Of a stretch of 64,000 nucleotides of DNA, positions 1-64,000 are shown one piece after another. The first letter of the stretch is position 1. The number at the start of each line of letters is the position of its first letter. The notes under the pieces are model-generated. The model was not told where the DNA came from and did no database searches. It worked only from the letters and a program-made list of their open reading frames with translations. Source of the stretch: Procambarus clarkii (Eukaryota; Arthropoda; Malacostraca; Decapoda; Cambaridae); the NCBI RefSeq assembly GCF_040958095.1, contig NC_091227.1, forward strand, positions 17,255,432 through 17,319,431, written 5' to 3'. Made by a program: the position numbers and the translations under genes.

Positions 1-454
1 ATAGCAGAATGCCACAAATATAACATATTTTTTCACTGAAATGCAATACCTTTCTCCCTGACTGCAGCCTCCGCGTGGAGATGTGAGGAAGATGCCACAC
101 CATCTCCCTCGCATCTGCTTGGAGCAGCATCCCACACCTGGCTTTTATCGAGCAACATCGACGGGCATTTTTACAGCTATTGTGATACGCAGATGTCCTT
201 GGGCGAGAGATTAAGCACGCGACAAAAGGCAATAAAAGTGGACATCGCTTTTTGTGTAGCTTCATCTTATCGAATTTCACATTAATGATCTTATCTCCTT
301 GCGCCAGCAGCATCCACACGCGGCGGCTCCTCAAGTCCAGAACCTAGAGTCACCTAGATATGTATTACTTCTTATATAACTGTGTCACGAAGGCTGTTAG
401 TAGCCAAGACTCAGCAGGATGTTCTTGTGGAGTTATTAAAGATTTTGGTCTAGC
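1..454. other. No recognised feature
   Basis: I see no repeat, splice-bounded exon or long frame that I can support. The sequence is of mixed composition and non-tandem. Confidence 0.5.
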
Positions 455-455
455 T

Positions 456-535
456 TGTTGTTGTTAAAGATTCGCTACCTGGAACAAAAAGTTCCAGGTA
501 GCACAGGCTATGGTGAGCCCGCAGTAGGTCTAGCT
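456..535 (+). repeat. Dispersed repeat with 12-bp hairpin, copy 1
   Basis: A perfect 12-bp stem (474-485 with 491-502) with a five-A loop is followed by a conserved tail around GGCTATGGTGAGCCCG. A second copy lies at about 48870-48968, so this is an interspersed element. I recall the same block from decapod genomes, where it behaves as a SINE-like repeat; that part is recollection, not shown here. Confidence 0.6.
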
Positions 536-710
536 ATACCGGCTTCTTGACAGACGGAACTACTGCCTTTCGTTTGGCCAATCATATTAGAGGCTTTGCT
601 GGAGACTTGACGTATCGCATAGGTTCAGAAAGAGTAATCACACTAACGTTATGTGTCAATGAGAAAATCCGTAGGAGTCATGATGAGGATTCGAATCTAT
701 GTGGTGGGTG

Positions 711-823
711 CAGGCGATGAGTCACAATAACGTGGGTGAAGTATGTTGACCAGACCACACACTAGAAGTTGAAGGGACGACGACGTTTCGGTCCGTCCTG
801 GACCATTCTCAAGTTGATTGTGA
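711..823 (+). repeat. Solo half of a 141-bp foldback element
   Basis: This matches the left arm (with leader GCGATGAGTCACAATAACGT) of the foldback elements at 7730-7870 and 9180-9319. It stops at the symmetry centre and continues into unrelated sequence, so only one arm is present. Confidence 0.7.
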
Positions 824-1299
824 TGAGGAGGTAGAGACAGGCAATAAATAGGCAAGAGAGAGCTGAGGAGGAAAGTAAGGTGTAGGGGATAGTAGTAATA
901 ATGAGAACTGCAGAGGACCTATTGGCCCATACGAGGCAGCTCCCATCATAATATGTGGTGGGTGTTCACACGCCCTAGTCCACTAAGCCACGACATAGTC
1001 AAAAGATTACAACCTGGAGTTATACTGAGCTCACGAGGGATTTTCTCATAGCATAGGTTTGTGAACACCTTTCCACCTATTTTCTTCTTGTAAAATGAGT
1101 GAGAATAAGGGGTGAAGGAAGGTGAGCAGAAGGTGAATAGTGGAGAGGAGGATAAGAGGTAATAGGAGGAAGAGGAAGAGTGTCAAAGGAAGAGGGAAGG
1201 CTCGGGAGAAGGAAGAGGACAATCAAGACTGTCATTACAGAGAAATAAGAATGCAAATTTTGTTGCTGGTGTCGCCAGATTTGTATCTGGTTACTGCTG
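824..1299. other. No recognised feature
   Basis: Purine-rich, roughly 1085-1240 being especially G/A-rich. No gene or repeat unit can be supported. Confidence 0.45.
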
Positions 1300-1675
1300 A
1301 CACCGCGGGTGTTTGGTTACACCACGGGTGTTTGGTTACACCGCGGGTGTTTGGTTACACCACGGGTGTTTGGTTACACCGCGGGTGTTTGGTTACACCG
1401 CGGGTGTTTGGTTACACCACGGGTGTTTGGTTACACCGCGGGTGTTTGGTTACACCGCGGGTGTTTGGTTACACCGCGGGTGTTTGGTTACACCGCGGGT
1501 GTTTGGTTACACCGCGGGTGTTTGGTTACACCGCGGGTGTTTGGTTACACCGCGGGTGTTTGGTTACACCGCGGGGTGTTTGGTTACACCGCGGGTGTTT
1601 GGTTACACCGCGGGTGTTTGGTTACACCACGGGTGTTTGGTTACACCGCGGGTGTTTGGTTACACCGCGGGTGTC
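1300..1675. repeat. 19-bp minisatellite, about 20 copies
   Basis: Head-to-tail copies of a 19-bp unit of the form GGGTGTTTGGTTACACCGC, with a C/A variant (ACCGCG versus ACCACG) scattered among copies and one 1-base expansion near 1570. Because 19 is not divisible by three, three units give a 19-residue peptide period in every frame; the long open frames here are artefacts of that. Confidence 0.95.
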
Positions 1676-1735
1676 CGGCGGGTGCTGACACCACTGATAT
1701 TAGGTTACTATATACTGACAATTATGGGTAATTCC

Positions 1736-2511
1736 GAGACGTCAGCTGTTCTGTGTAAACATCCCGAGACATCAGCTGTTCTGTGTAAACATCCCGAGAC
1801 ATCAGCTGTTCTGTGTAAACATCCCGAGACATCAGCTGTTCTGTGTAAACATCTAGAGACATCAGCTGTTCTGTGTAAACATCCCGAGACATCAGCTGTT
1901 CTGTGTAAACATCCAGAGACATCAGCTGTTCTGTGTAAACATCCCGAGACATCAGCTGTTCTGTGTAAACATCCAGAGACATCAGCTGTTCTGTGTAAAC
2001 ATCCCGAGACATCAGCTGTTCTGTGTAAACATCCCGAGACATCAGCTGTTCTGTGTAAACATCCAGAGACATCAGCTGTTCTGTGTAAACATCCAGAGAC
2101 ATCAGCTGTTCTGTGTAAACATCCAGAGACATCAGCTGTTCTGTGTAAACATCCCGAGACATCAGCTGTTCTGTGTAAACATCCAGAGACATCAGCTGTT
2201 CTGTGTAAACATCCAGAGACATCAGCTGTTCTGTGTAAACATCCAGAGACATCAGCTGTTCTGTGTAAACATCCCGAGACATCAGCTGTTCTGTGTAAAC
2301 ATCCAGAGACATCAGCTGTTCTGTGTAAACATCCAGAGACATCAGCTGTTCTGTGTGAACATCCAGAGACATCAGCTGTTCTGTGTAAACATCCAGAGAC
2401 ATCAGCTGTTCTGTGTAAACATCCAGAGACATCAGCTGTTCTGTGTAAACATCCCGAGACATCAGCTGTTCTGTGTAAACATCTAGAGACATCAGCTGTT
2501 CTGTGTAGACA
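1736..2511. repeat. 30-bp minisatellite, 26 copies, no indels
   Basis: Twenty-six units of 30 bp (core ATCAGCTGTTCTGTGTAAAC) run without a single length change. Units differ mainly at the CCC/CCA/CTA position before GAGAC, plus single substitutions near 1742, 2357 and 2508. The 30-bp period keeps both strands open: one strand reads a ten-residue period containing ETSAVLCKHP, the other MSLDVYTEQL. Every unit has a palindromic CAGCTG. I treat it as a non-coding minisatellite; nothing outside the array supports a gene. Confidence 0.95.
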
Positions 2512-2514
2512 TCA

Positions 2515-2814
2515 GAGAGAGCCAGGTGAGGAGCTCGGGTATAAACCAGGGGATTACCTTCCAGTGTGGCTCAAAGCTCGACTTGCACAGTCCTCGTGTG
2601 ACAGATGCTGGAGGGATTAAGCGCTCAATACCAGCAGCATCACCTGATGCTCTCTACCTAACGCACAGGGCTTGTGCACAATACCAGCAGCATCAGGACC
2701 TTCACCCGTAAATGCACATCCATATTCTGTCTTGGTGCTCAGCACTTAAAGTTTTCTGTGTGACGGGTAGATTCACGAATCTATTGGTGCTCAATAACTT
2801 GAAATAGAGGTGCT
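2515..2814. other. No recognised feature
   Basis: Short spacer between two minisatellites. It contains a loosely repeated phrase around CAATACCAGCAGCATCA (about 2626 and 2680) and nothing else I can support. Confidence 0.4.
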
Positions 2815-3085
2815 CAGGAGTTGATGTAGGTGGTGTGAGTGCTTGTATTGACCCAGAGTTGAGTGGTGTGAGTGCTTGTATTGACCCAGAGTTGAGTGGT
2901 GTGAGTGCTTGTATTGACCCAGAGTTGAGTGGTGTGAGTGCTTGTATTGACCCAGAGTTGAGTGGTGTGAGTGCTTGTATTGACCCAGGGTTGATGTAGG
3001 TGGTGTGAGGGCTTGTATTGACCCAGGGTTGATGTAGGTGGTGTGAGGGCTTGTATTGACCCAGAGTTGAGTGGTGTGAGTGTGA
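2815..3085. repeat. 33-bp minisatellite, about 8 copies
   Basis: Tandem units of about 33 bp built on GAGTGCTTGTATTGACCCAG. Two later units carry an insertion-type variant (GATGTAGGTGG) that also occurs at the left edge, so variant units bracket the canonical ones. Confidence 0.9.
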
Positions 3086-3119
3086 GTAGAAAGTAAGGAC
3101 TCCCTGTCAAAGAGGAAGC

Positions 3120-3845
3120 ATCAAGCTTGAGGAATGAAACACGTGAGGTCCCACAAGACTCGGTCCTGGGACCTTTGCTGTTCCTAATTTATGGGACGGA
3201 CCTACCCGAGGATCATACATGTCAATGTTTGCTGATGAGGCAAAGCTGTTGAGGACTGTAAAAACAGAAGAGGGTTGCAGGAAGTTACAAGAGGACGTAG
3301 TCCCCAGAGTGGTCAAACAAATGGTTGCTGAAATTCGATCCTAAGAAGTGTAATGTAATGAGATGGGAAAGTGAAATAGGAGACTAGAAGGCATCTACAC
3401 CATAAAGGGAAGGAAACTACAGCAATCAGAGAGAGATTTGGGAGTGGATAGTTCAAACACTAACCTAGAGACACACACAAACAGGATAACATCAGCAGCA
3501 TATGAGACGCAATTATATAAACATCGTTTGGAAACCTAAATCAGGACTCTTTCAAGGCAATCTTGACAACATATGTTAGACTAATACTGGAATATGCATC
3601 ACCAGCATGGAATCCGCACCTTGTGGGTCACGAAGCCAAAATTGAAAAAGAACAAGGGTTTACAGCAAGACGGGTGCCAGAGCTGAGGTCTGAGCTTCGA
3701 GAATAGGCCAGTGGAACCAAACTCTATAGGAAAGATGGAACATAGGGGATATGATCACAACATACAAGATATTGAGAGGAATAGATAAGGTGGCCTCTTC
3801 ACATTGAAACCCATATGACAAGAGGACACAGGTGGAAGCTAGAAG
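3120..3845 (+). pseudogene. Decayed non-LTR retrotransposon reverse transcriptase
   Basis: Forward translation, joining frames, gives recognisable reverse transcriptase blocks of the CR1/L2/Jockey type: VPQDSVLGPLLFLIY, then in another frame a FADE block where the catalytic motif should be [FY]ADD, then AKLLRTVKTEEGC, and at the end a DMITTYKILRGIDK block. Frameshifts and many in-frame stops separate them. It is 5'-truncated and has no endonuclease. It is a dead LINE fragment; the exact clade is not determined. Right-hand neighbour 3880-4440 is another LINE piece in the opposite orientation. Confidence 0.8.
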
Positions 3846-3879
3846 CACAAATAAGTCGAAGACATGTAAGGAACCTCTA

Positions 3880-4440
3880 CCTCCACCTCCACTACTACCT
3901 CCACCTTGACTACCTGTTGAAGGTTCCGGGGATCAATGTTCCCACGGTTACTGGTCTGGTCCACCAGGCTGTTTGATGTGGCTGCTTGCAGCCTGACGTA
4001 TGAGTTACAGCCTGGTTGATCAGGTATCCTTTGAAGGTGCTTGTCGAGTTCTGTTTTTGAACACCGCGAGAGGAAGGCTAGTTAAGCCCCTTATGTGTAG
4101 TGGAAGCGTGTTGAACAGTCTCTGGCCTCTGAAGTTGATGGAGTTCTCTCTCAGGGTACCTGTTGCACCTCTGCTCTTCCGTGGGGATATTCTGCACATC
4201 CTGCCATGCCTTCTGGTCTCGTGTGGTTATTTGTGTGTGCAGATTTGGAACCAGTCCTTCTAATATTTTCCAAGTGTTGATTATTGCGTATCTCTCCCGC
4301 CTGCGCTCTTGGGAATACACATTACACATTTTAGGCGGATCAAATAATTTACATGTTTTGTCGAGTGGATTCTAGCGGTTAAGGATCTGCACGTTCTCCA
4401 GGTCAGCAGTTTCTCCAGCTTTGAATAGCTGTACCACAGC
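3880..4440 (-). pseudogene. LINE 3' fragment, minus strand
   Basis: On the minus strand about 4330-4080 encodes ERRRERYAIINTWKILEG followed by LVPNL, a block typical of the region C-terminal to the reverse transcriptase in decapod non-LTR elements. The rest is 3' sequence without a frame. I recall the same plus-strand sequence (CTCTCCCGCCTGCG and neighbours) as a common decapod interspersed repeat. The adjacent minisatellite starts at about 4459. Confidence 0.7.
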
Positions 4441-4458
4441 TACCCTCACTACGATAAC

Positions 4459-6410
4459 TAACAGCCTCCCCACCACAAACCAACAGCCGCCCCCACCACA
4501 AACCAACAGCCGCCCCCACCACAAACCAACAGCCTCCCCCACCACAAACCAACAGCCGCCCCACCACAAACCAACAGCCTCCCCACCACAAACCAACAGC
4601 CTCCCCACCACAAACCAACAGCCGCCCCCCACCACAAACCAACAGCCGCCCCACCACAAACCAACAGCCTCCCCACCACAAACCAACAGCCGCCCCCCAC
4701 CACAAACCAACAGCCGCCCCCCACCACAAACCAACAGCCGCCCCCCACCACAAACCAACAGCCGCCCCCCACCACAAACCAACAGCCGCCCCCCACCACA
4801 AACCAACAGCCGCCCCCCACCACAAACCAACAGCCGCCCCCACCACAAACCAACAGCCGCCCCCACCACAAACCAACAGCCGCCCCCCACCACAAACCAA
4901 CAGCCGCCCCCCACCACAAACCAACAGCCGCCCCCACCACAAACCAACAGCCGCCCCCCACCACAAACCAACAGCCGCCCCCCACCACAAACCAACAGCC
5001 GCCCCCCACCACAAACCAACAGCCGCCCCCCACCACAAACCAACAGCCGCCCCCCACCACAAACCAACAGCCTCCCCCACCACAAACCAACAGCCTCCCC
5101 CACCACAAACCAACAGCCGCCCCCACCATAAACCAACAGCCTCCCCCACCACAAACCAACAGCCGCCCCCCACCACAAACCAACAGCCGCCCCCCCCACC
5201 ACAAACCAACAGCCGCCCCCTACCACAAACCAACAGCCTCCCCACCACAAACCAACAGCCGCCCCCCACCACAAACCAACAGCCGCCCCCACCATAAACC
5301 AACAGCCGCCCCCACCACAAACCAACAGCCGCCCCCCACCACAAACCAACAGCCGCCCCCACCATAAACCAACAGCCTCCCCCACCACAAACCAACAGCC
5401 GCCCCCACCACAAACCAACAGCCTCCCCACCACAAACCAACAGCCTCCCCCACCACAAACCAACAGCCGCCCCCACCACAAACCAACAGCCTCCCCCACC
5501 ACAAACCAACAGCCGCCCCACCACAAACCAACAGCCTCCCCACCACAAACCAACAGCCTCCCCACCACAAACCAACAGCCGCCCCCCACCACAAACCAAC
5601 AGCCGCCCCACCACAAACCAACAGCCTCCCCACCACAAACCAACAGCCGCCCCCCACCACAAACCAACAGCCGCCCCCCACCACAAACCAACAGCCGCCC
5701 CCCACCACAAACCAACAGCCGCCCCCCACCACAAACCAACAGCCGCCCCCCACCACAAACCAACAGCCGCCCCCACCACAAACCAACAGCCGCCCCCACC
5801 ACAAACCAACAGCCGCCCCCCACCACAAACCAACAGCCGCCCCCCACCACAAACCAACAGCCGCCCCCACCACAAACCAACAGCCGCCCCCCACCACAAA
5901 CCAACAGCCGCCCCCCACCACAAACCAACAGCCGCCCCCCACCACAAACCAACAGCCGCCCCCCACCACAAACCAACAGCCGCCCCCCACCACAAACCAA
6001 CAGCCTCCCCCACCACAAACCAACAGCCTCCCCCACCACAAACCAACAGCCGCCCCCACCATAAACCAACAGCCTCCCCCACCACAAACCAACAGCCGCC
6101 CCCCACCACAAACCAACAGCCGCCCCCCCCACCACAAACCAACAGCCGCCCCCTACCACAAACCAACAGCCTCCCCACCACAAACCAACAGCCGCCCCCC
6201 ACCACAAACCAACAGCCGCCCCCACCATAAACCAACAGCCGCCCCCACCACAAACCAACAGCCGCCCCCACCACAAACCAACAGCCGCCCCCCACCACAA
6301 ACCAACAGCCGCCCCCCACCACAAACCAACAGCCGCCCCCCCACCACAAACCAACAGCCGCCCCCCACCACAAACCAACAGCCGCCCCCCACCACAAACC
6401 AACAAGCAAA
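4459..6410. repeat. 21-24-bp C-rich minisatellite, about 1.95 kb
   Basis: Units of ACCACAAACCAACAGCC followed by a G/T switch and a run of 4-8 C. Unit length varies with the C-run, so all six frames contain long stop-free stretches (PPPQTNSR, GRLLVCGG and similar), which are artefacts. A long-range copy exists: rare variants (CCATAAACC at 5127 and 6060, CCCTACCAC at 5221 and 6154) recur exactly 933 bp apart, so roughly 4450-5330 was duplicated as a block. Confidence 0.95.
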
Positions 6411-6648
6411 GTAACCACACAAAGTATGAGAATCGTCGCTGATTCAGGCGGTTGCAGACGAGGCAGCTGTTGGTGATGGAGAGGAATGATGGAGGAGAAG
6501 GGAAATGGAAGGGATAGGGAGGAGGTGGAGTGGGAGTGAGTGGGGAGGGTGTTGGGAGGGAGGGAGTGAGGAGGGATAGGATATAATGATGGTAATCCAA
6601 GGGACTTGAGGGGTACCTGCTTTATACCCTTTATACCATGGCTGGCTG

Positions 6649-7189
<541 letters not shown>

Positions 7190-7430
7190 GCAGGCCGTTG
7201 TTTCGTTCTTAGCCACTAACAGTTGCTGATTCATTGGAATAATCGTAACCAGTGGCCCGAAAGGGTCCTGGTTCGATTCTGGTACAGGACTGAGAAGTTT
7301 GGCCTCATTTCTGATTATCTTAAGCTTCTGTTCACCTAGCAGTAAATAGGTACTTGCGAGGTAGGCAGCTGTTGTGGCTGGCATCCTGCGGTAGGCCTTT
7401 AGTTTTGAGAGTCGAACAGGCTTCGTCCCA
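7190..7430 (+). mobile_element. tRNA-derived SINE
   Basis: Has a B-box-like CTGGTTCGATTCTGG near 7269-7283 in a tRNA-like head, followed by the conserved body TGTTCACCTAGCAGTAAATA. The same body occurs inverted at 58180-58440, showing that it is dispersed. The head does not fold into a complete tRNA by eye, so I do not call a tRNA gene. Confidence 0.7.
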
Positions 7431-7729
7431 GTGATAGTGGGAATCAATATCGGGATGAATTATCATCAGAGATCATCTGAGTTTTCTCTGTACTTTAAGA
7501 AGCATAAAAATACAGGTGAATGCTGTGTATTTCAAAACTGTTCCCTCACAGACTGTGTACAGCATTATGAGGACCTCTGTGTTTAGGTTCCTCACTGTCC
7601 TAAAGCAACATGAAGTTCTTCACAAAATGTCCAAACCTGAAATCAGAAAACGGACAAACGACGACGTTTTTCCACTCTCTTCATCTCATTTTTGTCGCCT
7701 GTAAATATTCTTTTAAACCTGTGAGGCAA

Positions 7730-7870
7730 GTTGACCAGACCACACACTAGAAGGTGAAGGGACGACGACGTTTCGGTCCGTCCTGGACCATTCGCAATCG
7801 ACTTGAGAATGGTCCAGGACGGACCGAAATGTCGTCGTCCCTTCACCTTCTAGTGTGTGGTCTGGTCAAC
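7730..7870. mobile_element. 141-bp foldback (MITE-like) element
   Basis: Two 64-bp arms (7730-7793 and 7807-7870) are inverted copies with one mismatch around a 13-base centre; the arms start with GTTGACCAGACCACACACTA. Related copies lie at 9180-9319 and, as one arm only, 711-823. It encodes nothing and resembles a non-autonomous foldback transposon; no clear target-site duplication is visible. Confidence 0.85.
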
Positions 7871-8799
7871 ATACTTCAGCCACGTTGTAACTCATCGTCT
7901 ACTTTGAGGCAAGATTTTATTATCTCTGAATCCGTGCTGGTAGTGTGTGTAACAGAGTTCCTTTCTCCCCAGGTGTCCTACTAATGTCTTTCTCGCGATC
8001 TTTGCCACAACTTTGCATGGAATACACGTCAGGCGTACTGTCCTGTACTTCAGTGTTCACTGTGCAGAGCACAGTGACAAACTCAGTGAAAAAAACATTG
8101 ACATGGTCGCTCACACGTTCATTAGATAATTATAAATCATAGAGACAATGAGAATGCCCAAACGTTACGTTAAGATTTGTAAGTTTCGAGGCTGTTGCCA
8201 GCAGGAGAAGATGGCTTTCGATCAAAAACACTGGCTGACTGGCCCAGTTGGCCTTGTGGGAGTGGACGACGTGTCGGCGAGGTTTATAGTAAATGTCTTT
8301 TTGACTCGTCTAGATATTCATCTTTCAATTATGTCTCCTCAATCTGTTTTCATCAGAGAGCCTATCATCTGACTCTTAGCTCCTCCGGTGATAAGAGGTT
8401 CTGTGATACGAGGTTCAAGTCTTTTAATCTTCCCTGGTAATTAATTCCCTTCACAGAAAGAATAAGTCTTATGTTAAACATCATTCTTTTGTAGAGATGT
8501 ATGCTTTCCAATCTAATTACAGTGCATTCATTAAGACTGAATAATAGCAGCAGCTTGCTGGACCATTCCTCGACTTATGTCATGTCATCTTGCAGCTTCC
8601 TATAAGCAACCCAAATGATATGAGGCAACCTCACAGGAGAGGCAATGTGTGGTTCCCTCACAGGAGGGATAGCGTGTCGGTCCTCACAGCAGGAAAGGTG
8701 AGTGGTTACCCCACAACTCTGAGTGATTAGTGTGTGGTCGATAGTCAGACAGCAGGGAAGGAGAGTGCGTGATATGCGACCTGGTTGCGTGCACCTACC

Positions 8800-8801
<2 letters not shown>
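7871..8801. other. Mostly unassigned; short degenerate tandem at 8628-8720
   Basis: About three degenerate copies of a roughly 32-bp unit based on CCTCACAGGAGGG occur at 8628-8720. The remainder shows no gene or repeat that I can support. Confidence 0.45.
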
Positions 8802-8849
<48 letters not shown>

Positions 8850-8855
8850 ACACAC
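8802..8855. repeat. (CA)n microsatellite
   Basis: About 26 CA dinucleotides with one interruption (CATACA). Confidence 0.97.
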
Positions 8856-9141
8856 TGCACACATCTTGGCCCCCTTCCAAACACCTGGTCACATTTGCAT
8901 ACACCTGGTCATATCTGCACACATGGTGATTAGGTGTTGAGAGCCAGCTATAAAAAGAAAGTTCCTCTTCGTCCTCTAAATACATCATTTTATTTAAATT
9001 TTTTATTTTTTTACAGAATTCCTCCCATAAAAATAGAGGAACGGAAGCAATAGGTACAGAGCCGCTACACATTGTGATCGTCTTGACTGGAAGACCAGGT
9101 TGTGTTTAATCGTGATGGAATCGCTTCAAGTTTCCCAACAG

Positions 9142-9319
9142 ATGCAGGCGATGAGTCACAATAACGTGGCTAAAGTGTGTTGACCAGACCGTACACTAGA
9201 AGGTGAAGGGACGACGACGTTTCGGTCCGTCCTGGACCATTCGTAATCGACTTGAGAATGGTCCAGGACGGACCGAAACGTCGTCATCCCTTCACCTTCT
9301 AGTGTGTGGTGTAGTCAAC
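9142..9319. mobile_element. Foldback (MITE-like) element, second copy with leader
   Basis: Inverted arms 9180-9242 and about 9256-9319, same family as 7730-7870, preceded by the leader GCGATGAGTCACAATAACGT that also precedes the half copy at 711. The arms differ at a few positions. Confidence 0.82.
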
Positions 9320-9925
9320 TTTCCTAACAGTTCGCTCGAGACTCAATGCTGAGCTCTCTCTGTCTTTCACTCTGTCTCTCGGTCTCTGTCTCTGTGTCCC
9401 CACCCCCTCCCCTCATCCAGTAATCCAGAATTATATTTTAGGGAATGGAATACAAGTAACTGCTGGAGACTATTGCTTTGTTTTCTCTTTCAGAATGCGA
9501 CCCGGGAGCAGCAACAACAGTTAATTTGATCAGCATTTCAGGAAGAGCCTCGTCTACAGAGATCGAGTATCGTTGCGGCAAGTGACACCTATTGCCCTTT
9601 ATACGGTAAACTAACATCTTCCTGTAAACTCTTGCCTTAAACACTGAGGTGAGGTATAAAGGAATCTTTGTATTCCTTCTCAAATGCCTTCCCTATTTTT
9701 AGGCAAATCTATACGACAGGTTATAATTTAAGGTCTCGAAATCTCTACCGTCTTGAGGTAACTCTCTGTCGTCTTGAGGTAACTCTCTGTCGTCTTGAGG
9801 TAATGTATCAAGAGAGCAGTACAGAGCAGAACAGAACAGCAGTACAACGTTGCTACAATAGTAGCAACGTTTGGGCTTATTAGTTTGCTGTACACTTTGG
9901 AAATTCACACCTTCGTCGCTAACCA
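9320..9925. other. No gene recognised; short triplication near 9740-9800
   Basis: A unit of about 22 bp (CTCTCTGTCGTCTTGAGGTAA) occurs about three times at 9740-9803. Otherwise nothing recognised. Confidence 0.45.
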
Positions 9926-10071
9926 ATGACTGGGTCGACGACTGTGTCGACGACTGTGTCGACGACTGTGTCGACGACTGTGTCGACGGCTGTGTCGACG
10001 ACTGGGTCGACGACTGGGTCGACGACTGGGTCGACGGCTGTGTCGACGACTAGGTCGACGACTGGGTCGGG
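9926..10071. repeat. 12-bp minisatellite, about 12 copies
   Basis: Tandem copies of GTCGACGACTGT with T/G and C variants. Every unit contains the palindrome GTCGAC. Confidence 0.93.
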
Positions 10072-10333
10072 TCTGGGTCAAGGTGCAGGAATTCACGACT
10101 TTGTGAGTGATGACGCTGCCTTGCTAATCCTCAAGGATTACTGCTACTACATCGATGGATGGCGAGGCTCCCACTTGTCCCCTGACTGTTGTATATAAGA
10201 TGAAGTTGAGACTGAAGGGGACGAGGGTGCGGACTTGTGCGTGTGGGCTGGGTGTGGTTACCGCTCCGCTAAGGGGGACCAGTTTAATGGGGGACCATTA
10301 AGTACAGCTTCCTTGTTCAAATCACATTCAAGT

Positions 10334-11369
<1,036 letters not shown>

Positions 11370-11651
11370 CAAATACAATTAATTTAAAACGGGGGAATAT
11401 ATTTCAGGTTAATTAAAACACAATATTCGTGTCACTACCAGAGTTTTGAGAGAACATTCTATGTAATAATATTTCCATTATATTACGGAAAGTTTTTAAT
11501 AACGGTTGAACTATACATATTTAATTGTTGACATTTAGCACAGTCATTAGTATTAATATTTAATAATCTTAATAGCATCTTTAAAACTCGACATATTAAT
11601 AAGAACTATAGTACAAATAATATTTGTCAGGAAATGCACACGTACACAGAT

Positions 11652-11860
11652 TTGAAATTGAAATTGAAATTGAAATAAGTTTATTGAGGTAAAATACACA
11701 CAAAAGGATGAGGTAGCTCAAGCTATTCTCACCCCGTTCAGTACATCGTGTTAATACATACATATACACACATCACAAACAATAAACATATTGCCAAACA
11801 TTCAGAGAGATAAACATTTCCTAATACACACAAAAAGTTATTACCCTATTCTGCCCCTAT
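11652..11860 (-). repeat. Dispersed repeat with (GAAATT)n tail
   Basis: Starts with four tandem GAAATT units and continues TAAGTTTATTGAGGTAAAA, then GATGAGGTAGCTCAAGC. The hexamer run looks like a retroposon 3' tail on the minus strand. I recognise the sequence as a common decapod repeat from memory; the class is uncertain. Confidence 0.55.
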
Positions 11861-13393
11861 CCATTTCAGCTCCCTATTCTCTGTGTTTACCCTTCCCACC
11901 CCTATTGTCCAACCCCGCCAGAACCAGGTGTAATCAGACATAATCAAAGACCAGCGGCGTCCAATCATGTGATGAGAGAGGGTGCGCGTGTGTGGGGAGC
12001 TCCCTGTGTCCATTGTGGGCCTCCACTGCTTCCTATCTCCCTCTGCTGACTCGTGCCGGTGTTCCCTGCTCCTCTCTCCTCGCCCTTATTACTGTTCCCT
12101 GCTCCTCGTCAGTGTCTCAGGGAACCTACATTGTTGTTGCTTTTATTCATTTCCTGCAAATTCGAGGATTTAATTACTAATATGTGTTATGCTCAGTTTT
12201 GGTTAGACTATGCACGTCTGTGCGGCCTGTGGTTGATTAGGCTATTCACGTACAGGATGCGTGGTTGGTTAGACAGTGTCACTCTACCGGGTCAGCATGT
12301 GACCACGTCCAGGACCCATTTGGTTAGGCCAAATAACTGGTGGGATACATAGTTACACCATGTTCGTCCAGTGCTCAGGGACGGTGAGATCCCGTCACTT
12401 TGGTAGTGTTGATAAACCAGGCACCCGACTTGTGGCCTAACCAACGTCTCGGTCAAAGGAGTCCAGCTCACCAACATCAACTCCGTCTCCTAATTACCCC
12501 GAATCTTGGGGTGCGACATGCAAACTCTCAAACTAAGCTTTGTCGTCTAATTAACTTTTTCCGAGACGCCTCCAAAAGCCTGGTTTTCCTAGGGCTTCAT
12601 CTTGGTGGTGTTTACCTCGTCACATCTATAAGATGTTTTGCAACTTAAGTCAACATATTAGCAATGCTGGTGTTATTGCGAAGAGCTGCGCAGGATATTT
12701 TCCTCTAGGTACCAGTCAGTGATTTGGAGGACGAAGCGTTCAGATTGTCCTACTTTGAAACGAAGGGGTGAGACACGTTTCGTAAATTACTCCTGAAAAT
12801 TGCAGGGGGGGAGAGTGTTTCTAAATACAGTGAGGAGGAGAACTGGTTCCACATACAGAACATGCCGGGGGTCCAAACATAAGAAAGACTGAATTCAACG
12901 ACATAAGTGTGTCTCTGTGTTTAAGGTGTTGATTAAAGAACAAAGTTATTCACAATGTTTACCGAGTACATATGGATATATATTTTGTAAATTTACTCTC
13001 GTTATGTTTTAAATGAACAATGTTATTGCAATACTTTTGCTTTAAACTGAACAAAATATTATGTCAAATTATAATATTATCTTCTGGAGTCTGTGCAAGA
13101 TATCAGAAAGCCCGTGTAATTGTCCAGATAACACGGGAATGGGCGGGATGAGGAATAATTGGGGGGGGAAGGGATGATTGGGCGGGAGAGAAGGGAGGGA
13201 TGATTGGGGTGGGAGGGGGAAAGGAATGAAAGGTTGGATCCATCAGTCTAAAAATTATTTAGGGTCGGGTTAAAGTGAAGGACAATTTCCAAAGCTGTAT
13301 ACTGTATAGCCGCTGGTGACGCTGTGATCCTCTTATGCAATGGCAAACTTGTTTGCCATTGTAAACCATTGCACACCCATGACGTAAACTCAT

Positions 13394-13395
<2 letters not shown>
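11861..13395. other. No recognised gene
   Basis: No splice-bounded exon, long frame or tandem unit that I can support. Short inverted phrases flank the TG tract that follows (CACCCATGACGT and ACTCATGGGTG, 13375-13396). Confidence 0.4.

Positions 13396-13465
<70 letters not shown>
13396..13465. repeat. (TG)n microsatellite
   Basis: About 34 uninterrupted TG dinucleotides. Confidence 0.97.
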
Positions 13466-13467
<2 letters not shown>

Positions 13468-13619
13468 TTATGCAACCCTGACTTACAAAAATTCTACTTA
13501 CTACTTACAAGAATACAACCCTGGTATTTAGATTGAGTCTTTGCCTTGCAAGTGAAGCACAGACTCAACCTAAATTGCTGCACAGCCACATCAGGGTGAA
13601 AAACAACAGTCAAGGAACA

Positions 13620-13985
13620 TGTAATGAAACTGAGGATAGAAGCAGACAGATTCACTACAAACGACAAGGAACTGCGCGAGGAACTCAGTAAGAAATTCCA
13701 GGAGTTCTTCACATTAGAGCAAGGAGAAGTTCCAGAGATAAGTTCCAGTGGTACTCCACTGGATAAGGGAGTACCTAAGCAACAGAAGACAACGAGTTAC
13801 TGTGAGGGTCGAGGTCGCAGATTGGCGAGGTCAAATGTAAATATGATAAAGCCCAATAGGCTCAGGGATCTGTACACCAGTATTTTTTTCCAAGGATATT
13901 CCTGCGCGACCAGTTAATTGACAGTTGAGAGGCGGATAAAAGAGCCAGAGCTCAACTAGGCGAGTACAACCAGGTGAGTACATCT
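13620..13985 (+). pseudogene. LINE internal fragment
   Basis: The frame starting near 13624 reads KLRIEADRFTTNDKELREE then LSKKFQEFFTLEQGEVPEI, a linker block that I associate with decapod non-LTR elements between endonuclease and reverse transcriptase. It is followed at about 13925-13985 by a stretch (GTTGAGAGGCGG to GGTGAGTACA) that I also recall as a dispersed decapod repeat. Truncated at both ends. Confidence 0.55.
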
Positions 13986-14910
13986 CCATCCACACGACTA
14001 ACCCCTTTATCAGGGCCCAGTCCCATCCTTTCAATATTCTTTTCAAGTCGCATCATATTTCATCCCCTCCTCCAATCCAACATTCCTGAGGAATCATTTT
14101 GGCAGAATGCAGACAGGCGAGAGGCTCGGGATGCGACAGATGGTAGGGAAGGAGCGGTAAATCCTTCAGTATCCCCAGAATCCGTCTTCTTAAACTCGAT
14201 CCGTTTTCTATTCAATTCTTTGATAGAAGACGATCTCAATATTTAAAACATATACTACACAAAATCTAATAAGCTAAATAATAATAATATTGCATAAAAA
14301 ATGTTTTGAAATCTAATGAAATTAATTGTTAAACTAATAATTATATCCAAGTGTTAAATTAGATCGTTCATGTATTTTAATTCTAGATTGTTTCTTTCCA
14401 TATTTGATACGACTGCACTCGCAAATCTTTAAATAAAAAAAAACAGATGTTTAGTAAATACAGATAAAATCTTCGAGCAGAAATCAATGTTAAAGCAAAA
14501 AAATTATGTCGCTTATATATTTATTTTTATTTGTATTTTTATATACAATAGTTCTTACATTCTTGTACAGCCACTAGCACGTATAGCGTTTAGGGCAGGA
14601 CCTTAATGCTAATTTAATTAAGGTACAGGGTGAGGATACAGTTAAGCCAATTTTCGGGTAGCTTCAGGTCCCACGTACCTTCTTTTTGAGCAAACTTTTC
14701 ACGTGTAGGTCAGCCTAGGAATGAATGATCGGCGATGGAGTGGTGTTCTATGGAGGCTGTTGGTGGCTGAGCGCCTTGTGTTGTCATTTGCATCTTCTGG
14801 TTGTGCACAAAGTTGAAATCATTGGTCATATACGTAACACCTGCTTATATCTTTATGATCTTCTGGGCTCTGGTATAGTGAGCGGTCCTGCAAGAATGGG
14901 TCAAGATTTA
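13986..14910. other. No recognised gene
   Basis: AT-rich at 14240-14560; nothing supported as gene or repeat. Confidence 0.4.
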
Positions 14911-15325
14911 GGCGAGTATCTTGATACTTTAGGCGAGTATCTTGATACTCTAGGCGAGAATCTTGATACTCTAGGCGAGTATCTTCATACTCTAGGCGAG
15001 AATCTTCATACTCTAGGCGAGAATCTTCATACTCTAGGCGAGTATCTTGATACTCTAGGCGAGTATCTTGATACTCTAGGCGAGTATCTTGAAACTCTAG
15101 GCGAGAATCTTCATACTCTAGGCGAGTATCTTGATACTCTAGGCGAGTATCTTGATACTCTAGACGAGAATCTTCATACTCTAGGCGAGAATCTTCATAC
15201 TCTAGGCGAGAATCTTCATACTCTAGGCGAGAATCTTCATACTCTAGGCGAGAATCTTCATACTCTAGGCGAGAATCTTCATACTCTAGGCGAGAATCTT
15301 CATACTCTAGGCGAGTATCTTGCAA
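14911..15325. repeat. 21-bp minisatellite, about 20 copies
   Basis: Units of 21 bp (GGCGAGAATCTTCATACTCTA) in two main types, GAGAATCTTCATAC and GAGTATCTTGATAC, which are interspersed on the left and homogenised to the first type on the right. The 7-residue periods LGENLHT (plus) and RLEYEDS (minus) are artefacts of a period divisible by three. Confidence 0.95.
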
Positions 15326-16807
<1,482 letters not shown>

Positions 16808-16885
<78 letters not shown>

Positions 16886-16890
16886 TGTTC
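16808..16890. repeat. (TG)n microsatellite
   Basis: About 38 TG dinucleotides with two interruptions. Confidence 0.97.
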
Positions 16891-16939
16891 TCACACATTC
16901 CCTTGTGCCATTTATATTTACAAAATCCTGTTCTTAAAT

Positions 16940-17580
16940 ACAAATCCTGTTCTGAAACTCTTCCTGGACAGATGTAATAGGACCCATAATCACCACACCA
17001 GAAATAAATATCTCTTTGATATTCCCAGAGTCAAACTTAATCTGTGTAAACACTCTATGCAAATAAAGGAACCTGGTCTATGGAACTCACTCCCTAACGA
17101 ATTGAAAAGCTGTCCAACTTTGCCTTATTCAGAAATAAAACCAAAAAGTACTTGATTTAATGTTCATAGTTTCCTTACCTAGTGCTTGAAACTCGCACTG
17201 CTACCCAATCCCCCAATATATGTACCTAAGCCATACAACTTTATCATTGTAATCATTGCTATCACCATATATCATGATTGATATATTGAACGCATATGTT
17301 ACTGCATTATACATTGAAATAATCCTCAAATTATACTACAATGTACCTTCTGATAATCCTTAAATTTTACTTTAATGTACCTAGTAATCTTTGTCTAATT
17401 TTCTTACACTGTACCTTTAAAAAAATCAATTTTGCAAGAAATTAATTACTTAAAATTATCTGTTCGAACCTCACCGAAACGCTATGTGTGTTAGCGGCTT
17501 TACAAGAATGTAAAAACATCAATGCTATGTACTCACATAAAGCCAATGTACCTTCTTCTATATAAATATATAAATAAATT
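16940..17580 (+). pseudogene. 5'-truncated LINE: RT C-terminus and 3' tail
   Basis: The frame ending at a TGA near 17155 reads TRNKYLFDIPRVKLNLCKHS then MQIKEPGLWNSLPNELKS, the conserved C-terminal block after a non-LTR reverse transcriptase (compare the family pattern RGP-LWNSLP). The 3' UTR follows, with GCTTTACAAGAATGTAAAAA, and ends in an (ATAAAT)-like tail at about 17560-17578. The same 3' UTR recurs at 49127-49395. The insertion ends within a few bases of the outer edge of the left arm of the large inverted duplication. Confidence 0.8.
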
Positions 17581-17582
17581 AT

Positions 17583-18175
17583 AAAGCATAAATGTTCACA
17601 CTTCAATAAGTTAAAATCACTTAATTTGTCATTAACGAGCAATATCTTAAGTCAACTGAAAGCAAATAATTAACATCATCCAGTGTTGTGTCAGGAAGTT
17701 TGTGTTGCTGTGTTTGTTAGTTTGTTATTGTATATATTATATATATTGTAGTTGTCGAGCGGCCATTATCAGCTCTTGACTGACAGACGATTACAACTTC
17801 ACTGCCGATTATATTGCAAATGTTGTACCTGTTGTACCTGTTGTTCTGTTGTAACATTTGCAATAGAATGTTGAATTTAGTTTGTGAATTAGATTTTGAA
17901 ATTAACAACTTCAAACATTCAAGCTGGGGATCATTATTGGTTCATTAGAGACTCGTTCGTATTTGTGGAAGTGAAGGAGCGGCTGTTGGCCATTGTTAAT
18001 TGACACTTCAGACTCGTAAAATGTTAACCAATGGGGGTGAGTTTTAGGGTGAATGTCAGCCAATCAGCGGCCGGGTTGGGTTGGCTGCTGGGTATATAAG
18101 TGACGATGAGACAAAAAGCACTTCAGTGTTGTTTTACCTCACTTTTGGTATACAGTTCAGCTTCGTCTCTAGAAG
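17583..18175 (+). repeat. Left arm of large inverted duplication
   Basis: Reads as the near-identical reverse complement of 26901-27435 plus, further out, of 45282-45345. It contains the upstream region, promoter and first exon of a transcription unit directed rightward. The outermost 65 bp (17583-17650) match only the third segment beyond the satellite, which shows that the right arm has been split. Confidence 0.85.
18028..18127 (+). promoter_or_regulatory. Pol II promoter, left copy (CCAAT, TATA, Inr)
   Basis: CCAAT boxes at 18028-18032 and 18060-18064, TATATAAG at 18093-18100 and an arthropod-type initiator TCAGT whose A is at 18125, 32 bases from the first TATA base. This spacing is what a working TATA/Inr core needs. 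The ATG at 18103-18108 lies upstream of the predicted start and would not be in the transcript. Confidence 0.75.
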
Positions 18176-19790
18176 GTGAGCTGTATGGTGAGGATCCGCC
18201 CCACCTGCCCCCTTTGTTGCTCCCCCCCCTGCCCTTTGTTGCGTCACCCCCTCTCTCCCCTGCCCCCTTTGTTGCGTCACCCCCTCTCTCCCCTGCCCCC
18301 TTTGTTGCGTCCCCCCCTGCCCTTTGTTGCGTCCCCCCTCTCCTCCCTGCCCCCTTTGTTGCCTCACCCCTGCCCCTTGTTGCGTCCCCCCCTCTCTCCC
18401 CTGCCCCCTTTGTTGCGTCCCCCCCTGCCCTTTGTTGCGTCCCCCCTCTCCCCCCTGCCCTTTGTTGCGTCCCCCCTCTCCCCCCTGCCCCTTTGTTGCG
18501 TCCCCCCTCTCCCCCCTGCCCTTTGTTGCGTCCCCCCTCTCCCCCCTGCCCTTTGTTGCGTCCCCCCTCTCCCCCCTGCCCTTTGTTGCGTCCCCGCGAC
18601 TTGTTGCGTCCGACCCTCGTGCCGCCCCCCCCCCCCCCTCCCTGCGTCTCCCTCCCTTTCCCTGGTTCCCCGTACTAAAAACTATTGAAGTGTCTGGGGT
18701 ATGGGGGGGGGTGGAAGGGGAATTACCACTTTAGATTTGCCTTGACTAATCGAATGTTGGGTTAAGTGCTCAGAATGCTGAGTGTTGCACTGTATCGACT
18801 TGGTTAAATGTAGACGGTTGATAAGCTTTTACTTAAGTGTTCTTAAGTCGGTTACTAAAAAGGCATAGTTAATGCACCTTGTGTAAGTTTTTTTTTTTTT
18901 TTTTTTTTCTTGGAAAAAACCTGGACTAGGCTTGCCAAATTTTTGAGTAGATAAGATGCAGGTTAGAATCCTAAATATGGGTTTTGTTACCTTTTAGTAA
19001 GCTTAGATGTATTTTTGACATGATATACATGCAAACTAGGGCTGGTAAGAACTATAATTTCTCATGGTGCGTGAATATTAATTCCTACAGCTGGGATCAA
19101 GCCAACTCTTACTGCTCGTCTTGGTAGAGGCTTCCAGCTAGTTGGTATTAGAGAAGGATAAGGACGACTTCATAAAGAGCGTTACCACCAGAAGTGAGTT
19201 TATTAATGTTATAAATTATTGAAATACATGTGCATTAAATGTGGAAATCCTGCTGGACTATTATGGTTTACAAAGCGTTAATTTTTCTAAAATTGTTAGG
19301 TTGGATCCAGTTCATGTGGATGAGAGGCTACGACGACCTGCAGGTGGTCGTCCTGGTGCTGTTCTACACAAACTGGTCTCCCACTACAGGGTCAGTTTGA
19401 CTTGTTTTACTTCATTTGTCATAGTTCATTGTCATTCCGTACGGGATGTTTGATAGATTTAAGTGCAGGTTACTCATAAGGGTTTAAACAGCTGTAAAAA
19501 TGTCTAAAAGTTAAACTTGACAATTTAAATCTTGTTTTAAGGAATATAGTTGTGATAACTGTGCCCTCTTCCGTCCCCAGGCTCGGGCGACCACAGCCAG
19601 GCCACGAGGACAGTCTCGGGGTACTGAGTAACATCTAAACTACGTCATAAAGTGACAAGACATTGCCTGTCACCACGTAAAGTACCATCTGTCACACCAG
19701 CCTTTGATACATTGTTTTGCCAGAAAATGGTAAAGTTTCCTGAATGGTGAAGTTGTAAAATATTAAAACTCAATGTTATTGAATACCTTA
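18125..19790 (+). ncRNA. Candidate spliced transcript, left copy, possibly non-coding
   Basis: Predicted by eye. Exon 1 is 18125-18175 (AGAAG before GTGAG). Exon 2 is about 19091-19193 (TTCCTACAG before, GTGAGT after). Exon 3 is about 19300-19390 (TTGTTAG before, GTCAGT after). Exon 4 starts at 19581 after CTTCCGTCCCCAG and ends past an ATTAAA at 19762-19767 with T/G-rich sequence downstream. No long frame runs through it. The longest supported spliced frame starts at ATG 19314 and gives 44 codons, with a hydrophobic LQVVVLVLFY stretch. It may be a long non-coding RNA or encode a small peptide; transcription is inferred only from signals. Confidence 0.4.
18195..18600. repeat. Pyrimidine-rich intronic minisatellite, left
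   Basis: Irregular tandem units built on CCCTTTGTTGCGTCCCCCC with CTCTCCCC variants, just inside intron 1 of the left transcript. The inverted counterpart is at 26672-26880. Length differs between arms, so the array changed after duplication. Reading frames rich in Pro here are artefacts. Confidence 0.9.
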
Positions 19791-19794
19791 ACCA

Positions 19795-21372
19795 GGAGGT
19801 CTGTTAATGTAGTGTCTACTCGACAGAACTTGCCACTAGGGACCTGAAGTGTCATAGGTGAGGGGTGTATATATTTAAAGGTAAAATTAAATCCTTGACT
19901 CTTCTGTTACTGAAACTAATTGCTAGTGACTTCAATGACATTGAAACGATGCAAGAGGGCGGATTTCAACGACCACTTGTATAACAATTCCCCCCCCCCC
20001 CCCCCCCCCCCCCCGTTTTTAGACTAGTGTAGGTGGATTACTTGTAAACCTGGTTATAGCTTTCCCGGTTCGCTTTTTTATAATTGTAAAACCTGAGTGG
20101 CAATATTTTGGGCCTCGCTCCCAGTGATCTCGCTACGTATTTACGATGAATGACTTGTAGTTTGGCAGTTAACTATTACCTGGAAGAAACGTAAACCCTG
20201 GCTAGAATTTAAAGTGTTCTAAGACATTTTTAGTTTTTTATATTCAAACTTGTTTTAATTAGGCAACTAACAACCCAACTATAAGACTATCTTATTTGCC
20301 TATGTCTCACCACAGAACTGCATTCTATATTGCTACAAATTATGAAAATAATAAATCGCTAAACCATTGTTTTTTTTGTTTTGCATATGCATATTTATAG
20401 ATTGAACAGATTTAATTAAATTTCTAATTATAGGAAGACAATGGAAAGGGAAGCGGGTAAGAAGTTTTAAAAGAAATTATGGGAATACGTGAAACAATTT
20501 CATTGGAAAATTCAGAAATGTACTTTTGTTAAATAGCTTAGCAACCTTTTGGAACAAAAGATGGTGATGCATACATGTTCCGGGGTGGAGCTTGTTCCAT
20601 CTCCAGGTTTTAATTATGTAAACTAAAATATTTACATCAGTAATGGATATACTTGGTTGTTTCAACTTTAATTAAAAATAGCAAAGATGCGAGAGTCGGC
20701 CACAAGTGGCCAGGCAAGTCCAATGTAATGCATAAAAGGGAGAAACTGCTTGAAACAGCTCGTGCATGGAACCGCCTACCTGACGGTGGTATCTGCACGT
20801 TGTTTTATACTAATAATCGGAATTAGAGGAACTTTAAAGTTGCCTCGACGGGGACAGGAGACTAGCGGCGAGAAGGTGACCTTGTAGGTAATCCTGACTT
20901 GCCTATATGAATTTACTTGTCCCTTCTGGTGGCTGGATTAGGACTGGTAACCATCACATGCACCAAGCTGGTAAGATAACACACTACTCCTTTTGGATAT
21001 TCAAAAGGAAAGATGCCAATATAGACACAAATCGAGCGATATCAAAGCCATCAGACTCTCAAAGTATCTCGGCCCCGGAAGAATAACATTTATTTCAAGA
21101 ATATTTAGCTTCACAAGCAGACATATTCTTAATGAGACTTTGGTGTCTGTACGGATAACATACTACAGCTGTTCGCTGCATGAAGATCACACAAAGATTG
21201 TCTGCAAACATAGTTTACAGACTAGACAACCGGCCCAAGGCAATCACAAGGAACAGACGAGATAGACTTCTGTTCTGGGACTAAAGAGGAAAGGCTACAG
21301 GAACTTAGACCCGTCCTTGGCAAACATGAGTGAACTTTAAAGGTGATTGTCTAAGAAATTGAGTGGACAAAA
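19795..21372. other. Unassigned, poly-C at 19990-20014
   Basis: A C-homopolymer of about 25 bases lies at 19990-20014. A phrase GCCTCGACGGGGACAGGAG near 20852 is shared with sites near 16564, 47030 and 48650, marking a dispersed repeat remnant. No exon is supported. Confidence 0.4.
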
Positions 21373-21600
21373 CTATTTAACATGGGTGGAACACAAACAA
21401 GGGGACAGGTAGTGTCCAAATGAGGGAATTATGGAAAAGTGCAAAGCCATTAAGACTACAACACTTTAATGGGACGGAAGATGGCATGGTGACTAACCAC
21501 TTAAACTGTCGGGGATTGAATGCAAACCTACATGAAGCGGGACTCTCTCCCGTCCAGCCCATGTGGCTGGCCGATGCAGATTTGAAGATTTTGTCAAGAT
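21373..21600 (-). mobile_element. tRNA-derived SINE remnant
   Basis: On the minus strand the sequence has a tRNA-like head: GGCTGGACGGGAGAGAGTC near 21560-21542, with a B-box-like GCATTCAATCCCC near 21524-21512. I recall the family as a common decapod SINE. It does not look like an intact tRNA gene. Confidence 0.5.
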
Positions 21601-22528
21601 GCTCCCTCAATCACTGCATTAGGCAGTGATGGAGGCAGCAGACTCTTTACAGTTTGAAATGTAGATAATATTGACCAATAGGCGGGACCAGAGCCGAAGT
21701 TCAACCTCCGCAAGCACACAATCTTGAGGGTGATCTGGATACCCACAATAGGTCCTGTGAAACACTCGCGCACCTCCCATCTCTCCAGAACCATAAAGTA
21801 TTTACCTAGGCCAGTAAAATGTAATTACGGTCTAACAGGGCAGCAAGCTTCTGCAGGTCAGCCTCTGGCTTCTCTGCAGACCTTTGCAACCTCAGTTGCA
21901 TTTTGCCTACTTGTAGAGCTAATGGGTAGTTTTATAGGCCCCTTTTTTGTAAGTATATATGGCTAGGTTAACACTACAGTAGGGCTGTCCTACCGAGGGA
22001 GTAACTTCGTACTGCCAAGAGTTAAACCAAGACTGTTTACCACCCATAATGTCAAGCTTCAGTGGCATTACTAGATGCAAGATAGGAGGGAGGTACGGAG
22101 AGGGAAGTTACTCTAGTTTGGAACTATCCTAAGGTCTATGAACCTCTAAACTATACCCGATCATCTGGATTGTGGTTCAGGATGGCATCTAACAACCTGC
22201 TCAGATCGGGCAGCGAGAACATTGTGCCCGGCACTTTCCTTCCCCGCGGACACAAGATCGTGTCCGCCGGAGGTCACTTGAAGTTGCCCAAGTAGACAGT
22301 ATGTCCGACGAACAAATTCTTATCCGATCGACTTGGATGAGGCTGACACAGTTCGTTACTGCACTGATGTTACCATGCTCCACCCTGCCATTATTGACCC
22401 TCAATACTACGTGAAATATCCGAAACACGCCGCTATGATAAAGAAAAATTCAAGAACGAACGGGCAATGAACTTTCAACCCAGCAGAGTCAACCAACACC
22501 TCTTCATACCAAACCTTCAGGGACCACT
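21601..22528. other. No recognised gene
   Basis: Contains a degenerate stretch near 21670-21715 (AGGCGGGACCAGAGCC) resembling the repeat at 13925-13985. Otherwise unassigned. Confidence 0.4.
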
Positions 22529-23008
22529 GTGCTAGTCCCCGACCCTTCAAACCCATTGTCGGATGATGCTCCAGCTCCTGGTCCAGCCTCGGACATTGCT
22601 GTGAACGATACTGTGCCTACTGCAGCTGCAACATCTGCTCCTGGCATGGTAGCAACCCAGAAGCCGACGACTTCTCATCCACCATCTCCTGTTACATCTC
22701 CACCCATAGTACATACATCCACTGAACCTTCTACATCTGCAGTAAGTCCTACCGCTGCTACTAAACCATCAGGAACACTACTTCCAAGACCCACATCTGG
22801 TATGTACTCAACTGACTCATCAGATGAGGATGTCTCTGTGGGAACGACATCTCCACCTTCACAGAAATACAACTATTCATCTGCCGATTTTCTTTATGAC
22901 GCTATTGATCCCACAGCAATGTCAACACGAAGTCGGACCGCCAAGAAAGACAAGCCGAAAACAAAGACCAAAGATCAGACCTTGCTCCCACCATCAAGAA
23001 AGAAGTAA
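22529..23008 (+). CDS. Ser/Thr/Pro-rich 159-codon ORF, possible retroelement ORF
   Basis: Open from ATG at 22529 to TAA at 23006-23008. It is low complexity: the first half is rich in Ala, Pro, Ser and Thr; a central acidic STDSSDEDVS cluster follows; then YNYSSADFLYDAIDP; and the C-terminus is strongly basic (KKDKPKTKTKDQ, PSRKK). I see no domain, signal peptide or membrane segment. It sits between the two convergent promoters but shows no splice link to either. The basic tail and isolated position would suit the end of a retroelement gag-like ORF; it may also be chance. Family not recognised. Confidence 0.3.
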   Translation: MLVPDPSNPLSDDAPAPGPASDIAVNDTVPTAAATSAPGMVATQKPTTSHPPSPVTSPPIVHTSTEPSTSAVSPTAATKPSGTLLPRPTSGMYSTDSSDEDVSVGTTSPPSQKYNYSSADFLYDAIDPTAMSTRSRTAKKDKPKTKTKDQTLLPPSRKK

Positions 23009-24039
23009 ACCAATGAAGTAATCAACCTTCAATTACCATCAACTGCCAGCTGCTTGCGTTCCTGGCCTCTGCGTGGACTGCAAATGACGCCCTACTCAAT
23101 TCTACTTCCATCTACTCAAGTTCTAATCCGCGGTGGTTGGGCCACCGATCTTTCATCTCCCCTCTTCACCTCATCTCCAGATCCTTGCTCAAGATTTCTG
23201 CAACCTCGCCCCGTTCTTCCATCCCCTGCTTGCCAGCTCTATGGACTTTTTAATCCGACTTGGATAGTATGAACATGTTTGCCATAAAATTTACGTTTTC
23301 TTTAATAGCCGCAGCCTATTTAGGAGAACTGTTTTGTCTTGTACCTTTGTGGGTAAACTATTGTAGATCGCCGATGTGCAGTAACAGGTAACATTTCGCC
23401 CACTTCCTACACACTTGCGGGTAGGCCACTATCATGATTCTTCATTTATATGCGTATGTCCGTGTAGGGAATTTTATTACGATCTCAAAGATACCACGTT
23501 TAGCGCTGTAGGACAAGTGTGGAGTTGAAAACCCTGAAAAGAATGGAAACATCTGGTCGCTGTTTGGAGCTCACGGCTAGTGATCCACGTGATTTCTTTA
23601 CTGGTAGTGGTTTAAATCAGTTTGGCGACATTTTACACATGTTCTATTACATTCTATTGCGAACACACTGGTACAAAAGTGAAATGTATACATCGAAAAT
23701 TAAGATCAGGACAGTGAAAAAGAGTAAACTTAGTGTTTCCGCTCGATCGCCCGGAACGCCGAGAGCACTTTGTGCTAACTTTTTTTCCTTGTTCGTCGGG
23801 AGGCTGAAAGCAACTTGGTATTTAAATTCAGTTGGAATCAAGAATCAGCGCGAGGCATCAGAAAAAGCGCTTAGATCAGAAGACCAAGTGATGTCGGGTA
23901 GTACATAGTTTTATTCAGTGGTTTTAAATGTTCAGTATGGAGACTTTCCTTGTTGACGTCTCTGTCTGTAGTTGGCTGGACTTTAAGACTAGAGGAAGTT
24001 AATGTTAACTATTTTCAATCGGACATTTTTAATGTTGCA
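23009..24039. other. Unassigned
   Basis: No domain, splice-bounded exon or tandem repeat that I can support. A 129-codon frame at 23519-23908 has no recognisable content. Confidence 0.35.
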
Positions 24040-24378
24040 CTAACCCGTTCTCGCAATATCTTAGTCAATATTGACTTATTAAATACGTGCGTATGTGAGG
24101 TACTAATTTATTGTGAATATTTTAGTTTACCTTGAAAAGCTCCATAGAAAACACCGACCTTGCCTAACTTTAATATGTTAAGCATCTTATTGCTTCGTAA
24201 TTACAATTACTTAACCTAATTAAGATGTTTATCTTAACATATTAAGAAAGTTAGGCAAGGTCTGTTTTCTCTGAAGTTCTTAAAGGTAAACTAAGATATT
24301 CACAATAAATTAGTACCTCACATATGCACGTATTTAATAAGTCAATATTGACTATAAGAAAGTGCGAGAACGGGTTGC
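24040..24378. mobile_element. About 339-bp foldback element
   Basis: Arms of roughly 150 bp are inverted: the left reads AACCCGTTCTCGCA, then GTCAATATTGACTTATTAAA, then CCTTGCCTAACTTT; the right arm gives the same blocks in reverse complement and order. A few mismatches and short indels separate the arms, and the centre is an AT-rich 20-30 bases near 24200. It encodes nothing. It is likely a MITE or snapback insertion within the interval between the convergent promoters. Confidence 0.8.
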
Positions 24379-24654
24379 CTTTTTCCCCCATAATTACGTA
24401 AATGCAGTTCATTCAGCCTTCGTTAGACACTAGCAACCTTCACTACGGCCCCACAGGATGCATATAGGGTGCACAACTAGTCATTTTGTATTGGGGGGGG
24501 GGGTGTCCAGTATTGCAATATATAAAGAATAGGAATGGACAATTATGGACTAGAGATGCACTAAAAGCTTGATAGTTTATTAACAATGCTGGAATATTGA
24601 AAAGTTAGTGGTCACTAATACACAGTAAAAAAAAATAAATGATTAACAAATTTT

Positions 24655-24880
24655 TGGTTTTGCCCCGACGGGGCGAGTTTATTGGGCAGCGCCACTCGTC
24701 CTGTGAGTGGACACCGCCATAGTGACAGTATTGGGCAGCGCCACTCATCCTGTGAGTGGACACCGCCATAGCAGCATGTACAACAATCTTAATAGGAAGA
24801 AAAACCCGCTGGGTTCATGTCACTTGTACCCAGACACAGCTGGGACTTGCTTAACTCAAGTGGGGAAGATTCTCAGACAT
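24655..24880. repeat. Dispersed repeat with internal 45-bp duplication
   Basis: The phrase TTGGGCAGCGCCACTC, TCCTGTGAGTGGACACCGCC occurs twice (24681-24724 and 24729-24772). The right flank reads AACCCGCTGGGTTCATGTCA. I recall this block as interspersed in decapods; here only the local duplication is directly visible. Confidence 0.55.
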
Positions 24881-25205
24881 TAACCTTTGTCAACAATAAC
24901 ATTTTTATCATGTTAGTGCAAAAACGGGTAATAAAGAACAGTATTTGACCGTTTTAGCTCAACAGTTTGCTACACATATCTAAAGTCTCACGTTAACATT
25001 ATCACTTCACCTATTCTGCAACTTCACTGCTCAAGTGATCCCATTCGGTATCCCCATAGATCTTTTGTATCCAAGACGAATTCTCGCTATTACCGATTCT
25101 CTCCGGCGGCCACCACCTTTGTCCATAATTGAGATTGCCAGCAACAACCATGTTGTATCAGCGTACAGATTCACCGATTTGTTTTTCTAGCCTTTCCTCA
25201 GTTAC
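24881..25205. other. No recognised feature
   Basis: Nothing I can support as gene or repeat. Confidence 0.35.
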
Positions 25206-26951
25206 CTTGTCAAGGTGATGTTGCCTGAATGCCTAATTTGTAGAAGTCTTGGGTATGAAGTATTCAGTATGATCACCTTCAGTTAATTTATAACTTTGGA
25301 GAACTGTAGAGACGCTTTCCTTGAAGAAGGGCTTTGGCGAAAGGAGACTAAGGATTTTCAACAAGTAGTTTCCCTCAGGAGACGAATACCACCATGGAGC
25401 CGTCGGCCCGACACCCACACTAGTGTAGGCTGAAGCATTTTGGAATCTGAAAATAAAAATCAATTTAGGACTAAAGACTGCATTTAGACATAACCCTGGT
25501 GCAAGAACATGGTTAATATGGCAAGCCAAGGTAAATGATTGAATTTTACCATCTTTTGTAATCATTACATGTGAAAGTTAAGCAGGATGCGTGTTTCAAA
25601 GGTCAGTTATCAGTTAAGTTACGCTTATCTAAGATACTCAAGACTTTGTTAGGCCTCTAGGCTAGGGTTGTAGATAACCTAGATGTTTGTAGACAACGTT
25701 TCAATCAGAGGTAAACTTTTCTTACCTCTTTGAGGAGGTGGGGGGTGTCGCCAAGCAAAAACTCTTGAAAGCAGCATTAATGCTACACCTTTGTAGCAAT
25801 AGTGACTGCTAAGAACAACGTTTACTTTACACTAAAAGTAAGAGCTTGACTGTATATTTGACAACAAGTTAACATTGTACTTTTAAGTGTAGTATTTTAC
25901 GTGCATGAATACTGTACATTATCAAACTACAACTTAAGTGCTAGAGCAATCCGCTGGGGGGGGAGTGTCCGGAGACTAGCGTCTGACTTACTCATGGTGT
26001 GTTGGTGAAGTTTGTGACAAGTGCAGACCGCCGGGGTGCTGACAAGTGAACCATTACGAACCGATAGTTAACTATCGGTATATGCAATAGTCAGGACTAA
26101 TTATTCCATTAACTTTATATATTGGGGGAACTATTTACATGACTAATTAAAGTCATGATACAAATCATGAGAAATGCCTAAATCTACGACAATTTTACGA
26201 TTAATATATACGATAGGAAATTACATAATTAGCGTTGATGGTAAAGAAAAGCCGAGACTAACACCATGGATGGACATCTTAAAAATTAACATTCTGGGCT
26301 ATGGATATAAGATAATTAGTTACCCATTAATAGAAATGGGTCTCTAGCCTGTTGAATTTAAGTAGTCATTAAAAACAAGTTACGAATTTAGTTTTGAATG
26401 TTAAATTGACTTAAAAACCAGTAACTCCCATTGTACACTTACAGAAATTTGAGATATATACTTAACTGAATTTTTAAAGTTGAAGACCAGACGTTAAGGG
26501 TTAGCCTCTCGTGATACAAGTAGGGTGGAGGAGCGTCACAGGCCAGTCTGGGTCTGCTGTAGTGCCACACGGAGCATTATGGCCACTTAACCCAACCACG
26601 AGTCCAGGAGAATCTGAAATAACAAGTTTACCCCGCATGAACTTCACTACTTCCAGTACGGGGAAGGGGAAATGGAGAGGGGGGGACGCAACAAGGGGCA
26701 GGGGGGGACGCAACAAAGGGCAGGGGGAGAGGGGGGACGCAACAAAGGGCAGGGGGAGAGGGGGGACGCAACAAAGGGCAGGGGGAGAGGGGGGACGCAA
26801 CAAAGGGCAGGGGGAGAGGGGGGACGCAACAAAGGGCAGGGGGAGAGGGGGGGACGCAACAAAGGGGGCAGGTGGGGAGGATCCTCACCATACAGCTCAC
26901 CTTCAAGAGACGAAGCTGAACTGTATACCAAAAGTGAGGTAAAACAACACT
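25206..26951 (-). ncRNA. Candidate spliced transcript, right copy, minus strand
   Basis: Predicted from the inverted promoter at 26.95-27.05 kb. Exon 1 is 26951-26901 (51 nt, same length as the left copy; GAAG before GTGAGC). Exon 2 is about 26613-26443 (ATTTCAG before, GTAAGT after). Exon 3 is about 25446-25206 (TTTATTTTCAG before, GTAACT after). Exon 3 carries an open stretch with SAYTSVGVGPTAPWWYSSPE up to a TAG at 25233, but exon 2 has a stop in the frame continued from exon 1. I recognise no protein. It shares exon 1 and promoter with the left unit but not the downstream exons, so the two copies would make chimeric, different RNAs. Confidence 0.35.
26672..26880. repeat. Purine-rich intronic minisatellite, right
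   Basis: About eight units of GGGGGACGCAACAAAGGGCA with short G/A expansions. It is the inverted counterpart of 18195-18600, about half as long, and more regular. Confidence 0.9.
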
Positions 26952-27435
26952 GAAGTGCTTTTTGCCTCATCGTCACTTATATATCCAGCAGCCAACCCAA
27001 CCCAGCCACTGATTGGCTGACGTTCACCCTAAACCTCACCCCCATTGGTTAACATTTTGCGAGTCTGAAGTGTCAGTTAACAATGACCAACAGCCGCTCC
27101 TTCACTTCCACAAATACGAACGTGTCTCTAATGAACCAATAATGATCCCCAGCTTGAATGTTTGAAGTTGTTAATTTCAAAATCTAATTCACAAACTAAA
27201 TTCAACATTCTATTGCAAATGTTGCCACAGAACAACAGGTACAACAGGTACAACATTTGCAATATAATCGGCAGTGAAGTTGTAATCGTCATGTCAGTCA
27301 AGAGCTGATAATGGCCGCTCGACAACTACAATATATATAATATATACAATAACAAACTAACAAACACAGCAACACAAACTTCCTGACACAACACTGGATG
27401 ATGTTAATTATTTGCTTTCAGTTGACTTAAGATAT
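26901..27435 (-). repeat. Right arm of large inverted duplication, inner part
   Basis: Near-identical reverse complement of 17650-18175. It stops at 27435, after which 48 bases with a G-run lead into the satellite. 27129-27435 also occurs in direct orientation at 44976-45281 on the other side of the satellite. Confidence 0.85.
26949..27048 (-). promoter_or_regulatory. Pol II promoter, right copy, minus strand
   Basis: Minus-strand CCAAT boxes at 27048-27044 and 27016-27012, TATATAAG at 26983-26976, initiator TCAGT with its A at 26951. The 32-base TATA-Inr spacing of the left copy is preserved exactly. Promoter elements are intact in both arms although surrounding bases have diverged. Confidence 0.75.
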
Positions 27436-27482
27436 CTATTAAGATATTACCTCTTGGGGGGGTGGGGGTTATAACCAAGTAA

Positions 27483-30400
27483 AGCCATAGAATCGCTTTG
27501 AAAATGGTACCATTGTGTTTACCACAGCAATTTACATTTCTTTCTGTAAAGGCTTTCTTTGCTAATTTTCAATATGAAGGCCTTTACACGCATATTTACC
27601 GAGATACGGCCATCTCAAATATAAAAAATTTCATCGTGTTTTCTCAACATACTATTAAGAAAAATTTGTTGAAAAACATGTAATAATAATAATAAAGAGC
27701 TGAATAAAAAATGGGTAATGAAAATTAAGTAATTTCTATAATATTCCTTTACTTAGAGAGTATTTTGAATGGTACTTATATGGGCATATGTATGGTACTT
27801 ACAACAGCATATGTATGGTACTTATAACAGCATATGTATGGTACTTATAACTGCATATGTATGGTACTTATATGGCATATGTATCGTGCTTATTATGGTA
27901 TACGTGTGGTACTTATAATAGGAAATATATGGTACTTATAATGCCATATGTGTGGTACTTATAATCGCAAATGTATGGTACCTATAATGGCATATGTATG
28001 GTACTTATAAAGTCATAAGTACGGCACTTGTAAAGACATACGTATGGTTCTTATAAAGACATGTATGATACTTGTAATGGCATGTGTATGGCCCTTATAA
28101 TGGCATATGTATGTTACTTATAATGACATCATATGGTACTTATAAAGACATAAGATGGTCCTTATAAAGCCATATGTATAGTACTCATAAAGCCATGAAA
28201 AGTACTGAACTTATAAAGACATGTATGATACTTATATTGGCATATGTATGGTACTTATAAAGGCATATGTATGGTATTTACATAGACATATATATGATAC
28301 TTACAACGACATATCTATGGTACTTAGAAGGGCATATGTATGATACTTATATGGGCATATCAATGGTACTTACACGAGCCTATGTGTAATACTTATATGG
28401 CCATTTTATGGTCATGTGTATGGTACATATATTGTTACGTGTATGGTACTTATATGGGCATGAGAATGGTACTTATATGGGCATGAGAATGGTACTTATA
28501 TGGTCATATGTATAGTACTTAACTCAGCCCGTCCTCCTAAGGTTCCTAACGTCAAGAAAAGGTCAATTTAAGGTGTAATCGCCTAACCTACCACAAGACC
28601 CAAATCAGAAAACGGGACAGTACGTCACTTTAGCGACCAGCTTACATTTTCTGCCACACAGCCTTTTGCCAGGAAAGAATCGCAGCCCGGGCGAAATCGT
28701 CATTTTTCTCAAAACTCAAAATCAAAACTAGCCATAGAATCGCTTTGAAAATGGTACCATTGTGTTTACCACAGCAATTTACATTTCTTTCTGTAAAGGC
28801 TTTCTTTGCTAATTTTCAATATGAAGGCCTTTACACGCATATTTACCGAGATACGGCCATCTCAAATATCAAAAATTTCATCGTGTTTTCTCAACATACT
28901 ATTAAGAAAAATTTGTTGAAAAACATGTAATAATAATAATAAAGAGCTGAATAAAAAATGGGTAATGAAAATTAAGTAATTTCTATAATATTCCTTTACT
29001 TAGAGAGTATTTTGAATGGTACTTATATGGGCATATGTATGGTACTTACAACAGCATATGTATGGTACTTATAACAGCATATGTATGGTACTTATAACTG
29101 CATATGTATGGTACTTATATGGCATATGTATCGTGCTTATTATGGTATACGTGTGGTACTTATAATAGGAAATATATGGTACTTATAATGCCATATGTGT
29201 GGTACTTATAATCGCAAATGTATGGTACCTATAATGGCATATGTATGGTACTTATAAAGTCATAAGTACGGCACTTGTAAAGACATACGTATGGTTCTTA
29301 TAAAGACATGTATGATACTTGTAATGGCATGTGTATGGCCCTTATAATGGCATATGTATGTTACTTATAATGACATCATATGGTACTTATAAAGACATAA
29401 GATGGTCCTTATAAAGCCATATGTATAGTACTCATAAAGCCATGAAAAGTACTGAACTTATAAAGACATGTATGATACTTATATTGGCATATGTATGGTA
29501 CTTATAAAGGCATATGTATGGTATTTACATAGACATATATATGATACTTACAACGACATATCTATGGTACTTAGAAGGGCATATGTATGATACTTATATG
29601 GGCATATCAATGGTACTTACACGAGCCTATGTGTAATACTTATATGGCCATTTTATGGTCATGTGTATGGTACATATATTGTTACGTGTATGGTACTTAT
29701 ATGGGCATGAGAATGGTACTTATATGGGCATGAGAATGGTACTTATATGGTCATATGTATAGTACTTAACTCAGCCCGTCCTCCTAAGGTTCCTAACGTC
29801 AAGAAAAGGTCAATTTAAGGTGTAATCGCCTAACCTACCACAAGACCCAAATCAGAAAACGGGACAGTACGTCACTTTAGCGACCAGCTTACATTTTCTG
29901 CCACACAGCCTTTTGCCAGGAAAGAATCGCAGCCCGGGCGAAATCGTCATTTTTCTCAAAACTCAAAATCAAAACTAGCCATAGAATCGCTTTGAAAATG
30001 GTACCATTGTGTTTACCACAGCAATTTACATTTCTTTCTGTAAAGGCTTTCTTTGCTAATTTTCAATATGAAGGCCTTTACACGCATATTTACCGAGATA
30101 CGGCCATCTCAAATATCAAAAATTTCATCGTGTTTTCTCAACATACTATTAAGAAAAATTTGTTGAAAAACATGTAATAATAATAATAAAGAGCTGAATA
30201 AAAAATGGGTAATGAAAATTAAGTAATTTCTATAATATTCCTTTACTTAGAGAGTATTTTGAATGGTACTTATATGGGCATATGTATGGTACTTACAACA
30301 GCATATGTATGGTACTTATAACAGCATATGTATGGTACTTATAACTGCATATGTATGGTACTTATATGGCATATGTATCGTGCTTATTATGGTATACTGT

Positions 30401-33400
30401 GTGGTACTTATAATAGGAAATATATGGTACTTATAATGCCATATGTGTGGTACTTATAATCGCAAATGTATGGTACCTATAATGGCATATGTATGGTACT
30501 TATAAAGTCATAAGTACGGCACTTGTAAAGACATACGTATGGTTCTTATAAAGACATGTATGATACTTGTAATGGCATGTGTATGGCCCTTATAATGGCA
30601 TATGTATGTTACTTATAATGACATCATATGGTACTTATAAAGACATAAGATGGTCCTTATAAAGCCATATGTATAGTACTCATAAAGCCATGAAAAGTAC
30701 TGAACTTATAAAGACATGTATGATACTTATATTGGCATATGTATGGTACTTATAAAGGCATATGTATGGTATTTACATAGACATATATATGATACTTACA
30801 ACGACATATCTATGGTACTTAGAAGGGCATATGTATGATACTTATATGGGCATATCAATGGTACTTACACGAGCCTATGTGTAATACTTATATGGCCATT
30901 TTATGGTCATGTGTATGGTACATATATTGTTACGTGTATGGTACTTATATGGGCATGAGAATGGTACTTATATGGGCATGAGAATGGTACTTATATGGTC
31001 ATATGTATAGTACTTAACTCAGCCCGTCCTCCTAAGGTTCCTAACGTCAAGAAAAGGTCAATTTAAGGTGTAATCGCCTAACCTACCACAAGACCCAAAT
31101 CAGAAAACGGGACAGTACGTCACTTTAGCGACCAGCTTACATTTTCTGCCACACAGCCTTTTGCCAGGAAAGAATCGCAGCCCGGGCGAAATCGTCATTT
31201 TTCTCAAAACTCAAAATCAAAACTAGCCATAGAATCGCTTTGAAAATGGTACCATTGTGTTTACCACAGCAATTTACATTTCTTTCTGTAAAGGCTTTCT
31301 TTGCTAATTTTCAATATGAATGGCCTTTACACGCATATTTACCGAGATACGGCCATCTCAAATATCAAAAATTTCATCGTGTTTTCTCAACATACTATTA
31401 AGAAAAATTTGTTGAAAAACATGTAATAATAATAATAAAGAGCTGAATAAAAAATGGGTAATGAAAATTAAGTAATTTCTATAATATTCCTTTACTTAGA
31501 GAGTATTTTGAATGGTACTTATATGGGCATATGTATGGTACTTACAACAGCATATGTATGGTACTTATAACAGCATATGTATGGTACTTATAACTGCATA
31601 TGTATGGTACTTATATGGCATATGTATCGTGCTTATTATGGTATACGTGTGGTAACTTATAATAGGAAATATATGGTACTTATAATGCCATATGTGTGGT
31701 ACTTATAATCGCAAATGTATGGTACCTATAATGGCATATGTATGGTACTTATAAAGTCATAAGTACGGCACTTGTAAAGACATACGTATGGTTCTTATAA
31801 AGACATGTATGATACTTGTAATGGCATGTGTATGGCCCTTATAATGGCATATGTATGTTACTTATAATGACATCATATGGTACTTATAAAGACATAAGAT
31901 GGTCCTTATAAAGCCATATGTATAGTACTCATAAAGCCATGAAAAGTACTGAACTTATAAAGACATGTATGATACTTATATTGGCATATGTATGGTACTT
32001 ATAAAGGCATATGTATGGTATTTACATAGACATATATATGATACTTACAACGACATATCTATGGTACTTAGAAGGGCATATGTATGATACTTATATGGGC
32101 ATATCAATGGTACTTACACGAGCCTATGTGTAATACTTATATGGCCATTTTATGGTCATGTGTATGGTACATATATTGTTACGTGTATGGTACTTATATG
32201 GGCATGAGAATGGTACTTATATGGGCATGAGAATGGTACTTATATGGTCATATGTATAGTACTTAACTCAGCCCGTCCTCCTAAGGTTCCTAACGTCAAG
32301 AAAAGGTCAATTTAAGGTGTAATCGCCTAACCTACCACAAGACCCAAATCAGAAAACGGGACAGTACGTCACTTTAGCGACCAGCTTACATTTTCTGCCA
32401 CACAGCCTTTTGCCAGGAAAGAATCGCAGCCCGGGCGAAATCGTCATTTTTCTCAAAACTCAAAATCAAAACTAGCCATAGAATCGCTTTGAAAATGGTA
32501 CCATTGTGTTTACCACAGCAATTTACATTTCTTTCTGTAAAGGCTTTCTTTGCTAATTTTCAATATGAAGGCCTTTACACGCATATTTACCGAGATACGG
32601 CCATCTCAAATATCAAAAATTTCATCGTGTTTTCTCAACATACTATTAAGAAAAATTTGTTGAAAAACATGTAATAATAATAATAAAGAGCTGAATAAAA
32701 AATGGGTAATGAAAATTAAGTAATTTCTATAATATTCCTTTACTTAGAGAGTATTTTGAATGGTACTTATATGGGCATATGTATGGTACTTACAACAGCA
32801 TATGTATGGTACTTATAACAGCATATGTATGGTACTTATAACTGCATATGTATGGTACTTATATGGCATATGTATCGTGCTTATTATGGTATACGTGTGG
32901 TACTTATAATAGGAAATATATGGTACTTATAATGCCATATGTGTGGTACTTATAATCGCAAATGTATGGTACCTATAATGGCATATGTATGGTACTTATA
33001 AAGTCATAAGTACGGCACTTGTAAAGACATACGTATGGTTCTTATAAAGACATGTATGATACTTGTAATGGCATGTGTATGGCCCTTATAATGGCATATG
33101 TATGTTACTTATAATGACATCATATGGTACTTATAAAGACATAAGATGGTCCTTATAAAGCCATATGTATAGTACTCATAAAGCCATGAAAAGTACTGAA
33201 CTTATAAAGACATGTATGATACTTATATTGGCATATGTATGGTACTTATAAAGGCATATGTATGGTATTTACATAGACATATATATGATACTTACAACGA
33301 CATATCTATGGTACTTAGAAGGGCATATGTATGATACTTATATGGGCATATCAATGGTACTTACACGAGCCTATGTGTAATACTTATATGGCCATTTTAT

Positions 33401-36400
33401 GGTCATGTGTATGGTACATATATTGTTACGTGTATGGTACTTATATGGGCATGAGAATGGTACTTATATGGGCATGAGAATGGTACTTATATGGTCATAT
33501 GTATAGTACTTAACTCAGCCCGTCCTCCTAAGGTTCCTAACGTCAAGAAAAGGTCAATTTAAGGTGTAATCGCCTAACCTACCACAAGACCCAAATCAGA
33601 AAACGGGACAGTACGTCACTTTAGCGACCAGCTTACATTTTCTGCCACACAGCCTTTTGCCAGGAAAGAATCGCAGCCCGGGCGAAATCGTCATTTTTCT
33701 CAAAACTCAAAATCAAAACTAGCCATAGAATCGCTTTGAAAATGGTACCATTGTGTTTACCACAGCAATTTACATTTCTTTCTGTAAAGGCTTTCTTTGC
33801 TAATTTTCAATATGAAGGCCTTTACACGCATATTTACCGAGATACGGCCATCTCAAATATCAAAAATTTCATCGTGTTTTCTCAACATACTATTAAGAAA
33901 AATTTGTTGAAAAACATGTAATAATAATAATAAAGAGCTGAATAAAAAATGGGTAATGAAAATTAAGTAATTTCTATAATATTCCTTTACTTAGAGAGTA
34001 TTTTGAATGGTACTTATATGGGCATATGTATGGTACTTACAACAGCATATGTATGGTACTTATAACAGCATATGTATGGTACTTATAACTGCATATGTAT
34101 GGTACTTATATGGCATATGTATCGTGCTTATTATGGTATACGTGTGGTACTTATAATAGGAAATATATGGTACTTATAATGCCATATGTGTGGTACTTAT
34201 AATCGCAAATGTATGGTACCTATAATGGCATATGTATGGTACTTATAAAGTCATAAGTACGGTACTTGTAAAGACATACGTATGGTTCTTATAAAGACAT
34301 GTATGATACTTGTAATGGCATGTGTATGGCCCTTATAATGGCATATGTATGTTACTTATAATGACATCATATGGTACTTATAAAGACATAAGATGGTCCT
34401 TATAAAGCCATATGTATAGTACTCATAAAGCCATGAAAAGTACTGAACTTATAAAGACATGTATGATACTTATATTGGCATATGTATGGTACTTATAAAG
34501 GCATATGTATGGTATTTACATAGACACATATATGATACTTACAACGACATATCTATGGTACTTAGAAGGGCATATGTATGATACTTATATGGGCATATCA
34601 ATGGTACTTACACGAGCCTATGTGTAATACTTATATGGCCATTTTATGGTCATGTGTATGGTACATATATTGTTACGTGTATGGTACTTATATGGGCATG
34701 AGAATGGTACTTATATGGGCATGAGAATGGTACTTATATGGTCATATGTATAGTACTTAACTCAGCCCGTCCTCCTAAGGTTCCTAACGTCAAGAAAAGG
34801 TCAATTTAAGGTGTAATCGCCTAACCTACCACAAGACCCAAATCAGAAAACGGGACAGTACGTCACTTTAGCGACCAGCTTACATTTTCTGCCACACAGC
34901 CTTTTGCCAGGAAAGAATCGCAGCCCGGGCGAAATCGTCATTTTTCTCAAAACTCAAAATCAAAACTAGCCATAGAATCGCTTTGAAAATGGTACCATTG
35001 TGTTTACCACAGCAATTTACATTTCTCTCTGTAAAGGCTTTCTTTGCTAATTTTCAATATGAAGGCCTTTACACGCATATTTACCGAGATACGGCCATCT
35101 CAAATATCAAAAATTTCATCGTGTTTTCTCAACATACTATTAAGAAAAATTTGTTGAAAAACATGTAATAATAATAATAAAGAGCTGAATAAAAAATGGG
35201 TAATGAAAATTAAGTAATTTCTATAATATTCCTTTACTTAGAGAGTATTTTGAATGGTACTTATATGGGCATATGTATGGTACTTACAACAGCATATGTA
35301 TGGTACTTATAACAGCATATGTATGGTACTTATAACTGCATATGTATGGTACTTATATGGCATATGTATCGTGCTTATTATGGTATACGTGTGGTACTTA
35401 TAATAGGAAATATATGGTACTTATAATGCCATATGTGTGGTACTTATAATCGCAAATGTATGGTACCTATAATGGCATATGTATGGTACTTATAAAGTCA
35501 TAAGTACGGCACTTGTAAAGACATACGTATGGTTCTTATAAAGACATGTATGATACTTGTAATGGCATGTGTATGGCCCTTATAATGGCATATGTATGTT
35601 ACTTATAATGACATCATATGGTACTTATAAAGACATAAGATGGTCCTTATAAAGCCATATGTATAGTACTCATAAAGCCATGAAAAGTACTGAACTTATA
35701 AAGACATGTATGATACTTATATTGGCATATGTATGGTACTCATAAAGGCATATGTATGGTATTTACATAGACATATATATGATACTTACAACGACATATC
35801 TATGGTACTTAGAAGGGCATATGTATGATACTTATATGGGCATATCAATGGTACTTACACGAGCCTATGTGTAATACTTATATGGCCATTTTATGGTCAT
35901 GTGTATGGTACATATATTGTTACGTGTATGGTACTTATATGGGCATGAGAATGGTACTTATATGGGCATGAGAATGGTACTTATATGGTCATATGTATAG
36001 TACTTAACTCAGCCCGTCCTCCTAAGGTTCCTAACGTCAAGAAAAGGTCAATTTAAGGTGTAATCGCCTAACCTACCACAAGACCCAAATCAGAAAACGG
36101 GACAGTACGTCACTTTAGCGACCAGCTTACATTTTCTGCCACACAGCCTTTTGCCAGGAAAGAATCGCAGCCCGGGCGAAATCGTCATTTTTCTCAAAAC
36201 TCAAAATCAAAACTAGCCATAGAATCGCTTTGAAAATGGTACCATTGTGTTTACCACAGCAATTTACATTTCTTTCTGTAAAGGCTTTCTTTGCTAATTT
36301 TCAATATGATGGCCTTTACACGCATATTTACCGAGATACGGCCATCTCAAATATCAAAAATTTCATCGTGTTTTCTCAACATACTATTAAGAAAAATTTG

Positions 36401-39400
36401 TTGAAAAACATGTAATAATAATAATAAAGAGCTGAATAAAAAATGGGTAATGAAAATTAAGTAATTTCTATAATATTCCTTTACTTAGAGAGTATTTTGA
36501 ATGGTACTTATATGGGCATATGTATGGTACTTACAACAGCATATGTATGGTACTTATAACAGCATATGTATGGTACTTATAACTGCATATGTATGGTACT
36601 TATATGGCATATGTATCGTGCTTATTATGGTATACGTGTGGTAACTTATAATAGGAAATATATGGTACTTATAATGCCATATGTGTGGTACTTATAATCG
36701 CAAATGTATGGTACCTATAATGGCATATGTATGGTACTTATAAAGTCATAAGTACGGCACTTGTAAAGACATACGTATGGTTCTTATAAAGACATGTATG
36801 ATACTTGTAATGGCATGTGTATGGCCCTTATAATGGCATATGTATGTTACTTATAATGACATCATATGGTACTTATAAAGACATAAGATGGTCCTTATAA
36901 AGCCATATGTATAGTACTCATAAAGCCATGAAAAGTAATGAACTTATAAAGACATGTATGATACTTATATTGGCATATGTATGGTACTTATAAAGGCATA
37001 TGTATGGTATTTACATAGACATATATATGATACTTACAACGACATATCTATGGTACTTAGAAGGGCATATGTATGATACTTATATGGGCATATCAATGGT
37101 ACTTACACGAGCCTATGTGTAATACTTATATGGCCATTTTATGGTCATGTGTATGGTACATATATTGTTACGTGTATGGTACTTATATGGGCATGAGAAT
37201 GGTACTTATATGGGCATGAGAATGGTACTTATATGGTCATATGTATAGTACTTAACTCAGCCCGTCCTCCTAAGGTTCCTAACGTCAAGAAAAGGTCAAT
37301 TTAAGGTGTAATCGCCTAACCTACCACAAGACCCAAATCAGAAAACGGGACAGTACGTCACTTTAGCGACCAGCTTACATTTTCTGCCACACAGCCTTTT
37401 GCCAGGAAAGAATCGCAGCCCGGGCGAAATCGTCATTTTTCTCAAAACTCAAAATCAAAACTAGCCATAGAATCGCTTTGAAAATGGTACCATTGTGTTT
37501 ACCACAGCAATTTACATTTCTTTCTGTAAAGGCTTTCTTTGCTAATTTTCAATATGAAGGCCTTTACACGCATATTTACCGAGATACGGCCATCTCAAAT
37601 ATCAAAAATTTCATCGTGTTTTCTCAACATACTATTAAGAAAAATTTGTTGAAAAACATGTAATAATAATAATAAAGAGCTGAATAAAAAATGGGTAATG
37701 AAAATTAAGTAATTTCTATAATATTCCTTTACTTAGAGAGTATTTTGAATGGTACTTATATGGGCATATGTATGGTACTTACAACAGCATATGTATGGTA
37801 CTTATAACAGCATATGTATGGTACTTATAACTGCATATGTATGGTACTTATATGGCATATGTATCGTGCTTATTATGGTATACGTGTGGAACTTATAATA
37901 GGAAATATATGGTACTTATAATGCCATATGTGTGGTACTTATAATCGCAAATGTATGGTACCTATAATGGCATATGTATGGTACTTATAAAGTCATAAGT
38001 ACGGCACTTGTAAAGACATACGTATGGTTCTTATAAAGACATGTATGATACTTGTAATGGCATGTGTATGGCCCTTATAATGGCATATGTATGTTACTTA
38101 TAATGACATCATATGGTACTTATAAAGACATAAGATGGTCCTTATAAAGCCATATGTATAGTACTCATAAAGCCATGAAAAGTACTGAACTTATAAAGAC
38201 ATGTATGATACTTATATTGGCATATGTATGGTACTTATAAAGGCATATGTATGGTATTTACATAGACATATATATGATACTTACAACGACATATCTATGG
38301 TACTTAGAAGGGCATATGTATGATACTTATATGGGCATATCAATGGTACTTACACGAGCCTATGTGTAATACTTATATGGCCATTTTATGGTCATGTGTA
38401 TGGTACATATATTGTTACGTGTATGGTACTTATATGGGCATGAGAATGGTACTTATATGGGCATGAGAATGGTACTTATATGGTCATATGTATAGTACTT
38501 AACTCAGCCCGTCCTCCTAAGGTTCCTAACGTCAAGAAAAGGTCAATTTAAGGTGTAATCGCCTAACCTACCACAAGACCCAAATCAGAAAACGGGACAG
38601 TACGTCACTTTAGCGACCAGCTTACATTTTCTGCCACACAGCCTTTTGCCAGGAAAGAATCGCAGCCCGGGCGAAATCGTCATTTTTCTCAAAACTCAAA
38701 ATCAAAACTAGCCATAGAATCGCTTTGAAAATGGTACCATTGTGTTTACCACAGCAATTTACATTTCTTTCTGTAAAGGCTTTCTTTGCTAATTTTCAAT
38801 ATGAAGGCCTTTACACGCATATTTACCGAGATACGGCCATCTCAAATATCAAAAATTTCATCGTGTTTTCTCAACATACTATTAAGAAAAATTTGTTGAA
38901 AAACATGTAATAATAATAATAAAGAGCTGAATAAAAAATGGGTAATGAAAATTAAGTAATTTCTATAATATTCCTTTACTTAGAGAGTATTTTGAATGGT
39001 ACTTATATGGGCATATGTATGGTACTTACAACAGCATATGTATGGTACTTATAACAGCATATGTATGGTACTTATAACTGCATATGTATGGTACTTATAT
39101 GGCATATGTATCGTGCTTATTATGGTATACGTGTGGTACTTATAATAGGAAATATATGGTACTTATAATGCCATATGTGTGGTACTTATAATCGCAAATG
39201 TATGGTACCTATAATGGCATATGTATGGTACTTATAAAGTCATAAGTACGGCACTTGTAAAGACATACGTATGGTTCTTATAAAGACATGTATGATACTT
39301 GTAATGGCATGTGTATGGCCCTTATAATGGCATATGTATGTTACTTATAATGACATCATATGGTACTTATAAAGACATAAGATGGTCCTTATAAAGCCAT

Positions 39401-42400
39401 ATGTATAGTACTCATAAAGCCATGAAAAGTACTGAACTTATAAAGACATGTATGATACTTATATTGGCATATGTATGGTACTCATAAAGGCATATGTATG
39501 GTATTTACATAGACATATATATGATACTTACAACGACATATCTATGGTACTTAGAAGGGCATATGTATGATACTTATATGGGCATATCAATGGTACTTAC
39601 ACGAGCCTATGTGTAATACTTATATGGCCATTTTATGGTCATGTGTATGGTACATATATTGTTACGTGTATGGTACTTATATGGGCATGAGAATGGTACT
39701 TATATGGGCATGAGAATGGTACTTATATGGTCATATGTATAGTACTTAACTCAGCCCGTCCTCCTAAGGTTCCTAACGTCAAGAAAAGGTCAATTTAAGG
39801 TGTAATCGCCTAACCTACCACAAGACCCAAATCAGAAAACGGGACAGTACGTCACTTTAGCGACCAGCTTACATTTTCTGCCACACAGCCTTTTGCCAGG
39901 AAAGAATCGCAGCCCGGGCGAAATCGTCATTTTTCTCAAAACTCAAAATCAAAACTAGCCATAGAATCGCTTTGAAAATGGTACCATTGTGTTTACCACA
40001 GCAATTTACATTTCTTTCTGTAAAGGCTTTCTTTGCTAATTTTCAATATGAAGGCCTTTACACGCATATTTACCGAGATACGGCCATCTCAAATATCAAA
40101 AATTTCATCGTGTTTTCTCAACATACTATTAAGAAAAATTTGTTGAAAAACATGTAATAATAATAATAAAGAGCTGAATAAAAAATGGGTAATGAAAATT
40201 AAGTAATTTCTATAATATTCCTTTACTTAGAGAGTATTTTGAATGGTACTTATATGGGCATATGTATGGTACTTACAACAGCATATGTATGGTACTTATA
40301 ACAGCATATGTATGGTACTTATAACTGCATATGTATGGTACTTATATGGCATATGTATCGTGCTTATTATGGTATACGTGTGGAACTTATAATAGGAAAT
40401 ATATGGTACTTATAATGCCATATGTGTGGTACTTATAATCGCAAATGTATGGTACCTATAATGGCATATGTATGGTACTTATAAAGTCATAAGTACGGCA
40501 CTTGTAAAGACATACGTATGGTTCTTATAAAGACATGTATGATACTTGTAATGGCATGTGTATGGCCCTTATAATGGCATATGTATGTTACTTATAATGA
40601 CATCATATGGTACTTATAAAGACATAAGATGGTCCTTATAAAGCCATATGTATAGTACTCATAAAGCCATGAAAAGTACTGAACTTATAAAGACATGTAT
40701 GATACTTATATTGGCATATGTATGGTACTTATAAAGGCATATGTATGGTATTTACATAGACATATATATGATACTTACAACGACATATCTATGGTACTTA
40801 GAAGGGCATATGTATGATACTTATATGGGCATATCAATGGTACTTACACGAGCCTATGTGTAATACTTATATGGCCATTTTATGGTCATGTGTATGGTAC
40901 ATATATTGTTACGTGTATGGTACTTATATGGGCATGAGAATGGTACTTATATGGGCATGAGAATGGTACTTATATGGTCATATGTATAGTACTTAACTCA
41001 GCCCGTCCTCCTAAGGTTCCTAACGTCAAGAAAAGGTCAATTTAAGGTGTAATCGCCTAACCTACCACAAGACCCAAATCAGAAAACGGGACAGTACGTC
41101 ACTTTAGCGACCAGCTTACATTTTCTGCCACACAGCCTTTTGCCAGGAAAGAATCGCAGCCCGGGCGAAATCGTCATTTTTCTCAAAACTCAAAATCAAA
41201 ACTAGCCATAGAATCGCTTTGAAAATGGTACCATTGTGTTTACCACAGCAATTTACATTTCTTTCTGTAAAGGCTTTCTTTGCTAATTTTCAATATGAAG
41301 GCCTTTACACGCATATTTACCGAGATACGGCCATCTCAAATATCAAAAATTTCATCGTGTTTTCTCAACATACTATTAAGAAAAATTTGTTGAAAAACAT
41401 GTAATAATAATAATAAAGAGCTGAATAAAAAATGGGTAATGAAAATTAAGTAATTTCTATAATATTCCTTTACTTAGAGAGTATTTTGAATGGTACTTAT
41501 ATGGGCATATGTATGGTACTTACAACAGCATATGTATGGTACTTATAACAGCATATGTATGGTACTTATAACTGCATATGTATGGTACTTATATGGCATA
41601 TGTATCGTGCTTATTATGGTATACGTGTGGTACTTATAATAGGAAATATATGGTACTTATAATGCCATATGTGTGGTACTTATAATCGCAAATGTATGGT
41701 ACCTATAATGGCATATGTATGGTACTTATAAAGTCATAAGTACGGCACTTGTAAAGACATACGTATGGTTCTTATAAAGACATGTATGATACTTGTAATG
41801 GCATGTGTATGGCCCTTATAATGGCATATGTATGTTACTTATAATGACATCATATGGTACTTATAAAGACATAAGATGGTCCTTATAAAGCCATATGTAT
41901 AGTACTCATAAAGCCATGAAAAGTACTGAACTTATAAAGACATGTATGATACTTATATTGGCATATGTATGGTACTCATAAAGGCATATGTATGGTATTT
42001 ACATAGACATATATATGATACTTACAACGACATATCTATGGTACTTAGAAGGGCATATGTATGATACTTATATGGACATATCAATGGTACTTACACGAGC
42101 CTATGTGTAATACTTATATGGCCATTTTATGGTCATGTGTATGGTACATATATTGTTACGTGTATGGTACTTATATGGGCATGAGAATGGTACTTATATG
42201 GGCATGAGAATGGTACTTATATGGTCATATGTATAGTACTTAACTCAGCCCGTCCTCCTAAGGTTCCTAACGTCAAGAAAAGGTCAATTTAAGGTGTAAT
42301 CGCCTAACCTACCACAAGACCCAAATCAGAAAACGGGACAGTACGTCACTTTAGCGACCAGCTTACATTTTCTGCCACACAGCCTTTTGCCAGGAAAGAA

Positions 42401-44974
42401 TCGCAGCCCGGGCGAAATCGTCATTTTTCTCAAAACTCAAAATCAAAACTAGCCATAGAATCGCTTTGAAAATGGTACCATTGTGTTTACCACAGCAATT
42501 TACATTTCTTTCTGTAAAGGCTTTCTTTGCTAATTTTCAATATGAAGGCCTTTACACGCATATTTACCGAGATACGGCCATCTCAAATATCAAAAATTTC
42601 ATCGTGTTTTCTCAACATACTATTAAGAAAAATTTGTTGAAAAACATGTAATAATAATAATAAAGAGCTGAATAAAAAATGGGTAATGAAAATTAAGTAA
42701 TTTCTATAATATTCCTTTACTTAGAGAGTATTTTGAATGGTACTTATATGGGCATATGTATGGTACTTACAACAGCATATGTATGGTACTTATAACAGCA
42801 TATGTATGGTACTTATAACTGCATATGTATGGTACTTATATGGCATATGTATCGTGCTTATTATGGTATACGTGTGGTACTTATAATAGGAAATATATGG
42901 TACTTATAATGCCATATGTGTGGTACTTATAATCGCAAATGTATGGTACCTATAATGGCATATGTATGGTACTTATAAAGTCATAAGTACGGTACTTGTA
43001 AAGACATACGTATGGTTCTTATAAAGACATGTATGATACTTGTAATGGCATGTGTATGGCCCTTATAATGGCATATGTATGTTACTTATAATGACATCAT
43101 ATGGTACTTATAAAGACATAAGATGGTCCTTATAAAGCCATATGTATAGTACTCATAAAGCCATGAAAAGTACTGAACTTATAAAGACATGTATGATACT
43201 TATATTGGCATATGTATGGTACTTATAAAGGCATATGTATGGTATTTACATAGACACATATATGATACTTACAACGACATATCTATGGTACTTAGAAGGG
43301 CATATGTATGATACTTATATGGGCATATCAATGGTACTTACACGAGCCTATGTGTAATAATTATATGGCCATTTTATGGTCATGTGTATGGTACATATAT
43401 TGTTACGTGTATGGTACTTATATGGGCATGAGAATGGTACTTATATGGGCATGAGAATGGTACTTATATGGTCATATGTATAGTACTTAACTCAGCCCGT
43501 CCTCCTAAGGTTCCTAACGTCAAGAAAAGGTCAATTTAAGGTGTAATCGCCTAACCTACCACAAGACCCAAATCAGAAAACGGGACAGTACGTCACTTTA
43601 GCGACCAGCTTACATTTTCTGCCACACAGCCTTTTGCTAGGAAAGAATCGCAGCCCGGGCGAAATCGTCATTTTTCTCAAAACTCAAAATCAAAACTAGC
43701 CATAGAATCGCTTTGAAAATGGTACCATTGTGTTTACCACAGCAATTTACATTTTTTTCTGTAAAGGCTTTCTTTGCTAATTTTCAATATGAAGGCCTTT
43801 ACACGCATATTTACCGAGATACGGCCATCTCAAATATCAAAAATTTCATCGTGTTTTCTCAACATACTATTAAGAAAAATTTGTTGAAAAACATGTAATA
43901 ATAATAATAAAGAGCTGAATAAAAAATGGGTAATGAAAATTAAGTAATTTCTATAATATTCCTTTACTTAGAGAGTATTTTGAATGGTACTTATATGGGC
44001 ATATGTATGGTACTTACAACAGCATATGTATGGTACTTATAACAGCATATGTATGGTACTTATAACTGCATATGTATGGTACTTATATGGCATATGTATC
44101 GTGCTTATTATGGTATACGTGTGGTACTTATAATAGGAAATATATGGTACTTATAATGCCATATGTGTGGTACTTATAATCGCAAATGTATGGTACCTAT
44201 AATGGCATATGTATGGTACTTATAAAGTCATAAGTACGGCACTTGTAAAGACATACGTATGGTTCTTATAAAGACATGTATGATACTTGTAATGGCATGT
44301 GTATGGCCCTTATAATGGCATATGTATGTTACTTATAATGACATCATATGGTACTTATAAAGACATAAGATGGTCCTTATAAAGCCATATGTATAGTACT
44401 CATAAAGCCATGAAAAGTACTGAACTTATAAAGACATGTATGATACTTATATTGGCATATGTATGGTACTTATAAAGGCATATGTATGGTATTTACATAG
44501 ACATATATATGATACTTACAACGACATATCTATGGTACTTAGAAGGGCATATGTATGATACTTATATGGGCATATCAATGGTACTTACACGAGCCTATGT
44601 GTAATACTTATATGGCCATTTTATGGTCATGTGTATGGTACATATATTGTTACGTGTATGGTACTTATATGGGCATGAGAATGGTACTTATATGGGCATG
44701 AGAATGGTACTTATATGGTCATATGTATAGTACTTAACTCAGCCCGTCCTCCTAAGGTTCCTAACGTCAAGAAAAGGTCAATTTAAGGTGTAATCGCCTA
44801 ACCTACCACAAGACCCAAATCAGAAAACGGGACAGTACGTCACTTTAGCGACCAGCTTACATTTTCTGCCACACAGCCTTTTGCCAGGAAAGAATCGCAG
44901 CCCGGGCGAAATCGTCATTTTTCTCAAAACTCAAAATCAAAACTAGCCATAGAATCGCTTTGAAAATGGTACCA
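27483..44974. repeat. 1,247-bp satellite array, 14 monomers
   Basis: Head-to-tail monomers start at 27483, 28730, 29977, 31225, 32474, 33721, 34968, 36215, 37463, 38710, 39957, 41204, 42451 and 43698, with a 30-base stub from 44945. Thirteen boundaries give 1247-1249 bp; monomers differ by a handful of changes. Each has three parts: about 285 bp with a 61-codon frame (MKMVPLCLPQQF start); about 750 bp of degenerate 23-25-bp subrepeats of the GGTACTTATAATGGCATATG type; and about 220 bp ending in the CCTAACC, AGAAAACGGGACAG and CAGCCCGGGCGAAATCG blocks. The frame is intact in 13 of 14 copies, but near-identity of copies makes that uninformative about coding. No transposase, tRNA or rRNA is seen. 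Confidence 0.97.
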
Positions 44975-44975
44975 A

Positions 44976-45345
44976 TAATGAACCAATAAGGATCCCCAGC
45001 TTGAATGTTTGAAGTTGTTAATTTCAAAATCTAATTCACAAGCTAAATTCAACATTCCATTGCAAATGTTGCAACAGAACAACAGGTACAACAGGTACAA
45101 CATTTGCAATATAATCGACAGTGAAGTTGTAATCGTCTGTCAGTCAAGAGCTGATAATGGCCGCTCGACAACTACAATATATATAATATATACAATAACA
45201 AACTAACAAACACAGCAACACAAACTTCCTGACACAACACTGGATGATGTTAATTATTTGCTTTCAGTTGACTTAAGATATTGCTCGTTAATGACAAATT
45301 AAGTGATTTTAACTTATTGAAGTGTGAACATTTATGCTTTATACT
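44976..45345 (-). repeat. Right arm of inverted duplication, outer part
   Basis: 44976-45281 repeats 27129-27435 in the same orientation. 45282-45345 continues into sequence that matches only the outermost left arm (17583-17650, inverted). It lacks the promoter and exon, so it is the distal end of the original right arm, displaced by the satellite. Confidence 0.85.
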
Positions 45346-45489
45346 ATTAACGTCCAAGATAACATTGTTCAGAATATTATTCTGAATAAGTGGCGTCCTC
45401 GACGATCACCACGTGACGTCGGACGGGTCCTCGGCGCTCCTCTCGTCCTCAGAACAAAACTTCCCGTCACCTTCCTCGCTCTTCCTGTC

Positions 45490-45880
45490 TCCGGGGGGTC
45501 CACTACCACCCGTAGGATGGGTATGGGGGTCCACTACCACCCGTAGGATATGTATGGGGTTCACTACCACCTGTAGGATATGTATGGGGTCCACTACCAC
45601 CCGTAGGATGGGTATGGGGTCCACTACCACCCGTAGGATGGGTATGGGGGTCCACTACCACACGTAGGATGAGTATGGGGTCCACTACCACCCGTAGGAT
45701 GGGTATGGGGGTCCACTACCACACGTAGGATGGGTATGGGGTCCACTATCGCCCACATGTGTGCGGTAGTGGACCCCATAACAATCCTGGCGAAAAAAGT
45801 GGACGCCGTACCCGTTCAATGGGCGGTTGTAGGCCCCATACCCATCCTGCAGGTAGTAATGGACCCCATACCCATCCTGT
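45490..45880. repeat. 31-bp minisatellite with inverted right part
   Basis: About eight direct units of GGTCCACTACCACCCGTAGG with ATGGGTATGGG occupy 45490-45757. From 45765 to 45880 divergent units appear in the opposite orientation (TAGTGGACCCCATA, CCCATACCCATCCTG), making the locus a decayed tandem palindrome. Confidence 0.9.
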
Positions 45881-45960
45881 GGAAGTCGTCGTCTAATCAT
45901 CACCCGATGTGTGGTTAGTCTTCATATCTTCAGCCACTTTATTTTGACTCGTCGTCTGAA

Positions 45961-46050
45961 ATTTCTCTTCACTTCTCTTCACTTCTCTTCTCTTCTCTTC
46001 TCTTCTCTTCTCTTCTCTTCTCTTCTCTTCTCTTCTCTTCTCTTCTCTCT
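45961..46050. repeat. (CTTCT)n microsatellite
   Basis: Tandem pentamer TCTTC, about 17 copies, with CTTCAC variants at the left end. Confidence 0.95.
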
Positions 46051-46167
46051 CAACATCCACTCACAAACCCTGCAGCACTCAAGCTAAATAGAGAGCAAAC
46101 AAGGGTCCGAATGAACCCTAATGGAGTGTACAGAAGAACGTGACTGGTCCCTCGCTAGGTTCTCTCC

Positions 46168-46565
46168 CACCTGCTGCCCCAACACCCACCTGCTGGCCCC
46201 CAACACCCACCTGCTGGCCCCCAACACCCACCTGCTGCCCCCCAACACCCACCTGTTGCCTCAAACACTCACCTGCTGCCCCCCAACACCCACCTGCTGG
46301 CCCCAACATCCACGTGTTACCTCAAACACTCACCTGCTGCCCCCCAACACCCACCTGCTGACCCCCAACACCCACCTGCTGGCCCCAACATCCACGTGTT
46401 ACCTCAAACACTCACCTGCTGCCCCCCAACACCCACCTGCTGACCCCCAACACCCACCTGCTGGCCCCAACATCCACCTGCTGGCCCCAACACCCACCTG
46501 CTGGCCCCCCAACACCCACCTGCTGCCTCCAACACCCACCTGCTGCCTCCAACACCCACCTTCCT
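46168..46565. repeat. 20-21-bp minisatellite, about 19 copies
   Basis: Units of CCAACACCCACCTGCTGGCC with TGCCTCAAACACTC and TGACCCC variants. A block of four unit types (GTTACCTCAAACACTC to GGCCCCAACATCCACGT) repeats near 46314 and 46396, a higher-order period of about 82 bp. Confidence 0.92.
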
Positions 46566-46575
46566 CACAGTTACT

Positions 46576-46629
46576 CCCCTATCAGTTCACACAGGCATGA
46601 CCTTTCATGCCTGTGTGAACTGATAGGGG
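46576..46629. repeat. Perfect 25-bp-stem hairpin
   Basis: 46576-46600 and 46605-46629 are exact reverse complements around the 4-base loop CCTT; the stem starts CCCCTATCAGTTCACACAGG. It directly follows the minisatellite. It could be the end of a foldback element or a structured RNA; nothing flanking decides. Confidence 0.9.
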
Positions 46630-46634
46630 ATAAT

Positions 46635-48086
46635 GTATGTCCAGGAGAACGTCGCATATAGCATCGCTCGTCATATTATTATCAGCCCAGGCCTTCGTCG
46701 GTAGCTAGGACAGGATAAGGTAGGATAGGTTAGGTTGTGTGTTTTAATCCCGTTGCCAGTTACTGTACTGTGCCCCAGTATTCGTTTATCTAAGGAGGAT
46801 GAAGGAGTCCTGAAGCAGGTAGTAGTATGTTAACACATGTACTACAAGTTAACACAAGGTACCTTTGGGGTCGACCGCTGGATGGAATGGACCTGGTCTG
46901 AGGACGAGTTGCCTTAAAGACAAACTCGTTTACTGCCCGTTGACTCTTCCTGAAGGATCCTACAATCATGCAAAATTTGGAAACATTAATTATACGTATT
47001 GAAAATTTACCAGAGTGCCTCCATCCCCATTGGCCTCGATGGGGACAGGAAGCCAGTGGCTTGTAAGAAATCCCTCCACCACCCATTGTTCTAGAGGGCT
47101 GTTTCACGTTCATAAGGCACAGGCGATTAATGGGTGACAAAGCCGTTGCCCCCCTGAGCCCCTTAAATTGGACCATTTAAGCAAGTGATCTCAATTAAAT
47201 GTTTTCCAATTTTGTCAGTATTTTGAAAGCCTCGATAAGATCAACACTATCATATCTAACGAATGTGTTTGCGAAAGATGTATAGAGAGGAGAGAACGAG
47301 AGCGATAACTATATGTGTATCTCAAACGAGTTTCATTTTACCAGCAAAAGCAGAATTGTAAGACATTTGAAATGTATACATTTAACTACAAGGAAAAGTA
47401 TTATATTCCGCCTGAGTGGACATTAAAGACGCTAATCTGACATTTTTCTTGCCATAACAAAAGAAAACCGGAGTTGGTGATGGTGGTGATAACCGCTACC
47501 CATTGTAACTACCCTCCACCACCACTACCACCCTCAACAACCCCAACAGGCGGACACTAACCAGTGTCTACAGTCAGGGGTCCACACTCGTAGCGGCACA
47601 AATGTATAATGGCTAAATCGAATATGACCTCGTCTTGACTTTCCACCTTGAGGATTGAACCCCTTGTTACCCCTCCTCCCCGCTCCCAACACCTGTATGT
47701 CCCACTCCTATGTCCGGATACCGTATGTCCCACACGCAATATCCGGATATAATATCCACACTATGTAATGTCCGGATAAAGCGTGCGTCCCTTCACCCGG
47801 CACCTAATGCCTGCTTCACCTCTCTCTCTCTCTCTCTACCTCTCGAGTTCTTCCTTCAAAACATATAATAATATTAAGGACACTAACAACAGTATCGACC
47901 TCTGCCCGTCCCAGTTCGTCGCCCTCGGGATCTACACTCTCACCAGCCCCGGCTCGTTTGGGTGCGCAGCCCTCTAATTACACACCGAATTACCAAAATA
48001 AACTGACCCCTTTTTCCGTCAGATAAACTGCCAGGACTCACGAACAGTCCCGGAAATATCTTGAGCTACGACCGCTGACACGCACG
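46635..48086. other. No recognised gene
   Basis: Includes a dispersed-repeat phrase TGGCCTCGATGGGGACAGGA at 47031-47050 and irregular copies of a short TATGTCCGGATA-like phrase near 47695-47780. No exon supported. Confidence 0.4.
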
Positions 48087-48210
48087 CAGCCAACACACAC
48101 CAAATCCCCACTCGCAAATCCCCACTCGCAAATCCCCACACGCAAATCCTCACTTGAAAATCCCTTCTTGCAAATCCCCGTTTGTAAATCCCCGTCTGCA
48201 AATCCCCACA
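48087..48210. repeat. 12-bp minisatellite, about 9 copies
   Basis: Tandem CAAATCCCCACTCG-type units, 12-13 bp, with increasing divergence to the right. Confidence 0.85.
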
Positions 48211-48309
48211 CAATGCGACGATACATTTTCATTCCCTTGCTTTACTTTCTGCTTGGTCAAACATGTATAAGGAGAAGTGCAAATACTGCATACGAGGCAA
48301 CGGTGATGG

Positions 48310-48405
48310 AGCTGGGAGGGAGAGAGGGGGAGAGAGGGAGAGGGAGAGAGGGAGAGGGAGAGGGTGAGAGGGGGAGTGGGAGAGGTGGGAACATACAAGG
48401 GTTTG
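48310..48405. repeat. Purine-rich (GAGAGGG)-like tract
   Basis: Irregular GAGAGGGAGAGG repeats, one strand entirely purine apart from few T. Confidence 0.85.
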
Positions 48406-48869
48406 GAAGGGAGAGAGACATTTACTTTTAGTTTATTTTATATACATACAAAAAGGTATTAGTAACCATTTAATGCCTCGCCGACGTAGAACTAACATCA
48501 GCTAAGCGTAGGTCAGAAATGACCCAATTTTACCCTAATTGTCCTCGATAAATCTCTCATACTTCTAGGTGATCTTGTTTTAAGGTCTTGTTTTAATCAG
48601 GATAATTCTACGATAACTGAGTTTACTCGAGGGGCCAGTATCTAGCGGCCTCGACGAGGACAGGAAGCCGGCGGCTTATCAAAGGTTTCCCCCATTTATC
48701 CTGATGTTTTAACGAGGTGGATCTAGAAATTCAGCAGCGTTTCTGTTAAAAGAAGAAGTTGACTGTTGAAGACTTATAATTTTTTTACATGAAAATGTGG
48801 ATATTTCCCAGCTAAAGTGCACACCCGCGATACAAGTGACTTGTGCACTTAAAGGGCACAAGAACAAGG
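48406..48869. other. No recognised gene
   Basis: Carries another copy of the dispersed phrase GGCCTCGACGAGGACAGGAA at 48649-48668. Otherwise unassigned. Confidence 0.4.
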
Positions 48870-48968
48870 TTGTTGTTGTTTTAGTCAGCTACTGGGAACA
48901 AAAAGTTCCAAGTAGCACGGACTATGGTGAGCCCGTAGTGGACTTACCTGGCACAGGAGCGGGGCTGT
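48870..48968 (+). repeat. Dispersed repeat with hairpin, copy 2
   Basis: Same family as 456-535 (GGAACAAAAAGTTCCA hairpin and CTATGGTGAGCCCGTAGTGG), slightly diverged. Confidence 0.6.
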
Positions 48969-49126
48969 AACTTTCTTCCAAGCCCCATCGCCCTGTCCTT
49001 TCATATCCCCATTCCCTACCCTCACCCCTCCAACCACCAACAGACTTTTACATTGATTTATATCGAAGGGAAACCCGGCTGCACCTGGCTCTCCTCCCTC
49101 TTTCCACCTCACCTCACCCTGTGGTT

Positions 49127-49395
49127 GTTATATTGAGCGCATATTTTACTACAATATACTTGTTGATAATCCTCAAATTTTACTATAATATACCAACTAA
49201 TCTTCGTCAAATTTTCTTACAATGTTCCTGTTAACTTCAATTTTGCTAGAAATTACCTACTTAAAATTATCTGTTAGATTAAGGACCTGCCCGAATCGCT
49301 ATGCCTGTTAGTGGCTTTACAAGAATGTAAAAACATCAATATGTACTCTCACAAACCCAATGTACCTTCTTATATATATATACATTTATATATGT
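49127..49395 (+). mobile_element. LINE 3' UTR fragment
   Basis: Collinear with 17270-17575, sharing AAATTATCTGTT and GGCTTTACAAGAATGTAAAA, and ending in an AT-rich tail. No coding part remains, so it is a severely 5'-truncated insertion of the same LINE family. Confidence 0.75.
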
Positions 49396-49884
49396 TCCCC
49401 CTCGTCCCGCATCTCCCCCCATCCCCCTCCCTTTTCATCTTTCCCTTCTTCCCTCCATCCGCCTCTTTTCCCTTCTCTAGGAAAATTAATTATTAACCAG
49501 TACTGAAAAAATTATGGGGTCTGAAAATATATTCAGTTTGTAGTTTTCAAGTGAGCGGTAAAGCCTACATACATCAGATCCCCGATTTCATTTCAGACCG
49601 TGCGATGTTTATGAAAATCGTACGTGAGGTTAGGTTATAGGTTCATACTTCTTAAAGCATTTAACTTAAGTATAGACTCGACCAGCAAATGTTCGTCCCG
49701 GACCCCAGACCATTCCCCCTGTATGGGTGAGGCAGATCTCCACACAACTGGCCTCCAACTTTGCACACACACACACACACACACATTCTTATAGGTATAG
49801 ACATGAAAATGTAGTATAGTACCAGTCACTGTTACGCAGATTTATCGTTTGCTGATTTACCAACCTTTCTGTTTCATGTGGCAG
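49396..49884. other. No recognised exon; (CA)n at 49765-49785
   Basis: Presumed intron upstream of the exon starting at 49885. A short CA tract lies at 49765-49785. Confidence 0.4.
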
Positions 49885-49993
49885 GTGGATTGTGCAGGCA
49901 GGTCATGTGGTCTGACACGGCGTCCCACGGCCAGATCTTCAACCACGGCTTCGGTCACGCTCCTGCCCTCGACCGTCTGTGTTTGCACTCACG
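49885..49993 (+). CDS. Exon of unrecognised single-pass membrane protein gene (first visible exon)
   Basis: Bounded by a pyrimidine tract and GTTTCATGTGGCAG before, and GTGAGT after. The frame reads GLCRQV, then MWSDTASHGQIFNH, then GFGHAPALDRLCLHS, leaving two bases (CG). It joins in phase to 52396-52516 and then 53239-53475, giving about 154 visible residues: a His/Gly-containing N-terminal part, a linker, one transmembrane helix that spans the second junction, and a basic Arg-Ser tail. I do not recognise the family. Exons further upstream are probably missing, because the exon begins in mid-codon if 49885 is the true acceptor; two nearby AGs (49897, 49901) and a start at ATG 49905 are alternatives. 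The positive-inside rule predicts an extracytoplasmic N-terminus. The whole model is inferred by eye from splice signals and phase. Confidence 0.5.
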
Positions 49994-50439
49994 GTGAGTC
50001 CCGCAGTCTGGGATTGTCTCTGTCTCCATTTTAGGTAGGTCCCGGAGCCTTGGGACATCTCTATACCCTGCAGCTTTCCATCATTCCAACCAGCTCCCAG
50101 GAGGTTTCCCATCAAACGATTAAGTTATATCAAAAGCCCCCATCCCACCATCCTACCTACCTAGAAATCTAAAAGCCCACTCTCCCATCCTACCCAATCA
50201 AAAGCCCCATCCTACCCAGCCATTAGAACCTCTCAACCTACCCAACTAATAGAACACCCCCCCTCTTCCCCCCATCCCAGCGTCCCATCTCGCGTGTCCA
50301 GCAACCTCACTCCCACTCACCCATCCCACAAAGTGACGGAAGTTTGGACAATGGAGTCGATATCGGTACTACTTACCGTCCCCTTCCACTACTTGTTCCT
50401 CCTCTTCCTCCCTCGTCATCTTCTTCCCCAGAACCATGT

Positions 50440-50600
50440 TGTTCCAGGAATATGATCCACCAACTGTTTTATATCCATGTCCCCAGTTACTTCTGGATGC
50501 GTAGGGGTGAATAGAGGAGCAATGCCCAATCCTTCCACCTTGCTCTGGATTGGAACCCAGGTCTTCTGCCTTGCATGTCTGGTGCTACATAGCCTTCCCG
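50440..50600 (-). mobile_element. tRNA-derived SINE remnant in intron
   Basis: On the minus strand a B-box-like CTGGGTTCCAATCC near 50556-50543 is followed by CTATTCACCCCTACGCATCC, a body that I associate with decapod SINEs. Confidence 0.5.
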
Positions 50601-52395
50601 GTTTGGTGCCTTCTATTGATAATTACTTACTTACCTTGCATGTCAGATGTTGAACCAAAACGTATCCTTGTATTACTGGCTCACGGTCCTCTCCCATACA
50701 ACTGGCTCACTTTCCGCTCTCATATTACACATTTCCACAACTCATATGGGGGTTGGGCCCAGCCTAGCCCACCCAGCCAGCCCAACCTGCTAGCCAGGGT
50801 TCAGGCTCCTGGTGCACTGGAGAAAATCCAGTAGATTCCATCATGGGTTGACATGTGGTGAACCTAGATTGGGTACTCTCAGTTGGGTGCTCTGCTCCTG
50901 TCTACATGCAGTAGCTTTGCTCCACCTACATCTTTGCCACTGTCTGGTACTGGATCGGCTTTGGGTGACTCGCCAGTTGGCGGAGCCATTGTGCGAGAGC
51001 CATTTTTTTTTTTTTTTGCCTGTGTGGTTTGTGGATGGGCAAGGTTTGGCTCTGGGTATTGTTCTGGTTTCTCCAGCTCTGCCCATTTTGTTACTCCTAG
51101 GACCTGCAATTCGAGCCCTGCCCACACACTGTTGAGTTTTGCTCTGCCAGCTTTCCCCATTCAGGTTTTGGGGTTCACTTCCAGGCACCATTTCGGCCAT
51201 TGCTTGTGTTTGTGGACATATTGGCTATAGGTTGGGGCTTCATAATCAATGATCAACAGACTGGCTGCCCGGGGTTAGTGATTGGGTCTGTTCCTCTGGG
51301 TACAGTGTACAGCATATGAATTTGCAGCTGTGTGACATGCCCTGTGGAAGATTTGGCTTCCTCTGGGCTCCATACGCCAGTTCCATTTCAGTTGCTTCCC
51401 TGCGGTTCAATGCCTGATCCTAGGGAGGTCGCTTCGGTCTGTTGCCCAGTGGAGCTGGCTGCTTCATGTGGCTAAGCTTCTAGATTCTCTGGGGATTTTT
51501 CTCTGAATGCTTCACATGCGGTGTGTATCCAATTTATTAGCTTGTCCCACAAGAAAGTAACAAGGAAGGCTTGTCCCTTCCACAGAGTGGATCATCATCA
51601 ATGCATCCTTCCATTGGCAAGTGTGGAACCGGAACCATCTTTTCTATGCGCCTCTGTTCTCCAATCGTGGTGGAAGTTCATTTCCCTTGTTTCCCCCACA
51701 GCTCAGTTGGTGCTCTGAGTTCGGTCCAGCCGCAAGTTGTATTTGAGGAGGGTGATCCTTCTGGGTCCTTGGTGACTGGCCCCACCTTAGTTTCTGCAGC
51801 TTCTCACTTGGTGTCTGAACCGAGATGATTTCCTGTAGTCACGCCTGTTTCAGTAAATCTGTTTGATGATGTATTAGCTGGTTCTAAATTTCTGCTTTTC
51901 ATGTCTAGTAATTTTGATGTGGGTCTATCATTTGTTTAGTGAGAACGTGGCTGTGTTGCTGGTGACCCACCTGCACCTTTCTTCACTGCAGCAGCATGTA
52001 GTTGCCTGGAGCTCATTTCACCACTCTGTCCCTTTGGCATCTTTCATTGGTTTTGGTGGTGGCAATTAGTACTACTTCAATGAGTTTCAAGCTAGAGTGA
52101 ATGTTTTGTTCTGTGCGAATTGTTTGCATAATTGTTTGGCACTGTCGAAGCTTTGTTTTTGACGAGTCCTCCAGTTGTCTATAAAGCTTCACTGACATTC
52201 TTGATGCTTTTCTGGAGGGGCGACACATTGTCTCTCGCTACCTGCCAGGTTCTGGCTCTGGTTCCCAGTAGGCCAAACAGAACTTCCACAACTTTATGTG
52301 ACCCATTAGCAAGGGCCCTACCAGAAAGTGGTTTTTCATTACATTCAATGCAGGGTTTCCCCAAAAATCAAGCTGACATAATTCCCACTGTACAG
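50601..52395. repeat. Intron with G/T-rich polar block, probable old repeat
   Basis: From about 50750 to 51900 the plus strand is G/T-rich with long stop-poor but meaningless frames on both strands and a T-run at 51003-51017. The texture is that of a decayed interspersed element; compare the oppositely polar block at 59450-61460. Class not determined. Confidence 0.35.
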
Positions 52396-52516
52396 GCTGG
52401 GTTGTGTACTGGCTGGAAGTTTGCGATCTGGACTACGAAGCAGCCACCAGCAGGATGGTGCCGGCAACCTGCCTTCCACATCTGAAATTTCAGCAGAGGC
52501 TGCAATCTTTGTTGCG
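52396..52516 (+). CDS. Middle exon of the unrecognised membrane protein gene
   Basis: 121 nt between ATTCCCACTGTACAG and GTGAGT. The first base completes the Arg codon left open at 49993, followed by 40 whole codons: LGCVLAGSLRSGL, then RSSHQQDGAGNLPSTSEIS, then AEAAIFVA. It exits in phase 0, which is what the 53239 exon needs. The last six residues are hydrophobic and begin the membrane helix completed by the next exon. No other phase at either junction is open, which is the main support for the model. Confidence 0.6.
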
Positions 52517-53238
52517 GTGAGTAAAAGTAGACAGAGTAGCAATAGAAGTAAAGAGAAAATGTGAATGTTGTAGAAGTAGTAATGATAGAATTCAAACCCA
52601 GACCATTAAACATTCAGTTTTTCAACTTAGCAACTGCACCTTATACCTGAATAAAGAACAAAAACTCAAGAACAATGGTAGTTCATATTGCTCATATCTT
52701 ACAAGCAATGGAAGGGGAGAGACAATGGGAAGGAGAGCAAAGGAAAGATGGGGGTGCAGTCATTTTATACCCCAATGGAAGAAATAAAGATAGGTGAAGT
52801 GTAAAAGTTCAAGGTATATCAGCAGCTGTTGAAATACCTTGAACATTAAGATAAATATTGTAATTCTTAAAAACACTTTAATTCCTAAGTAAACAATTGC
52901 AATTATATTAAAAACTGATAATAAAGTACAGTACTGTATTGCTAATTAGAATATAAGCTAATTTATACTCTATATATAATCTATAAATTATATATTTATA
53001 ATATATAAATATAATTTATATATTATTAAGCTTGGTTAAGAATAAAGCTAGACATGATACTGAATATACAGTGCATTAAGAAGGTAGCTACACATCTCTG
53101 CAAATATGAATCGTGCAGTAAGATGTTTTCTAAGATACCTAAGTAGAGTAAATTTAAATGCATTTTGTTTCCATATGCTTTATGAACATGTTTTTCGATA
53201 GTAAAAGATAACTTTGCTAATTCAGTACTTCCTTGCAG

Positions 53239-53475
53239 GTGATTGTTGTGTTCTATGCAGCAATCATTGTCATCCTCCTTGGCACTAACATGCGTGGCCC
53301 CAAGTCTTCGTCTTCAAGACCCCGCCGTTCTCGTTCTCGATCTAGATCTAGATCTAGGTCTAGGTCTCGCCATCAGCTCGTCCTCAACCCTCGTGATGGC
53401 TCAGTCTCCACACAACATACTCACAAGAAGAAAGATTTACCTTCCTCACAACTTTCTGGTATTAATAATGTGTGA
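53239..53475 (+). CDS. Last exon: membrane helix end and Arg-Ser tail
   Basis: Starts after TACTTCCTTGCAG and ends with TGA at 53473-53475; 78 codons. VIVVFYAAIIVILLG completes the single transmembrane helix. TNMRGPK follows as a basic stop-transfer, then a run of Arg-Ser dipeptides (RPRRSRSRSRS and so on, encoded by AGATCT/CGATCT-like repeats near 53330-53370), then HQLVLNPRDGS and a Lys-rich KKKDLPSSQ end. The RS run is encoded by a short tandem of TCTAGA-type hexamers, so its length may vary between alleles. Orientation by positive-inside is tail in the cytosol. Function unknown. Confidence 0.65.
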   Translation: MIVVFYAAIIVILLGTNMRGPKSSSSRPRRSRSRSRSRSRSRSRHQLVLNPRDGSVSTQHTHKKKDLPSSQLSGINNV

Positions 53476-56400
53476 AGGGAAAAGTTGTCAAAGCTCTGAT
53501 GAGTGAGAATACAGTATACATCTTTTCTTGTTCTCAGATCCTACATCCAACATGTCTCTAGTAATGCATGAGGCTGTGGCATGAGCCATCTTCTCAGGTG
53601 GAGTTTTTACCCTTAACAATTTTCTTTCCTTGTCAATGTCAATGGCGAGATGCTTTAGTAATTATTTGACAAACACCAACTTAGAATATTTATACAAATG
53701 TCCTGGTTCTTAAGTGATGCTTTCATATTCTTAATGATGTTTAATATTCTCTGTCTCTAATCTTATGGACATTACTCTCAGCCACCTGAACTACTAATTT
53801 TCATAACTAAAAATATACTGTGATCTTCAGGAATTATTCACTCTTTTCTACTGGGATTTTAGCAATTTAATTATGCTTCCAAACACAGATGACTTGTACA
53901 CACTTGAGGGTAATATACATATCCTTTCCTGTAAGAAATGAGACATACCATGTGAGATGTAATCCTTTATCTGTGTGTATACTGTTAGCCCTTTTGAGGT
54001 ATTTAGACAGAACTTGTAAACTATGATAGTGTTCTAGTTTTACGTACAGTATTAGGTTCGGCAAACTTAGAGCTAGGTGAGAACTTACAGCCTAGTTCAG
54101 TACCTCTAAATGGAGTATCTGTTGAGAATCTTGCCTGTGATGAAGCAGGCTGGCCATTTCTCCACCAACCCAAAAGGTGTGTGTTTTGAAGAGTACAAAT
54201 ACACCAATACTTTTCAAAATTGGTGCCTGCACAAGACAGGTTATTGTTTACATTACCATCTTGCTCTCAACACACAGCTTCCACATACAGTAATGTGTTT
54301 TGGTTTACAGCATCATTATCCTTTCATAACCAGTCATTGTCTTTATAAAGCTACTGTACCTGTAACATTATAATTTGATTTTTATTATCTCTGAAGCTCC
54401 ATAATCTAAAAAGATACCCATAATATCTACTATGAAACTTTTTACCATGTGCAATATTTGTCTGAAAATTTACTCTCCTTTCCTCTTGTAATTTGTTTTG
54501 TCTATCTGCAGCCATCTTCACTTCAATACCGCCAAATGTTTCCATTTCATAGTCCTTAACATACTCAGTAATAAAGAAGTCGTGCACTTCTCCAGGACAT
54601 AACTACAAGATGCCACATTCAACACCATCACCAACCAAACTGTAGATTAGGTCAGGTTAGGTCAAATTAGGCCAGACTGTAACCAAATGGTTACAGTCTG
54701 ACCAAGTACAGCTCTCAACTCCTGATTCTTTAATGTGACTTCAATATAGGCTTACCAGGCTATCCACTTGATAAGCATTTTTGCAAGTACATTTTTGTAC
54801 AACATTTTAGTAATCAAAATGTACATAGTCCAGGAGAGTACTTTAGTCACCAGACTGATTTCAATGTAAATTACTGCATACAAGATACATAAACATAACA
54901 CAGCACAAACTGTAATTTCAGTGGTGCAAAATAGAATCATAAATGAACTGATATATACAGATTTAACACATTAGACTAATACGGGAATAAAAATTTGTTT
55001 AAATATTATTGGATGTGTAAAAAAGTATTACTCGTCAATTGTCAGATTATTGAAAGTTTCAACTAAATTTCTTAAAGTACTGAAGTCAATTTGATTAGTT
55101 CTATATATTCTGATGTTGCTGAAATTGGGATTATATTGAAACTACTGAAGATTTTCTTGTCTGTACTGGTATATCAACACTATGTAATTACACTTAGGTA
55201 ATTAAAAGAGCCAGATTACACAAGACTTGCATTACACACAACTACTAAGTTAACCTACAGACTCAGGGGTGTAACTAAGTACCGTTAACATCAATACAAA
55301 CAAGACGTCTTTAAATGCTGCATTTTATCTCTCGAACTACTCGACCAAGAATATAAATTACACACATTCATATTTAACGGCTCTTTCCATTTTGAGATTA
55401 ACATGTATACTGTGTTCTGCGTTCTAGTATTAACAAGGCAAAATAGTCTAGCCTTCATATGGATATTAAATACTGTGTCTAGTAATGTTCGATGTATCTA
55501 TTCTTAATCACATGGATGTTACATAAACCTTGAGTAATATTTGATGCACCTATTACAGTTGTTTTACATAGGGTTGGATGCAACTATACTTTCATACATA
55601 TCCTCACTTCTGTCAACAATGGAAGCTTCAAGATGCTACATAAACCCAATCCCATTAATAAATATGATAGTCATTCAATCTACAGAAATCATTTTATAAA
55701 ACTATCATCATATTTTCACTAAGGAAGCTTAATATTTTTATATACCAAATTTCAAACTAAAAAAAAAAATTCGGCAGTCCTGTCCATTTACAACATGCAC
55801 ACACACTAAACTTGCTTACTTTAAATACAGCATGAACATCTATACTAATATAACCGCACAATCAGTTACAGTATCAGTCCTAGATACATTACCTAAACAA
55901 AAATTTATTTGTCAAACATAATACAATTTCTATCCATCTATAGAATACCATATAGTTCTCATATATTTTCTTTAAATAACTGTAAGGCACACAGTATTCT
56001 AACAAGTATCTAATTAGATGCATATCATCATCCAGAGTAACTTCTGGGGCATACATTTAATTTCCTCCTCGTGTGATCTTAAAATAAAGTCAACCTATTT
56101 TCCTTGTTTAAAAACTTTTCCCTGTCAGAGGATTAATTTAATTTGCAGTAGAGCACGAAATGAGATTAGTGCTCATTGTGTGTCAATATTATGCACTGTT
56201 TCTGAGGCTGAGAGTAAGCCTTTACAATGATTTTTCTGTGACATAATTCAGTCTGTTTCAATCTGGTGAAATATTTAGTCCAAAGTTACTATACCTAAAT
56301 CCTCCAACTTTATGATAAGCATATATTTAAATGTGAAGAACCTTGAATACTGTACCAACAAATCTTGTTTATATAGCAATCAGATTATTAAGAAATTAAA

Positions 56401-57194
56401 TATTATAATAGAGATAATTTTTTTAATTCCAAAAACAGTAGGAACTACAATACTATCAAGTTAATTAACATGAGGGGAATTTATTCATATAATTAGGGAA
56501 GCTTCTTGAAAATTCTACCATAGCTAGAAGTAATGATTAAAAATATCAATTCTGTGAAACGAAAAAAAAAATGCTAAACTGTATGCTACTGACAGACTAT
56601 TTTTTCACAGCTGACTCAGTAAAAGGGATAAAATGTACAATGTTAATTTAAAATATTCCCAAAATGTAACCTCATCAACTTTAAATATTCTAAAAGAAGT
56701 GATATTGCATATAATAGCATCACCATTTTGTCTTAGTTGAAGCTTTACCATTATTAAAAAGTAAAATAAATGTAAATTATATATAAAAGTAATCAATTGA
56801 ACTGTATTTAAATACAGCATAATAATCAGAAAATAAATAAATATACCGGTAATAATCTCTACAATCTTAACGACTATATTTTATCATCATTCAGAATAGT
56901 GAAGCTAGAGATCTTGCCTTTAGAAGGTGTTCTCAACATGGCTTGACTATATTACTCCAAACAGTTCTCTGCATTTGGGGCTATTTACAGAAACTAAACA
57001 CTTAATTTGTGTGTCCTCGTACATACCAATATGTCTAGCAACATTACAGGAGAAACGAACATCTATTCGTATTTATCTTCGTCTCCCTCTTCACTATCAC
57101 CCTAAGTTTAATGCTTCTCTATGTGATGCTTCAATTATTTGAAATTTTTTTGTGATTAGCACACACACACACACTGTATTTGTATTAAAATAAC

Positions 57195-57235
<41 letters not shown>

Positions 57236-58179
57236 GTATATATGCATATACATACATACATATATATATATACATACATACATACAACTGCTGTGGCAGT
57301 AACATTATTTATGTATACTGTCATCCACCAGCAACAGAATGAATGAATGAACATCAGAAATACCCAATATTGAATGTTGGTAAACAATTTCTCATCTGCA
57401 GCATCTCATATGATTATCAAATTACAATCACAGTACAGTATAATGTTCATGTGAAGTTAAGAGGCATGTTCTTAATATTAAGTATATACTCATCAGGTTA
57501 CATTTTGAAGTTAAATCATAGATCCTTGGAATTTTCAACTCATAAAAACACAACTAAAAGAATGGGTGTTGGGACTATTTTGCTACAAGACAGACTCCTT
57601 GAAGGAGGTATAAACTCCTGTTACATCTGACTCACACACCTGTTCCACCTTGTTTTGTGACTGGGAGATTAATATCTTTTATATTACGTATGTTCTCCCC
57701 ATCCCTCCAGCAAGGCGTACAGTCTCCTAAACTGTGCATGGCTTTATTTGCCTTTTAACATATCTTGAAAATATATTTTTCATAACTCTTGATTACTTTC
57801 AATTTAAATTACATTACATTTAAGGTTTATGGATAGGGTGTTCTATTTTAATATCCTGAGTGTATTCACATGTTCCACATTCCAGCAATATATATTACCA
57901 TTTAATATGATGATCTTTTAAAAATATATTATTGTGTACATCAGTGAAAGAAGTAACATTTTTTAAATAATGTCAATTGCTGATTAAAATAGATTAGAAG
58001 CACATGCTTACACATGCACATTCTTAATAATCTATTTGAAAGTGGAAAATGCACACACACTATAGTACTTTTACAAATGTTTAAGAATGAGTTTATACAT
58101 AAATATTTAATGTGATATGGCCAACTACAAAAATAAATTACTCAGTCATTCCTTGCCAAGAAATACCTAATTTGTTTTG
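53476..58179. other. AT-rich 3' UTR/intergenic sequence
   Basis: Probably begins with the 3' UTR of the upstream gene; AATAAA occurs at 54570-54575 and 55657-55662. No coding exon is supported. Short microsatellites lie at 57161-57175 (CA) and 57201-57233 (AT), and a (CATA)n run at about 57250-57295. The stretch lacks the minisatellites common on the left. Confidence 0.45.
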
Positions 58180-58440
58180 TTGGGGACAGGAAGCCTGTGT
58201 ATATATATATATACTTAAGCTTGAATCTAGGTCTTTTCCCCCCCAAAGGTCAAACTACTGACCCTATCCAGAATGGAACCCCACAACTCTTGCCTAACTC
58301 CGAGGTACCTATTTACTGCTAGGTGAACAGAGGAAATGTTCTCAACCATTTCTGTCCTGCCTGGAAATCAATCCCAGGATCCCCAACAGAGTTGAGATTA
58401 AAGCCAACTGAACTACGAGACCTTATAAGCTAATGAAAAC
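58180..58440 (-). mobile_element. tRNA-derived SINE, minus strand
   Basis: On the minus strand it starts GGTCTCGTAGTTCAGTTGG (A-box-like) with GGGATTGATTTCC as a B-box-like site about 45 bases on. The body TGTTCACCTAGCAGTAAATA is shared with 7190-7430. Not an intact tRNA. Confidence 0.7.
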
Positions 58441-59449
58441 ATAGATTTTGGTAAACATAACATCCACTCTTGGTATTAACAAGTCACTCTGCTTGCACTC
58501 TGCAATGAATGCATTTCATGTAATTTAATGCTCGACATCTTGTATGAAACAATTTTCAGTCTAAATCAACACTAAATGCAAGTGCGTGCGGTACTGTAAT
58601 TATCAAAAGAAACCACCAAGCCGGGAAGATTATGTAGCACCATCTATGTCAAATACTGAATGTAATTAATTCCTCACAATAAAGAATGATCAACTTCACA
58701 CAAAAATGCTTCCCATCACTGTACAAAAACAACTATATTTGGGCACAACATTTAAGGAAAAGCCTTTACTCTCACACATCATGCTTCCTGCGAGCTTCTA
58801 CACAATAAAGCATTTGAAGATGGTAGCTCAAACTCGAACAATGCATTTATTCACACATTTGTTGGCAATTCTAACTCTTCAACTAAACAACTGTTTTATT
58901 TCTCTTCTAAATATTATACAGTATCTCTATCATGTAAATTACTCTGCTTACATTTTCTACAATAAAAAATCAACACAATTCTCATTTTCTTCAGTTGTTA
59001 TTAAACATTCAACATAAAATACATTCATTTCAGTCTTATACATCCAGGACAACTCTCATTCCATTTACCCACTTATTTCTGGGAACACGACATATAACTG
59101 TCCCATGTGTAATATAACTTGCTGTAATTTATAAGGATACTGTTCAGTGTTACTGATGAATTTTACATTTAAAATTTGGAGTCGATTGTGAACAAATTGT
59201 TTTGAAACTTTTGTGTGTTATTCGACATAAAATAAAACAATGTACTGTATAATAAATGGGTGGTTTTGTTTCATAACTACTTGCTACTTCGAGTCCCTGA
59301 GACTTGCATTCATCCTATACAAGATTTGCCACAAGTTTTCGGGCTTCAAAAACAGTACAACTTTGTACATTGAGAAAATTATGAAAACGCAAAGCATCGA
59401 ATGTAATGCAATGCCATTTTCTGTGACCCAAGCTCGAACAAATTTCTAA
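58441..59449. other. AT-rich unassigned sequence
   Basis: No exon or repeat supported. AATAAA-type signals are frequent (for example near 58678 and 59230), so it may belong to long 3' UTRs of the convergent genes. Confidence 0.4.
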
Positions 59450-61460
59450 GAATAAACTGGCTGGCCAGAACCAAAATCTCCGGAGGGATGCCAGGAAACA
59501 AACAGGCTGAAGAACCGGGCATGAGAATTAGAAATTCAGGGCCAAGAGCAAAGATAAAATTGGCCGAGAATGATAAGCCATAGCCATAATAACCAATATG
59601 CGACCCAAAACTCAGAAGTAAAGGATAGAAGCCCTAGCAGAAGAACCCAGAAAACTGCACCAATAACCAGAACCGTCCAGAAACAACCGGGCATGCAGCC
59701 CAGAAACAACCTTCCAGTTCCCTGTAAGGGCCAGGTCTTTGGGGGGAGTGTTCCATTTTCTTTAGCTGGGCCCTTTGACCTCTGCTTCTTTGGAACGTTG
59801 GGCTTTGGAACAACTAGGCAAATGGCCTGAGAACAATCTCCCACAAACTGGAAAAATCAGGGCACACAGCCTAAGGTCCTCTGAGCATACAGTCCAGGGA
59901 CATCCCAGTACTATGACCATGAAACATCTCCAGGTCAAAGCCACATAGCACACAACCAGGGCCACCAGCAAATCTGGGGCCTGTTGGAGCAAACATGCAG
60001 CTAGAAACAGCCAAATCAAATGTGCACACAAGGATAAGTACCCCAAGAAGGTCCAAGGAAGACAAAATTCAGTGAGGATCCCTCCAGACAACACAAGACA
60101 GTGTGAGAAAGCTCTCAAATTCTCAATGCCAGGAGGGAAAAGGAGGGAGGGAAGATGGGGAGAACCAACCAGCAGTAACAGCCGAAGCCCCAACCTCACA
60201 AAACAGCCGAGGCAAGAAATGGCTGACCAGGTAAAACAATAGAAGATGGCCTAAAAAAACAGGGAAAGGACTTTACCCCACCTAAAGAAGGGAAGAAGAG
60301 CCCCCGACACAAAATTCAGCAAGCATAAATGCCACAGATGTGAACAGGCAGGCTGAAACTGTGATTGACAGACACACATACTGCTCCTCAAATATCTTTC
60401 AGTCAACTTCCACAGAGCAGGAAAGCCAGACAACTAGAGTACTACACTCCACCTTCAATTACAAAGGTGAGGAAAAAAACCCAGAACCTGGAAAGGGCAG
60501 CAGAGGACCCACAGAAATCTGCACAAATGTTATACTCAAATTCTATGTCAGTTGGAATATAACCAATCACAGGCAAGTAGGCCTCTGACGTCATGCCAGA
60601 CAGAGGAGCATCAGCCATGCTCCCAGCAGCCTCAGTTATCTCGACAGACTCAAGGTCGGCCAGATATATACCTTGTTGTCTCAGTCAATAAATATACAGA
60701 AGCGACTACTGTGTCTACATTCAACCCGAACAAGGCAAACAAATACAAACCCCACAGCCACTGTGGGGAAATGCCAGAGACCAAGCACACAAACCCAGAC
60801 CTAAAGAGGCAATATGGTTCCCCAACAGAAAATAGGCCAAATGGAGAAAACCTCCAAAACAGAAACCACAAATTGAGCCTGTAAGCAAAATGCAGGAAAG
60901 ATACCAAACCCGGCATGGAAAGGGAAACTCTATGGACTGCACCAGACCACCAGGAACCCCACAAGCCCTAAGGCCAGGGAGCCAAAAGACAAGCTGCAGC
61001 AGATGGCACCCTGGAAAGAAAATGAGGCTGGATCCTGAACAGACACACTGCTACAGAACCTGACAGATATGAAGCAAGCCTCAGTGACTGATTTGCAGCT
61101 GGAGATGAGGCCACAGAAACTGGCCATCCAGCAGAGCCAGGTCATGAATTTTGGACTAAAAAATGCACCCAAGGGAAGGGCTGGGAGGAGGCCTTGGCAA
61201 TGGACAGTAAGGGAAGACAAGCTTCCCAGGACTACAAGCCCTCAGGCCTAATTAAAATAAGGAGAGGAGAGAGAGAGAGATGGGACCATCCCAGGATTTC
61301 CCCAAACCTCCAAAATCCCGAAAGACCCACATCGATAACGTAGGAGGAGGGCTAGGAATGGAGTCTACAACTCGGCCTTCCCCCCCCCCCCCCCCAAGGA
61401 GGCCAAAACTGTGAGGGAGACTGGAAGGGGATGCCAGGCACAAAGGCCACTACCAACTCT
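59450..61460. repeat. A/C-rich polar block, probable decayed interspersed element
   Basis: The plus strand is rich in CCAGAAACC- and CAGGCAAG-like words and poor in T, with sharp change to AT-rich sequence on both sides. Frames on both strands are long but have no recognisable domain. A C-run lies at 61380-61396. It is an insertion of unknown class within the gene-to-gene interval. Confidence 0.4.
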
Positions 61461-63050
61461 GCTCCACCACTCCTAGTCTTACAGAGAGACAGATTGTGGT
61501 CCCAACTTCTGATAGAAAATGGTGGATCCCAGAGGCCTGGTTACTCTAGTACTTAGCACAGGCAGTTATTCATGGGATCCTTCCACAAAATTATCATGCA
61601 ACACCTAGTGTAAAAATAGATGTTGACATTATCACCTAAATATTTAAAACCTAATCAAATTACTGAATTTTCACTACATCACCAGTGGTCAAAACAAACT
61701 TGTGGCATGATTTATGGACTAGTAGCTCACTTAAGTTACAGGTCATCAGGGTTAATTAGCAAAGCTTCATACTGCATCATTTAAGTTGTTCTGGTCATAG
61801 CAACATAATGAACTACTCCATAAAATATTCCCAATCCTATTACACGGAAATATAAACTATGCAGAAGCCTAGAGCATTTTATGAACAATGGAGGATTTCA
61901 CACTTGATAAATAATGTATTCTTCACCCAAAGGAACTAACCAAAATAGGATATACAGCAAGATGACTTACAATTTTATTTATTACAACCATGATGTATGC
62001 TAAATTTCAAGTACAATATAAATGGTCTCGTTTTTGGTTGTGGTAAAAATCCCACTTGATCCCGCTGTAGACTTAAACTGATTTGTGGACAAAATCAGTT
62101 GTAATGGCGATCTCTGCAACAAAGTGCTACATAGCTGCAGAAGAACTTTCCTACTTATAACATATATAACATGAGCGAGTGAGATTGTTCAATGGTTTCA
62201 CTAAGATGCAAGTAACATTGCACAAATGCCATTTTAGGCTCATATACCTAACATTCAAAATTGCCATGAAGCATCCAGGTCTTTAACACTTTCATCCATC
62301 GGCAACGCAGTCTGCATCAATAAATAAATTTACAGATGTCCGCTGGCGACACATGTTGCGACAAAATTTAAAATATTTATTAAAATTATATTTTTTATCC
62401 AATCATTATGGGACTAGTTTTAAAATGCGCGCCTTTAGATTGTGAATAATTTGATATCAAAATGAATGACGTAGCTCGAAAATTGAGGTCGGAACACTGG
62501 AAAGAGTACATATATTAGTGTGGGTGCGCACTCCCAGGAAACGCCAGGCCCACCTTGGGGTAGGTTGGGGCGCGCGAAAGTGTTGAAATCGATACTTACT
62601 CCAAGTCTTAACATTTTGGAAGTAAATTACAGATACTGTATCCACAAGCAGGATATAATAAAAATACTTATTATTCTAATTGTTCCACTATCATTATCTC
62701 TACCTGAAGGTGTTAAATCAAATGAAGTGCCTCTTCATGTGGGTAATGCCCAGAATCAATTCACAGGACTGTAGAGGCATTATTATATTTAGTACCAGTA
62801 CTGTTACTTTAATATGCAAGAACTATCTGCTAATGCGGTGAACTATTTGGTATCAATATCAATTCAAATTTACTTGACCATTTATTTAGTTAAAAAATTC
62901 AGATAACCTTTATTTTAGGCACTTTTTTTTTTAAAACTTCAAGCTGATAAAAATGTATCGGATAATAATAGTATGTGTACTGCAATAAAATAATGGCATT
63001 ATACTTAAATATGCAATGTTATACAATATAGAAAAAAAAATTAGCATGTC
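61461..63050 (-). other. Probable 3' UTR of the ATP13A-type gene and flank
   Basis: AT-rich sequence directly downstream of the stop codon. Minus-strand AATAAA signals lie at 62914-62909 and 62886-62881, 137 to 170 bases after the stop; longer 3' ends are possible. Otherwise nothing recognised. Confidence 0.45.
62881..62914 (-). terminator. Candidate poly(A) signals for the ATP13A-type gene
   Basis: Two minus-strand AATAAA hexamers (TTTATT on the plus strand at 62881-62886 and 62909-62914), the first suitable signals after the stop at 63051. Confidence 0.4.
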
Positions 63051-64000
63051 TCATAAAGATGATTGAAATTGTGTGACGGTTGTGACGGCTCCAGTAGCAT
63101 GGCCATTCGCTTCAACCTTTTTTATTGTCTCACCGAGCTTCCGGGCATCAAGCGTTAATTCTTTTTTCTCTCCTCCTGACAGATCACCATCAGGAGACAA
63201 GGGTGGCCAGGTCTTATCTTGTTTCAGGTCCTGTTCAATCGCTAGATATTTCTTTTTGGACTTGTGAACATTATGAAATTTATTTTTGCACTTCCGATAA
63301 CATAAATAGTCAATTACGATGTATTCAATGAAGAATGCTAATACAGAATACAATAGTGAAAAGAAAATCATTTGCCATCTAAAAAAATCTGCCTGTGTAT
63401 TGCCTGCTGGGGGAAGAACTATCTCAAAAGAGTCAATAACGAATTGAGGAGGAGCAAGTGTTAGAACTACACTGAATGCAGTCATTATCAAGATAGATCC
63501 AGACAACAAGTAATTGGAATAGACATGCTGGCGGAAAGGCGGGCCACGGGAGAACACAAGAGCAAGCATGATGTATTGGAACTGAGACACTGAGAAGACA
63601 GCATAATTTTCATGGCCAGCATATATTTCATCTGCTGTCGTGGCATTGAAAGGTACATACCAAGGTTGCTCCTGAACATAAAAAAATGAAAATGTTTGGA
63701 AGCCAATTACTGCAAGCATATGAATCACAATCGATAAAATGGGCGCTACAGAGAGGAGAGACGCTGGAGGGGAATATGACGCCAGTGGGCCCTTGTATGA
63801 CTCAGTACGGCCAAAGAATATGGCAAACACAGTAATGAGGAAGAGATCAATCCATAGGAACTGTAAATCAGTAAGGTTGCTATCAATTGAATACAGAATC
63901 ATAATAGATACAAACTGAGTGAGTGAGTAGGCAGCCATGTATTTAAATATTCCAAAGCTGGTAACAAGAGCACAGCGTCCTTCTCTGATGAGGATGGGAA
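63051..64000 (-). CDS. ATP13A2/3: P5B-type (ATP13A2/3-like) polyamine-transporting ATPase, C-terminal exon
   Basis: Open on the minus strand from the right edge (PILIREGRCALVTS, then FGIFKYMAAY) to TGA at 63051-63053; about 315 residues with no intron visible. The REGRCALVTSFGIFKYM block is the entry to M5 in P5B ATPases. Six hydrophobic segments follow, matching M5-M10: LTQFVSIMILYSI, FLWIDLFLITVFAIFFG, LSIVIHMLAVIGFQTFSFFY, SQFQYIMLALVFS, LLSGSILIMTAFSVVLTLAP and FFSLLYSVLAFFIEYIVI. PFNATT between the third and fourth is a possible lumenal glycosylation site. A cytosolic tail of about 75 residues closes the protein. The P-type catalytic DKTGT and GDGxND motifs lie outside the window. The family exports polyamines from late endosomes and lysosomes to the cytosol; that role is inferred. 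Animals have several ATP13A paralogues, so orthology within A2/A3/A4 is unresolved. Confidence 0.92.
   Translation of the reverse strand, partial: PILIREGRCALVTSFGIFKYMAAYSLTQFVSIMILYSIDSNLTDLQFLWIDLFLITVFAIFFGRTESYKGPLASYSPPASLLSVAPILSIVIHMLAVIGFQTFSFFYVQEQPWYVPFNATTADEIYAGHENYAVFSVSQFQYIMLALVFSRGPPFRQHVYSNYLLSGSILIMTAFSVVLTLAPPQFVIDSFEIVLPPAGNTQADFFRWQMIFFSLLYSVLAFFIEYIVIDYLCYRKCKNKFHNVHKSKKKYLAIEQDLKQDKTWPPLSPDGDLSGGEKKELTLDARKLGETIKKVEANGHATGAVTTVTQFQSSL

Follow-up and report, generated by a model that had tools for sequence, protein, structure and literature searches.

The tandem array that occupies the middle of this 64-kb stretch of Procambarus clarkii DNA (the whole stretch analysed here, referred to as the window) is most likely a young array of a known kind, which break repair brought into a dispersed segment and which exchange between its copies then enlarged. 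The array and the sequences at its edges are laid out as follows, the flanking copies, the 62 bp beyond the right one and the paralogue having been defined by sequence comparison:

27483..44974, plus strand: tandem array of 14 full monomers of 1247-1249 bp plus 30 bp (25-mer recurrence, anchor splitting and alignment)
26660..27128, plus strand: left part of the host segment R, outside the duplication, with a minisatellite and promoter-like motifs on the minus strand
27129..27435, plus strand: B5, left copy of the flanking direct repeat, 307 bp
27436..27482, plus strand: filler of 47 bp between B5 and the array (match search in the window)
44976..45281, plus strand: B3, right copy of the flanking direct repeat, 306 bp
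45282..45343, plus strand: 62 bp to the right of B3, identical to the paralogue E
17580..18618, minus strand: E, an inverted paralogue of R that lacks the array

The limits of the array were set as the single segment of the 64-kb window in which 25-mers recur at a spacing of 1200-1300 bp. Splitting on a 25-mer anchor yielded 15 starts and 14 steps, of which eleven measure 1247 bp, two 1248 bp and one 1249 bp; the final 30 bp correspond to the first 30 bp of a fifteenth monomer. Both approaches reproduce exactly the coordinates at which an earlier note had placed a 17.5-kb array of 14 near-identical monomers. Only 15 of the 1250 columns vary in the alignment of the 14 copies, and two monomers differ on average at 2.85 sites (range 0-7 over 91 pairs), which bears out the further claims that the copies differ at few sites and form a young composite tandem array. 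The consensus sequence, with a GC content of 33%, is matched exactly by copies 2 and 5, while 8 of the 14 monomers carry at least one private variant. As in satellites and macrosatellites, units longer than 100 bp are thus arranged head to tail (14 full monomers), and the copies are homogenised (15/1250 variable columns) with no sign of coding capacity, the longest ATG frame being of chance-level length.

Near-identical copies in an array of 17.5 kb, a size that comes near the length of long reads, could also have been produced by an assembly that wrongly multiplied one or a few monomers. Because 8 of the 14 copies have private variants and both array edges continue into other sequence, a simple assembly duplication looks unlikely as the origin of the array, judging from the assembled sequence. 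The variants shared between copies follow no fixed period, which likewise speaks against an artefact of this type, and we consider it very unlikely.

B5 and B3 are 98% identical, differing by five substitutions and one indel, and both are parts of the longer segment R, of which E represents a second, inverted copy. E has the B block once (17642-17947) and lacks the array. Since a direct repeat flanks the array and E has a single B block without it, comparison with this paralogue allows the array to be shown as an insertion that entered a pre-existing repeated segment. The arrangement expected of a break-repair insertion, a duplication at the insert and a single copy where the insert is absent, is therefore present, with E standing as a paralogue and not as an allele. 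E would model the site before insertion by virtue of its homology. The duplication, the filler and the array-free paralogue are absent from the earlier sequence-only reading. At 17580, the end of E adjoins another repeat (17327-17579, 81% identical to 49140-49393), and R may extend further.

Each monomer is built from three blocks, given here for the first copy together with the relative of its third block:

27483..27767, plus strand: block U (monomer positions 1-285), 28% GC, without a match in the window beyond the array
27768..28522, plus strand: block S (monomer positions 286-1040), 32% GC, 32 degenerate subrepeats (fuzzy subrepeat search)
28523..28729, plus strand: block D (monomer positions 1041-1247), 45% GC, part of which resembles 16176-16230
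16176..16230, plus strand: dispersed relative of part of block D

Block U contains the 12-bp palindrome AATGGTACCATT and the longest ATG frame of the monomer, which spans 59 codons. An ATG frame at least as long occurs in 254 of 500 dinucleotide-shuffled monomers. As the frame is no longer than expected by chance, the coding idea was set aside; of the "unique block with a 61-codon frame" in the earlier note, the block stands as single-copy in the window outside the array, and a coding role of the frame is rejected. The subrepeats of block S were obtained from 39 fuzzy hits per monomer, of which we retained 32 in-register units (positions 286-1028) and left out seven, namely two that fall in block U, three that are not in register and two at the far edge. 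In the full list of 39 hits, 23 bp is the commonest spacing (25 of 38), and the monomer contains GCATATG ten times and CATATG 14 times, in line with the initial description of about 30 degenerate subrepeats of 23-25 bp rich in GCATATG. The 32 units show a mean pairwise likeness of 73%, with 77% between neighbours and 72% between units more than 10 apart. Given that the subrepeats are only 73% alike, the inner layer of tandem growth is much older than the array itself. Within block D, monomer positions 1100-1154 (55 bp) match 16176-16230 with 79% identity over 57 columns (E 2.5e-6), and no further relatives of block D or of the monomer were found outside the array at E 1e-3 in the 64-kb window. 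The proposed relation of the third block to dispersed sequence accordingly holds for this one piece, which is the sole such match in the window.

A 2.1-kb satellite is known from the land crab Gecarcinus lateralis. In the literature (titles, abstract starts and open-access text), the present monomer was not found, and no open-access paper contains any of four strings taken from block D. The sequence collections scanned comprise viral, prokaryote, phage and plasmid sequences, and Repbase, Dfam and decapod genomes lie outside their content. Viral contigs were scanned for exact matches to pieces of block D (two patterns), block S and block U, and phages and plasmids were searched by blastn with one monomer; neither approach gave a match. 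A 22-base piece of block D is found in one Bacteroides contig among the prokaryote contigs, where the similarity is confined to those 22 bases and does not extend to the flanks.

Several known classes were considered for the repeat unit. A ribosomal, tRNA or other known RNA unit was rejected, as Rfam returned no match at gathering score in the window and none at E up to 1 in 26600-30000, and ARAGORN (bacterial code) found no tRNA. The CENP-B box has the motif TTCGNNNNANNCGGG; the array contains none, which led us to discard a centromeric satellite with a CENP-B box, and the window as a whole has two one-mismatch matches, with 3.9 expected by chance. The sole recognised gene of the window lies at 63051-63938 on the minus strand and matches the C-terminus of P5B ATPases, its best match among human P5B ATPase structures being Polyamine-transporting ATPase 13A2 (E 2.8e-39). 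A Pfam search with 10 open frames gave a weak match to the cation-ATPase C-terminus (63054-63998, E 0.0036), below the cut-off of that family, and one further match (E 0.088) that we took as chance; a shorter form of the cation-ATPase frame matched nothing in Pfam at 1e-3.

Tandem arrays of non-autonomous elements, either Helitron-like or with terminal inverted repeats, are also known, and a composite monomer with an internal minisatellite and a partly dispersed third block could be such a mobile element inserting in tandem. Nine inverted pairs of 11-31 bp are present in 27400-28800, none of which joins the monomer ends as long matching termini; the first monomer thus lacks long terminal inverted repeats, and a transposon of that type was rejected. 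Helitrons are characterised by a TC start, a CTRR end, a hairpin and an A/T target. At its joints the array begins with AGCC and ends with GGTACC, and its ends do not read TC...CTRR. Six CTRR sites lie inside the monomer, so the joint sequences leave room for a permuted Helitron origin. The monomer, however, has no frame beyond chance, and the 307-bp flanking duplication far exceeds the target-site duplications of transposons, which are far shorter. Altogether, we regard an origin as a mobile element as highly improbable.

Around the joints, small local repeats are visible. On the left, the last 9 bp of B5 recur inside the filler, near its start, and on the right, an 11-bp imperfect tandem repeat overlaps the start of B3; the 47-bp filler itself has no exact match of at least 12 bp elsewhere in the window. 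In this repeat-rich window, comparable local repeats are reached at 9.7% (left) and 3.8% (right) of random places. Being so near chance, the joint repeats were not used as a sign of templated repair by polymerase theta; they are compatible with template-switching repair and do not demonstrate it. Between its joints, the array runs from monomer position 1 to position 30 of the last, incomplete copy; had both cuts fallen at random, so short an overlap would arise about 2.5% of the time. This hints mildly at a single unit with terminal repeats of 30 bp as the first insert, which was multiplied later.

The relative timing of insertion and amplification can be approached by comparing the flank copies with the monomers. 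B5 and B3 are separated by six changes (five substitutions and one indel) in 614 bp, and the monomers contain 21 minor-state cells (17 substitutions and four indels) in 17,458 bp. The per-base change rate of the flanks is therefore about eight times that of the monomers (conditional binomial P 2.5e-4; P 7e-4 for substitutions alone), with shared variants counted once per copy, which raises the rate of the array. Because the flanks are more changed than the monomers, amplification or homogenisation probably took place after the insertion, if the insertion made both B copies and the right one did not come from elsewhere. B3 differs from E by five substitutions, and B5 by two substitutions and one indel. 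Among the three B copies, B3 thus stands furthest apart and may derive from another copy of R, in which case the age contrast fails; calculated for the B5 branch alone, it does not reach significance (P 0.059). Moreover, B5 differs from E at 2 of 306 positions by substitution, against 11 of 249 in the neighbouring part of R (P 0.004; P 0.07 for the same test with B3). Since B5 is closer to E than the adjoining R sequence is, these values suggest conversion between copies, which muddies the dating.

The deviation of B3 is also what could be expected if a circle carrying monomers and one B block had recombined with a chromosomal B block and left the array between B copies. B5 and B3 do differ as though they were of different source, and a B-array-B arrangement is the product of a single crossover. 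Such a history would, however, need an earlier locus joining B and the array, whereas the present locus is the only one in the window, and the filler would have to derive from the circle; we therefore judge it improbable.

The distribution of variants among the copies bears on how the monomers were multiplied. Five variable columns are common to two or three copies: one to copies 9 and 11, one to 4 and 8, two to 6 and 13, and one to 7, 10 and 12. Repeated mutation is implausible for copies 6 and 13, as they share two columns, and variants common to several copies point to duplication or exchange among copies after those variants had appeared. All four combinations are never seen for two shared sites, so whole-monomer duplication suffices, and if copies 9-10 had been duplicated together to give 11-12, this would, on our reading, explain two of the sharing groups. 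No neighbour bias in variant sharing was found among the 14 copies (P 0.32). A rolling circle of a fixed-size multimer was rejected, as at each period between 1 and 10 monomers fewer of the shared-variant matches are kept than are broken.

These patterns also have to be set against a replicative insertion in one step, in which a broken end would have switched to a small monomer circle, produced about 14 rolling-circle copies and switched back 307 bp upstream. This would account jointly for the duplication, the filler and the near-identity of the monomers, and small copied repeats adjoin both joints. A plant survey reports circles in multiples of the satellite monomer for all satellites that it examined (PMC2543021). 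A single step is nevertheless difficult to reconcile with flanks that are more diverged than the monomers (P 2.5e-4); it would require later duplication or exchange for the variants common to non-adjacent copies, no circle size of 1-10 monomers fits the shared variants, and the joint repeats are near chance. We consider it unlikely, although it deserves to be weighed. Doubtful as well is a satellite caught at birth, in which a monomer circle would have been copied many times into a staggered break that was sealed by the 307-bp duplication of the flank.

The explanation we favour, with roughly even confidence, is that repair of a staggered break captured satellite DNA and thereby made the flanking repeat, and that unequal exchange then expanded the array. 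The two ends of the break, offset by about 300 nt, would have been filled in and sealed on either side of a captured fragment one or a few monomers long, the fill-in creating the flanking direct repeat. Unequal exchange between copies would subsequently have expanded the captured unit and kept its copies uniform, such that the monomers would postdate the duplication of the flanks; an older layer of tandem growth within the unit is represented by its degenerate 23-bp subrepeats. Insertion followed by expansion is supported by the B-array-B arrangement, the array-free E and the filler at one joint, and the end of the array at position 30 fits a start from one unit with short terminal repeats. 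Against it, the sharing of variants lacks the neighbour bias that exchange between neighbours would predict, and E stands in for an empty site by homology alone. Vaughn and Bennetzen reportedly linked tandem duplications to staggered-break fill-in in 2014. In mouse and human cells, tandem duplications from staggered-break fill-in have been described by Schimmel et al. 2021 (PMC8355091). Similar to these, the present locus shows a direct duplication of target sequence at the joint; the duplications of that report are small, however, whereas here about 307 bp enclose 17.5 kb of tandem DNA. A length of 307 bp seems long for fill-in, as the class described there consists of short insertions (<100 bp), and this too counts against the favoured explanation.

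In length and composition, the monomer falls within the range known from crustaceans. Satellitomes of freshwater crayfish include macrosatellites with units of up to 2657, 4898, 1920 and 2700 bp in four families, and crayfish macrosatellites peak near 30% GC in five genera (PMC13130569). Like the crustacean macrosatellites reported there (units >100 bp), the array consists of long tandem units, here of 1247 bp and 33% GC; it represents one 17.5-kb locus, and the comparison is by unit length and GC content. In Lathyrus sativus, short tandem arrays within LTR retrotransposons are described as the source from which satellites grew (PMC7004042). Common to the two cases are a larger unit that contains short repeats and tandem growth tied to dispersed sequence. 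Unlike the Lathyrus satellites as described there, no retrotransposon was identified around this monomer, and the array interrupts a host segment and is absent from its paralogue E.

The analysis points to no function for the array, and we propose no sequence-specific one. As satellite arrays go, it seems to be of an ordinary kind, the unusual feature being how readable its insertion site is. The first entry of a satellite array into a chromosome can seldom be seen, since in old, long arrays the edges have decayed. Here, both edges, the flanking duplication and an array-free paralogue all lie within one 64-kb window, which makes the order of insertion and amplification testable. An old insertion with later expansion would be the ordinary case, whereas a common origin of array and duplication would support the spread of satellites by circles or replicative repair. 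If the satellite was indeed caught at birth, complex satellites could enter ordinary repeat-rich DNA as ready-made arrays, besides growing in place.

Promoter-like motifs are present in both copies of R, the host segment that the satellite array interrupts: at 18028-18185 (+) in E, its inverted, array-free paralogue, and at 26880-27050 (-) in the array-bearing copy, where some 500 bp separate the TATA box from the array upstream of it. The individual motifs, given their usual promoter reading, are as follows.

18028 and 18060 (complement at 27012 and 27044): two CCAAT boxes
18093 (complement at 26976): TATA box
Downstream: possible splice donor

Both copies also contain a GC-rich minisatellite with a common CCCTTTGTTGCGTCCCCC-type unit (18210-18595 and 26674-26866). 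The 64-kb window as a whole is unusually rich in minisatellites, and several other long ones are listed below.

1300-2518: long minisatellite
4456-6404: long minisatellite
14909-15321: long minisatellite
46166-46561: long minisatellite

The end of E adjoins the tail (17327-17579) of a stretch at 16900-17579 that resembles the terminal part of a LINE-type element, with an open frame and an AT-rich tail; this tail is related to 49140-49393. The frame contains a sequence typical of LINE C-termini, and Pfam gave no support for the LINE reading.

Elsewhere, 10339-11355 forms an almost perfect palindrome, roughly 1 kb long (98% self-complementarity over 1018 columns), which carries (AT)n at either end and ACCTA/TAGGT repeats internally. 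Related stretches of 75-186 bp, 89-95% alike and in direct and inverted orientation, occur at 709-823, 7719-7900 and 9143-9330, possibly representing a foldback or miniature mobile element.

Finally, 63051-63938 (-) encodes the C-terminal end of a cation or polyamine ATPase of P5B type, ATP13A2-like by structure-database match (E = 2.8e-39).
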